Shown: positions 1 through 47,880 of the stretch, piece by piece
How the letters are laid out: each line of letters opens with the position of its first letter
How positions within the stretch are numbered: position 1 is the first letter of the stretch
Source: Isosphaeraceae bacterium
GTDB taxonomy: Bacteria > Planctomycetota > Planctomycetia > Isosphaerales > Isosphaeraceae
DNA length: 47,880 nt
Direction: 5' to 3'
Assembly (NCBI GenBank): GCA_025356475.1
Contig: JANXSX010000054.1
Span: forward strand, 1-47,880
Program-made: the position numbers and the translations under genes
The notes under the pieces: model-generated
What the model was told of the DNA's origin: nothing
Database searches by the model: none
The model's input: the letters and a program-made list of their open reading frames with translations, nothing else

Positions 1-214
1 TTGTTCGCAGATACTCCGGCTCGGTTGGTCTAAAGCCAGGCTAGCCCCAATCATATGGGTTATAAATTCGTCACTAGCCCGGAATTCATTGTGGATCTTT
101 GTGATCGGGTTCGATGCTCATGTTCGTATCGCGACGAGATCACCAAGGGAAAATTGGTAAACTCGCCAGTTGCTAGGCGTACAGCCTATCCTGGTACGGC
201 TGCGTTCGGCGGGT

Positions 215-516
215 GGCAAAGATGACTACGTTTGGTGCCACTGGTTCGTACTCGACCAGGGCTCTTCACCTCGACAGGACACTGGTCGAGTACGAACCAG
301 TGCCACCCGGAGGCGGCTGGCAAAGATGACTACGTTTGGTGCCACTGGTTCGTACTCGACCAGGGCTCTTCACCCCAACAGGACACTGGTCGAGTACGAA
401 CCAGTGCCACCCGGAGGTAGGTGGCAAAGATGACTACGTTTGGTGCCACTGGTTCGTACTCGACCAGGGCTCTTCGCCCCAACAGGACACTGGTCGAGTA
501 CGAACCAGTGCCACCC
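215..516. repeat. Three tandem 104-bp units, each with a 20-bp inverted repeat
   Basis: A unit beginning GGCAAAGATGACTACG starts at 215, 319 and 423, giving an exact 104-bp period; the third unit ends near 516. Each unit holds the arms ACTGGTTCGTACTCGACCAG and CTGGTCGAGTACGAACCAGT (first copy at 240-259 and 282-301), which are perfect reverse complements around a 22-nt loop. The copies differ only in the loop (CCTCGACAGG against CCCCAACAGG) and in the linker. A partial further copy, CCAGTGCCAC, follows at about 525. The open frames that cross the array on both strands arise from the repeat and are not genes. It resembles a palindromic intergenic (REP/MITE-like) family, but nothing shows how it moves. 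Positions 1-214 show no gene. Confidence 0.9.
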
Positions 517-615
517 ATATCTGTTCACCAGTGCCACACGCCGATTCGATTCTTACACATCGTAATCATTTCATGTCGTAGGCTTTTGCGATGAGAGAAT
601 GTGACGACATATCTA

Positions 616-879
616 CTACATCGAGTCAAGAAGGGGGAATTTCCCCTCCATTACGACCAAGTAAGAGAGACCAGTGTCACGGTGCACGGCCATCGGTAAA
701 ACGCCATGCACACTGCTGTAATTCGAGATCGCCAATCCAATCTGTCTCAGGTTGTTCGCACAGGTGACTCGACGAGCAGCCTCGAGCAGCAAAGCCATTA
801 AAAGCCCGATGATGGCGATGACCACAAGCAATTCGATCACGGTGAAGCCACGTCGTTTATAGGCACTGCTTCGTTTCAC
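616..879 (-). pseudogene. DUF1559 prepilin-like protein, N-terminal fragment
   Basis: This 87-residue frame starts at a GTG. It carries a type IV prepilin-style leader ([16 protein letters not shown]) followed by [20 protein letters not shown], the recognisable start of the DUF1559 (SBP_bac_10-like) family that is greatly expanded in planctomycetes. Family members usually run to about 300 residues; this one stops after 87, before the family's long C-terminal part. It also seems to lack the short stretch usually found between the hydrophobic helix and the EAARR segment (members commonly read LLLPAVQAAREAARR; here LLLEAARR). Both point to a decayed copy. No continuation is visible downstream on this strand, where the 104-bp repeats lie. 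A short expressed pseudopilin is possible but less likely. Confidence 0.7.
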
Positions 880-936
880 GGTTGTATACCTACTCTTAAC
901 AAACTAAGGAATTTTCGCACAAGTACATCACAATAT

Positions 937-1077
937 GAGTTACGCAGTTGGTTGACAGGCGGCGACAGGTGCATGGGGCATTGGGATGATCAGGCGAAGC
1001 AGGTAGTCACCACTGACCTCTCCACCCGCCCAAATGGCTCACACTTCGGCAGTAGGTGCAAGCCAACTGCGTAACTC
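937..1077. repeat. 141-bp element bounded by 15-bp perfect inverted repeats
   Basis: GAGTTACGCAGTTGG at 937-951 is the exact reverse complement of CCAACTGCGTAACTC at 1063-1077. The 111 bp between the arms are GC-richer than the AT-rich flanks and hold no convincing frame. A short non-coding body with long terminal inverted repeats is the layout of a MITE or a collapsed insertion sequence. No clear target-site duplication is seen (CAATAT on the left, CTAGAT on the right), so mobility is an inference. Confidence 0.5.
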
Positions 1078-1118
1078 CTAGATATATTAACAAGCCTATT
1101 TTTTCCATAACCTGAGAA

Positions 1119-1181
1119 GTACCTTTCATTTCAATGATAGGTACAGCTTAAATTTCTAGTATTATCATGTACGATAATACT
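1119..1181. other. Two AT-rich hairpins in the gap left of the sugar transferase gene
   Basis: The stretch from 1078 to 1491 has no gene. It contains a near-perfect hairpin at 1119-1144 (GTACCT...AGGTAC with inner arms TCATT/AATGA and one mismatch) and a second perfect one at 1158-1181 (AGTATTATC, loop ATGTAC, GATAATACT). A further 7-bp pair lies at 1386-1392/1407-1413 (AAGAACT/AGTTCTT). None is followed by a T-run on the minus strand, so they are not convincing terminators for the gene that ends at 1492. They could be mRNA 3'-end stabilisers or protein-binding sites. Confidence 0.4.
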
Positions 1182-1491
1182 GATCAAATGAGGATCGCAA
1201 TCTTTGTGGAACTGTTCAAATAATACACAATCGAGAATGTGGGTTCATTGACGAGTAAGATTGATCCCGTCTCTCATATTTGCTTTGCCAAGAACATGAA
1301 AGACTCCAGATCAATCGTGATCCGTTTGCCTAACTACGATATGGGTAGGCAATCACGTCAGTTCACACAACACCAGACTTAGGGGAAGAACTTCTGAACT
1401 ATCATGAGTTCTTAAAAATCGTGACTATCTCGAAAACACAGAGAGAACATGTCCAGTGAAGTGACAGTGAACGCAGTTCAGAAATCTACGA

Positions 1492-2274
1492 CTAATATGC
1501 AGCTTGAACGTGGGGTGTGGATAGGCCCGATAACTCAGCTTGACTGAGACGCGATGCACACTCGATTTCCTCTAGGGACGGAATTCGCAGCAAGCCACGA
1601 ATCCTCGCATTCTTCAGCCCGAATAGACCAAGGGCAGTACAGAAAATCAGACGAATATCAAGCCAAACACTATTGGACCTAATATAAGCCCGGTCACAAA
1701 TAAGTTTGACGCGGACGCTCTCAAGATCACTATCAGGTGGTAACTGAACCTGGGCCAATCCTGTCACGCCAGGTTTAATGGCCAGTCGTAGCCGATACTC
1801 TGGAAGAGCTACCTCAAGCCGATCTGCGATAACAGGGCGTTCAGGACGCGGGCCTACTAAACTCATTTCGCCCTTGAGTACATTCCAAAGCTGAGGCAGT
1901 TCGTCCAGATGACTCTTCCGCAAGAAATTACCAAGCGGGGTAATTCGTTCGTCACCTGGTGTCGACCATCTCGGTCCAGAATGCTTTTCAGCGTCCGCCC
2001 ACATTGTTCGAATCTTGTGAATTGGAAACTCGACCCCGTCAATTCCTAGCCGGATCTGGTTGTAAATCGCTGGACCTGGCGAGGTGATCTTTACCAGGAT
2101 CATGACGAAAAGTACGAGAGGACCCGTGAGAAGAAACAAAGTCAAACCGATCAGGAGATCCACAATTCGCTTGATGGGGATCATCGAAACAAAAACTCGC
2201 AGGGGTTGAGTGTAGACCAATAAAATCGATTGAACTGGCGAGCCAGGAATCTCGGACGTGCGATCAGTACTCAT
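1492..2274 (-). CDS. Polyprenyl-phosphate sugar-1-phosphate transferase (initiating glycosyltransferase)
   Basis: Bacterial sugar transferase of the WcaJ/PglC-like monotopic phosphoglycosyl transferase family. These enzymes move a sugar-1-phosphate from a nucleotide sugar onto undecaprenyl phosphate at the inner membrane and so start exopolysaccharide synthesis. With the start chosen here (260 residues) there is one hydrophobic segment at about 35-62, then the catalytic domain with HKIRTM (86-91), the LDELPQLWNVLKGEMSLVG core with the Asp-Glu pair at 124-125, GPRPERP (141-147) and PGVTGLAQV. The ATG at 2274 is preferred over the one at 2331 because GGGAG stands five bases upstream. It lacks the long N-terminal CoA-binding/multi-TM half found in WbaP/WcaJ, so it is the minimal form. 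It is last in the left exosortase module, 82 bp after epsI. It is the only initiating transferase in the window, so it may also serve the glycosyltransferase locus at 33.5-46.1 kb. Confidence 0.92.
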   Translation of the reverse strand: MSTDRTSEIPGSPVQSILLVYTQPLRVFVSMIPIKRIVDLLIGLTLFLLTGPLVLFVMILVKITSPGPAIYNQIRLGIDGVEFPIHKIRTMWADAEKHSGPRWSTPGDERITPLGNFLRKSHLDELPQLWNVLKGEMSLVGPRPERPVIADRLEVALPEYRLRLAIKPGVTGLAQVQLPPDSDLESVRVKLICDRAYIRSNSVWLDIRLIFCTALGLFGLKNARIRGLLRIPSLEEIECASRLSQAELSGLSTPHVQAAY

Positions 2275-2356
2275 GTTCGCTCCCGATTGTAATACGACAA
2301 ACCCTACGTAGTGCATCAAAATTCGTGACAATCCCCAGCTCTAATCTTCAACTTAA

Positions 2357-3013
2357 TTAGGACTTGGGGAAAAGAGCCCGCTCAATATCAGGAAGGGACG
2401 CCTCAAGAAACTCAACACTCGGCCCACTCGATGTCGGGCCATTGGGCTTATCCATCGCGCGGACGACGTACATTTTGTAGATACCCGGATACCAGGCAAA
2501 CGACATTCGAGCGTCTCCGTCAGGAGCCTTCCAACTTCCATCGACCCCCCATGCGTAATGAACAGTAAGTTCATCCAAAGTGGGGCGATCCGCTTTTCGG
2601 AAGGTATTGACCCAAAAAGATCCTTCCTTGGTGTCAGATGTCGGAGTGATGCGGATTTTACTGGCCCCTCCGACCTGTTCATAACCCGCCGCCGGATAAC
2701 AAACGTCCGGGGTATGGACTGAGAGTTGATTTGCCTTACCGTAGAGGATCATCAGTGTTACGCGAACCCCGGTAGTCCGTTCCGTGTAAACACGCGTTAT
2801 TCCTCCACGAATCCCAGCCCCCGCCAACCCTTTAAGATCCATCTCTTGGGATTCGCTACGCCACTCGCCAATTTGTTCTGGTATCTGATCAAGACGAGCG
2901 ATAGCCGTGACATTGCTCTCGCCCGATTCCCATCGGCCAGTGGCGAGACCATGCACATAACCCGCGCCGAGTAAGACAAGAATCGCTCCGACCAAAGCCA
3001 AAATACGTGTCAT
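2357..3013 (-). CDS. epsI: EpsI-like exosortase-associated protein (DUF3485), left copy
   Basis: 218 residues with an N-terminal signal/anchor helix (about 3-22) and a periplasmic DUF3485 domain. The family signature is present as HTPDVCYPAAGY, with Cys105. A tail motif PGIYKMYVVRA (second half of the domain) matches PGMYKVHLARA in the right-hand paralogue. EpsI proteins accompany exosortases in exopolysaccharide loci; their biochemical role is not settled, and the invariant His and Cys suggest a catalytic or thiol function. The start at 3013 is supported by CAGGA with a five-base spacer. The gene follows the Wzz/BY-kinase gene by 51 bp and precedes the sugar transferase, so the four genes probably form one operon. 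It is clearly diverged from the copy at 29.3 kb and not a recent duplicate. Confidence 0.88.
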   Translation of the reverse strand: MTRILALVGAILVLLGAGYVHGLATGRWESGESNVTAIARLDQIPEQIGEWRSESQEMDLKGLAGAGIRGGITRVYTERTTGVRVTLMILYGKANQLSVHTPDVCYPAAGYEQVGGASKIRITPTSDTKEGSFWVNTFRKADRPTLDELTVHYAWGVDGSWKAPDGDARMSFAWYPGIYKMYVVRAMDKPNGPTSSGPSVEFLEASLPDIERALFPKS

Positions 3014-3064
3014 GGAATTCCTGTTTTTGATCGATATACGTTTTCCCGGTAATCAAGACTAAAT

Positions 3065-5362
3065 TTAACCAGCCTTGATCGTCGAGCCGTAATTGTATCC
3101 GTACGAGTATTTTGATCCGTAGTTCGACGGCGATTCACCATTGATGACAGCGCCTAGCATCCGAACGCCAAGTCTGGAAAGGCGGTCGTATGCAGCGTGT
3201 ACATGATGAACACGGCTCACGTCGCGTAGTATCGAGAATAGAACCGCATCTACCTGCTGGCCAATCAAAAGCGTATCTGCGACAGGCAAAACGGGCGCGG
3301 AATCGACGATCACGAAATCGTACCGGGTCTTCAGAGTCCCCAAGAGATTTCGCATACCATCCTGAGCGAGGGCAGATAATGCTTGGGGATCACATCGACC
3401 GGCGGGTAAGACGCTCAACGTACCTAGAGGGGATGGCCCCACGACCTCGACAATCGCGTCCTCGAGACTGATCTCCCCGCGAAGTAGTTCGCAGAGACCT
3501 GGCTCAGGAGGTAGGTCGTAGAGACGGTGGACCGAGGGATTGCGAAGGTCGCTGTCGACCAAAAGAGTTCGCAGACCAGCACGAGCAAGACTCGTTGCTA
3601 AATGACTAGATAACGATGTCTTCCCCTCGCCTTTAAGGGCGCTGGTGATCATCACAGCGCGAAGCCCTTCGACTCGGGCAACGTGCATCAACATGGTTCG
3701 CGTTGCATCAATCGACTCAACCATGAGACTGTGCCAGCGATCGAGTGCATCTTGACCACGCCGTGAGACGGCTCTTCCCGTGCTCGTAGGCAAAGCAGGA
3801 AGTGTCCCAACAAGGTTGAGACCGAGCGACTCAACGACCTCGTGTGTTGAGTAAATCCGTCGAGTGCGATATTCCCAGAGAGACACGCCCAACAGTCCGC
3901 AGACGAACGCACCAAAAGCGGCACCTGCACACATTTTGAGTCGCTTCGCTTCGTCTTTTAGTTTAGGTACGTCAGCCTTGTTGACAACCTTCACCCGCGG
4001 CGGAGCGGTCATTTCAAGCTTCATCTCCTCAACTTCCTTGCCCACGCTCGACGCCGTTTGGGCGACCATAGCGATGGCTTCAGACTCAGTTTGTACGTCT
4101 TGAGTGGTTAAATTCTGCTGCTTCACGTCGCCTTTTCGAGTTTCGATATCCTGTTCAAGTGCCTGATCGAATTGGACCAGGACTGCCAATTCTTGGCGGG
4201 CAGTATCAAGATCCGATTGTGGCTCAGGGCCGGCCGAACCACCCATATTTACGGGTGCCCCCCCTCGACTCAACAAATCGGTTTGTCGGTCTTGGATCGC
4301 CTTCTTGATCGTCGCTAGATCATTCGTAGATTTGAGAACCGCAGGATCGTTTGGTCTGCGAATCTTGCGCTTGAGATCGTCCAGTTTCCTCTGAAGTTCG
4401 TTGCGTTGCTTCGCGAGTTCTTGCAGTACGGCATCGGTTTGAACTGGCAGTCCACTGTCCGCGATCACTGGCACGGGCCCGGTAGTCATATTATTGCGGG
4501 ACGCCTCGAGCATTTTTACCTTGATGTCTGCCAGACGGATTCGACTCTGAAGCTGAATTCGCTCACGCTGAGCGTATGCCAACGTTTCGAGATCGAACTG
4601 TTGCTTCATAATCAGCGTTTGTTTATCTGATGAACCGGCATCGAGGGTTAACTGTCGGAGGGTCGTGCGTAAATCCTTGAGCCGCGTCTGTTCTTTTTCG
4701 TAGGTCACCGAGAGGTCGTCCAGCCGCTTACGTCGGTCACGAACTTCTTGATCGACGACCTTATCCATATATTGTTCAGTGACAATATTGATAATTGTTG
4801 CGAGATCGGTGGGATAATCTCCGACAATGCTGAGTTGGAGAACCGTCGAATTCAGAGGGAATTCGACTTTCAAATCCTTCTCCAACCACTCCAGAGGATC
4901 AAGTTGTTCACGAACAATCTGAAGTTGAGCGACTTTTGGATCTCGAAGCACCGCATTCAACACATGCCTGCTGGTAATCAGTGCAACCTGTGTTTTTTGA
5001 TATGTCGCAAATTCCAACACCGGCTCGGCGGTGTTAAAGATCACCTTGGGCCGAACGTTGCTCACAAGAAGCGTGGCCTTGGCAGTATATTTCGCGGTCG
5101 GCAAGAGCACCCAAGCGAGAGCTCCGACTAACATCATCAAGACGAAGCCGAGCCCGATGGCAGGAATCCATTGGCGGCGGAATGCCTTAAGAAGCGTTTG
5201 TCCGTTGAATCCGACCTCGGGTAGCTGGCCTGTTGGAGTTGTCTTCAACGTTGAAGAGGCCGACGTATATGGCGTCCGTTGAACTTGCCAGTTTGCGGCA
5301 CCAGCAACATGATCTGATTCGAGGGCTGGCAATTGACGATCAAAATCTTGTGAATTCGACAT
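3065..5362 (-). CDS. Wzz-type chain-length regulator fused to BY-kinase, left copy
   Basis: 765-residue inner-membrane polysaccharide co-polymerase fused to a bacterial tyrosine kinase. In order: cytoplasmic N-terminus; TM1 at about 66-88; a long periplasmic Wzz-like region with coiled-coil (about 200-460); TM2 at about 476-496; then the ATPase domain with Walker A (ALKGEGKTS, about 575-583), Walker A' (LLVDSDLRNP, about 600-610) and Walker B (FVIVDSAPVLP, about 684). The C-terminus has a tyrosine cluster (YGSKYSYGYNYGS, five Tyr), the usual autophosphorylation tail. By family knowledge such proteins set chain length and control Wzy-dependent export. It sits between the exosortase gene (64 bp upstream) and epsI. 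The protein begins MSNSQDF, close to MSNTEF of the right-hand paralogue, which supports both start choices. Confidence 0.9.
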   Translation of the reverse strand: MSNSQDFDRQLPALESDHVAGAANWQVQRTPYTSASSTLKTTPTGQLPEVGFNGQTLLKAFRRQWIPAIGLGFVLMMLVGALAWVLLPTAKYTAKATLLVSNVRPKVIFNTAEPVLEFATYQKTQVALITSRHVLNAVLRDPKVAQLQIVREQLDPLEWLEKDLKVEFPLNSTVLQLSIVGDYPTDLATIINIVTEQYMDKVVDQEVRDRRKRLDDLSVTYEKEQTRLKDLRTTLRQLTLDAGSSDKQTLIMKQQFDLETLAYAQRERIQLQSRIRLADIKVKMLEASRNNMTTGPVPVIADSGLPVQTDAVLQELAKQRNELQRKLDDLKRKIRRPNDPAVLKSTNDLATIKKAIQDRQTDLLSRGGAPVNMGGSAGPEPQSDLDTARQELAVLVQFDQALEQDIETRKGDVKQQNLTTQDVQTESEAIAMVAQTASSVGKEVEEMKLEMTAPPRVKVVNKADVPKLKDEAKRLKMCAGAAFGAFVCGLLGVSLWEYRTRRIYSTHEVVESLGLNLVGTLPALPTSTGRAVSRRGQDALDRWHSLMVESIDATRTMLMHVARVEGLRAVMITSALKGEGKTSLSSHLATSLARAGLRTLLVDSDLRNPSVHRLYDLPPEPGLCELLRGEISLEDAIVEVVGPSPLGTLSVLPAGRCDPQALSALAQDGMRNLLGTLKTRYDFVIVDSAPVLPVADTLLIGQQVDAVLFSILRDVSRVHHVHAAYDRLSRLGVRMLGAVINGESPSNYGSKYSYGYNYGSTIKAG

Positions 5363-5426
5363 AATAAGTCACCAGTAACGCATTTTGGTATGAAGAACGT
5401 TTGCGACGGAAGGACAATGATCTGCC

Positions 5427-6371
5427 CTACTTCGGGCGAGGTACGCGGGGATCGATGACCCGAGCGCTACGATACTCTGCGGAGTTGATGCGAATGGGGT
5501 CCAGCACCGACTCGTCAGTCACAAAAAGACGGGTGAGAATTTGCAATTCCAGCCACAGAGTGGCAAGTGCGAGCGGCATCATCAACCAACCTGCCAAATC
5601 ATGATATACCTTGTCGGCAACCGGCCCACCGGCGGTCACGTGTAAGAGGCCGGTTACAGTGATTCGGGTTACGTTCGCGAAAATCGCGATGGGAATGGCC
5701 CCAAGAACAATGAGAAATCGATCGAGGGGCGGTCGGTCAATGATCAGGGCTGCTGCAGAGGCATAGGCAAGGAACATCATCAACATGCCAAGGCCATTGC
5801 AAGCTTCGACGACGTTAATCTTCGCTTCCCCGATTGAAATGACATTTCCTTCCGCCAGAGCGGGTAAACCGAAGGTCTGCAACGCATAGTTGCTCGACCT
5901 GGTCGCGATCCACTGGAGTGGACTACCAACGCCGATCTCCGCTCGATACGGCAGAGGAATCATGAAAAACAAAAACGCAATCGCCGGCCAGCACCATCGA
6001 AGTAGAGGCATCCCACCAACAAGCACGGCGATTCCCGCCAAGCATGGAAGCAAGGCGGCTCCATCGAACCAAGTCAAGTAGAACCTTGCTCCGAAAATTT
6101 TCATCCCAATTCCCAGCAAAATCGGGATAAAGCCCCAAAGACTCGTCCTAAATTGTACAGCAGATAACATCGACCGACGGTGCCAGAGTAGAAAAAGGGA
6201 AAAAAGAGGAACGAGATATCCGTGCGAATACCGTGGGTCAACCGACCAACGATCGTGCATTTCAACGAGCGATGGCCAGAATAGCCATAATGTCGTCAGC
6301 CCAAGCACGATGCCGAGGATCATCAGAACAATTGATGTTTGCTTGCTTCTTGCTGTCAGATCCAAAATCAT
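5427..6371 (-). CDS. Exosortase (exosortase/archaeosortase family), left copy
   Basis: 314-residue polytopic inner-membrane protein with about eight hydrophobic segments and all three exosortase signatures. These are the nucleophile Cys191 in EACNGLGM, Arg236 in ANVTRITVTGLL and His257 in YHDLAGW. Exosortases act like transpeptidases on proteins with C-terminal PEP-CTERM-type tripartite signals, and are usually encoded with exopolysaccharide genes, as here. The N-terminal SVDPRYSHGYLVP motif is also typical. The ATG at 6371 follows AGGTGG. It is the first gene of the minus-strand module, so the promoter should lie in the AT-rich gap to its right. No protein in this window carries an obvious PEP-CTERM tail, so the substrate is not visible. 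Confidence 0.92.
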   Translation of the reverse strand: MILDLTARSKQTSIVLMILGIVLGLTTLWLFWPSLVEMHDRWSVDPRYSHGYLVPLFSLFLLWHRRSMLSAVQFRTSLWGFIPILLGIGMKIFGARFYLTWFDGAALLPCLAGIAVLVGGMPLLRWCWPAIAFLFFMIPLPYRAEIGVGSPLQWIATRSSNYALQTFGLPALAEGNVISIGEAKINVVEACNGLGMLMMFLAYASAAALIIDRPPLDRFLIVLGAIPIAIFANVTRITVTGLLHVTAGGPVADKVYHDLAGWLMMPLALATLWLELQILTRLFVTDESVLDPIRINSAEYRSARVIDPRVPRPK

Positions 6372-7171
6372 TGGCCACCTTGAGGGAACGCCGCCGCAAT
6401 ATTGGGTTGAGCCTTCCTGGCAGCCAACTTAAATTGATTTTCCAATTCGCAGAGCCCCAAGTGCGGACTCCGTCCCCTTGGGTTACAACCCCGATGATCT
6501 CGAACAGGAATACCATCTCCAAGCAAATAACATTCTAGCTACACTCCATTGTCCAGTGGAAGAAAGTACTCGCATTTCTCTAAAAAAACACCATACCTTA
6601 AAATCGACCATCTCTTGGATTGGAAATGACCTAGTGCTGTATTCCCCACCTCAACGAATCATACGCATGATTGCGACGTCGCTCATCAGACTTCATGTCG
6701 AGTACAAAGGCTATAGATCCAGAAAGCAAGTCTATAGTAACTTCTGGATAGTGATCTCAATGCCGCAATTTATAGCGGACTCGAAAGGATATTACCTCAA
6801 ATCTCTTGCAGCCGGTCTTCGTAGAGGCCTTAGAATACCGCTTAGTTCACAGTTTCGGCAAGACAGCTCGAGCCAATGTCGTGTTTTCTCAACATGCGAG
6901 TGAACGCATGCTACGAGTCTCGTTTCTGGGGTCCAGCTCGATTCCTTCGGGATTCTGATTACTTGGTCAGTAATGCACGTGCGATCAGGTTAGTCGACGA
7001 TTTATGTGGTGTATTTTGCAACTTTGATGATCGTTGGCATCAAGTCTAAACGGCTCGCGAGTTGGTCTTCTTTTGTCAACCACCTTGCGATCGCGACCTA
7101 GAATTGGAGTACAGAACAACATCCTGAGGTGGGGTAAGCTGGCTTCATTTTTTTCGTTGGAGGGGTACCAC
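6372..7171. other. Non-coding gap between divergent genes
   Basis: About 800 bp upstream of both the left exosortase operon (minus) and the small gene at 7172 (plus). It is more AT-rich than its flanks. A 141-codon frame on the plus strand (6478-6903) has no ribosome-binding site, an unordered composition and no recognisable domain, so it is not called. Promoters for both sides should lie here, but no convincing -35/-10 pair could be fixed by eye. Confidence 0.5.
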
Positions 7172-7648
7172 GTGATCAACCAGGAAACTCGTCATCAGCC
7201 TGGTTTTGGCCCGGGAATCTCTGTGAGACTACAGGATGGCCAATTCTGGATTTTTCCGGTTCCAGTTTTTCGAGACGGCGAAGCCACTTCAGTCAAGTCG
7301 ACTCGCGACAAGCTCGCATCACCCGTTTACGAACAGCTTTTGGAAGCCATGTTTGAGGCTGAAGATCATTCCGCCCTCGCCTTAGCCGAGCTAGCTTTAG
7401 CAATCGAACTCCTCGGATGGAATTACTTGTTAGTTGCTGAAGAATATCGCTCGCTCTTATGTTTTAGCGCACTCGATTCAGCCGGCTCGTCATTCCGGGC
7501 AGAACTTCATAGATTGGCTCAACTCCACTTGGTCAGCCATCTAGATGGTAGTACGAAACACTTGGCAGCTCGACGGAAATGCTTCTGGGGGATTCCGACT
7601 CCTTCAATTCAACGACCCCAATCGCAAATCGCGAATCCAGCAGCATAA
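7172..7648 (+). CDS. Small protein of unknown function
   Basis: Start set at the GTG at 7172 because GGAGGGG stands six bases upstream (7159-7165); upstream ATGs in the same frame lack such a site. The 158-residue product has no signal peptide or membrane helix. It opens with GFGPGISVRLQDGQFWIFP, followed by an acidic, Leu/Ala-rich helical stretch (LAELALAIELLGWNYLLVAEEY) and a conserved-looking helix (FRAELHRLAQLHLVSHL). No family is recognised. It is tail-to-tail with the giant gene, with a terminator hairpin between. The sharp ribosome-binding site and protein-like composition make a real gene likely. Confidence 0.6.
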   Translation: MINQETRHQPGFGPGISVRLQDGQFWIFPVPVFRDGEATSVKSTRDKLASPVYEQLLEAMFEAEDHSALALAELALAIELLGWNYLLVAEEYRSLLCFSALDSAGSSFRAELHRLAQLHLVSHLDGSTKHLAARRKCFWGIPTPSIQRPQSQIANPAA

Positions 7649-7677
7649 ATCTGCCCGTGCCTGGGCTGACAAACAAA

Positions 7678-7711
7678 CCGCCCGACAAGAGATTGCTCTC
7701 GAGCCGGGCGG
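7678..7711 (-). terminator. Rho-independent terminator of the giant gene
   Basis: Read on the minus strand, CCGCCCG (7711-7705) pairs with CGGGCGG (7684-7678), with an inner GAGAG/CTCTT stem, and is followed at once by TTTGTTTGT. It lies about 75 bp past the giant gene's stop codon. On the plus strand the same hairpin is followed by ATGCAACTT, so it would be a poor terminator in that direction. Confidence 0.75.
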
Positions 7712-7784
7712 ATGCAACTTAGAACGTTGTGTAAACCAAGGGGGCGACTCATCGTAGCCCCCCCCCGCATAAGCAGCAGTCTAC

Positions 7785-10700
7785 CTATGCGTTGGTTCTC
7801 CTTGGGCTGGACTTAGCAAATGAGTGACCCTTCGGGGCCGTGTGATGAAATTTACGAGGACCACCGGGTGTTTGTGCAGTGTGGCCTTGTGCGACTAGGC
7901 TGATTCTACGCCGGATCGTTGTCGTCTGAGTCGGTGCTGGGGCTGGTATGACCGCAGTTGTCGTCGTCCCGACTCCGTTCAAACCAGCACGATTGGATGT
8001 GGTGGTTGTCGATGTGACATCGATTGTTTGAGTCGGTGTAACGAGCTGGGGACTAATCGAAGTAGTTATAGCCCCACCACTCAGACTAAATGCGCCGCCA
8101 AGCTTCGACCCCTTTGGCCCCTTGAGATTGGCGGTAAGCTTGTAGTTGTAAGACCCGGGAATGGCAATATCAACCCCGCCCCAACCAAACTGATAGACCA
8201 AGGGACCACGTGTCGATCGCTGGCTGTACCAAGTCGCAGTTGAGCCTCTATAGATCGTGGGATCGACGTGTCCATCACCGTCGTAATCGAGAGGTACAGG
8301 AGTTTCGGTTCCGTCGATTGTTCCCGCGTTCATCGTGACGGTGTATGACGGGGAGCCCGGCGCAGTTGGTTGGATGATGAATTGACCAGTCGATGGTCGG
8401 TAGACTGCAAGTGCAGCCCGATGCTGACCAGCATAGTCCGCTGGGACAGGGATATCACCGGTTGCACCGAACGTGATCGGGGCGTGGTTGCCGGTTGATC
8501 CATCAATAAACCACTGACTCGTCTCAGGTCGGAAAACAGCAATTTGTGCTTTGCCCGTGCCATCGTAATCCGCAGTGACGGGAATGTCGTGACCTGCCCA
8601 TCCGTACTGCTTAACGACCCCACCTCCTGAGGAATAAGCGATGTAGAACGTGGCGGTTGTCGGACGCCAGACGGCCAGATCGGTCACTCCGTCACCGTCG
8701 TAATCGCCAGTTATCGGAATGTCGACGCCTGGCTGACCGAATTGAATGACCAAGTTGCCGAGCGATGGTCGCTGGATGAACCATTGAGCCGTTGAGGGAC
8801 GGAAGAGGGCGAGGTTGGTCTTGCCCTTGCCCTCAAAGTCGCCCTGAATCGGAACATCGCGACCGGGATCTGTGGCCCCAAATGTCGTCGTCGAGCTATA
8901 GGGAGTATTCCCGGGAGCCGAAGTAATGAACCAGTTCGTATAGCTGGGAGCTGAGGTATTGAACGGACGGTAAACGGCAATCTCAGCGGCCCCGGCCACG
9001 TCGTTGTTGTAGTCGCCAGTGACGGTGACGATCGTCAACGCAAAGCTTGGACTGAAAGGGCTGGGATTCCCTACGTTGTCGAAACCTCGAGCCTCCAAGG
9101 TAATTGAACCGTTGGTGAGGTCATTCGGAAGAGTGACGGTGTACACACCGGTGACAGCGTCCGCAATTGTCGTGGCAAGCGGGACATTCGACGGGGTACC
9201 GCTGATGACCTGATAAAGGTTGACCGTACCACCTAGACTGGCCGTTCCTGTCAATCGAGGACGGCGGCTGGTGGTAATGCCGTCACCTTGAATCCCAGTA
9301 TCATCTGCCGGGTTAATGTTCAGAGTCGGTGCCGGCGGGGCCGTCGTCTTGATGGTAATCGTGATCGACGGGTTAGGCAGGGAACTCGTGCCGTTCGCAT
9401 TCCGGGCACGTGCCAGGTAGGTATACGTGCCGTCGCCCAGAAAACCAGTCTGAGGCACACGGATCGTGTAATTCCCGAAGGAATCGCTGAGTCCCGAGTT
9501 CACGATGTTTTGGAGCGGCGTGTTGTCGAGGATCTCCACTGTAACGTTAGGATCTGTCTTCCCAGTCAGACGTGGGTTCTTGATCCGGGTAATATTCTGC
9601 CCAGCAGGACCTGTGTTATCCGAGGCTAAAAGCAGCAAGGTCGGTGTCACAGGAGGAACTGGCAACCCAAGGTTCGCCGACGCCAAGGTGAAAGACAATG
9701 TCGCAACATTGCCCTTCGTACCCGAGCCGTCGATGGACTGGATACCAATAACCTTGACCCCGTTCGACGTGAATGAACCGGCCTTGATCTGAATCGAGAA
9801 CTTGCCGTAAGCGTCTGAGACCCCTGTACCGATGATTTGGGTCACCGCTGCGGCTGCAATCGCGGCAGGATCGTTCAAATCGACACCGGTCAAATCGACC
9901 AGGTTGACGGTAACTTTGTAGCCAAAAGCCGTCTGGGCCGTGAATCCCTGAATAAATGGCGTGGGAAAAGAGATCTTGGGCAACCCATTTGAGCCAATCG
10001 TTCCTTGGCTACCACCGGGGGCCGGAAGTGCCGGATCGAGCTTGACCGAATTCTGGAAAACGATGGGTGCGAGCCGGATAGCGTACGCACCCCGTCCGTA
10101 AGTCGAGGCGAGCAGGATATTGGGATTACTCTTGGAATCAAACACCCCGGTTGTATTGTCGAAAGGACGACCGGTTGTAGGGTTAATGTTGCCCAACGCG
10201 AGGTTAAGGTCCGTCACTTGCGCGTTGGGAAAATAACCACCTTCTGCGAGCGAGCCGTTGGTGGCAATATCAGGGAAGAGGGTCCAGGTCACACCGTTGT
10301 CGAACGACCGATAAACCCCTGCATCGCCACCAACATAAAGTACAGGATGGGCAGGGCCGTTGGTGACCAGGAGGTTATCAGGAATAAAGTAGCGATAGTC
10401 AGCCTGAATTGTGGAGAGAGCACGACCCAACGTTTCTGTCAGGTTGACGTTGCCGAATGAGTTGTGCGTGATGGCGAACAAGTTGCCGGTGATCTTCACC
10501 CATGTCGCACCCGCCACCCGGCTATCCACCATGTGGAAAACGCCCGTAGAAGTTACGGCATATGCCTCACCACTTCCTCGTGTCGGGTTGGTGACGATCT
10601 TCATGACCTGGGAACCATCGAGCCCGGCGGAAATGTCAGCCCAGGCATTTGAGCCAGCGACTGAACCACCACCCGTTCGGGTCAGATAGATGCGTCCCCC

Positions 10701-13700
10701 TGAAGTACCGACATAAATAAAGCTGTCGGTCTGACCGTTGTAACCCGGTGCCGAAGGGTCTGGGGCACCAAATGCCTGAGCATTGGACTGGGTACCGTCA
10801 AGAATCGTACGGTCGGCAATGAGGTTCCAGAAAATGCCCTGGTTCTCAGTGCGGAAGATATTGCCCGTGGCACTACTGATCACAATCTGGTTGCCACCGG
10901 GGCTGATCGGGTTAACCGCGAAGTTCAACACAGCCGCGAACGGCCATTGAGGATCTGGAACGCTGCCTTGACCACTCTGTTGGATCAGGCCAAATGTTCG
11001 ACCGGTCGCGTCAACTTGGAAGAAGTCGGTGGTATTGCCACCGCAGCAAGGCCAGCGGTAGTTGAACGACGTTCCGCTGCCAGTCTGGTCAGTCGCCTGG
11101 CCTCCACCGTCACCGCCGGGCCCCGTATATCTGAGGTTGCCCGATGTCAAGATATTCGGATCCGACTGTGGAAAACCGTTGTCTTGAAGCGTGAAGTAGA
11201 AGAGCGCTGAAAGCTGCGCTGCCAGACCCGCGTTCACCGACGGTTGACTCGCGCCATAGTAGATCTGGTTGATCTGGAGGTTGCCGTTTCGGCCACCCGA
11301 GACCACGTTTACGGTTCCAGTCGTCCCACTCAGATCGGACGATGTCAAACTCTGGTTGACAACGAATCCGTTGGGAGCGGCTGCGGTTGAAGATTTTCCG
11401 AGACTATGAACAAATGTACCATCGCCACGATCCACTGCTGTGAAAACGCCTTGGTCAGCACCGAACACAAATCGAGAGAGTCCCGTGAGTGGATCCTTGA
11501 ACGCGAACACTTCGTGTTGGTCAGTGTTCCCTTCAACGGCGTTATCCCAAGGGATGAACCGAGCCCCCTGCCCTGTGTTCGTGAACTTCAACGTATCGGT
11601 AACGAACGAAGTCGCACCACTCTGGAACGGATTGGACGGATCGCGGAGAAAGTTTTGAATGGGGTCGGAAAGTGGGCTGTAAAAGGATGGAGGAAAGTCA
11701 CTCTTGGGATTGGCTGGGGTCTTCAGAATGACCGAACCCTGAGCATAAGACAATCGCTGCCCACCATCAGCATTGTTCTGGGCCAGGAAAAACGAATGTG
11801 CATCTTGGAGGTAGGTGATATCGACACGGATCAAGCCTGAAGGAGCACCGTCGCGGGATCCACCAACGTAGACAACCTCAGGATGGTTCGGATCGGCGAC
11901 CAAGCTAATGTCGTAGTTCGCCTGCCCAAAGTTGAAACCGCCAGTCGGATCGTAATCAGGCGAAGCCGGATCGTTGGTCGGAACGATCGGGATGCTCTGT
12001 GGCGTCGCGGGATTTGTAAGTGTTGGCAGTCGGATCGCCGTCCAGTTCTGACCGAAATCTTTGGTGACATAGAGACCGTCGAAGTGGCTGTCAGGAGTGG
12101 CCACAGCAGCGTAGAGCCACCCTTGGTAACCGATATCTTGGGTCGCATTACCTGTGAGTGCCGGCTTCGCCAACACAATGCGGCCCTTGGCCCCGTTGGG
12201 AGTTCGGGGGGGATTATCGACGGGAACGGGGGGGTTATTGGAACGATCAATGTCGCGGGTCAATGGGTCGCCGACCCCACCGGCCATCAGGTTCCAACTG
12301 CCGCCACCGTTCGGGCTTATATACACACCCTGACCACGGAGCGCAGCGTAAAGAATGCGGAGATTGCCTGTCGGATTGCTAACTGCGTCAATGGTGCCGC
12401 TGTTGGGGTCAAGCGTGACATCAGTCGCCTGGCCAACGAGCACGCGTGTCCATGTTTTACCCGTATCCTGGCTTCGCCAGATACCGGCCTGGTTGGCGTT
12501 GCCGGAAAGCGTTGCGTAAACGATCGTCTCGCCGCTCGGGGTCGGTCGAGGATCAACCACGATCGTGAACGAAGTTGAGCCTAAGAAGATATGGTCGCGT
12601 AGCGGCGAGGTGATTGCGAGAGGAATGCCCGCCGCATCGACGTTTGTCGTGCTATCGAGGACGGTCCACGTCCCTCCCCCATCCAGACTTCTAAGGAAGC
12701 CGACACCTTGGGAGCCGGTGTCACCTTCTCCCGTAGCCGCGAACACGATTGTCTGTTTGGGATCGTTGTTGCGTCCAAAAGCTGTCAGGCTGCCAATATT
12801 CAGTGAGAACGTGGGGCCGTAATCGGTAAGCGGGATCCAAGTGGGGCCGTTGGGGTTCTCGGTCAGGAAATTGCTCGTCTTCCAGACACCACCGCTAGCA
12901 CCAGCAAGGAAAGCCGTATTGCCCGAGGGGTCCGAAGGATCAAGAACCATGCCGCCGATACGACTTGACCGGACGCCCGCACCATTGGACTCTCCCGAAA
13001 CCGCGCTTGGTCCAGCGGCACCGCCGATGCCGGCCGGACCGACTGCTGTCCAGGTCGTGGTTGAGGTCGAGTTGGTCGGGTCCAATGTGAAGAGACGGAA
13101 ACTGGCCACAGTCTGGTCGGCGACCGTCTCGCCAAGGCCTGAGTTCGATTGTGCCTTCGACAGACCAAGCGACCAAGCAGACAATGTCCCTACAAGACTC
13201 GTCGAGAAGTTCTGAATCGTCAGGGTCCAGGTGCCCTTGGCGTTCTTGCCAATCAAGTTGGCGAGTGGAGTCTGCGGTACGAACTGACCAATGAACGGAG
13301 GTGCTCCGTTTTGGATCAGAGTGGCCGCCGAATCACTGAAAACTGTATTCTGAAAATTCTTCCGAGGCGTGGGACCAACATTCCCGACCTTCGTAAACAA
13401 CTTAACAATTGTGCCGTCGGGCGCGGTAAGGAATGCCGCCAGATCCGGATCATTCGGGAAGGAAATATTAAGGCTCAGAGTCGCGCCCTGAAGAACGTAA
13501 TCATCGCTGATGACCAAGGTGGAGCTAATCGTACCGGGAACCGGCTGGCCACTCACCAGCTTTGCAGTCTGCGTGGTGATTGGGATGGCGGTCGAATTGT
13601 ACGTCTTGACAACTTGCGCCCCACCCGGTGCAGGGTTGCCTCGCAAGAGATCAAGCCCGGCGTTCTGATTGTTGTCGATCAGGTCGCCGCCGTTCGCACC

Positions 13701-16700
13701 CGCCACGGCTTGGATATTGGGTCCGAGGATGACTGAGTACGTACCATTAAGCAATTGCTGTGGGAATGTAACTCGGAACGTCTGATAAACGTTGGGTGTG
13801 CCGAAATCGGCTGCGGAGCTTGTATCCACTGTGGCAGTTAAAGACCAGGCGCTGATCTGGCTCGATGCCGTTAGAGTCCAGACTCCGCTCAGAGACTTGC
13901 CAACCGCGGTGGGAATCGAAACAACCACGTCTGCGTCAGAAGCAAGATTTGGAATCGTATACGTCGTTCCATCGGGACCGATCAATGTCAGGGATGAGTT
14001 GTCAGCACCGAGAAGAGTCGCTTTGAGCTTCAACGCGGCGAGTGTAAACGTTCCGCCGCTACCACCAGACCCGACAGGTGGTGTGATGAGCAGTGCCGAG
14101 GGCGAGCCTGCGGTCAACAGAACGTTGGGAGATCGGAAGTCATAGACCGGCACCGGGGTCACGGTAATCTGAGGTGTGATCACCAATGACCAGTTAGTCA
14201 GAGAACCGACACTACCGCTGACCACATCCTGAATCCGGAGCGTCCACTTGCCGTCGATGACCTTGCCCTTGAGCGTAGCAAGGGGAGAAATCGGGCGATA
14301 GACGTTCGTGAACGGTGCTACGCCCTGGGCGAATGTCAGCCCTGCGGTATCATCGAAGGTCGTGTTCGTCAAGTTGGCGCCCGCGCCCGCAGCCTTCGAG
14401 ATCAACGGAATCTGGGTGCCATCGGGGGCGATCAAGGTAACGATCAAGTTGCTGACGTTCGGATGAGCGATGCTCAGCGTGATCGCCAGATTGTCGATCT
14501 TAAAGGTGCCAGCCGAACTCGGAATCGTCAAAGTCGAGTCGAGCAAGGCACCCGTGTTATCAGGAATCGTTGCACCAAGATTTGTGGCCTTGTATGCCGG
14601 ACCAGCCTGGAAAATCGTCGGACCGTTAATGACCCCAAGAGGTCCCTGAATGCGCAACACGTCCGTATTGTCGAACGTAGCTGTGTTCATGTTACGATCA
14701 AACGTAACGTCGAGCGAACTCACGCCCTGGTTCTGCACGAGATTGTCGAACGAGGCTGAAGTGTTCACAACACTCGTATCAATTGCATGCGGACCTGAGA
14801 CAATGATCGGCACCGTGGTGTTGTCGAATGGAGCCGAAATTGTGTTGCCCGACAGAGGCTTAGGATTCAGATATGCGTCAGCCGCGCTCCCAGGCGTGCC
14901 GTCGGCGTTCTGGTCCATCAAATTGCCGGTTTTCCCTGGAACGAGCTGGAGAGTGCCCGTATCGATCGTGAGGGACCAATCCTGCAAGAATCCGCTGTCA
15001 AGGGAGAAACCGTCGTTGATCTGCAGGGTCCAATTGCCATTGGCTGTTCCAGCGTTCAAGCCCGATAGGGGCTGATCGGGCAAGAAAGTCCCCGTAAACG
15101 GTGCCGTTCCGAATGAGATCGGTATCAAGGCAGCGTCGCTGAAGATCGTATTTGTGTAATTTTGGCCACTACCGCCATGGTTCTGCGAGAGAACGACATT
15201 ACTTCCATTCGGAGAGGTCAACGAAATCGTCAAATCGAAATCGAATGTGTGCGTCAAGTTGATAGAAACGATGACGGACGCAATGACACTCCCTGCTGGA
15301 AAAACATTGACAGGCATCACTGAAACGGTCGTATCTTGCGCGGCAATCCCGGAGCCGCCTGTACCAACTGGGGGGACACGAAGGTTTAGACCAGTCAAGC
15401 TGGTCGTTTGGGGATTGTTGTTGGGAACAACCGCAACCGTCGCTGGGCTACGCAGGCGATCTTTGATCACCGGCTGGATTGCATACGTATAAGTTCCGAC
15501 GCCCGACTGCGGTGACTGCAGCCGTACGAGCCAATCGATAGGTCCACTGGCAGGGTTGTTATTGGTCGGAACAATGGATCCCACCGGAATGTTCTGTGCC
15601 ATCGAGCCATTTGCAGGCTGGAAGGTGACAGTCACAGCCGAGGTTGGGAACGTATTGGGGTCGATTGAACGATCGAACGTCAGGCCGAACCCCGTGAACT
15701 GCTGGGTACCGTCCGATGCAAACGTGTTGTTGTAAAGCTGCCCGCTATCATTCTGAGCCTTGACTGGCCCCATCGTGCTGGCGATGATCCGCGGTCCGGC
15801 TGCAAAGTGAATCGCGTTTGTCAGGACCGACAACTGGCCTTTACCATTTGCGAGACCGTTCGCGTTCCCAACCCAAAGTGGATATGCGACGCCATTGGCA
15901 ACCGCGAGTCCCTGATAATTCCCATAGCCCCGATCACCATCTGAGTTCGGATCCCCACCTGACTGGTTCTCAGGAATAGGCCCAATTTGGAGCGGATTCC
16001 CTGTAATCGCGTCAACGGCCGTCTGGCTGAAGTTGGTGTACACCGAAGAACTGAACGTCTGACCTCCATCAATGCTCGCGCCGATCGTGGTCACGACCCG
16101 AGCACGCGATGCATCGTCGCGGGCATCGAGGTAGCTAAGAACAAGAGTACCCGTTGATTGATCTACGGCCAACTGGGGTTGAAACTGGGGTCGACCGCTC
16201 AGCGCGAACGCCGTCCCGTTCGCAAGCCCGGCGAGTGTGCCGGCCCCTGTGTAGCCGTCGATTACGGCATCGTCATCGTTGCTAGGAATCGGAACACCAC
16301 CAAGGGCCGTATTGACATTCTCGAAACTCCAGCTCGCCCCACCGTTGTCCGAAAACTTGACGAAGATGTCGGTGTTATCGGCTTGGTTGCTTCCGATGAC
16401 ACCGAAGCGAACGTTGTCCAGAATATCAACGTAGGCGACATAAAGTCGGCCTTGGAACTGGCTAAAGGAGCCGAGCGTATTGTCAGACGCAATCACAGCG
16501 CCTGGTCCAATTCCCTTGGACGTGGCCAGGGTCGTCACCGGGTAATTCCCCGGAGTTACCGCACCGCGCACGGTGGTCCTACCAACGGTTGCCGTCCCGA
16601 GGTTAGCGTATCCCCCCCCCGCTGTCGGGACGAGACGCGCAACTTGAATGATATCAACGGGCGGACTCTGGTTGCTTCCGCTGCCAAAGTCGTCGAAAAC

Positions 16701-17696
16701 GACAGTGACCTGACCACCGGTGATCGCGGGTAGACCTGGTTGGACTAAGCGATTCTGGCTAATGGTGATCTTGGGAGACGAGTACTGCTGAATCGGATCC
16801 CCACCAAAGTTGCCACCGCTAACCCGAATCGGAGTACTGAAACTCGTACCACCGTTGGTGGATTGGAGCACTTCGATGGTGTAGCGATTCCAAGGGTTGG
16901 GAGGGGTTGGGGGCGGTGGAGTATCCTTCACCCAGGCAATGTGGATCCGATTGGTAAATGCATCCGTCTGTGTTGCACCCGTACTGGGGTCGGTGATGGT
17001 CGAAGGGTTAGTGTCGACCGCAAGTGTAGCGTCACGCACGCCTGGGAAATTAAATGCAACGGTATTCTGCGGCAGATTTGTCTGGTTCCAGAAGTAAACA
17101 AGATTCGTAGTTGCCCCCGACGGTGCATTTCCAGCAACGGTATATTTGCTAAGAAACACGACTCCCGCGCCGTTGTCAGAATTGCGCTGTGTTGTCAAAA
17201 TATAAAAGTTATTGTTTGCGTCCCATGCCCCAACGGCGTCATCGTTTTCCTGGTATCTCAGAGGTGGGTTCGCGGTCGAGGGAGTGGCGCCAGGTTCATC
17301 GATCAGTATCTGATTACCCGTGGGCAATCCAACGGTCGTCCACGACTGGCCACCGTTCGACGAGAACTTGGCCCCGACGGTAAAGAATGAGTTGGGTGAT
17401 TGGATGTTGGCGTTCCGCACGCCGAAGGTTGCCACCAACTGACTGGCATTGTTGGGGTTGATGGTAATTGTCGGATTGTTGTCGTTGACCTTGCCATCAG
17501 ACGTATTAAATCCATCCACCACCGTTGGGCTCTTCGTAACCAACAACGCCGGCAGTGTCGCCATCAACGTGCGGGCTTCCAAGTTCTCGAGCGCCAGTGT
17601 GCGGAGCCTCGACTTGCGCAACGAAGCCTGTCCACTGTTGTTCCGCGCCCGGCCCTGGGCCTCGCGACTTTCCAGCTTGGTCTTGACCGGGCTCAT
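7785..17696 (-). CDS. Giant secreted multidomain protein: Asp-box propellers, P-domains, Ig-like and calcium-loop repeats
   Basis: 3,303 residues from the ATG at 17696, which has GGAGAGGA just upstream; a frame extension 71 codons further has no such site. The N-terminus (LENLEARTLMA, about 33-43) is the planctomycete leader motif of very large exported proteins (LEPR-XLL type). Then: an Asp-box propeller region, about 50-630 (SNGGQSW, SDNGGASW, SIDGGQTF); four proprotein-convertase P-domain-like modules at about 750-915, 1035-1175, 1195-1295 and 1380-1520, each ending near GxWTLxIxD...W; a second long propeller, about 1540-2540 (SLDGGGTW, SPNGGGSW, SFDNGVTW), sortilin/glycoside-hydrolase-74-like; Ig-like modules at about 2580-2890; and six VCBS/FG-GAP-like repeats at about 2895-3180 of the form DIPVxxDYDGDGxxDLAVxRPxT. 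The tail is basic, with no PEP-CTERM or LPXTG signal. It is probably a surface or matrix adhesion or binding protein. No catalytic set is evident; hydrolase activity cannot be excluded. A run of nine G (16612-16620) lies in the coding strand. Confidence 0.9.
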   Translation of the reverse strand: MSPVKTKLESREAQGRARNNSGQASLRKSRLRTLALENLEARTLMATLPALLVTKSPTVVDGFNTSDGKVNDNNPTITINPNNASQLVATFGVRNANIQSPNSFFTVGAKFSSNGGQSWTTVGLPTGNQILIDEPGATPSTANPPLRYQENDDAVGAWDANNNFYILTTQRNSDNGAGVVFLSKYTVAGNAPSGATTNLVYFWNQTNLPQNTVAFNFPGVRDATLAVDTNPSTITDPSTGATQTDAFTNRIHIAWVKDTPPPPTPPNPWNRYTIEVLQSTNGGTSFSTPIRVSGGNFGGDPIQQYSSPKITISQNRLVQPGLPAITGGQVTVVFDDFGSGSNQSPPVDIIQVARLVPTAGGGYANLGTATVGRTTVRGAVTPGNYPVTTLATSKGIGPGAVIASDNTLGSFSQFQGRLYVAYVDILDNVRFGVIGSNQADNTDIFVKFSDNGGASWSFENVNTALGGVPIPSNDDDAVIDGYTGAGTLAGLANGTAFALSGRPQFQPQLAVDQSTGTLVLSYLDARDDASRARVVTTIGASIDGGQTFSSSVYTNFSQTAVDAITGNPLQIGPIPENQSGGDPNSDGDRGYGNYQGLAVANGVAYPLWVGNANGLANGKGQLSVLTNAIHFAAGPRIIASTMGPVKAQNDSGQLYNNTFASDGTQQFTGFGLTFDRSIDPNTFPTSAVTVTFQPANGSMAQNIPVGSIVPTNNNPASGPIDWLVRLQSPQSGVGTYTYAIQPVIKDRLRSPATVAVVPNNNPQTTSLTGLNLRVPPVGTGGSGIAAQDTTVSVMPVNVFPAGSVIASVIVSINLTHTFDFDLTISLTSPNGSNVVLSQNHGGSGQNYTNTIFSDAALIPISFGTAPFTGTFLPDQPLSGLNAGTANGNWTLQINDGFSLDSGFLQDWSLTIDTGTLQLVPGKTGNLMDQNADGTPGSAADAYLNPKPLSGNTISAPFDNTTVPIIVSGPHAIDTSVVNTSASFDNLVQNQGVSSLDVTFDRNMNTATFDNTDVLRIQGPLGVINGPTIFQAGPAYKATNLGATIPDNTGALLDSTLTIPSSAGTFKIDNLAITLSIAHPNVSNLIVTLIAPDGTQIPLISKAAGAGANLTNTTFDDTAGLTFAQGVAPFTNVYRPISPLATLKGKVIDGKWTLRIQDVVSGSVGSLTNWSLVITPQITVTPVPVYDFRSPNVLLTAGSPSALLITPPVGSGGSGGTFTLAALKLKATLLGADNSSLTLIGPDGTTYTIPNLASDADVVVSIPTAVGKSLSGVWTLTASSQISAWSLTATVDTSSAADFGTPNVYQTFRVTFPQQLLNGTYSVILGPNIQAVAGANGGDLIDNNQNAGLDLLRGNPAPGGAQVVKTYNSTAIPITTQTAKLVSGQPVPGTISSTLVISDDYVLQGATLSLNISFPNDPDLAAFLTAPDGTIVKLFTKVGNVGPTPRKNFQNTVFSDSAATLIQNGAPPFIGQFVPQTPLANLIGKNAKGTWTLTIQNFSTSLVGTLSAWSLGLSKAQSNSGLGETVADQTVASFRLFTLDPTNSTSTTTWTAVGPAGIGGAAGPSAVSGESNGAGVRSSRIGGMVLDPSDPSGNTAFLAGASGGVWKTSNFLTENPNGPTWIPLTDYGPTFSLNIGSLTAFGRNNDPKQTIVFAATGEGDTGSQGVGFLRSLDGGGTWTVLDSTTNVDAAGIPLAITSPLRDHIFLGSTSFTIVVDPRPTPSGETIVYATLSGNANQAGIWRSQDTGKTWTRVLVGQATDVTLDPNSGTIDAVSNPTGNLRILYAALRGQGVYISPNGGGSWNLMAGGVGDPLTRDIDRSNNPPVPVDNPPRTPNGAKGRIVLAKPALTGNATQDIGYQGWLYAAVATPDSHFDGLYVTKDFGQNWTAIRLPTLTNPATPQSIPIVPTNDPASPDYDPTGGFNFGQANYDISLVADPNHPEVVYVGGSRDGAPSGLIRVDITYLQDAHSFFLAQNNADGGQRLSYAQGSVILKTPANPKSDFPPSFYSPLSDPIQNFLRDPSNPFQSGATSFVTDTLKFTNTGQGARFIPWDNAVEGNTDQHEVFAFKDPLTGLSRFVFGADQGVFTAVDRGDGTFVHSLGKSSTAAAPNGFVVNQSLTSSDLSGTTGTVNVVSGGRNGNLQINQIYYGASQPSVNAGLAAQLSALFYFTLQDNGFPQSDPNILTSGNLRYTGPGGDGGGQATDQTGSGTSFNYRWPCCGGNTTDFFQVDATGRTFGLIQQSGQGSVPDPQWPFAAVLNFAVNPISPGGNQIVISSATGNIFRTENQGIFWNLIADRTILDGTQSNAQAFGAPDPSAPGYNGQTDSFIYVGTSGGRIYLTRTGGGSVAGSNAWADISAGLDGSQVMKIVTNPTRGSGEAYAVTSTGVFHMVDSRVAGATWVKITGNLFAITHNSFGNVNLTETLGRALSTIQADYRYFIPDNLLVTNGPAHPVLYVGGDAGVYRSFDNGVTWTLFPDIATNGSLAEGGYFPNAQVTDLNLALGNINPTTGRPFDNTTGVFDSKSNPNILLASTYGRGAYAIRLAPIVFQNSVKLDPALPAPGGSQGTIGSNGLPKISFPTPFIQGFTAQTAFGYKVTVNLVDLTGVDLNDPAAIAAAAVTQIIGTGVSDAYGKFSIQIKAGSFTSNGVKVIGIQSIDGSGTKGNVATLSFTLASANLGLPVPPVTPTLLLLASDNTGPAGQNITRIKNPRLTGKTDPNVTVEILDNTPLQNIVNSGLSDSFGNYTIRVPQTGFLGDGTYTYLARARNANGTSSLPNPSITITIKTTAPPAPTLNINPADDTGIQGDGITTSRRPRLTGTASLGGTVNLYQVISGTPSNVPLATTIADAVTGVYTVTLPNDLTNGSITLEARGFDNVGNPSPFSPSFALTIVTVTGDYNNDVAGAAEIAVYRPFNTSAPSYTNWFITSAPGNTPYSSTTTFGATDPGRDVPIQGDFEGKGKTNLALFRPSTAQWFIQRPSLGNLVIQFGQPGVDIPITGDYDGDGVTDLAVWRPTTATFYIAYSSGGGVVKQYGWAGHDIPVTADYDGTGKAQIAVFRPETSQWFIDGSTGNHAPITFGATGDIPVPADYAGQHRAALAVYRPSTGQFIIQPTAPGSPSYTVTMNAGTIDGTETPVPLDYDGDGHVDPTIYRGSTATWYSQRSTRGPLVYQFGWGGVDIAIPGSYNYKLTANLKGPKGSKLGGAFSLSGGAITTSISPQLVTPTQTIDVTSTTTTSNRAGLNGVGTTTTAVIPAPAPTQTTTIRRRISLVAQGHTAQTPGGPRKFHHTAPKGHSFAKSSPRRTNA

Positions 17697-18536
17697 GTCG
17701 TCCTCTCCGCAATTGTGACGACGCCACTGGTTATGGCGAACGTAAGGAAGATGATAGCAACTGGGGTGGATAGACAAGAGGCGTGGACTACCCGAAACAT
17801 GCTCGTCACTTCCCCTCGCGTCAAGTTTTCCGGAAGCGAGTTGAGCATTGCGGCGAAAAGTCGCGCCATTTCTGATCAGCCTCAGCCAAATCGTGAGGTA
17901 GATGATCAAATTTCTTGACCGTATCTGATATCATGCACGCACGGTCGCACTGTTGTCAAGCGTCGAGTAGCAACCACTGTGAGTTTCTTGACTGGACTGT
18001 GTAATCGTCACAATCCTTGGCCCCGTTTGCAACGACTACTTAAATGCGATGGTTGCTGACCCCATCCCGGAGAACGCGATCCGACCAAGCCATAGTGAAG
18101 GTCTTTAGCGAGAAGAATAAGTGTCCGATTTCGATCACAGTTGGTCATTTGACTTAGTAGATGCTCGCTTGGGTTAAACGAACCGAGCCCCCCTGCTCCG
18201 GGAATCAATCGCGGACGCGCAGACATGGTCGCACCGCGCCGCTGAGCCCCGCCCACAAACCGACGATTTGCATTTTGATAAACGCGAGCGTGCCGCGAGC
18301 AGAAACCAGGGGGACGGCATGTCCAAGGTTGCGTACTGCTCCCTACGTGAAGGATGAGAATCCGTCATTAATACCTAAAGCCACTCCCCTGCTCTGACTC
18401 AGAGTCTGGCGTCATCCTGCTCTCGCGATGTGTGCGTGTCTTAGCATCAAGTGCGATCGACTGAGTTTCAGAGCCATTGCTGTACCTAGACCACGCCAAC
18501 ATAAAATTGACGTATGTCGCTGTTGGCCTATTGGTG
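17697..18536. other. Upstream region of the giant gene, no gene seen
   Basis: About 840 bp with only short overlapping frames that lack ribosome-binding sites and recognisable content. It should hold the promoter of the giant gene near its left end. No RNA gene or repeat was recognised here. Confidence 0.5.
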
Positions 18537-18537
18537 C

Positions 18538-19530
18538 CTTGGTAACTTGCTACCTAGACACGTTGTAATACTGGTAGCAAGTATCCCTTGTTTGCTTTTT
18601 TCATCGCCACCAAGCTACATGCGACTCCAAGGCTTCCATACTATCTTTGTCTCTTGATATAGCATGCAACGTAGTCTCAATGCACCTAGTGAGCCACTGC
18701 TACCAAGTTCCGTCGTCAGCCGCTCTACCATGTTGACACTTTTTATTGCTCGGCAGCGTACCAACTTGCCCTGGTGCCAAGACAGCTTGCCACTATTGGC
18801 GTCTGTGCTTTCTTGATACAACGTACTGCTTGATTCCCATGCCCATCGCTGCCACGGTCTCTTGGTATTCATTGTGCCAATATGCCAAGGCATATTGGAT
18901 CTATCTTCGGCAGTGTGAAGTAGACTCCTTGGTCTAATGGAACATCACACCGGGTCGAGCCTCGAGGGCTTAATGGTGGCGATTCACCAAGGATCTCGGG
19001 CCTTCGAGGCTCGTCCTAATCGCTGGAGAGTCGGGTGCTGCGATTCGTCGAAGCAAACTTGAATGAATGGTGTGTACATTGTCGTTGTGCCAATAGTGTC
19101 GAGTAGCCCAGCTACGTAGGTCTCAAGGTGCCTTGATTCCAATGTTTAATGGCAATCTTGTTGCCGGCTGTCAATTTTTCAACGTAATACGCGGTCATTG
19201 GGCGGTGATATCTATTGCACCTTTGCTTCAATGTTTCCATTTTGTCTTGCATCCATTGTTTGTAGTCGTTTCCATCAGATTGGTTCTCTTTGTTAATTGA
19301 CGCCTTGTACCCCTTTGTTCATGGCTCATTACGCTCCTTGGTACCTGGTTGACTTGGTGACAGGGTTTCTTGGTGTTTGTTTATCCTTGTGCCAAGTGTG
19401 CCATTTTGCATTGGCACCTTGGTGCGTTGTTTTTTGGTTACATCGCCTGATTGGACCCTTGCCAAGTCGTTATCAATGCACGTCGCTTGCAATGTGCGCA
19501 TAATTCGACTCAACTAGTTTCCAAGCTTGG
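18538..19530. promoter_or_regulatory. Candidate partition site (centromere): cluster of CTTGG/CCAAG sites upstream of parA
   Basis: In this 1-kb stretch without a gene the pentamer CTTGG or its complement occurs 17 times, in both orientations: starting at 18538, 18610, 18627, 18703, 18777, 18861, 18885, 18927, 18987, 19336, 19353, 19369, 19392, 19417, 19462, 19521 and 19526. Thirteen fit CTTGGYR. The last two form the palindrome CCAAGCTTGG, 73 bp before the parA start. About two would be expected by chance. Several ATTGGYR variants lie between them. In small-ParA (type Ib) partition systems the centromere usually lies upstream of parA, and the ribbon-helix-helix partner binds many short direct and inverted motifs. 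The location and pattern fit that, but binding is inferred. Confidence 0.6.
18957..19012. repeat. Imperfect hairpin inside the CTTGG cluster
   Basis: GAGCCTCGAGGGC (18957-18969) pairs with GCCTTCGAGGCTC (19000-19012) at 12 of 13 positions. The loop holds a second small stem, TGGTG/CACCA. It splits the site cluster into a left group (18538-18992) and a right group (19336-19530), with a site-free stretch of about 340 bp after it. It could be a structured site or a short RNA; nothing decides this. Confidence 0.35.
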
Positions 19531-19602
19531 GCCGATACTGCTTAGGTTCATGAGCATTTCGTGTTGTTGCTCGTCACATTACAGATGAGCGAGGAGGATC
19601 GA

Positions 19603-20409
19603 ATGCGAAGCGTTGCCGTCACGAATGCCAAAGGAGGTGTCGGCAAGAGCACATCAGCGATCAATTTCGCCGCTGCACTTGCAGAGCAAGGGCATCGAAC
19701 CCTGCTCGTTGACGCGGATCCATCCGGGAATGCGACCCTAGGCTACTTCCCCACCGGTGGTTCCATCATTGGTCTTGCGGACATGCTCTTGGACGGCGTC
19801 CCACTCGCCGAAGCCGCGTTGGCAACCGATATCCCCGGAGTGGATGTATTACCGCCTGGTGATCGACTTGGAGTTTGCTCCGATCAGATGGGGAGTAGCC
19901 AGGGATTAGGGCAGGGGAGGGAGTTCCGGATCAGGCGACTGTTAAAAGGGGTCATCGGATATGACTTGGTGATTCTTGACACCAGTCCGGTTCAGACTCC
20001 GCTCAATGTCGCGATCCTTTATGCCGTCTCCGAGGTTTTGATCCCGATCGATCCCTGTGTCGCAGCTCTTGCAGGTGTTCGTGCTCTGGAGGTTCTGATT
20101 CGAAACGTCAGTGAGTTCCGCCAGGAGTTTACGGACTCAGGTCCCCTTGCCATAAGCGGCGTTCTTATTACCCGTGCGGATCGGACCCTGGTCTCTCGAC
20201 AGGTCGAAGCGGAAGTTCGCGCGTACTTCGGTCCACTTGTCTACCAGAGGGTGGTACCCGCTTCCGTGAAGTTTCGTGAAGCGTATGCCCGTGGCATACC
20301 CCTCGTGAAATACGATCCATATGGAGGAGGTGCCCAAGCCTACCTCGAAGCAGCCGAGGTCTTTTGGAACCGGGGTGCTGATTCTGCCAACCAACTTGCT
20401 GTCGGCTAA
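19603..20409 (+). CDS. parA: ParA-family partition ATPase (small, type Ib-like)
   Basis: 268 residues from the ATG at 19603, chosen because GAGGAGG lies five bases upstream. An in-frame ATG at 19585 overlaps that site and is less likely. The protein starts almost directly with the deviant Walker A motif KGGVGKST (10-17), followed by Walker A' LLVDADPSGN (34-43) and Walker B LVILDTSP with Asp126. There is no N-terminal helix-turn-helix extension. That is the layout of type Ib ParA/MinD-like ATPases, which segregate plasmids by forming gradients on the nucleoid. Without the DNA-binding extension, repression of the operon would fall to the partner protein. It is 59 bp upstream of the ribbon-helix-helix gene and directly downstream of the CTTGG/CCAAG cluster. 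Closeness to repA and iterons argues for plasmid segregation rather than a chromosomal role. Confidence 0.92.
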   Translation: MRSVAVTNAKGGVGKSTSAINFAAALAEQGHRTLLVDADPSGNATLGYFPTGGSIIGLADMLLDGVPLAEAALATDIPGVDVLPPGDRLGVCSDQMGSSQGLGQGREFRIRRLLKGVIGYDLVILDTSPVQTPLNVAILYAVSEVLIPIDPCVAALAGVRALEVLIRNVSEFRQEFTDSGPLAISGVLITRADRTLVSRQVEAEVRAYFGPLVYQRVVPASVKFREAYARGIPLVKYDPYGGGAQAYLEAAEVFWNRGADSANQLAVG

Positions 20410-20468
20410 TACGTCGTGAGTCGCTGCTTCGGTGTTTCACTTCAATACTAGGCGTCAAGGAGATGGTC

Positions 20469-20933
20469 ATGGCGGGCGCTATCAGACGTGGGGGCATCCC
20501 GGGGCCCGAGAGTCGCACAGGATTGGTTCGCCCCACGATGACGGAGGCGGAGTTCGAGCGTCGGCAGAATGCGTCTCCGTCTGAACCATCCGATGTCGTG
20601 GACCCATCGTCGACAAATATCATTCAATCTACCGGAGCCTCCCCCGTGATTGAGTCCGACTCGGCCCCACGAACCCGATCACGCGCAACCCGAAGCAAGC
20701 CAGTTAAGCCACGCCGTGTTCAGCGCATGTTCGCTCTTGAAGAAGATCTGGATAAGAAACTTTGGCTCTATGCGATTCACATGGGCAAGGATCGTTCCGA
20801 TGTTGTAAACGATCTGTTGCGGCCAGTCGTTGCGTCAATGGTGCTTTACGACTCGCGTGACCGCCGTTCATCCCGAGTCGTCGAATCGGAAATTGATCGA
20901 GGTGTTGATGGGGAAGGGGGGGGGCCGGTGTGA
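20469..20933 (+). CDS. Ribbon-helix-helix partition protein (ParG/omega-like centromere binder)
   Basis: 154 residues. The ATG at 20469 has AAGGAG six bases upstream; the ATG at 20463 abuts the site directly and is rejected. The first about 75 residues are Pro/Ser/Arg-rich and probably disordered. They are followed by a basic patch (TRSRATRSKPVKPRR) and a compact domain, RVQRMFALEEDLDKKLWLYA then DRSDVVNDLLRPVV, which fits a ribbon (strand) plus two helices. Unstructured N-tails that stimulate the ParA ATPase, usually through an Arg, are known in ParG-type partners. The name is by context and fold pattern, not a clear family match. The C-terminus crosses a run of nine G (20916-20924), so slippage there would change the last few residues. 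It is tail-to-tail with repA, 12 bp apart. Confidence 0.72.
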   Translation: MAGAIRRGGIPGPESRTGLVRPTMTEAEFERRQNASPSEPSDVVDPSSTNIIQSTGASPVIESDSAPRTRSRATRSKPVKPRRVQRMFALEEDLDKKLWLYAIHMGKDRSDVVNDLLRPVVASMVLYDSRDRRSSRVVESEIDRGVDGEGGGPV

Positions 20934-20949
20934 GGTGGCCATTCCTCAC
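20930..20949. terminator. Possible bidirectional terminator between par operon and repA
   Basis: GTGAGG (20930-20935) and CCTCAC (20944-20949) form a hairpin with an 8-nt loop that covers both stop codons of the convergent genes. Neither side has a real T-run, so efficiency is doubtful. Confidence 0.3.
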
Positions 20950-22460
20950 CCCTTGTCAAAAAGCTGTCCCTGTTCCGATGTGAATCGTTGAAGCTCGCCA
21001 CTCACCAGCAAAGCCTCCAGCTTCACAAGACACAGAGGTTCTAACATTTTTTTGAATCGACGCAGACCTGGGTTCTCGCGTTTGACAGCATCTAGGATTG
21101 CTTCACGGCGTCCGGAATCGAGCGCATCCCATTGGACTTTCAACTCCACCTCTCGGCGTGTCGTCTCCTCCGATTCGGCCTTAACTCTGGTCGCATCTGC
21201 ATCTTTTGCCTTTTCGGCAGCCTTTGCTTGGGCAGTTGACTTTGCCTTTTCCTCCGTACTTGTAAACCCCCCTGGTGCCTGATAATCAGCACGGATCGAT
21301 GCAACGAGGTATCCAGCCGGATTTTTTGCCACTCGCTTGTCACCGTTTTTGACGAGCCAATCAAAGACCTCAAGCTTCGTTCGGATCCGTTCTGCGGAAT
21401 GCAAAGTCACTAACTCGGCGGAAGTCTTGGGCGTGACCCCACGCGCGGTCAACAGTTCGATGAGTTCTGAAGGCTCGGTCTTGGGAGTGGAGTCGACCCC
21501 AGATGCCTGACCACGTATCAGAATGATCCGCCAGCAACCGCGTGAGACGTAGGAGTAACGCTCCTCCGAAGTCAGCGGCTCCAAAAACCCGAGCTGTTCG
21601 AGTTCTTCGAGCGCTGGCTTGAGCCGTCTCTTGAGTTCAGTCGGCGGATAGGACCGGCTCATCCCGATGTGCTCGCAGGCAAGCGTTTTCAGATCAAAGT
21701 CGAGTCGAGTTCGTCGGTAGAACCGTTTGTCCAAGAAACGAAACATTCGCTTGGTGGTCGGTAACCGTAGCTTTAGGTAAAACTCGAGGTCGAGCTGCTT
21801 TAGATTACCACTCTGGAAGCTCTGAAAAATCACCTCGTTCCATTTAAAGCTCGAAAGCGGCAGAGGAGCACGCTCATTCTTTGGGGGGACTTTGCTACCT
21901 TTGGACGAAGACTTTGAGTTTTTCCCGGTCTTTCGTCGTTCTCGATCGTAAAGCGTCACGTTGTCAAGAACGTGGAAATTCTCGTCGACCCAACTTTTTG
22001 CCGTGTTGTCCCACCAAGCATTCTCATACATCAAAGTCACGCCGACCCAGCGGTTGAGCGACTCCTCAATGCGTCGATAGCTTTGCCCACTTTGAGGCCA
22101 GCCCAGAAGCTCAATTAGCTCGTATCTTGAGAAAGAAACCCGAGGATTGTCGAAATTACTCCGCCGCTTTGTGAGCTGAATTAACCCTACAAGTAGCTCA
22201 TCATCAAGCGAGGTTGGCAGCCCGTGTTTGGGCGTACCCATGATCGTGAGCCGTCGCACAATTGGCTCACTGTCCCTGCGCTCAAGTTTGTCCTCGAAGA
22301 CCAGTGTTGTCTGACCGTCTGGTACCCGGTCAGTGAGTGCCGCGATGGGAAACTCGGCGAGATTGAGTTCATCTTTCCAACCGTAATCGGTCGATTGCGC
22401 ATTCTCCTCATTCGATGCAAACCCGCCACTCTCTTCAATCGTTACATCCTCTTCAGTCAT
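20946..22460 (-). CDS. repA: Plasmid replication initiator, RepA (RPA family)
   Basis: 504 residues from the ATG at 22460 (GAGGG seven bases upstream); a frame extension of 25 codons reads into the AT-rich upstream region and has no such site. Features of the replication initiator protein A family include NLAEFPIAAL near the start, RLTIMGTPKHGLPTSLDDEL, the winged-helix segment FSRYELIELLGWPQSGQSYR and the later RMFRFLDKRFYRR/CEHIGMSRSYPP block, which reads as a second winged helix. A Lys/Ala/Glu-rich coiled-coil precedes the C-terminal KVQWDALDSGRREAILDAV segment. Such proteins bind iterons, open the origin and repress their own gene. The iteron array lies immediately upstream (22.6-23.0 kb), as expected. 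This gene is the strongest single argument that the window is a plasmid. C-terminal boundaries are by eye. Confidence 0.85.
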   Translation of the reverse strand: MTEEDVTIEESGGFASNEENAQSTDYGWKDELNLAEFPIAALTDRVPDGQTTLVFEDKLERRDSEPIVRRLTIMGTPKHGLPTSLDDELLVGLIQLTKRRSNFDNPRVSFSRYELIELLGWPQSGQSYRRIEESLNRWVGVTLMYENAWWDNTAKSWVDENFHVLDNVTLYDRERRKTGKNSKSSSKGSKVPPKNERAPLPLSSFKWNEVIFQSFQSGNLKQLDLEFYLKLRLPTTKRMFRFLDKRFYRRTRLDFDLKTLACEHIGMSRSYPPTELKRRLKPALEELEQLGFLEPLTSEERYSYVSRGCWRIILIRGQASGVDSTPKTEPSELIELLTARGVTPKTSAELVTLHSAERIRTKLEVFDWLVKNGDKRVAKNPAGYLVASIRADYQAPGGFTSTEEKAKSTAQAKAAEKAKDADATRVKAESEETTRREVELKVQWDALDSGRREAILDAVKRENPGLRRFKKMLEPLCLVKLEALLVSGELQRFTSEQGQLFDKG

Positions 22461-22531
22461 TGCAAAGCCCTCAGTCTGTGTAATCGTATCGCGTTTGAGT
22501 CTATTTCTACTCGAAAACGAACAAAACAACA

Positions 22532-22559
22532 ACAAAATACAGCCAGGCGGCTGTTTTGT
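22532..22559. promoter_or_regulatory. Inverted repeat between repA and its iterons, possible operator
   Basis: ACAGCC-AGGC-GGCTGT (22539-22554) is a perfect 6-bp inverted repeat, extended outward by ACAAAA on the left and TTTGT on the right with one bulged T. It lies 72-99 bp upstream of the repA start in a very AT-rich tract (about 22505-22605). That fits either an autoregulatory RepA operator or part of the unwinding region. On the plus strand it also looks like a hairpin plus TTTTGTCTTTT, but no plus-strand gene precedes it. Confidence 0.4.
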
Positions 22560-22635
22560 CTTTTAGTCTTAACAAAAGTCTAAAACAAATTCTCAGCGCC
22601 GTAAACCCTTTGAGAATCAAGACTTACAGAGGCTA

Positions 22636-22990
22636 ACTATGTCCGGTTAATCGCTAGTGGTATGTCCGAACTATCGTGAATGCACGCCCTAAGTATGTCC
22701 GGTTAATCGTGAAAAGTATGTCCGGTTAATCGTGAAAAGCCCCTCTAAGTATGTCTCAAGCATCGCTATGGACAAATGGCAACTATGGTTCAACTATCGC
22801 TACGATGCAGTTGTGCATTAGGTGCGTCGCTTTGAAGTATGTCCGGTCAATCGCTATGCACAAACGCTCCCTTAGAATCGCCGTTCTACTATGTCTGGTC
22901 AATCGCTATGGACAGAAGAATAGGTAGGCGTCGAGTCTCGATCGGCGATTGGAGTGATCCTTGGGGGACGAACTATGTCTGGTCAATCGT
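22636..22990 (+). repeat. Iteron array, predicted plasmid replication origin
   Basis: Direct repeats, all in one orientation, with consensus ASTATGTCYGGTYAATCG. Good copies start at 22636, 22691, 22714, 22835, 22888 and 22971. Weaker ones start at 22661 (ATCGTGAA tail kept), 22747 and 22781, with a last degenerate one near 23058. Two copies are exactly 23 bp apart (22691, 22714), about two helical turns. Several share a trailing ATGSACA. The AT-rich tract between the array and repA is the natural unwinding element. CTATGCACA at 22854 is one base off a DnaA box. Iterons beside a RepA gene are the standard layout of theta-replicating plasmids. A 123-codon frame crossing the repeats is an artefact of them. 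Confidence 0.85.
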
Positions 22991-23321
22991 GAATGCACGA
23001 CTTTCGGTAGCCCCAGCGATGCGAGATTGGGACTTTCCGGCTAGGTCTCGTCCAGCAAACCATGTCCCAAACGTCGTGAGCGGCGTGGCCAGACTTGGAT
23101 CGCCTGGAATCGTTACAATCGCTATAATCGGTAATTGCTTCCGCGTGACAGGCTTGTTTTGGTCCAAAAGCGTTGGTCGAGATCGGTGTCTGCTCACAGC
23201 GATGGCCTAGAAGCTCCTTAAAATCGCACAGGAGCGATCCACGGGGCATGGTTGGTGGTTTGCTGGTCGCGAGTTGACCAAGCTCTCAGGAGCCCTCTGA
23301 GGCGTTGTCCTGATTCGTCGG
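22991..23321. other. Non-coding flank of the iterons
   Basis: About 330 bp between the iterons and the stop of the FHA gene. No gene, RNA or repeat was recognised apart from the degenerate iteron-like AACCATGTCCCAAACGTCGTGA near 23058. Confidence 0.5.
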
Positions 23322-24569
23322 CTAATCGCTCGAACGATTTGATGAGCCTATACGGCTGAACAGATCTCGCCAGGATGATCGACTCTCATTCTCGAGGCTG
23401 CTGATCCTCTCAATCAACCAGGCCGTGGTATTTGCTGAGGCCGCACCATTATCAGGGGAATCAGGCCGGGGGGGGATCTTAATCGGTGCAGGTTTGGGAA
23501 GGCTAAGCTCGGTACTGCCGGAGTCTAACGCTTCGATCTGGCTTCGGATGCTGGAGATTTCGCGGTGAATGAGTTCGATTTTTTCGAGGTGCATATTGAG
23601 GAGGGCTGAATTCTCATCTCGCATTTGCTGCATTGCTTCAGTCATTGCGAGTTGGAAATCACCCTGGCGACGGAGTAGTTCTCCCTGTCCCGCCTGGAAG
23701 AGTCCGAATAACCAACCGAGAAAAGCTTCCTGAGTCTCTACCGGAGAGGATTGGTAACTTCTGGGCATGAGGAGTGTCTCATGACCAAGAGGAGCGATTG
23801 GGTCAGGTATTGCCAAGACCTTTGATATCCGCTCCAGGGGAGCAGGTAGGGTAGGGCGTGGGGCCTCAATGTGGATCGTAAACTCGGATGAACCGACAGT
23901 TAAAATGTCGCCATTACGAACCGGTGAAGCACCACGAATCGGCCGGCGGTTCAACCAGATTAGCCGACCAATCAGATCGACTAAATAGATATCGCGGACG
24001 GTTCGGACGATCACGCCGTGGATTCGTGCTGCGCTACCACCATCGACCCTGACGCCACATCCTGCGGATCTTCCGAGAAACACGAGTTCAGAATTCAGAA
24101 TCCAACGCGACTCGCGTGCTGTTCTTGGTTCTAGTCGCACTTGGGGGGCATCGGAAGCCGTGAACTCTGTGATCGGGTCGATGACGCATGGTGACGGTTC
24201 GAGTGGTACTCCATGAACTCGCATCTCGACCAATTCCACTCGAAAACCAGCGACTTCAAGCCCCTTACCGACTTGCAACCAAGTTGTGGAAATCGGCCCA
24301 TTCTCGTCAGCCGTCCCGGTCCTCGTTAAAAGATCAACCGCGAACACCCCGCGGCGATCTAAGTGCAGGTAAAGGTGGCGACCGCTAACCGACGGATCAT
24401 CGAGCCGAACATCGGCCCCTGTAGAGCGACCCACCAGGGCATAGGGCCGGCGAACTCGAACGAGTCGATCCGCCCCCGACCCCAGGGTTGTGACGCGAAG
24501 GGTCATTTCGCCGTCAGTCCAAAGAAGATCGGGTGCCCCCGATTCTCGCATCAACGTCTGAATCTCCAC
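23322..24569 (-). CDS. Twin FHA-domain protein
   Basis: 415 residues from a GTG at 24569. The start is uncertain: there is no strong ribosome-binding site, and an ATG six codons later is possible. Two forkhead-associated domains are visible. The first is at about 25-115, with ALVGRSTGADVRL (44-56) and VSGRH (61-65), the full phosphothreonine-binding signature. The second is at about 155-236, with FLGRSAGCGVRV (164-175) but a weaker SAARIHG and LNRRPI, so binding there is less sure. A helical, probably coiled-coil segment at about 285-350 contains conserved Gln/Glu heptads. There is no signal peptide or membrane helix, so it is cytoplasmic. It starts 38 bp after the TPR gene's stop and is probably co-transcribed with it. 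FHA domains read Ser/Thr kinase output; no such kinase is encoded here. A run of eight G lies at 23468-23475. Confidence 0.85.
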   Translation of the reverse strand: MEIQTLMRESGAPDLLWTDGEMTLRVTTLGSGADRLVRVRRPYALVGRSTGADVRLDDPSVSGRHLYLHLDRRGVFAVDLLTRTGTADENGPISTTWLQVGKGLEVAGFRVELVEMRVHGVPLEPSPCVIDPITEFTASDAPQVRLEPRTARESRWILNSELVFLGRSAGCGVRVDGGSAARIHGVIVRTVRDIYLVDLIGRLIWLNRRPIRGASPVRNGDILTVGSSEFTIHIEAPRPTLPAPLERISKVLAIPDPIAPLGHETLLMPRSYQSSPVETQEAFLGWLFGLFQAGQGELLRRQGDFQLAMTEAMQQMRDENSALLNMHLEKIELIHREISSIRSQIEALDSGSTELSLPKPAPIKIPPRPDSPDNGAASANTTAWLIERISSLENESRSSWRDLFSRIGSSNRSSD

Positions 24570-24607
24570 TGAGCTTTGTTAGGCATGTCGTGCCAGAGAC
24601 GATTTGC

Positions 24608-27600
24608 TTAATTTGACTCTTTCATAATTGCTTCCATCTCAGCTCGCTCGTTCGTTTGCAAGTCGGCGGCGGTAAGACCTGCCTGCTTGGCAAAGTCTCG
24701 GTATTTGAGAAAGTCATCCGTCCGATTCGCGAGTTTACAGAGACGAGCGAGGTGATAAAAAACAGCACCGCTGTTTGGGAGGCTGGTCGACGCAGCTTGC
24801 AGTTCCTTAAGTGCTTCGTCGTATCGCCCGAGTCGTGTAAGGATGACGCCACGTGTGTCAGCGACATGGGGGTCGAAGCCGAGTTTAGCCAGCGCATCGT
24901 CGATCCGCTTGAGGCCTTCTTCAGGTTGGTTCATATTCTCAGAGAGTGTCCAAGCCATGTTGTTGAGGAAGAGATAATCCGACGGGTTACGCGCGAGGAC
25001 CTGGTTGTAGAGGTCGATCTCTTCTTGATGTCGACTCTGAAGATGCCGCAAGTAGGCTTGTGCCTGCAATAATTCGATCGAGGCAGGCTCACCCTTCAGA
25101 GCCATGCCCAGGAATTGATCGGCTTGCGAGAGCCATCGAGCGTCGGAATCACGAGATGCGGCGAGCTGAAGGGCAATCCGGCCAGCATTTCGAGGATCAC
25201 CGGCTTTCGCTGCTTCGTCGAGTAGTTTGGCTGCTTCCTCAACACGACCGAGCTTGGCGAGTCGCCCCGCCCAAGCGCATGAGCCCTCGGGGCTGAGTTC
25301 CGCCACCTGACGCCCAACCTTTTCGTAGACTTCCTTCAACTTGAGATCGTCGAGGATTTGTAGGATCCCCATCCCTGTTACGAAGGCTTCGACACCTTTG
25401 GACCGATCCTCGAAGGCCTTTTCTAAGAGTTGACCGGCTTCAACTGCTTTGCCTTGAGCATTAAGTAGTCGGGCACGAAGTTCAATTGTCGGCAGGCTAT
25501 CGGGAGCCATCGCTTCGAGTCGCGAGAGTTGCTCTCCCGCAGCTTCCACTTGATTATCGAGGAGGAGCATTCCTGCAAAAGCAAGGATTGGCTCAGGACC
25601 TGCATCATCGGTCGAGGCCGCACGTCGAGCATGATCCCGGGCCTTCGCAAGATTGCCGTCTCGTTGATATAGCTTGGCCAGCTCAAATTGTGCAACAGTC
25701 GAGTTTGGGGAGTCAGCGACGATCGCCTGAAGAATCTTGATCGCCTCCGCGCGATGTTCTGGGCGTGGCCCCCGGCTATAGACGATCGCTCGGGTTAAGC
25801 GATCTTCCGGGCCGTCTCCGCCGGATCCGTCTGGGCCGATGACCTTTAACGCCTCTTGCCAAGCGGCGTTATCATTTGTCCGTGCTGAGAGCAGAGTTGC
25901 AAGCTTACGGATAGCGTAGGCCATTGTTGGATCGCGGAGTAAAAGGTGCCGTAAAGAAGCTTCGGCCTCGCCTAAACGTCCAGCCGTTTCATAGAAGTTG
26001 ATTGCCGCTAGGCGAACGCGGGTATCATCCGGCCATTTGCGGATTGCGGCTCGGAACGCATCGTCCGCCTTGGAAGTCTGCCCCGAGACGCGATAACACA
26101 TCGCCCAGAGGAGTTCAGGAAGATCGGTTTTGACCCGGGCGCGAATCTGCTCAACGGTATCCAGAGCGGCTTGGGTCTGACCCTGTCCCACCTGAAACAT
26201 CAGGAGTTGGAGCCAGGGGCCGGGCTCGTCGGGTCGTTGATCGAGCAAGAATCGAATCGCACGTTCCGCCTCAGCGGGGCGGCCCATTGCTTTGAGAACC
26301 TTCGATTGCCAGATTCGAATGTCGAGACCTTGGGGATCACCCTGGACAAGGCGATCGATGAGCTGCTGGGCGTGTTCAACATCTCCCATCTTCAGGGAGA
26401 GTTCGGCTGCGAGCTTCTCCATCTCGACCGGTAGGATACTTTCGCGCTTGAGCCGATCGAGTTCATCGAACTTCTTGGCCTGAGTCAGCAAGACAACTAG
26501 AGGTCGGAGCGCAGTTTGTCCTGCGCCAAGTTTAAGGGCGACCTCATAGGCCTTGATGGCTTCAGAATCGTTTCCACGTTTATGAAGGAGTCGGGCTTCC
26601 AAGAGCATACCTAAGGGCATCTTTGGAGCATCTTTCTTGATGCTATTGATATAGCCCTCTGCTTCATTGAAATCTTTGACGTCATCTTCCGGCGACGTTT
26701 TCGACGACTTGGGTCGATCGCGAAGCAGTTTCTGGACACGAGCGACTCGATAATAGACGCTTTCACTACCACCCACATTCTTCATGGCTTCGACTTCACT
26801 GTTAATCTGATCGTCATCGCCTGAGTTGAGTGCAAGATCAAGTAAGATCATCCGTGGTTCTGGTGCGTCAGGTGAAAGCTTCGCGCACTCGACGTAGGCT
26901 TTACGGGCATTGGGCGTGTCATTTTGGGCTACGTAGTAGTCCCCCAAGGTTTTCCAGAGCGCGGCGCGTTCCTCAGGGGGTATCTTGGCCAGTCCTTCGA
27001 CAAGGATTGTTCGCGCCTGTTTGGGACGGCTCTTCGACATGAGTAACGTGGCTTTCGTGGAGCGAAACACGGCGTGCTCGCCTGCGGCAGCAGTAGCCCG
27101 GTCGACCTCGATCAAGGATTCATCGACCTGGCCGCGGCGATTCAGCAGATTCACGAGCGCGAGCCAGACCTGGACCGAGTTTGGATTTTGCTTAACTCCA
27201 GCTTGGAGCAATGCAAGCGCATCGTCACTCTTGCTCACGACGTTCAGGTAATCCGCCTGAACTAAGGCAAGCTCAACCGAGGATGGGGCGACTCGTTTTC
27301 CAAGTTCGATCACCTTCTCGAGCTCCGACCAGTTTCGTCGGTCGAGAGGTAGGGCGAGTTGCCGCCTCCACAGAAGCCTCCCTAGGCCGGCCAGCAGGGC
27401 AGGATCCCCCGGCATGGCTTCAAGGCCTTGGGTGAGCGTAGCAATTGCCTTATCGGGGCGATCTTTTTCTTCGAGGCGAGCGATTGCCAAGCAAGGCCCC
27501 GGCCATCGCGTCGATAGATCAGCGGCTTTACGATAAGCTTCGAGTGCCTTAACACTTTCCTGCTTTACCTCGTAAGCCTGCCCCAGAGTGAAATGGAGCT

Positions 27601-28867
27601 GAGCAGAAATGTTCTGTTCGATCGTGTAGCGGATTGACTCCAGGAGAGTGATCGCTTCATCCGTATGATTGGTGCGGAATGCGGTGAGTGCTTTGAGGTA
27701 CTGATACTCGGGTGTGGGTGGTTCCTTACCTAACAAGCGTCGGTACTGCTCGATCAGCGGTTGCGCCTCGTCAATCCGATTGAGCTGCAACAGCATCTGT
27801 GCGAGTCGCCAGGTCATCAGGACATCGTTGCCACCACTCTGAAGCAGACCGCTTCGCCAGCTTGCGACCGCTTCATCATGCTTCTGTTCGGTAAGTTGAA
27901 TCATTCCGTTCAGATACTTGACGCGCAGATCGCCCTTGTTCTTGCTGTCGATTGCTTCAATGTGACTCTTTGCCGTGCGAGAATCACCCACCAATGCGGC
28001 CATCTCCGCCAGGACGAGACGAGCATCAAGGTTACCAGGGACGACCTTAATCGCTGCCTGAACTTCGATCGCCGCTTGAGCCCGCTCGCCTACGGCGTTG
28101 AAGAAACGTGAACGAGCCAGGTGTGCCGCCGCTAGCTTGTCGCGGTCCCCCTTGCTGGTCTCAAGTACTTGATCAAGTACCTGACGTGCGAGTTGGGGTT
28201 TATTCGACCGAAAATAGAGATCGGCCAGCTCTTCGGCGGTCTCGACGTCCCCTGGTTCGAGTTTCTCAGCAAGTTCGAACTCACTGCGAGCCTTGTCCAA
28301 ATGCTCGTTTGCCGAGTTTCCGCCACCTTGCCCCAGTTGTCGAAGAGCCTTTCCAAGCAAGCGATGCGCATCGGCGTCGTTTGCACCGCGTCGAATCAGC
28401 TCAGTGGCTAAAATCTCAGCCGCTTGCGCCATCGGGGGCCGCAGTTTCAAATGGAGAATCGCCAGCTTTCGTCGGATTTCCTGGCCTTCCGGTTTCTCAG
28501 CATCACGGGCGAGGATCGGATTGTAGGCTTTGATTGCCGCTGAAACGCCACCGTCATCCCGCGCAGTTTCCGCGAGTGTTTTCGCCCTGAGATTGAGCGC
28601 CTCGTCCAACCGAGCTGAGTCTTGAGGATTCGCAAGAATAAAGTTATTCAAATAACTCAAAGCAAGATCTGTCTTGCCGGATTCGAGCTGTTTTTTCGCC
28701 TCTTCCAGGAGTTGAGGCTGACTACGTTGTGTCTGAAAGCCCCGGAGTAGCAAAAATGTGATGGGCAACACAATCGCTATAACAACGAGAGCTACAAGCG
28801 CGCGTCTGTTCAGGCGTCGAGTTCGTCCCGAATGGGGATTGGGTGCCTTCAACAAGGGTTGACTCAT
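24608..28867 (-). CDS. Large membrane-anchored TPR protein, PEP-CTERM/EPS-system type
   Basis: 1,419 residues from the ATG at 28867. A frame extension to 28918 adds 17 residues without a ribosome-binding site. A single N-terminal membrane helix (about 23-42) follows a basic RRLNRR stretch, so the body should face the periplasm. There is no lipobox Cys. The rest is a near-continuous solenoid of TPR units (for example ALEAYRKAADLSTRWPGPCL, VWLALVNLLNRRGQVDESLI, AVFYHLARLCKLANRTDDFL). The size and architecture resemble the long TPR proteins (PrsT type) found in exosortase/EPS loci, which are thought to be assembly scaffolds; those are usually lipoproteins, unlike this one. It is divergent from the right exosortase operon across a 450-bp gap and followed by the FHA gene. 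Role inferred from context only. Confidence 0.82.
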   Translation of the reverse strand: MSQPLLKAPNPHSGRTRRLNRRALVALVVIAIVLPITFLLLRGFQTQRSQPQLLEEAKKQLESGKTDLALSYLNNFILANPQDSARLDEALNLRAKTLAETARDDGGVSAAIKAYNPILARDAEKPEGQEIRRKLAILHLKLRPPMAQAAEILATELIRRGANDADAHRLLGKALRQLGQGGGNSANEHLDKARSEFELAEKLEPGDVETAEELADLYFRSNKPQLARQVLDQVLETSKGDRDKLAAAHLARSRFFNAVGERAQAAIEVQAAIKVVPGNLDARLVLAEMAALVGDSRTAKSHIEAIDSKNKGDLRVKYLNGMIQLTEQKHDEAVASWRSGLLQSGGNDVLMTWRLAQMLLQLNRIDEAQPLIEQYRRLLGKEPPTPEYQYLKALTAFRTNHTDEAITLLESIRYTIEQNISAQLHFTLGQAYEVKQESVKALEAYRKAADLSTRWPGPCLAIARLEEKDRPDKAIATLTQGLEAMPGDPALLAGLGRLLWRRQLALPLDRRNWSELEKVIELGKRVAPSSVELALVQADYLNVVSKSDDALALLQAGVKQNPNSVQVWLALVNLLNRRGQVDESLIEVDRATAAAGEHAVFRSTKATLLMSKSRPKQARTILVEGLAKIPPEERAALWKTLGDYYVAQNDTPNARKAYVECAKLSPDAPEPRMILLDLALNSGDDDQINSEVEAMKNVGGSESVYYRVARVQKLLRDRPKSSKTSPEDDVKDFNEAEGYINSIKKDAPKMPLGMLLEARLLHKRGNDSEAIKAYEVALKLGAGQTALRPLVVLLTQAKKFDELDRLKRESILPVEMEKLAAELSLKMGDVEHAQQLIDRLVQGDPQGLDIRIWQSKVLKAMGRPAEAERAIRFLLDQRPDEPGPWLQLLMFQVGQGQTQAALDTVEQIRARVKTDLPELLWAMCYRVSGQTSKADDAFRAAIRKWPDDTRVRLAAINFYETAGRLGEAEASLRHLLLRDPTMAYAIRKLATLLSARTNDNAAWQEALKVIGPDGSGGDGPEDRLTRAIVYSRGPRPEHRAEAIKILQAIVADSPNSTVAQFELAKLYQRDGNLAKARDHARRAASTDDAGPEPILAFAGMLLLDNQVEAAGEQLSRLEAMAPDSLPTIELRARLLNAQGKAVEAGQLLEKAFEDRSKGVEAFVTGMGILQILDDLKLKEVYEKVGRQVAELSPEGSCAWAGRLAKLGRVEEAAKLLDEAAKAGDPRNAGRIALQLAASRDSDARWLSQADQFLGMALKGEPASIELLQAQAYLRHLQSRHQEEIDLYNQVLARNPSDYLFLNNMAWTLSENMNQPEEGLKRIDDALAKLGFDPHVADTRGVILTRLGRYDEALKELQAASTSLPNSGAVFYHLARLCKLANRTDDFLKYRDFAKQAGLTAADLQTNERAEMEAIMKESN

Positions 28868-29317
28868 CAGCGGTAGGCTCCACAGTTGCAGCTCAGTCCT
28901 AACCTTCAACGGCACCATAGTGCATACCGTTTGTTATCAGATCAGCTATTATTATGTAACCTAGGCGATCACGCTATGGTGCTGCAACCGAACGGTGGGC
29001 CTGTTGGTACTCGACATCACTCACAATGTTCGAAATCGATGCGTTTTGAAGACATGGGTCCACATTTCGCTTGCATTGTGACTCCAGGCCCGACATGATA
29101 TTACTTACCAGGTTCGTAAAGAAGTTTAGAACTTGTAGGTTGGTGCGAGCGCTTTAACTCTCTCCCATGATGTTTCACGCCTGCAACATCGCAGGTGATT
29201 TTGGAGCGGTTCCACCCCATCGGCAGCTTTATGTTGGTCACGCCGTCTTAGCCTAAAGAGTACAATAGGGAGTCGATCTCGCTCGGTGGATTCCCTCCTA
29301 GCACGGACCCTCTCCTC
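28868..29317. other. Divergent promoter region between TPR and right exosortase operons
   Basis: 450 bp without a gene. The right-hand operon and the TPR/FHA pair must both be read from here. The only structure seen is a short CCTGC-AACATC-GCAGG hairpin at 29180-29195. No reliable -35/-10 pair was fixed. The short frames here have no ribosome-binding sites. Confidence 0.45.
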
Positions 29318-30115
29318 ATGCTTCCTACCGACAGCAATACCGCCCCCATTAGCGTCCCACCTTCCACAAAATCTCCTGCATTGGAATCGTTATCGAGTCG
29401 CCGCCTGTTGATCTCTGCTTTACTCATCTGCGGTTTGCTCATTGGCTCAGGGATTTTGCGAGCGGGGCAAATGCGGCGGGTTGATAAAATCCTTGAAGAA
29501 GGAAAACACTCGCCATTTTCCTTGAAAGAGCTTCCAATCGATCTCGGCGTGTGGAAGGGGGAAGAGGCTGAACTCGACCCACGTATCGCGGCTGGCACGG
29601 GCTCAGTGGATCATGTTTTTAGACGATATGTGAATCAGCTCACGGGCACGGCGGTGGACATGATCGTACTCTACGGGCCATCGACTGACATGTTCATTCA
29701 CGCGCCCGAGCGGTGTTACCCAGCCGCTGGATATGTCTTGGGTGATGGACCGGATGCTCAGGCAATTCCTATTGGCGATGGCCACGAAGCTGCGTTTCGC
29801 TCGATGGTCTATCTCAAGGGGAGCGAAGGCCGTGCAGAACGCCAGGAAGTTTATTATTCGTGGCGATATCGCAATCAGTGGTCTCCCGATGTTGGGACAC
29901 ATAAGGAATTCGAGCGGATTCCAGGCATGTATAAAGTCCACCTTGCCAGGGCGGTTACTCCTCAAGAGCGGCGAGAGATCGATAACCCTTGTCGGCAACT
30001 ACTGAGCGTTCTCATTCCGGAGATCGAGCGTCGTGCGATTGAAGCGCGGGGTAAGGCGGCAGGCAAGTCACAAAGTCAACCTGTCGAGGATCCCTCGGCG
30101 AAGCCATCGACTTGA
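29318..30115 (+). CDS. epsI: EpsI-like exosortase-associated protein (DUF3485), right copy
   Basis: 265 residues: a 27-residue Ser/Pro-rich N-terminus, an anchor helix at about 28-47, then the DUF3485 domain with HAPERCYPAAGY (Cys133) and EFERIPGMYKVHLARA. The Pro/Lys-rich C-terminus (about 235-265) is extra relative to the left copy. It is the first gene of the plus-strand EPS operon. The start has no clear ribosome-binding site, but no better in-frame start keeps the membrane helix. It shares the His-Cys signature with the left paralogue but otherwise aligns weakly, so the two modules are old relatives or were acquired separately. Confidence 0.88.
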   Translation: MLPTDSNTAPISVPPSTKSPALESLSSRRLLISALLICGLLIGSGILRAGQMRRVDKILEEGKHSPFSLKELPIDLGVWKGEEAELDPRIAAGTGSVDHVFRRYVNQLTGTAVDMIVLYGPSTDMFIHAPERCYPAAGYVLGDGPDAQAIPIGDGHEAAFRSMVYLKGSEGRAERQEVYYSWRYRNQWSPDVGTHKEFERIPGMYKVHLARAVTPQERREIDNPCRQLLSVLIPEIERRAIEARGKAAGKSQSQPVEDPSAKPST

Positions 30116-30186
30116 ATTCTAAGGCTAGTTTTTGTCTATTTTCAATCAACGCCAATGGCGTGCATATAACAGGAAGCTTCCTAACT

Positions 30187-32493
30187 ATGAGCAACACGGA
30201 ATTTACATCTGGCTCTACCCCCTCGCGGCAAAACCCTGGGAAAGCGTTGCAGCCCTACGACTTCGACGATTATCAAAATGATGTAGCGCCACATACCGTG
30301 CGTGCCTTCAATGGAAGGATGATCTTGCGATCGCTCCAGCGATACTGGTGGCAAGCATTGACCATCTGGGCCGTTGGCTCGCTATCACTGATGGTCTTGA
30401 CCTACTACAAGATCAAGCCGATGTACGAAGCACTTGCCCAAATTCGGGTTGATCAGGGGGCCGATAAGATCTTTGCAGCGACGAGCGGTATTCAGATCAA
30501 TTTTGATGAGTACAAGGAAACGCAAGTCCGCACCATGACCAACCCGACGGTCTTGTTCGCCGCACTCGCCGCTCACCCCGAACTCACGCAGCTACCCCGG
30601 TTGCGGCAGAGCGAAGATCCCGAGGCTGAGATTCGTGCGTCCTTGCTCGTTGCAATCGTTCCTAGGACCAATTTAATTCAGATCCAGATGACCTCAGAGG
30701 ATCCCATCGAAGCCGTTAGTACGGTCAATGCGGTGGTGGATTCGTTCCTGAAGGTTGCCAACGAGGCAACAAATAGTGAGCGGCAGTTGCGAATTGAGGA
30801 TCTTCGGAAAGTGAACGAAGAGCGTAAGAAGGCCGTGGCCGACAAGCGAAATGAAGTGGCAGAAGCGATTAAGAAGTATGGAAACATCGAAGTGGATAAT
30901 GTCAAGAACAAGGATGCTGCCAGTGTCGATCAATACATTGAGTTAACGAGAGAGTTGATTCGGGTTCAGATCGATCGTTACGCGGCCGATGCACTGTATC
31001 ATCAGCTTGACAATGATCGGTCCGCCCCTACAGCGCGAATTTTGGCACCCCAGCAACTTGATCAACAGTTGCAAATCATGTTCAACGAGCATCCGAAAGT
31101 GGCGGAGCTCCAAAGGAAAATCGACCAATCAGAAGTCCAGCTCAAACGGGCCATGACCACAGCGAAGAAGAATTCCAATGACCCCGCCATAACCCGTCCC
31201 AAGCGCGAGCTGGAGCAGCACAAGCAACATCTTAGACAGCTTCGCGAAGAATTGATGCCTAGCCTAACGACTCAGCTCGGAAGCCAGAATCCAACAGAGG
31301 ATCCGGTCGAAGGCCTTCGCCAGGCCAAGATTTTGGTCGATACGTTGACAAGTCGTGAGACCGCGATCCAAGCACGTATGACTGGAATCAGCATCGCGAG
31401 TCGGGAAGCGGGCAATCAGCAGTTCGCTCTTCAAATCTTGAATACGGACATGGCGCGAGCTGAGCAGGTCCAAGTGTCGATTCAGCAGACATTTGACCAA
31501 GCCTTTTACGAACTCCGCAATCCCCCAGCGCACTGCTCATTGCAATTCCGCGCCAAGCCAACGGCTCACCCCAACTCGAATAACCGTTTCAAGATGATGG
31601 CGATCTCTCCACTGGGAATGCTCGTGGCCGTGGTGAGCATCCTCGTACTCATGGAGAAGCAGGCCGCTCGGGTCGCCGATCCCGACGAATTGCCGGGACG
31701 CCTCAATCTTCAAGTACTCGGCGTTGTACCTCCTCTTCCTCAGATCAAACCCAATTCCAGCTACGCTGCAGGTGGATCGCCCGGGGCGGGAGACTATCGT
31801 TCTCAGCGTCAGCTCGACGAGTTTGTTCAGAGCCTCGACCACCTTCGTGTAGCACTGGTCAATGGCAAGGGAGCTCACGGGCAGGAACGACGCTGCATAC
31901 TGATTACGAGTGCCTGTGGCAGCGAAGGGAAGACGACCCTTGCAGCTCAACTCGCCGAGCGCTGTGTGAATGCAGGACTAACAACTCTCTTAATCGATGG
32001 CGACCTTCGCAATCCGACCCTGAGCCGTGTCCTTGATGTCCCCGATCGGCTAGGCCTGGTTAACGTCTTACGCGACGAAATCGGTGTTGAAGAAGCTTTA
32101 ACGGTTGTTGGAGGTGCAGGAGGATTCCATCTCCTGCCCGCCGGCACCCCCCGCGTTGATCCGAGCCGACTGTTGCATGGTGATCGTTTGGGCAAGATGC
32201 TCGCTCAACTTCGTGAGAGCTTTGACATTGTGATTGTCGATGCCCCGCCTGTGCTTCCGGTTCCCGATGCCCTCACGATCGGTCGCTGGACTGACGGCGC
32301 GGTTCTCGCGGTCCGGTATGATACGAGCCGGTTTCCTCTCGTTGAGAGGGCTAATCGACGTTTAGCAAGTGTCGGGGTTCATGTGATTGGTGCAGTGGTC
32401 AACGGCGTTAAATCTTCGAGTTCGTCGTATTATGGTAGTTATTACCCGACAACATCGATGCCACAACCCGATCATACAATGCTTGATGTTTGA
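30187..32493 (+). CDS. Wzz-type chain-length regulator fused to BY-kinase, right copy
   Basis: 768 residues from the ATG at 30187 (AGGA about 12 bases upstream). The same frame is open back to a TTG at 30112, which overlaps epsI and is not favoured. TM1 is at about 56-80; a periplasmic helical region follows (about 200-430, RRKAVADKR-like coiled-coil); a Pro-rich segment leads into TM2 (about 468-490); then come Walker A (ACGSEGKTT, about 574-582), Walker A' (LLIDGDLRNP) and Walker B (IVIVDAPPVLP, about 680). The tail carries SSYYGSYYPTT, a four-Tyr cluster for autophosphorylation. It has the same architecture and length as the left copy, which suggests the same role in chain-length control and regulation of Wzy-type export. 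It lies 42 bp upstream of the second exosortase. Confidence 0.9.
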   Translation: MSNTEFTSGSTPSRQNPGKALQPYDFDDYQNDVAPHTVRAFNGRMILRSLQRYWWQALTIWAVGSLSLMVLTYYKIKPMYEALAQIRVDQGADKIFAATSGIQINFDEYKETQVRTMTNPTVLFAALAAHPELTQLPRLRQSEDPEAEIRASLLVAIVPRTNLIQIQMTSEDPIEAVSTVNAVVDSFLKVANEATNSERQLRIEDLRKVNEERKKAVADKRNEVAEAIKKYGNIEVDNVKNKDAASVDQYIELTRELIRVQIDRYAADALYHQLDNDRSAPTARILAPQQLDQQLQIMFNEHPKVAELQRKIDQSEVQLKRAMTTAKKNSNDPAITRPKRELEQHKQHLRQLREELMPSLTTQLGSQNPTEDPVEGLRQAKILVDTLTSRETAIQARMTGISIASREAGNQQFALQILNTDMARAEQVQVSIQQTFDQAFYELRNPPAHCSLQFRAKPTAHPNSNNRFKMMAISPLGMLVAVVSILVLMEKQAARVADPDELPGRLNLQVLGVVPPLPQIKPNSSYAAGGSPGAGDYRSQRQLDEFVQSLDHLRVALVNGKGAHGQERRCILITSACGSEGKTTLAAQLAERCVNAGLTTLLIDGDLRNPTLSRVLDVPDRLGLVNVLRDEIGVEEALTVVGGAGGFHLLPAGTPRVDPSRLLHGDRLGKMLAQLRESFDIVIVDAPPVLPVPDALTIGRWTDGAVLAVRYDTSRFPLVERANRRLASVGVHVIGAVVNGVKSSSSSYYGSYYPTTSMPQPDHTMLDV

Positions 32494-32535
32494 TCCCAAT
32501 CTTCTCCAGGTTTTTTAGCTTTCGAGGTCTAGATT

Positions 32536-33480
32536 GTGGACAAAGAACAATCACATTTGCCTGATCAAAAAGTCCAGGGCGAGGCCCTGGGCACGCGTCT
32601 AACGGACTTTGCACCCATTGCACTGATCGTGCCGCCACTGATCTGGGCGTATTGGACGAGCCTCAAGGCTCTCAGCGCGATTTGGTCGAATGATAGTAAT
32701 TACTCACACGGTTGGTTTGTGGTTCCGATCGCAGTTGTGATTGCTTGGAATCGCCGTGACCTGATCAACACAGCGAAGCTGACGTCCCAATGGTGGGCGT
32801 TTATCCCGCTGCTAGTGATTCTTGCCGTGAGGTATCAGCTTTTCGAGTGGAATGAGCAATACCTCGAAACCGCAACGATCCCGTTTGTGGTGGCCGCCGC
32901 CGCATTCGCGGTCGGTGGTTGGCATCTTCTTCGCGTCATCTGGCCTGCGGCGGCATTCATGTGTCTGATGTTGCCGCTTCCACCTAGTCTGAACGGTACA
33001 TTGGCGGGCCCGTTGCAAACGGTAGCAACTGCGGGGAGTGTGAGTCTCCTCCAAGCGTTTGGCATGCCTGTCCTTGCCGAAGGCAATGTCATTATCGTTG
33101 GGTCTGAACGATTGGAAGTCGCTCGCGCCTGTAATGGTCTCTCAATGCTCCTGAGCTTTGTCACTCTGATCACGGCGATGGTAATCTTGGTCCGGCGTCC
33201 GATTTGGGAGCGGATCGTCCTACTTCTAAGTACGGTACCTATAGCGATCATTAGTAATATTCTGCGGATCACGGCAACAGCCTGGTGTTTTCAGTACTTC
33301 GGCCATGAGCTCAGTGAAAAATACGCTCATGACTGGGCTGGCTATTTGATGATGCCTGTGGCACTAGGGCTTGTTCTCCTAGAGATGAAGGCGATGTCGT
33401 GGTTGATCCTCGAAGTCGACGCCCCCACGGAGCCGAGGATCTTCGCCACGGCAATGATGCCGCAGACCGACCCATCCTGA
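32536..33480 (+). CDS. Exosortase (exosortase/archaeosortase family), right copy
   Basis: 314 residues from a GTG at 32536. This polytopic membrane protein carries the full exosortase triad: Cys199 in ARACNGLSML, Arg244 in SNILRITATAW and His265 in AHDWAGY. The N-terminal SNDSNYSHGWFVVP and LAEGNVIIVG segments match the left copy (SVDPRYSHGYLVP, LAEGNVISIG), so the two are paralogues of equal length with different flanking sequence. The gene order epsI, Wzz/BY-kinase, exosortase is the reverse of the order in the left module. The glycosyltransferase series starts 58 bp downstream. Confidence 0.92.
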   Translation: MDKEQSHLPDQKVQGEALGTRLTDFAPIALIVPPLIWAYWTSLKALSAIWSNDSNYSHGWFVVPIAVVIAWNRRDLINTAKLTSQWWAFIPLLVILAVRYQLFEWNEQYLETATIPFVVAAAAFAVGGWHLLRVIWPAAAFMCLMLPLPPSLNGTLAGPLQTVATAGSVSLLQAFGMPVLAEGNVIIVGSERLEVARACNGLSMLLSFVTLITAMVILVRRPIWERIVLLLSTVPIAIISNILRITATAWCFQYFGHELSEKYAHDWAGYLMMPVALGLVLLEMKAMSWLILEVDAPTEPRIFATAMMPQTDPS

Positions 33481-33538
33481 TGCCTCACCCTTATTTTTAC
33501 GATGGCACTACCTCCTTCCCGCTCCTGAGCCTGACCTT

Positions 33539-34825
33539 TTGAACATAACGTATCTGAGTCCGACCGGCGCGATCGGTGGAGCCGAGATGGTCCTCCTGGA
33601 TGTACTGGGTGCCATTCGCTCCTCGCGACCGTCCTGGCGTCTGTCCGTTATTCTGACAGGCGAAGGCCCTTTGCGTTCCGAGATCGAGAGGCTTGGAGTC
33701 AAGGTGGTCGTCCTCCCATTTCCCAATCAGATCGCGTCTCTGGGTGATTCCGGACTTGGGAGTTGGCGAGGGCGGGGGGCCTTGGCCCTGGTGTGGCGGG
33801 TTCCACGCGCTGCCAGCGCGGCCTTTATATATTCACTGAAACTTCGACGTATCCTTAAAGATCTCGCGCCCGACGTGCTCCACACGAACGGGATGAAAGC
33901 GCATCTATTAGGGGCTTGGTCGGCTTCTCGAGCTTTGCCTGTAGTTTGGCATATGCACGATTATCTGGGCTCGCGCGCGCTGATGGCTCGATTACTCCGG
34001 ATCTCGATTCGTCCGAAACTCACCGTAGCGGCGATTTCTGAGTCGGTGGCCAACGATATTAAAGCGACTCTGGGACCAAAAATTGCCGTTCGGATGATCT
34101 ACAACGCGGTTGACCTTAAGCGATTTCACTCAGGACCAGGTGATGGGACAGCACTTGACCGCGCGGCAGGTTTGCCTGATCCACCCCCCGGCATTATCCG
34201 TATTGGGCTGGTGGCAACATTCGCCAGGTGGAAGGGTCATGATGTTTTTCTCAACGCAATTGCTCAAATTAGAGCTTCGTTTCCATGCCGGTTCTATATT
34301 GTGGGAGGACCGATCTACCAATCCGCTGGTTCGCAATTCACCCTCAGCGAGTTAAAGGACCGGGCCAGATCGTTGGGGATTGAGCAACGAGTTGGCTTTA
34401 CAGGCCACCAAAGCGACCCTGCTGAAGCACTTCGTGGACTTGATGTGGTCGTTCACGCCAGCAGTCGCCCCGAGCCGTTTGGACGTGTCATCGTCGAGGC
34501 GATGGCTTGTGGTCGAGCGTTGATCGCAGTGCGATCCGGAGGAGCCGCAGAATTATTCGTAGATGGTCGTGAAGCCTTGGCCACACCACCTGGTGATTTC
34601 GAGGCTCTTGCCGATCGTATCTCCCAACTCATGCATAACAACGACCTTCGTACCCAATTGGGTCAAGCTGGTCGCCAGACTGCGGAAGCACGATTCGGAT
34701 GCGAGCGGCTTGCTGAGGAATGGCCCAAATTCTATGAGTCTCTTCACGTAAACTCCTCGCATGTCGTGGATTGCGACATGGTTCCTCAGAAACGGAGTTC
34801 GTCATCCCCAGTCACGAACCATTGA
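33539..34825 (+). CDS. GT4-family glycosyltransferase 1
   Basis: 428 residues from a TTG. The start MNITYLSPTGAIGGAE is a typical GT4 first strand with a GGAE glycine loop, and no ATG gives a better one. GT-B fold: acceptor half to about 200, then LVATFARWKGHDVFL and the donor motif EPFGRVIVEAMACG (the E-x7-E pair). Such enzymes transfer a sugar from a nucleotide sugar in the cytoplasm, here presumably onto the lipid-linked EPS repeat unit. The sugar specificity cannot be read from sequence. The next gene starts 17 bp downstream. Confidence 0.88.
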   Translation: MNITYLSPTGAIGGAEMVLLDVLGAIRSSRPSWRLSVILTGEGPLRSEIERLGVKVVVLPFPNQIASLGDSGLGSWRGRGALALVWRVPRAASAAFIYSLKLRRILKDLAPDVLHTNGMKAHLLGAWSASRALPVVWHMHDYLGSRALMARLLRISIRPKLTVAAISESVANDIKATLGPKIAVRMIYNAVDLKRFHSGPGDGTALDRAAGLPDPPPGIIRIGLVATFARWKGHDVFLNAIAQIRASFPCRFYIVGGPIYQSAGSQFTLSELKDRARSLGIEQRVGFTGHQSDPAEALRGLDVVVHASSRPEPFGRVIVEAMACGRALIAVRSGGAAELFVDGREALATPPGDFEALADRISQLMHNNDLRTQLGQAGRQTAEARFGCERLAEEWPKFYESLHVNSSHVVDCDMVPQKRSSSSPVTNH

Positions 34826-34842
34826 GCGTGGAACGCCCCCTA

Positions 34843-36051
34843 ATGTCAACGCTTCGTGTCTGTCATCTAGGTAAATATTATCCGCCAGCAGCAGGGGGCA
34901 TGGAAACGCATGTCCGCACTTTAGCGCGATCCCAAACGGATCTCGGAGCCTCCGTTGAAGTGTTCTGTATGAATCACCAGGATGGAGCAACGGTTGAGGA
35001 TCTCGATGGGTTGGTTCGGGTCACTCGTTTTGGACGCGTCGCTTCGGCAGCAAAGCTCGACTTTTGTCCTGACCTGATCGCGCGCCTGAAGCACGTGGAG
35101 GCAGACGTCCTGCATCTCCAGGTTCCTAACCCGACAATGATCGTCGCGATTCTGGCTGCCCGACCCAAACCGGCGATCGTTGTGACCTACCAGAGTGATG
35201 TTGTTAAACAACGGCTGCGTAGTTTGTTCTTCCGTCCTTTGGAGCGTATGGTTTATCGTCGCGTACAGGCAATTTTCCCCACGAGCCCAACTTATGCTGA
35301 GGGGTCGTCGTTCCTGAAACCTTATGCGGATCGACTACATCTCTTGCCTAATGGTCTGGACCTAGATCCCTATCTCAATCCCAGCGAAGAGCATCGGGCA
35401 GAGGCTACTCTCATTCGTGCTCGACATCAGGGTCCGATCTGGTTGGGTTGCGGGCGGATGGTGTACTACAAAGGGTTTTTGAACGCGATTCGTGCGTTGG
35501 TCAGAGTACCCGGCACTCTAATCCTTATCGGAGGTGGGCCGGATCGCGAGTCGCTTGAACTCGAAGCGAAGAAGCTTGGTGTCAGCGATCGGGTTGAGTT
35601 CCGTGGCAATCTTCCCCATTATCTTGACCTTGTCCCTTACTACCTTGCAGCGGACGCCTTCTGGTTCCCTTCGAATGTTCGCAGCGAGGCTTTCGGCCTT
35701 GTCCAGGTCGAAGCAATGGCCAGTGGCTGCCCAGTGATCAATGCAGCGATACCCTTCAGCGGTGTTCCTTGGGTGAGTCTCCACGACCAGACTGGCCTGA
35801 CGATCCCAGTGGACGACCCAATCGCCTTAGCCGAAGCTTCGCTTCGAATTTTGAATGAAAAAGGTCTTCGAGACCGGCTCTCGATGGCGGCCCGCCAACG
35901 TGCGGTCGCCGTTTTCGATCACCGAGTCATGGCGACACGTAGCCTGGAGATCTATCGCGAGGTCTTGTCAGGACGCCTCGGTGAGATTTCTCGGACCGAG
36001 ACGCAGTCCCGTGAGGAACTCGTTGCCGTCGGTTCCTTACCGCAGCTTTAA
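34843..36051 (+). CDS. GT4-family glycosyltransferase 2
   Basis: 402 residues from the ATG at 34843. The frame extends further up into the preceding gene, but MSTLRVCHLGKYYPPAAGGM is the expected GT4 start. Motifs: GGMETHV loop, LGCGRMVYYKGF, and SEAFGLVQVEAMASG (E-x7-E). It resembles mannosyltransferase-like GT4 enzymes of EPS clusters in general form. The C-terminal about 20 residues are extra. The next gene begins 140 bp later, the longest gap within the cluster, which may hold an internal promoter. Confidence 0.88.
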   Translation: MSTLRVCHLGKYYPPAAGGMETHVRTLARSQTDLGASVEVFCMNHQDGATVEDLDGLVRVTRFGRVASAAKLDFCPDLIARLKHVEADVLHLQVPNPTMIVAILAARPKPAIVVTYQSDVVKQRLRSLFFRPLERMVYRRVQAIFPTSPTYAEGSSFLKPYADRLHLLPNGLDLDPYLNPSEEHRAEATLIRARHQGPIWLGCGRMVYYKGFLNAIRALVRVPGTLILIGGGPDRESLELEAKKLGVSDRVEFRGNLPHYLDLVPYYLAADAFWFPSNVRSEAFGLVQVEAMASGCPVINAAIPFSGVPWVSLHDQTGLTIPVDDPIALAEASLRILNEKGLRDRLSMAARQRAVAVFDHRVMATRSLEIYREVLSGRLGEISRTETQSREELVAVGSLPQL

Positions 36052-36191
36052 GAAATTGCCCGCCGTGACACTCTTTTTCGAGAAGTAGTGTTTCAACGGT
36101 CTCAAAAGCGCCCTTGCAGATGTTCCCAAGCATCTCTATTACCGGTGGGAACCTCATTTATGATGAACCTGCAAGTTGATCGAACAAGGCC

Positions 36192-37346
36192 ATGACACTG
36201 CCACCCTGGCTCTTGATTTCTGGTGATTTCACCCCGTTGGGGGGGATGGATCGCGCCAACCATGCTTTGGCAATGTACTTAGCACGTCGTGATGGGGCTG
36301 AGGTCCATCTTGTCACCCACCGCGCCTGGCATGATCTTGAATCCCAGCCGAGTGTTCACATTCACCATGCACCTCGGCCCAGAGGTAGTCATATGCTGGG
36401 CATCCCTTTCTTGGCCATAACCGGTCGTCGATGGGCACGACGGCTTAGCCATCGGGGGGGGCGTGTAGTCGTCAACGGTGGGAATTGCCGCTGGGGCGAC
36501 GTGAACTGGGTCCACTATGTTCATGCGGCATGGACACCGCGTCCTTTGGGATCATCCCCTACGATTCGTCGACTCAAGGGGAGGTTGCATGCCGCACATG
36601 CACTGAGATCAGAACGCGACGCGTTGCGGGAATCTCGCCTGATCGTAACGAACTCAGAACGAACTCGTACCGATGTCATAGAGCGACTAGGGATCTCTCC
36701 CGACCGAGTTCATACTGTCTATTATGGTAGCGATCCGGACCAGTTTTCCTTGATCACACCCCAGGAACGGGCCACAGCAAAGACAAAGTTCGGCTGGGAC
36801 GATGGTCGCGGCGTGGTTGCATTTGTCGGTGCTTTGGGCGACCACCGTAAGGGATTTGATACCTTGTTCGACGCCTGGACTGAGCTTGCTGCAGATCCGA
36901 CATGGAACGCACGACTTGTCGTTGCCGGTGCAGGGGAGTCCCTCAGCTATTGGCGAGAGAGGGCTGCGACAGAACGAGTTGATCGATCAATTGAGTTTCT
37001 TGGATTTCGTGATGACATTCCGAATGTGCTCGCGGCGAGCGACTTGCTCGTGAGCCCAACACGATACGAGGCCTATGGCCTGAACGTGCAAGAGGCCCTT
37101 TGTCGTGGCTTACCTGCGTTAGTCACGGCGAGTGCAGGGGTTGCTGAGCGATACCCCCCCTCCCTCGCGAGCTTGCTGCTCCCTGATGCTGAGGACTCTT
37201 CCGACCTTGTTGACCGGTTACGTCGTTGGCAGGAAACCAAGGATTCGATCCAAGAAAACGTGCGTGCTCTCGGACAAACTCTACGGAATCGGACCTGGAC
37301 GCACTGTGCTGCCGAGCTTGTAGCGCTGACTGAATCACGAGGTTGA
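36192..37346 (+). CDS. GT4-family glycosyltransferase 3
   Basis: 384 residues; the ATG at 36192 has only AAGG two bases upstream. It begins PPWLLISGDFTPLGGMDRAN with a glycine loop, then HKVHTVYYGSD-like RVHTVYYGSDPDQF, FVGALGDHRKGFD and the donor motif YEAYGLNVQEALCRG (E-x7-E). Region 130-160 (NGGNCRWGDVNWVHYVHAAW) is characteristic of a subset of cluster glycosyltransferases. A run of eight G lies at 36454-36461. Acceptor and donor are unknown. Confidence 0.85.
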   Translation: MTLPPWLLISGDFTPLGGMDRANHALAMYLARRDGAEVHLVTHRAWHDLESQPSVHIHHAPRPRGSHMLGIPFLAITGRRWARRLSHRGGRVVVNGGNCRWGDVNWVHYVHAAWTPRPLGSSPTIRRLKGRLHAAHALRSERDALRESRLIVTNSERTRTDVIERLGISPDRVHTVYYGSDPDQFSLITPQERATAKTKFGWDDGRGVVAFVGALGDHRKGFDTLFDAWTELAADPTWNARLVVAGAGESLSYWRERAATERVDRSIEFLGFRDDIPNVLAASDLLVSPTRYEAYGLNVQEALCRGLPALVTASAGVAERYPPSLASLLLPDAEDSSDLVDRLRRWQETKDSIQENVRALGQTLRNRTWTHCAAELVALTESRG

Positions 37347-37414
37347 ACCGCCCCGATATTGCGGTCTCGGTTCACGGATTCGATGCTATTGATTAGAATA
37401 GCTGTTGAAGTTTG

Positions 37415-38905
37415 ATGAGCATTGAGGTCCGAGACCAAGCCGTGAATGTCAAGATCCGAAACTCTGGACGCCGACCAGTCCCTCCTAAGAGGTTGGACTG
37501 GCTCGAACTTTTCATCTTGTCCCAATCGTTCTTCCCCGCGCTCCTGTTCATCCCTGGCGTTTCAGTTCTCAGAGTCTTCACCCGAATCGCTGCGTTTTTG
37601 ATCGCTCCCTTGTTCTGGGCGCTCATCGCTCAGTCTAGCAAGCACCTTCGGGGGGGTGAGAACTTCGCTGCCCGTCCTTTTCTTGTAGGCAGCTCGATCT
37701 GGCTATGCCTATGTCTGGTCCACCCTGAGACAAATTGGCCGATCGCCGGCTTAGCTGAAATCGGTCTCTACATCTCGATTTTCTCGCCTGTATTTTGGGT
37801 CGGCTGGGTGCTCCGGTCTCCCAAGCAGATTAGTAACATGATGGCGATCCTCTTCATTTGCAACGCATTTAGTGCCACACTCGGCGTCGCCCAAGTATTT
37901 CGACCAGGGACATTCAACCCACCGGTTATTCCTGCACTCTCCAGCGAGTTCGGTCGTCTGGCGCTGACTTACGTTGCAGATGATGGGCGGGAGATTCTTC
38001 GACCATGCGGACTCAGCGATAACCCCGGACAGGCGTCGTCAGCAGGGGCAATGGCCTGTCTGATTGGTTTAGCGTGGGCGCTACGTCCAATTGCCTGGTG
38101 GAAGAGGATCGGTTGTGTTGGGCTCTCTTTTCTTGGGATAGCGGTCATATATTATACCCAAGTACGTGCGCTTTTGGTCATGCTCGTGCTCTGTCTTGTT
38201 GTGCTGGCGATTATGTTCGTGCTCCAGCGAAGTATTGTTAAAGCAACGTTCCTCGTCGCTGGGAGTCTTATGTTGCTGTCGGGTGCCCTGATTTGGGTAT
38301 CGCAATCGGTGGGTAGTTCCGTTATCACCCGATTTTCTACACTTTGGACCAGCGATCCGCTCAAACTCTACAATAACTCTCGTGGTGGTTTTATCGCAGC
38401 GACATTTCAATACACGATCTGGGAGAGTCCGTTTGGCTTGGGTTTGGGACGGTTTGGTCAGATCTTTGACTACTTTGGCAATCGTGCTTATCAGCCCGTT
38501 TGGGTAGAGGTTCAATGGGCGGCTTGGGCTGTTGATGGTGGAATTGTGCTTCTCGGGGCATATGGCATCGCGATTATCCTCGCGATGTGTGATACGATTC
38601 GCATCGCGTTGACTACCCCCGATCGCGAGCTGGCCGACTGGGCTGCCGTGGTCGTCGCGGCGAATCTGTCAATCGTTGCGGGGACTTTCAGTCAGATGGT
38701 GTTTCTAGCTCCGATTGGTTTGCAGTTCTGGCTGCTTTCGACGGCAATCCATGTCAGCGACTATCGTGTCAAGACGGCCCAGCATGCTCGACGTCGAGCG
38801 GCGATTCATGCCCGTCAACAGGCGATCGAAGAGGGAATTGCCGCCCCACTCATACCCACTTTTCCGTTAGATCCGCAAACAAATCCCGGCGAGGTTCCTT
38901 TATGA
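37415..38905 (+). CDS. O-antigen polymerase/ligase-like membrane protein (Wzy/WaaL type)
   Basis: 496 residues from the ATG at 37415 (a TTG one codon upstream is also open). About ten to twelve hydrophobic segments with a large loop containing GLSDNPGQASSAGAMACL and, later, NNSRGGFIAATFQYTIWESP and PFGLGLGRFG. This arrangement is common to O-antigen ligase/polymerase proteins. In a cluster with Wzz and Wzx homologues the likeliest role is Wzy: block polymerisation of lipid-linked repeats in the periplasm. Such proteins are poorly conserved, so ligase function cannot be excluded. The stop codon overlaps the next start (ATGA). Confidence 0.78.
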   Translation: MSIEVRDQAVNVKIRNSGRRPVPPKRLDWLELFILSQSFFPALLFIPGVSVLRVFTRIAAFLIAPLFWALIAQSSKHLRGGENFAARPFLVGSSIWLCLCLVHPETNWPIAGLAEIGLYISIFSPVFWVGWVLRSPKQISNMMAILFICNAFSATLGVAQVFRPGTFNPPVIPALSSEFGRLALTYVADDGREILRPCGLSDNPGQASSAGAMACLIGLAWALRPIAWWKRIGCVGLSFLGIAVIYYTQVRALLVMLVLCLVVLAIMFVLQRSIVKATFLVAGSLMLLSGALIWVSQSVGSSVITRFSTLWTSDPLKLYNNSRGGFIAATFQYTIWESPFGLGLGRFGQIFDYFGNRAYQPVWVEVQWAAWAVDGGIVLLGAYGIAIILAMCDTIRIALTTPDRELADWAAVVVAANLSIVAGTFSQMVFLAPIGLQFWLLSTAIHVSDYRVKTAQHARRRAAIHARQQAIEEGIAAPLIPTFPLDPQTNPGEVPL

Positions 38906-40062
38906 GCCTTCGGGTCGGCATCAATGCCAGACTCCTCGCAGCTTCGACCTTGAGGGGGTGGAATCGATACACGGTGAACCTGCTCGCTGAACTTGCTGGT
39001 AGGGATATTGACCTGGTTCTCTACTCCGACCGTGAGATCCATTGCGATCATCTGAATCGTTTAGATCTGAACGGTGTCGCAGTGCGAATTTCTCCAGCCA
39101 TGCGATATAGCCAGTGGGAACAGTTTTGGCTTCCTCGACAGTGTGTTCGCGATAGGGTCGACATCCTTCACTCACCATTTAATTTTGGGTTGCCTTGGTA
39201 CTCTGCATGCCCTCGGGTCCTGACGCTTCACGATGCGATTGATCAGCTTTACTATGGTCCTGAAAAGGGATTCCGACGTTGGCTTCCGCGAGAGGTAATC
39301 AGCGCTCTTCGACACTGGGCGTCCCGCACGAGAGCCAATGCGATTATTGCGGTGAGCGAGCATGCGAGAAACGACCTAATACACGGTCTTGGTCTGTCCT
39401 CCTCGAAGGTTTCCGTGATCGCTGAGGCTGCTGACCCATCGTTTCTTAAACCAGTCACGGATCAGGATCGACTTCGAGTTCGGCAGGCGTTCGCCCTCAA
39501 TATGCCTTATGTGTTCTATGTTGGCGGCTGGGAACAGCGGAAGAATATTCCCTTCCTGCTCCGCAGCTTTGCTCAAGCCGAATTGTCTGGCATCGAACTC
39601 GTTCTTGCTGGTGGTCGTGAGGATCAACGAGCCGAGTTGACAAGATTAGCCCATGAATTAGGTATCGCGGATCGGCTACGTTTACTCGGTTGGGTCGACG
39701 AAACAGATCTCCCGGCCCTCTATTCCGGAGCTCTTGGCTTCTGCTATCCGAGTAAATACGAAGGATTTGGCCTCCAACTCTGTGAGGCAATGGCTCTAGG
39801 CTGTCCGGTGCTCGCAGCCCGTGCGACCTGTTTGCCCGAAGTTCTCGGTTCAGGTGGCGAGACATTCACACTCGAAGACCCTAACGAACTAGTCGGTCTA
39901 CTCCAAAGATTGGCGAGAGATCCGGATTATCGCAATAATCTCGCCGAACGAGCTAAGACTAGGTCGGCGGATTTTTCTTGGGCGCGCACGGCCGATCGGA
40001 CGATTGAAGTGTATCAATCCTTGATTTCAGAGGCTGCATGCGAACCCGCCGATCGGCCCTGA
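38902..40062 (+). CDS. GT4-family glycosyltransferase 4
   Basis: 386 residues. Start ATG at 38902 within ATGA of the previous stop, with GAGG seven bases upstream, which indicates translational coupling. It shows MSLRVGINARLLAASTLRGW (typical of WbaZ/mannosyltransferase-like GT4), TLHDAI, IIAVSEHAR, YVGGWEQRKN and YEGFGLQLCEAMALG (E-x7-E). The C-terminus overlaps the next gene by 25 bp. Confidence 0.88.
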   Translation: MSLRVGINARLLAASTLRGWNRYTVNLLAELAGRDIDLVLYSDREIHCDHLNRLDLNGVAVRISPAMRYSQWEQFWLPRQCVRDRVDILHSPFNFGLPWYSACPRVLTLHDAIDQLYYGPEKGFRRWLPREVISALRHWASRTRANAIIAVSEHARNDLIHGLGLSSSKVSVIAEAADPSFLKPVTDQDRLRVRQAFALNMPYVFYVGGWEQRKNIPFLLRSFAQAELSGIELVLAGGREDQRAELTRLAHELGIADRLRLLGWVDETDLPALYSGALGFCYPSKYEGFGLQLCEAMALGCPVLAARATCLPEVLGSGGETFTLEDPNELVGLLQRLARDPDYRNNLAERAKTRSADFSWARTADRTIEVYQSLISEAACEPADRP

Positions 40063-41576
40063 GCTTGGCTTCAATGCTTCTGTTTCTAGTTGTGACCATG
40101 GCTACAGCTTTGGTCACCGCGCCTTACCTCATCAAATGGCTCGGGCGAGATCGGTTCGGTTTATTCCGGACGATGACCGAGTTATTTGGTTATCTGACAT
40201 TGCTTGAGTTTGGCCTCAGTGGAGCACTTGCTCCTTTATTGGCAGGTGCAATCGGTCGGGACGACTCTTTGGCCGAGCGACGAACAATGGCTGCAGGGGT
40301 TCGCGCATACGCGAAGGTCGCTGTCCCCAGTGTATTCTGTGGGCTGATCCTCGCGAGCACAATCACGTTGTGGACGACGGTTCCGACAGGGTTGGAAGCT
40401 GAGGCTCGTCGAGCCTGCGTTGTCTATTCACTCGGATTCATCTGGCTGGGATTGATCCCCTTTCGCGCTATCCTTGAAGCGAAGCAACTTAACTATGTGA
40501 TCAATCTGTTACTGACTTGTCAGGCAATAATCATTGCAGCCGCTTCGATGCTTCTGGCATGGTGGGGTTGGGGGATTGTGGGTCAGGCTATCGCAATTCT
40601 GATCGGGATATCGATTTTCAACCTCACCATCCTAGCCGGACATTTCAGGCGGAATCTCGATGTCATGAGGGCTGCGATCTTCGAGCCTATCGATGAGGAG
40701 ATAAGGCATGGTTTGCGAAATCTGAGTGGTTCAACATTGGCAATGCAACTCTCAGGTCGACTCAGCGTGATGACCGACAACATTGTTCTCGGTCGAATGA
40801 TCGATCAAAAGGCAGTGATGATTCTCTACGCCACCCAGCGTTTACCCGTAATGGTGCAGAATCTCCTGCAAGGAGTTGGTTCGGCCACATGGGCCGGCCT
40901 CGCTGAACTTCACGCACGGGGTGAGCATGAAACGTATCGCCATCGCTTGATTGAGCTCTCGGGTTTGATCTCGATCCTAGGAGTAGCAACGCTCGGTCCT
41001 TCCGTGGCCTATAATCGACACTTTATCGACGTTTGGCGTGTCGGACAGGAAAATAATGGAGGCACTGCGATTGTAATCGTATCGGCTTTCAATGGTCTGA
41101 TGCTTGCCCTCTTAACCCTCTGGTCCTGGGGCTTCAGCGCGACGGGACAGGTTGCGAAGCTCTTGCCGCTCGGTATTTCTTCAGCCTTTTTTAACGTAGC
41201 GGCTAGCGTGTTCTTGACATGGCGTTTCGGAGTCATTGGCCCGCTGCTGGGGACGACGCTATCGATCCTATTGATCAATTTGTGGGCGCTGCCCCTGTTG
41301 TTGGAACGGCATTTCGGTGTTCCGCGTGTGAGTTTAGCCGTTGTGGTAATCAAGCCTCTTGTTTTGGGGCTGCCGTATTCAGTGTTGCTCTGGTGGTTGG
41401 CGCATTCACATCAACCTTGGGGGCTCATTGGTCTTGCGAGCGAGATGTCACTCGCGGCTCTCGGCTTTTTGATCCTCAGTTTCTACTGCCTATTAAGCTC
41501 GTCTGAGCGGTCAACGTGGCTCGATCGGCTGCGGGGTTTAGTATCCAAACGCCGCGATTCGTCGCCCGTCGTCTAA
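40038..41576 (+). CDS. Lipid-linked oligosaccharide flippase (Wzx/MATE-like)
   Basis: 512 residues with about twelve to fourteen membrane segments. The N-terminal pattern TAPYLIKWLGRDRFGLFRTM and LLEFGLSGALAPLLAG is typical of polysaccharide transporters (PST/MVF superfamily). The role is to move the undecaprenyl-linked repeat unit across the inner membrane before Wzy polymerisation. AGAGG lies four bases before the ATG, which sits inside the preceding gene (25-bp overlap). The basic C-terminal tail (DRLRGLVSKRRDS) should be cytoplasmic. Confidence 0.85.
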   Translation: MRTRRSALSLASMLLFLVVTMATALVTAPYLIKWLGRDRFGLFRTMTELFGYLTLLEFGLSGALAPLLAGAIGRDDSLAERRTMAAGVRAYAKVAVPSVFCGLILASTITLWTTVPTGLEAEARRACVVYSLGFIWLGLIPFRAILEAKQLNYVINLLLTCQAIIIAAASMLLAWWGWGIVGQAIAILIGISIFNLTILAGHFRRNLDVMRAAIFEPIDEEIRHGLRNLSGSTLAMQLSGRLSVMTDNIVLGRMIDQKAVMILYATQRLPVMVQNLLQGVGSATWAGLAELHARGEHETYRHRLIELSGLISILGVATLGPSVAYNRHFIDVWRVGQENNGGTAIVIVSAFNGLMLALLTLWSWGFSATGQVAKLLPLGISSAFFNVAASVFLTWRFGVIGPLLGTTLSILLINLWALPLLLERHFGVPRVSLAVVVIKPLVLGLPYSVLLWWLAHSHQPWGLIGLASEMSLAALGFLILSFYCLLSSSERSTWLDRLRGLVSKRRDSSPVV

Positions 41577-41590
41577 ACCAAGGGTGATCT

Positions 41591-42217
41591 GTGGAACACG
41601 TGTCGAAGGTTGAATCCCGGCAGGTGCTAAGTCCCACTAATAAGCCCGTCCCACTTCGGCAAGGGATCTGGCTCGACATTGTTGCGCATGTCTCCCCGGA
41701 GACGAGGCCGACGACAAAGGTGCGTTGGCTCATTAAAGGACTCAAAGTCGTTCTAGGTTCTTCGGGCTTTCACCTGACACTCGTCTACCGATTGGCCCAT
41801 GCATCTCGGTTTAGGTTTGGGATTCTGGGACGAATCATTTCGGGGCTTGGCTTCTGGTGGGGGCGGCATTTTTACGGTTGTGCAATCGCTCCAACAGCTC
41901 GGCTCTTTGGAGGGCTGATTCTCCCTCATCCACAGGGAATTGTGATCGGTGCGGAAGTTGTGATTGGACCTCGCGCCTGGATCTTTCAGAATGTTACGAT
42001 CGGTGGATCACCGGGAAAGTCAGGGATGCCGCAAGTCGGGTCCGATGCCAGAATCTACTGTGGAGCCGTTCTCACGGGACCGATCAGGCTCGGTGATAAT
42101 GTCATGGTCGGAGCCAATGTTGTGGTGGCCAGGGACCTCCCAGACCGGGTGGTGGTTCGTCCCAATCCTGTCGAATTTTCCCCGCTCCCCTCCCAGTATC
42201 AGGTCGAGTCAGCGTAA
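41591..42217 (+). CDS. Serine-acetyltransferase-like hexapeptide-repeat protein
   Basis: 208 residues from a GTG at 41591 with AGGGTGA upstream. The C-terminal half is a left-handed beta-helix: GGLILPHPQGIVIGAEVVIG, ARIYCGAVLTGPIRLGDN, VMVGANVVVARDLPDRVVV. PHPQGIVIG and QNVTIGG match the serine O-acetyltransferase (CysE-like) pattern, including the catalytic His region. In an EPS locus it more probably O-acetylates a sugar or an amino-sugar precursor than makes O-acetylserine. It is 14 bp after the flippase gene. Confidence 0.82.
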   Translation: MEHVSKVESRQVLSPTNKPVPLRQGIWLDIVAHVSPETRPTTKVRWLIKGLKVVLGSSGFHLTLVYRLAHASRFRFGILGRIISGLGFWWGRHFYGCAIAPTARLFGGLILPHPQGIVIGAEVVIGPRAWIFQNVTIGGSPGKSGMPQVGSDARIYCGAVLTGPIRLGDNVMVGANVVVARDLPDRVVVRPNPVEFSPLPSQYQVESA

Positions 42218-42267
42218 ACTCTCCTATTGGCAGACTCCACACGGCTAATGTTAGGGCGAGGATTACG

Positions 42268-43479
42268 TTGGCCGAAATTCGACGACCGTTGACGATTCTG
42301 ATGGTCGGCCACTCGTACTGTGTAGCACTCAACCGGCGTCTCTGTCATGAGGTTGCGCTTGCAGGGGGCGATCGCGTTGCGGTGACTGTGGTGGCACCTC
42401 GTTTTTTTCGCGGCGATCTTCGGAAGATACCCTTGGAACGACTCGAAGGGGAACCTTACAGACTTGAACCAGTCTCCGTTCTCGGGTCACAGATTCCATT
42501 CGCATTTGTTTACGGAACGCGGTTGATTCAAGTCTTGCGTCAGCCATGGGATATCGTTCACGCCTGGGAAGAACCTTACATTCTGGCGGGTGCTCAGATC
42601 GCTCGGTTGACATCAGATCGCTCGACCTTGATTTATTCGAGCTTTCAGAACCAGCCCAAGCATTATCCCCCTCCACTCAGTTGGTGTGAACGTTACGCTA
42701 TAGATCGGGCGGCGGGCTGGACAGCCTTCGGCGAGACGATTATCAGAAACCTCGCTGACCGGCCTGGCTATCGAGATCGACCGAACCGAATGATTCCTCT
42801 CGGGGTCGATGGCGAGGTTTATCGCCCTGATCCTGCGGCGAGACAACAGATACTCCGCGATCTCAACTGGTCCGAATCTGGTCCACCGGTGATTGGGTAT
42901 CTTGGCCGCTTTGTGCCGGAAAAAGGATTGCGTCTACTGATGAAAACGGTAGAGCAACTTGATGCCGGTTCGTGGCGACTGCTTTTCATTGGAGGAGGCC
43001 AGATGGAATCGGAACTTCTTGCTTGGTCAGCGCGATATCCTGATCAAGTGAGGATCGTCACCGGAGTCCATCATTCAGGTGTTCCTTCCTATTTGAATGC
43101 CTTCGACGTATTGGCAGCGCCCAGCCAAACAACGATACGTTGGAAAGAGCAACTGGGTCGAATGTTGCTGGAAGCAATGGCGACAGGAGTACCAATCATC
43201 GCCAGCGATTCGGGTGAGATTCCCCATGTCGTCGCTGATGTTGGGCGAATTGTGGGCGAAGCCGATGAACAAGGTTGGGTGAACGCTCTACGCGAGCTGG
43301 TCTCCAGTCCCCATATGCGGAAGAGCCTTAGTGACTTTGGTCTCGAACGCGCCCGGTCCGTATACGCGTGGCCCCACATTGCTAAGGCATTTCTCGACTT
43401 CTTTGAAATCCTCCGGGAATCACCCGAAGCAAACAATATCAAGCCTCAAGATCGGCCCGTGCCGACCTACACGCGATGA
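42268..43479 (+). CDS. GT4-family glycosyltransferase 5
   Basis: 403 residues from a TTG at 42268 (GAGG seven bases upstream). Motifs: first strand LTILMVGHSYCVALNR, IPLGVDGEVYRPD, VIGYLGRFVPEKGL and KEQLGRMLLEAMATGVP (E-x7-E pair). The SYCVALNRRLCHEVA opening resembles GT4 enzymes that lack the usual glycine loop. It overlaps the next gene at ATGA (43476). Confidence 0.86.
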   Translation: MAEIRRPLTILMVGHSYCVALNRRLCHEVALAGGDRVAVTVVAPRFFRGDLRKIPLERLEGEPYRLEPVSVLGSQIPFAFVYGTRLIQVLRQPWDIVHAWEEPYILAGAQIARLTSDRSTLIYSSFQNQPKHYPPPLSWCERYAIDRAAGWTAFGETIIRNLADRPGYRDRPNRMIPLGVDGEVYRPDPAARQQILRDLNWSESGPPVIGYLGRFVPEKGLRLLMKTVEQLDAGSWRLLFIGGGQMESELLAWSARYPDQVRIVTGVHHSGVPSYLNAFDVLAAPSQTTIRWKEQLGRMLLEAMATGVPIIASDSGEIPHVVADVGRIVGEADEQGWVNALRELVSSPHMRKSLSDFGLERARSVYAWPHIAKAFLDFFEILRESPEANNIKPQDRPVPTYTR

Positions 43480-44933
43480 AATTGAAACATTATCAGACGA
43501 GTTGGTGGACACTCCTTTCGCTCATGGTCGCGTACACTGGCCTGTTCATCGCCTATTTTCCTAAGGTGGCGGCGATTGAGGACGAAATCGGCTTCATCAA
43601 TCAAACGATTGTATGGTCGAAAGGAGCAATGACGGCTGAAGCGGCGGGGTATCCCACGCTCGCGGACTTCCAAGAGTTAAACGGTCGCCACGTACCTAGC
43701 CGTCACATTGGGCGCTCACTGGTGGCACTGCCATTCTTGATCGCATTTGGCCTTCCCGGGGTCTTCGTATCAGGATTATTACTTCATTTGACCATGACAA
43801 TCATTGGCGCGATTTTGCTCGTCCGATTAGGTCGATCGCCGCTTTGGGCCGCCTTGCTTTTGTTTCATCCTTCACTTGCCCTTTACAGTCGGACGGCCCT
43901 GGCTGATGGATCGGCCGGCACCTTTTTGATGCTCGCAGCCCTTGCCACCGTTTCCACTCCGACCCGGGGATTTCTGTCAGGAATTGCTGTCGGTTTAGCA
44001 GCCCTGATGAGAGCACATGCCGGAATGGCATTGCCGATTGTTGCGGCATCCCTACGATTTCCACCCCGTGATCGGAATCCCTGGCGCGATGTCATGCGAT
44101 GCCTTGTCGGCGGAATCGTCGTAGGGGGCCTTAACATGGGTTATAACCAATATCTTTACGGCTCTATGATCGATCCCTTCAGTTCACGACGAGGCTATTT
44201 TTCCACAGTTTTCTTCCTTCCGCACTCACTCTTCTACGCCGGATGCTTGCTGATCATTTGGCCTGGGATGTTTCTTGCACCATTTTTCGATCGCTCGGCG
44301 ATCCGTTGGTTGGTCCGCGGTGTTTGCGGGCTCAATTTCATCCTTTTTAGCTTTTACTACTTTCATGATGAATCATCGAGATTCATCGAGACCCTAGTGA
44401 TCGGCCAACGCCTGATTCAGGTTGCAATCCCTCTCTGGGTTGTGAGTTACGCAGTTGTGTGCGATGAACGTATCTGGAGCAGGCTCTCTATCAAATTGAG
44501 TCACTGGGCCAAGACTTCTCTTGTCGTCGTTGGCTTACTGACAATGTTCATTGGGAATTGGGCCATCTTCGCTACGCATCAAAGGCACCTTGAACGTTTC
44601 AGGATCGAACGCGACTCCTTCGCAGCGGTGGCTCCTAGTGGATCCCTGGTAATATGTCACGGTCAATTTCCGAAGCTCTTTGGAATTCCACTCGGCATCA
44701 ACACCTATCGTATGGCGACCCTGAACTTTAATGGGCAGCCAATCGACGTTTCAGAGTTGATCGCGACCGAGACAAGCACTTGGTATCTAGTTGTCCTCGA
44801 TGTGAGACCCGGCGATCCGCTTCCCGAGGCGTCACGCGATCTAATCGCTCAGGAAGGGCTCATTGAAATCCATGTGACTCCCCCCCGACTCCATGTTTTC
44901 CAGTCACCGAGTGGCTCACTTGCAAAACCCTGA
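43476..44933 (+). CDS. Polytopic membrane protein, GT-C/ArnT-like glycosyltransferase candidate
   Basis: 485 residues. An N-terminal helix (about 9-28) is followed by an acidic periplasmic loop (AAIEDEIGFINQ) that resembles the D/E motif of dolichol- or polyprenyl-phosphate-using GT-C enzymes. About eight to nine helices follow (for example LFHPSLALYSRTALADG, GLAALMRAHAGMALPIV), and then a roughly 110-residue soluble C-terminal domain. ALADGSAG in the middle is typical of GT39/GT83-like proteins. A role in adding a side sugar from a lipid carrier in the periplasm is inferred, not shown. ATGA coupling joins it to the gene before it. A C run ends near 44886. Confidence 0.6.
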   Translation: MKLKHYQTSWWTLLSLMVAYTGLFIAYFPKVAAIEDEIGFINQTIVWSKGAMTAEAAGYPTLADFQELNGRHVPSRHIGRSLVALPFLIAFGLPGVFVSGLLLHLTMTIIGAILLVRLGRSPLWAALLLFHPSLALYSRTALADGSAGTFLMLAALATVSTPTRGFLSGIAVGLAALMRAHAGMALPIVAASLRFPPRDRNPWRDVMRCLVGGIVVGGLNMGYNQYLYGSMIDPFSSRRGYFSTVFFLPHSLFYAGCLLIIWPGMFLAPFFDRSAIRWLVRGVCGLNFILFSFYYFHDESSRFIETLVIGQRLIQVAIPLWVVSYAVVCDERIWSRLSIKLSHWAKTSLVVVGLLTMFIGNWAIFATHQRHLERFRIERDSFAAVAPSGSLVICHGQFPKLFGIPLGINTYRMATLNFNGQPIDVSELIATETSTWYLVVLDVRPGDPLPEASRDLIAQEGLIEIHVTPPRLHVFQSPSGSLAKP

Positions 44934-44946
44934 ACAGAGGCCCTCG

Positions 44947-46110
44947 GTGATCCGACTTGGTCTGCTGGCCGACTACCCGGAAGAAGGTTGGCCCAGCATG
45001 GATCTGACTGCAGCGATGACACGAGAATACCTGACGCGTAATCATTCGAACGAGGTTAATGTCACTCCCCTCGTCCCTCGGTACCGAAATCGGGTATCGA
45101 CCTGGCCAGGACTTACGAATAAAAACATCGCGCGTAACCTCGATCGACTCATCAATCGAAACTGGGATTACCCGCAGAGGCTCAAGACGGAGGTAACTCA
45201 GAAGAACTACGACCTTTTTCACGTGACTGATCACAGTTACAGCCACTTAGCCCACGCTCTCCCGAGTGGAAAAGTCGTAATTACGTGTCATGACCTTGAC
45301 ACGTTCCGATGCCTGCTCGATCCAAACGCCGAGCCCCGTCCTCGCTGGTTCCGAGCGATGACCACAAACATACTCGATGGATTTCGCAAAGCCGACGGAG
45401 TTGCCTGTGATAGTGATGCCACCCGAGAAGCAATCCTCGAGCATGACCTCCTTCCTGCTCATAAGCTCGTAACGATTCCGTTGGGAGTGGCTCCCGAGTT
45501 CAATGAGCACCCCCACGCGCAATCTGATGCCAATGCCACACAACTCCTCGGTGAGATTGGACCTGTCGATCTTCTTCACGTCGGTTCGACGATCCCACGT
45601 AAGCGAATTGATGTCCTGCTTGATCTGTTCGCGGAAGTACGACGCCACCGTCCTGACGCGCGTTTGATTAAGGTGGGAAGCCATCTCAATGTTGAACAAT
45701 CGCATCAGGCTGAGACGCTAGGTTTAACCGGCGCAATCGTGCAACTTCCATTTCTTGATCGGTCGACGGTTGCTGCGATCTATCGTCGTTCCGCGCTGGT
45801 CTTGCAGCCCAGCGAGGCCGAAGGGTTTGGTCTCCCTGTCATTGAGGCAATGGCGTGTGGGGCAGTAGTCATTGCAAGCGATATCAAAGTCCTTCGCGAA
45901 GTCGGAGGGCAAGCGGTGGTATTTTGCCCTGTGGGTGACTCGCGAGCATGGGCCACAAATGTTCTGGACTTAATCAACGAGCGGAATGAGAATGCAAATG
46001 CCTGGCATGAGCGTCGGGCAGCAAATCTTTTGCATAGCCGACAGTACCTCTGGTCACACCATGCCCGCGAACTTTTGGCACTTTACCAGCACACATTGCA
46101 GCAGTCTTGA
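44947..46110 (+). CDS. GT4-family glycosyltransferase 6
   Basis: 388 residues from a GTG at 44947, chosen because AGAGG (44936-44940) stands six bases before it, it lies 13 bp after the preceding stop, and the product then begins MIRLGLLADYPEEGWPSMDL like other GT4 starts. An ATG at 44893 would overlap the previous gene. Motifs: VTDHSYSHLAHALP, TCHDLDTFR, VGSTIPRKRIDVLL and EAEGFGLPVIEAMACG (E-x7-E). It is the last gene of the cluster. No clear terminator follows. Confidence 0.87.
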   Translation: MIRLGLLADYPEEGWPSMDLTAAMTREYLTRNHSNEVNVTPLVPRYRNRVSTWPGLTNKNIARNLDRLINRNWDYPQRLKTEVTQKNYDLFHVTDHSYSHLAHALPSGKVVITCHDLDTFRCLLDPNAEPRPRWFRAMTTNILDGFRKADGVACDSDATREAILEHDLLPAHKLVTIPLGVAPEFNEHPHAQSDANATQLLGEIGPVDLLHVGSTIPRKRIDVLLDLFAEVRRHRPDARLIKVGSHLNVEQSHQAETLGLTGAIVQLPFLDRSTVAAIYRRSALVLQPSEAEGFGLPVIEAMACGAVVIASDIKVLREVGGQAVVFCPVGDSRAWATNVLDLINERNENANAWHERRAANLLHSRQYLWSHHARELLALYQHTLQQS

Positions 46111-47213
46111 TCTCGTGCCAGGAATGTCCCTGACAAACGTCCGATAATCAACCTTATCATTGAATCGTGATAAAGCATGAGGGGAGGAAGAAGCTCTAGA
46201 CCGTGAGTTCGACCTGGCATGTTAATGGAAAGCCCGTACTGAGTGTTGCCGAGAAACAACATAGAACGTTCACGGTCTCTCTCTGGCCATATCTGCTCAA
46301 GAGTTGCCACAATAGTGAACCTGACCAATCCCCCCCCTCACATTTGCAATATAAATTACCCAATGATGACCAGACTGTTACTTGCCGCGTGAAATGAACC
46401 CGTCATCACTGGCTGAGCTGTCCCGGATTGGTACGGCGTGTAAGACGGAATTGATCGTTTGGTACTCTTTTGAACACTCGACGATGAGAACTGATCGCAA
46501 TCGGTTGTGAACGTTCAACAATTATGAACCAATTTCGTAAACAATAATGTATTGAACAACGGTAATCCGTCTCACGAAAGTTCTAAAGGCCTATTTATCA
46601 GGCAAGTCGAATAAAGCATACGCAAATTCCGAGCAACTCTAATTCTAGCGAAATACTTCCCGTAACTTCTTCAGAACCTTGCGTCACGTTTGTGATTCGG
46701 TATCGTAGTGAATCTCAGAACCATCAAGAGAATGACAGTTGATCTCGCGTTGATGTTAGCATCGCTCATGCGATGGCCACTCTCACGACGGCGTGAATGC
46801 ATGCGGTTTCGTTAGTCTTGAGTGAATATCTCGTTCGGAAGTTTGCGCAGGGATGCAGCACGTTGGTCACGATTCGGTTTCCGCTCTGCCCACCAAATTC
46901 TGCCTCGACTTCCTTGCCGGACACCACTGATGCAGCAAATTTTGATCGTGCGGCCAACCTCGTGGTACGTGGCAATTATAGCTCACATCCAGATCGTTGA
47001 CTGGAAGTTAAGTGATTTGGCCTCCCGCACGTAACTTTCGCCGGACGGTGTGAAATCGCGTCTGTCGAATTTGATCTGTTCAATTGTCCTCGGTCATTCT
47101 TAGTTTTGCGCATCCATCTAATATGTCAACGAACCGACATATTAGGTATTTCACTTCCGCCTCGCTCATTGCTGATTTCACCTTGTCAAACCTCTACGAT
47201 TCGAGGCTTGTCG
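46111..47213. other. 1.1-kb non-coding spacer between EPS cluster and S8 peptidase
   Basis: AT-rich in its first two thirds. Short frames on both strands have no ribosome-binding sites and no recognisable product. It contains an eight-C run (46330-46337) and the inverted repeat listed separately near its right end. The promoter of the peptidase should lie close to 47.1 kb. Confidence 0.5.
47118..47145. promoter_or_regulatory. Perfect 10-bp inverted repeat upstream of the S8 peptidase
   Basis: CTAATATGTC (47118-47127) and GACATATTAG (47136-47145) are exact reverse complements around an 8-nt spacer, AACGAACC. It lies 69 bp before the peptidase start. The dyad spacing (centres 18 bp apart, two helical faces) fits a dimeric repressor or activator site. 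It is not followed by a T-run in either direction. Confidence 0.45.
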
Positions 47214-47880
47214 ATGATCCGTCCGACCCGTCGCCGTTCAGTTCGCCTCAATGCAGAGTCTCTTGAGATTCGTGCATTGCTCAGCTCTGTTCCTGACCTT
47301 GGGCAGTGGCCACTACGAGCCCGCGATCCCGCTTCCACGATCCTTATCCGCTTTCGCGATTCCATTTCGTCAACTGATCGCCAATCAGCAATGAATCGCG
47401 TTCAAGCATACGCAATCGCTGATCTTGCCGACGGTCCAAGTCTGATCAATCTCGGCCAGGGTATCGACTCTAAAGCAGCGCTCGCGGCACTCCAATCTGA
47501 CCCACGAATCTTGTACGCCGAACCCGACCGTTTACTCGCCTTAGATTCCGTCCCGAACGATCCAGGTTTTTCACAACAGTGGGGATTGAGGCAATCCAAT
47601 AGCTTCGATGTGAATGCCAACAATGCCTGGGATGTGACAACAGGCTCGACATCGACGGTTGTCGCGATCATTGACACGGGGCTTGACGTCACGCACCCCG
47701 AGTTCGTGAATCGCCTCTGGGTTAATCCTACAGCGGGAGCTGATGGATATAATGGAGATGTGAACGGTTACAATTTCGGCGACTACAATAGTAACCTGAC
47801 GGATGTCGTGGGACACGGCACACATGTGTCGGGGATCATCGGGGCGACTGGCAACAATGGCCAGGGAGGGGCAGGCGTGA
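47214..47880 (+). CDS. Secreted subtilisin-family (S8) peptidase, cut off at the window edge
   Basis: The frame is open from the ATG at 47214 (GAGG seven bases upstream) to the last base, so only the first 222 residues are present. N-terminus RRSVRLNAESLEIRALLS is the planctomycete LEPR-XLL-like leader, similar in form to that of the giant protein. Residues about 40-107 (TILIRFRD ... ILYAEPDRLL) form an inhibitor-I9-like propeptide. The catalytic domain follows: QQWGLRQ, Asp154 in VAIIDTGLDVTHPEF, and His201 in GHGTHVSGIIGA. The Ser motif lies beyond the window. It is separate from the EPS operon. Large planctomycete S8 proteins often carry P-domains and matrix repeats downstream, which could match the modules in the giant protein; that part is not visible. 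Confidence 0.9.
   Translation, partial: MIRPTRRRSVRLNAESLEIRALLSSVPDLGQWPLRARDPASTILIRFRDSISSTDRQSAMNRVQAYAIADLADGPSLINLGQGIDSKAALAALQSDPRILYAEPDRLLALDSVPNDPGFSQQWGLRQSNSFDVNANNAWDVTTGSTSTVVAIIDTGLDVTHPEFVNRLWVNPTAGADGYNGDVNGYNFGDYNSNLTDVVGHGTHVSGIIGATGNNGQGGAGV

Follow-up and report, generated by a model that had tools for sequence, protein, structure and literature searches.

The locus examined here raises the question of what a stretch crowded with CTTGG sites is doing directly upstream of a parA gene, and of which protein might read it. The window, that is, the whole 47,880 bp analysed, is the entire contig C179 of a 5.9-Mb genome in 232 contigs, and no overlap was found between the contig ends. 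Because it carries parA, a small unannotated protein and a RepA-like initiator, C179 probably represents a plasmid, whole or in part. The parA gene (19603-20409, plus strand) encodes a small Walker-type ATPase of 268 aa (Pfam AAA_31, 2.5e-28; CbiA, 9e-22). It is followed on the same strand, at 20469-20933, by the gene of its putative ribbon-helix-helix (RHH) partner, the presumed reader of the repeats described below, which was assigned by alignment and by comparing a model of its core with solved structures; an ATG at 20463 is an alternative start. The rep gene (20946-22535, minus strand), a replication initiator matching Pfam RPA (PF10134, 5e-11), lies tail to tail with it. The contig also carries polysaccharide/exosortase genes: a set comprising DUF3485 (EpsI-like), AAA-kinase and exosortase EpsH genes at 1492-6371 (minus strand) and a similar set at 29318-33480 (plus strand) suggest a duplicated polysaccharide/exosortase locus on one contig. 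A 3,374-aa ORF just upstream of the repeats (7785-17909, minus strand) contains proprotein-convertase P-domains and bacterial Ig-like domains and is probably a giant surface protein.

From CTTGG sites to an octad array

The sequence-only reading of this DNA had counted 17 CTTGG/CCAAG sites in 993 bp (18538-19530), 13 of them fitting CTTGGYR, and our recount gave the same numbers. In 2000 dinucleotide shuffles of the 993 bp the mean was 2.32 sites (sd 1.49, maximum 8), while the rest of the window holds 3.37 sites per 993 bp, with 9 in the best other tile. The excess is thus real, although the density given earlier as roughly eightfold over chance was set slightly high, the figures being 7.3-fold against the shuffles and 5.0-fold against the rest of the window. 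We agree that the field is gene-free, having seen no convincing gene in it; a 92-aa ORF at 18615-18893 (minus strand) was judged mechanical. No RNA family was found in 17800-23000 and no sigma-70-type promoter in 18400-19700. The palindrome CCAAGCTTGG, which had been singled out near parA, is indeed present at 19521-19530, 72 bp upstream of the start codon of parA (ATG at position 19603). Taken by itself it is nothing out of the ordinary, since the genome has 16 copies and the backward control 17.

What the earlier reading overlooked was an 8-bp lattice, with 14 of the 17 CTTGG/CCAAG sites in register and the same repeat also occupying the intervals between them. The 7-bp CTTGGYR proposed as the unit has to be replaced by a self-complementary octad, CCWWGGYR, in which CTTGGYR occupies positions 2-8, and the sites occur in both orientations because the octad is near-palindromic. 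Tandem copies of this octad fill the field almost continuously, in steps of 8 bp and sometimes 9. The unit was learned with a hidden Markov model (HMM) that was trained on 20 related loci only, the window being held out, as C(.53) C(.81) W W G(.77) G(.50) Y R; 9-bp steps account for 21%. No symmetry constraint was imposed on the model, and the unit correlates with its own reverse complement at 0.987. A period of 8 outperformed periods of 6, 7, 9, 10 and 11 on both the training data and the held-out window. In the window the HMM recognized 18521-18942 and 19049-19528, every other stretch being at most 82 bp long; the field scored 62 nats over background compared with 1.3 for the best of 300 shuffles, and none of the 1-kb tiles away from the field scored above 0. 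Exact octad patterns are uninformative because the units are too degenerate: a genome-wide search for CWWGN4CWWGN4CWWG gave 17 matches against 34 in the backward control.

The Viterbi path places 113 units at 18496-19528, joined by 88 steps of 8 bp and 23 of 9 bp, in two blocks. The upstream block (18496-18942, about 54 units) has a mean posterior of 0.99 over its 422-bp core, 18521-18942, and had nearly identical limits when the HMM was run on the reverse strand. It is separated by a 106-bp break (18943-19048), which contains an imperfect 17-bp inverted repeat (18953-18969 and 19000-19016), from the downstream block as delimited by the HMM (19049-19528, 480 bp, about 59 units), which ends 74 bp before parA. 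Base autocorrelation in the field is highest at lag 8 among lags 4-12, with z of 7.7 in the downstream block and 4.8 in the upstream block, and the array of the window is the weakest of the 21 arrays compared (z 6.8 versus 6.9-15.9 elsewhere). Adjoining the end of the array is a CCGATA block (19532-19537, plus strand), which 11 of the 21 loci have at 69-75 bp upstream of parA; it may belong to the control region of that gene.

Conservation of the array and the genes it accompanies

The family sample consisted of 45 Isosphaeraceae genomes, the relatives including Paludisphaera, Aquisphaera, Tautonia and MAGs, and it provided 20 other parA-RHH cassettes whose parA is 64-79% identical to that of the window. 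All 21 cassettes found in Isosphaeraceae have a CTTGG-rich field directly upstream of parA. The enrichment beside parA that the earlier reading had proposed to look for in related plasmids was therefore found at all 20, and its claim that a centromere-like site of the ParA/RHH pair lies upstream of parA is borne out by octad arrays at 20 of 20 relatives' cassettes. When 415 CTTGG sites were aligned by their context, the C and the G returned 8 bp to either side, and the core-to-core distances pooled over the 21 loci fell at 8, 16/17, 24/25, 32-34 and 40-42 bp with the gaps between almost empty. Such spacing in multiples of 8 bp identifies the field as a tandem 8-bp array with occasional 9-bp steps, of which CTTGG is the best-matching fragment. 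In complete loci the array is about 0.9-1.6 kb long.

Uniqueness was scanned over the window, three complete plasmids (111,833, 97,874 and 92,134 bp) and 400 kb of other contigs of the same genome. Each complete plasmid has one array, located just before parA, and the longest chance segment in the 400 kb was 113 bp, so that the concern about an equal density elsewhere was answered by the absence of the array from the rest of the three plasmids and from the 400 kb. Breaks of 19-130 bp interrupt the arrays of several relatives; they share no common sequence that we could see, and the break at 18943-19048 was accordingly rejected as a conserved element.

Arrays from different plasmids can hardly be aligned (median identity 46%), and the lattice is kept in all of them. 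Within each of the three closest pairs, conservation along the octad peaks at positions 2 and 5 (0.885/0.898, 0.770/0.759 and 0.662/0.688), the spacer positions 7 and 8 are conserved at 0.47-0.71, the octad register is maintained at 80-91% of aligned positions, and gaps of at least 8 bp are mostly whole units (8, 9, 16 or 17 bp). As judged by these comparisons, the insertion and deletion of whole octads together with the slower change at C2 and G5 indicate that the array is under selection.

Both genes downstream of the array bear on who its reader might be. The ParA has its Walker A motif, KGGVGKS, at residues 10-16, its AAA_31 match starts at residue 1, and it lacks an N-terminal HTH extension. 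As an HTH domain could not be accommodated at this N-terminus, the reader is most naturally sought in the protein encoded next, which consists of a conserved N-terminal tail, a variable linker and a C-terminal core (20700-20867) of predicted RHH fold. In the alignment the tail carries the motif RRGGIPGPESRTGL.RP.MTEAEFERR with R8, R9, R18 and R23 invariant, and its low pLDDT suggests that it is probably disordered. The full-length model gave one weak structure match, and for this reason the core was modelled alone; the solved structures ranked closest to it are, with few exceptions, RHH proteins (TacA, Arc, CopG, NikR and ParG, Z 3.8-4.9), with ParG at 3.8 and the best Z overall, 4.9, being middling. 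The assignment rests on a monomer model with no visible strand. The protein matched no Pfam family, and its profile matched no PDB sequence, that of ParG included. The core model nevertheless supports the RHH partner named in the sequence-only reading, and by its predicted fold the protein would be an RHH centromere-binding protein. A search for its relatives beyond the family, in 392 genomes across the phylum with up to 9 candidates scored in each, returned two matches, both within the family. No parA was seen around the distant RHH relative G032:C117.

An array of this kind could also be a replication origin, its units serving as iterons for the adjacent RepA-like initiator. Tandem repeats are frequent in plasmid origins, and rep adjoins the cassette in most relatives. 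However, no octad array is present on four plasmids that have a rep of about 72% identity to that of the window (68-72% by local alignment) and an unrelated ParA, at only 25-29% identity, and where rep is located 3-5 kb from parA (G018, G007 and G042) the array stays beside parA. The unit also varies between systems together with the RHH protein, as described below. The origin explanation is largely refuted by the first of these observations and we regard it as very unlikely; because plasmids that share rep and have an unrelated parA lack the array, we assign it to parA and its RHH partner. In G040, G028 and G042, 5-7 rep matches occur on different contigs, which suggests that several genomes of the family have many related plasmids per cell.

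Octad words at more distant loci

We also examined ten loci of the family with a more distant ParA (34-41% identity). At nine of them a significant period-8 array directly precedes parA (z 7.5-15.4); at the remaining one, G028:C5, the period is only weak (z 3.0), and the unit fitted to it de novo was judged unreliable. Small RHH-like partner genes follow parA at these loci, and two of the five partners tested matched Pfam RHH_5 at E 0.0008-0.0017, below the curated cut-off. The units fitted de novo are largely self-complementary (correlation 0.81-0.99) and spell different words, which accompany different strands in the RHH protein: C-Y-N-N-R-G with strand GRK (G024:C32, G011:C4 and G001:C3), R-R-G-C-Y-Y with GRR (G030:C136 and G011:C5), C-T-N-N-A-G with PWK (G033:C10 and G034:C41), and G-R-C-G-Y-C with PRT (G028:C8). 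The words of the octad lattices thus comprise YCWWGR, CYNNRG, RRGCYY, CTNNAG and GRCGYC. Unit distance tracks the identity of the RHH core (Mantel r -0.56, p 0.0003) and, when only the strand is considered, r is -0.35 (p 0.025); common descent of whole loci may contribute to this correlation. Five genomes have two arrays each, and their words differ by distances of 0.28-0.31, like those of unrelated arrays, compared with 0.07-0.12 for the three closest pairs.

These words also bear on the idea that the reader is some other, chromosomally encoded protein, nucleoid-associated or structural, rather than the RHH partner. It can be entertained inasmuch as the unit is known from statistics alone. 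A host factor would be expected to use one word per host, however, and what we find is different words on different plasmids of one genome, each word following the plasmid's own RHH protein, so that of the alternatives considered here we give this one the least credence.

The sequence-only reading had suggested a new centromere class for planctomycete plasmids. The part of this proposal that holds is a site of ParA/RHH type, and the part that does not is a class defined by CTTGGYR, as related ParA/RHH pairs use other octad words. We lean slightly towards a distinct Isosphaeraceae centromere class made up of self-complementary octad lattices of 0.4-1.6 kb, with one word per plasmid lineage matched to the strand of its own RHH protein; co-resident plasmids would differ in their words and so avoid incompatibility, and the whole would constitute a natural RHH-DNA recognition code.

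With the same statistic, some 90 further ParA loci, drawn from other planctomycetes and other phyla and many of them maybe chromosomal, gave period-8 z of at most 4.3. The apparent periods at the Geobacteraceae locus L106 and others were set aside as coding or low-complexity repeats. In an Eggerthellaceae parA locus (L096, 5520-6000) many palindromic CGGTATA/TATACCG repeats lie upstream of the gene with a period-8 z of 4.3, and they are possibly an independent array of a like kind. Within the family, G011:C4, G011:C5 and G001:C3 (L195, L203, L199 and L211-L213) are small plasmid-like contigs that start at parA, and their far ends bear octad arrays with other words.

The array as a probable partition site and its nearest known counterparts

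The most likely function of the array is that of a type Ib partition site. The features of such systems that we see are a small ParA without HTH, a small RHH-like partner encoded downstream and a repeat site upstream of the par operon, and we consider it highly probable that the field serves a type Ib ParA/RHH system as its centromere (a site of the parS/parC type), with RHH dimers coating the octads. From this arrangement we infer RHH binding, cooperative coating, stimulation of ParA, autorepression and segregation. Most probably each octad would take up a single RHH dimer, whose two-fold axis would fall on the WW step. The YR step is a two-fold axis as well, and adjacent dimers would make contact there, allowing about 1 kb to be coated cooperatively in the way that MetJ coats tandem 8-bp met boxes. 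Many N-terminal tails with their invariant arginines would then be presented to nucleoid-bound ParA-ATP; the tails may stimulate the ParA ATPase, with hydrolysis pulling the plasmid, and RHH protein on the units closest to parA may repress the parA-rhh operon.

The last of these steps could instead be the main one, the array being chiefly an operator at which RHH dimers repress parA-rhh while segregation uses another site. The end of the array lies 61-117 bp before the start of parA in all 21 loci, as an operator might, and type Ib RHH proteins double as repressors (PMC5016525, PMC7308502). More than 100 units over 1 kb are far beyond the need of a repressor, however, and no second array of CCWWGGYR was found on the three complete plasmids. 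We therefore think it unlikely that repression is the array's principal role, and we retain the partition site as our reading.

The nearest centromere to the octad array is TP228 parH, in which box plus spacer repeats every 8 bp. Like the ParF-ParG-parH system of that plasmid, the cassette has a small ParA, a downstream RHH partner with a flexible tail and a site upstream of the operon (PMC7308502, PMC5016525). The boxes of parH are degenerate tetramers with AT-rich spacers between them (PMC7308502, PMC5016525); the octad array is likewise made of short degenerate boxes, and coating by RHH dimers, a feature of parH, is proposed here. In contrast to parH, the octad is self-complementary, its spacer positions 7 and 8 are YR rather than AT-rich, the units number more than 100, and different systems have different words. 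The RHH partner has no detectable sequence relation to ParG.

The delta-omega/parS system of pSM19035 shares the contiguous short repeats and the RHH partner (PMC9499535). Its heptads are 7 bp long, directional and natively arranged in a group of seven, unlike the self-complementary 8-bp units, more than 100 in number, seen here, and a 7-bp model fitted the octad arrays worse than an 8-bp model on training and held-out data. For ParA to be activated in the omega system, a minimum of four repeats in contiguous order is required (PMC9499535), a need that fits the value of contiguity among the octads.

The closest DNA geometry is that of E. coli MetJ, whose RHH dimers bind met boxes. These boxes are described as tandemly repeated 8-bp palindromes (Davidson and St Girons 1989, as cited in PMC3274233), and the metF promoter has five of them for the repressor MetJ (PMC3274233). 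They differ from the octad array in being a repressor site and not a centromere, with no relation in sequence or gene context.

In the open-access literature on RHH centromeres and tandem arrays we did not find the octad unit, the array length or the diversification of words described. The RHH centromeres that we know of are short, and the earlier remark that the array is longer than usual is justified, its length being far above that of any of them. A 1-kb lattice of more than 100 weak self-complementary sites probes the number of RHH dimers in an unbroken row that a ParA system is able to exploit, and it is a site able to drift base by base with only the lattice kept. Words that are matched to RHH proteins and never common to two plasmids of one genome (five cases) make both a recognition code and plasmid compatibility testable.

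Our results also supply a likely ParA partner for plasmids of the pPALBO1 type. By their PLSDB matches, pPALBO1 (111,833 bp; G027:C2, L137-L142) and pPL62-1 (97,874 bp) carry the cassette and the array. Ivanova et al. 2017 (PMC5352709) noted ParA and rep, placed ParB on another plasmid of Paludisphaera borealis and suggested that the ParA of pPALBO1 works with it; a term search of their text for repeats and centromeres did not turn up the array. On pPALBO1 the gene beside parA, annotated as hypothetical in PLSDB, was overlooked in that account, and we consider this adjacent RHH gene a likelier source of the ParA partner than the ParB of the other plasmid.
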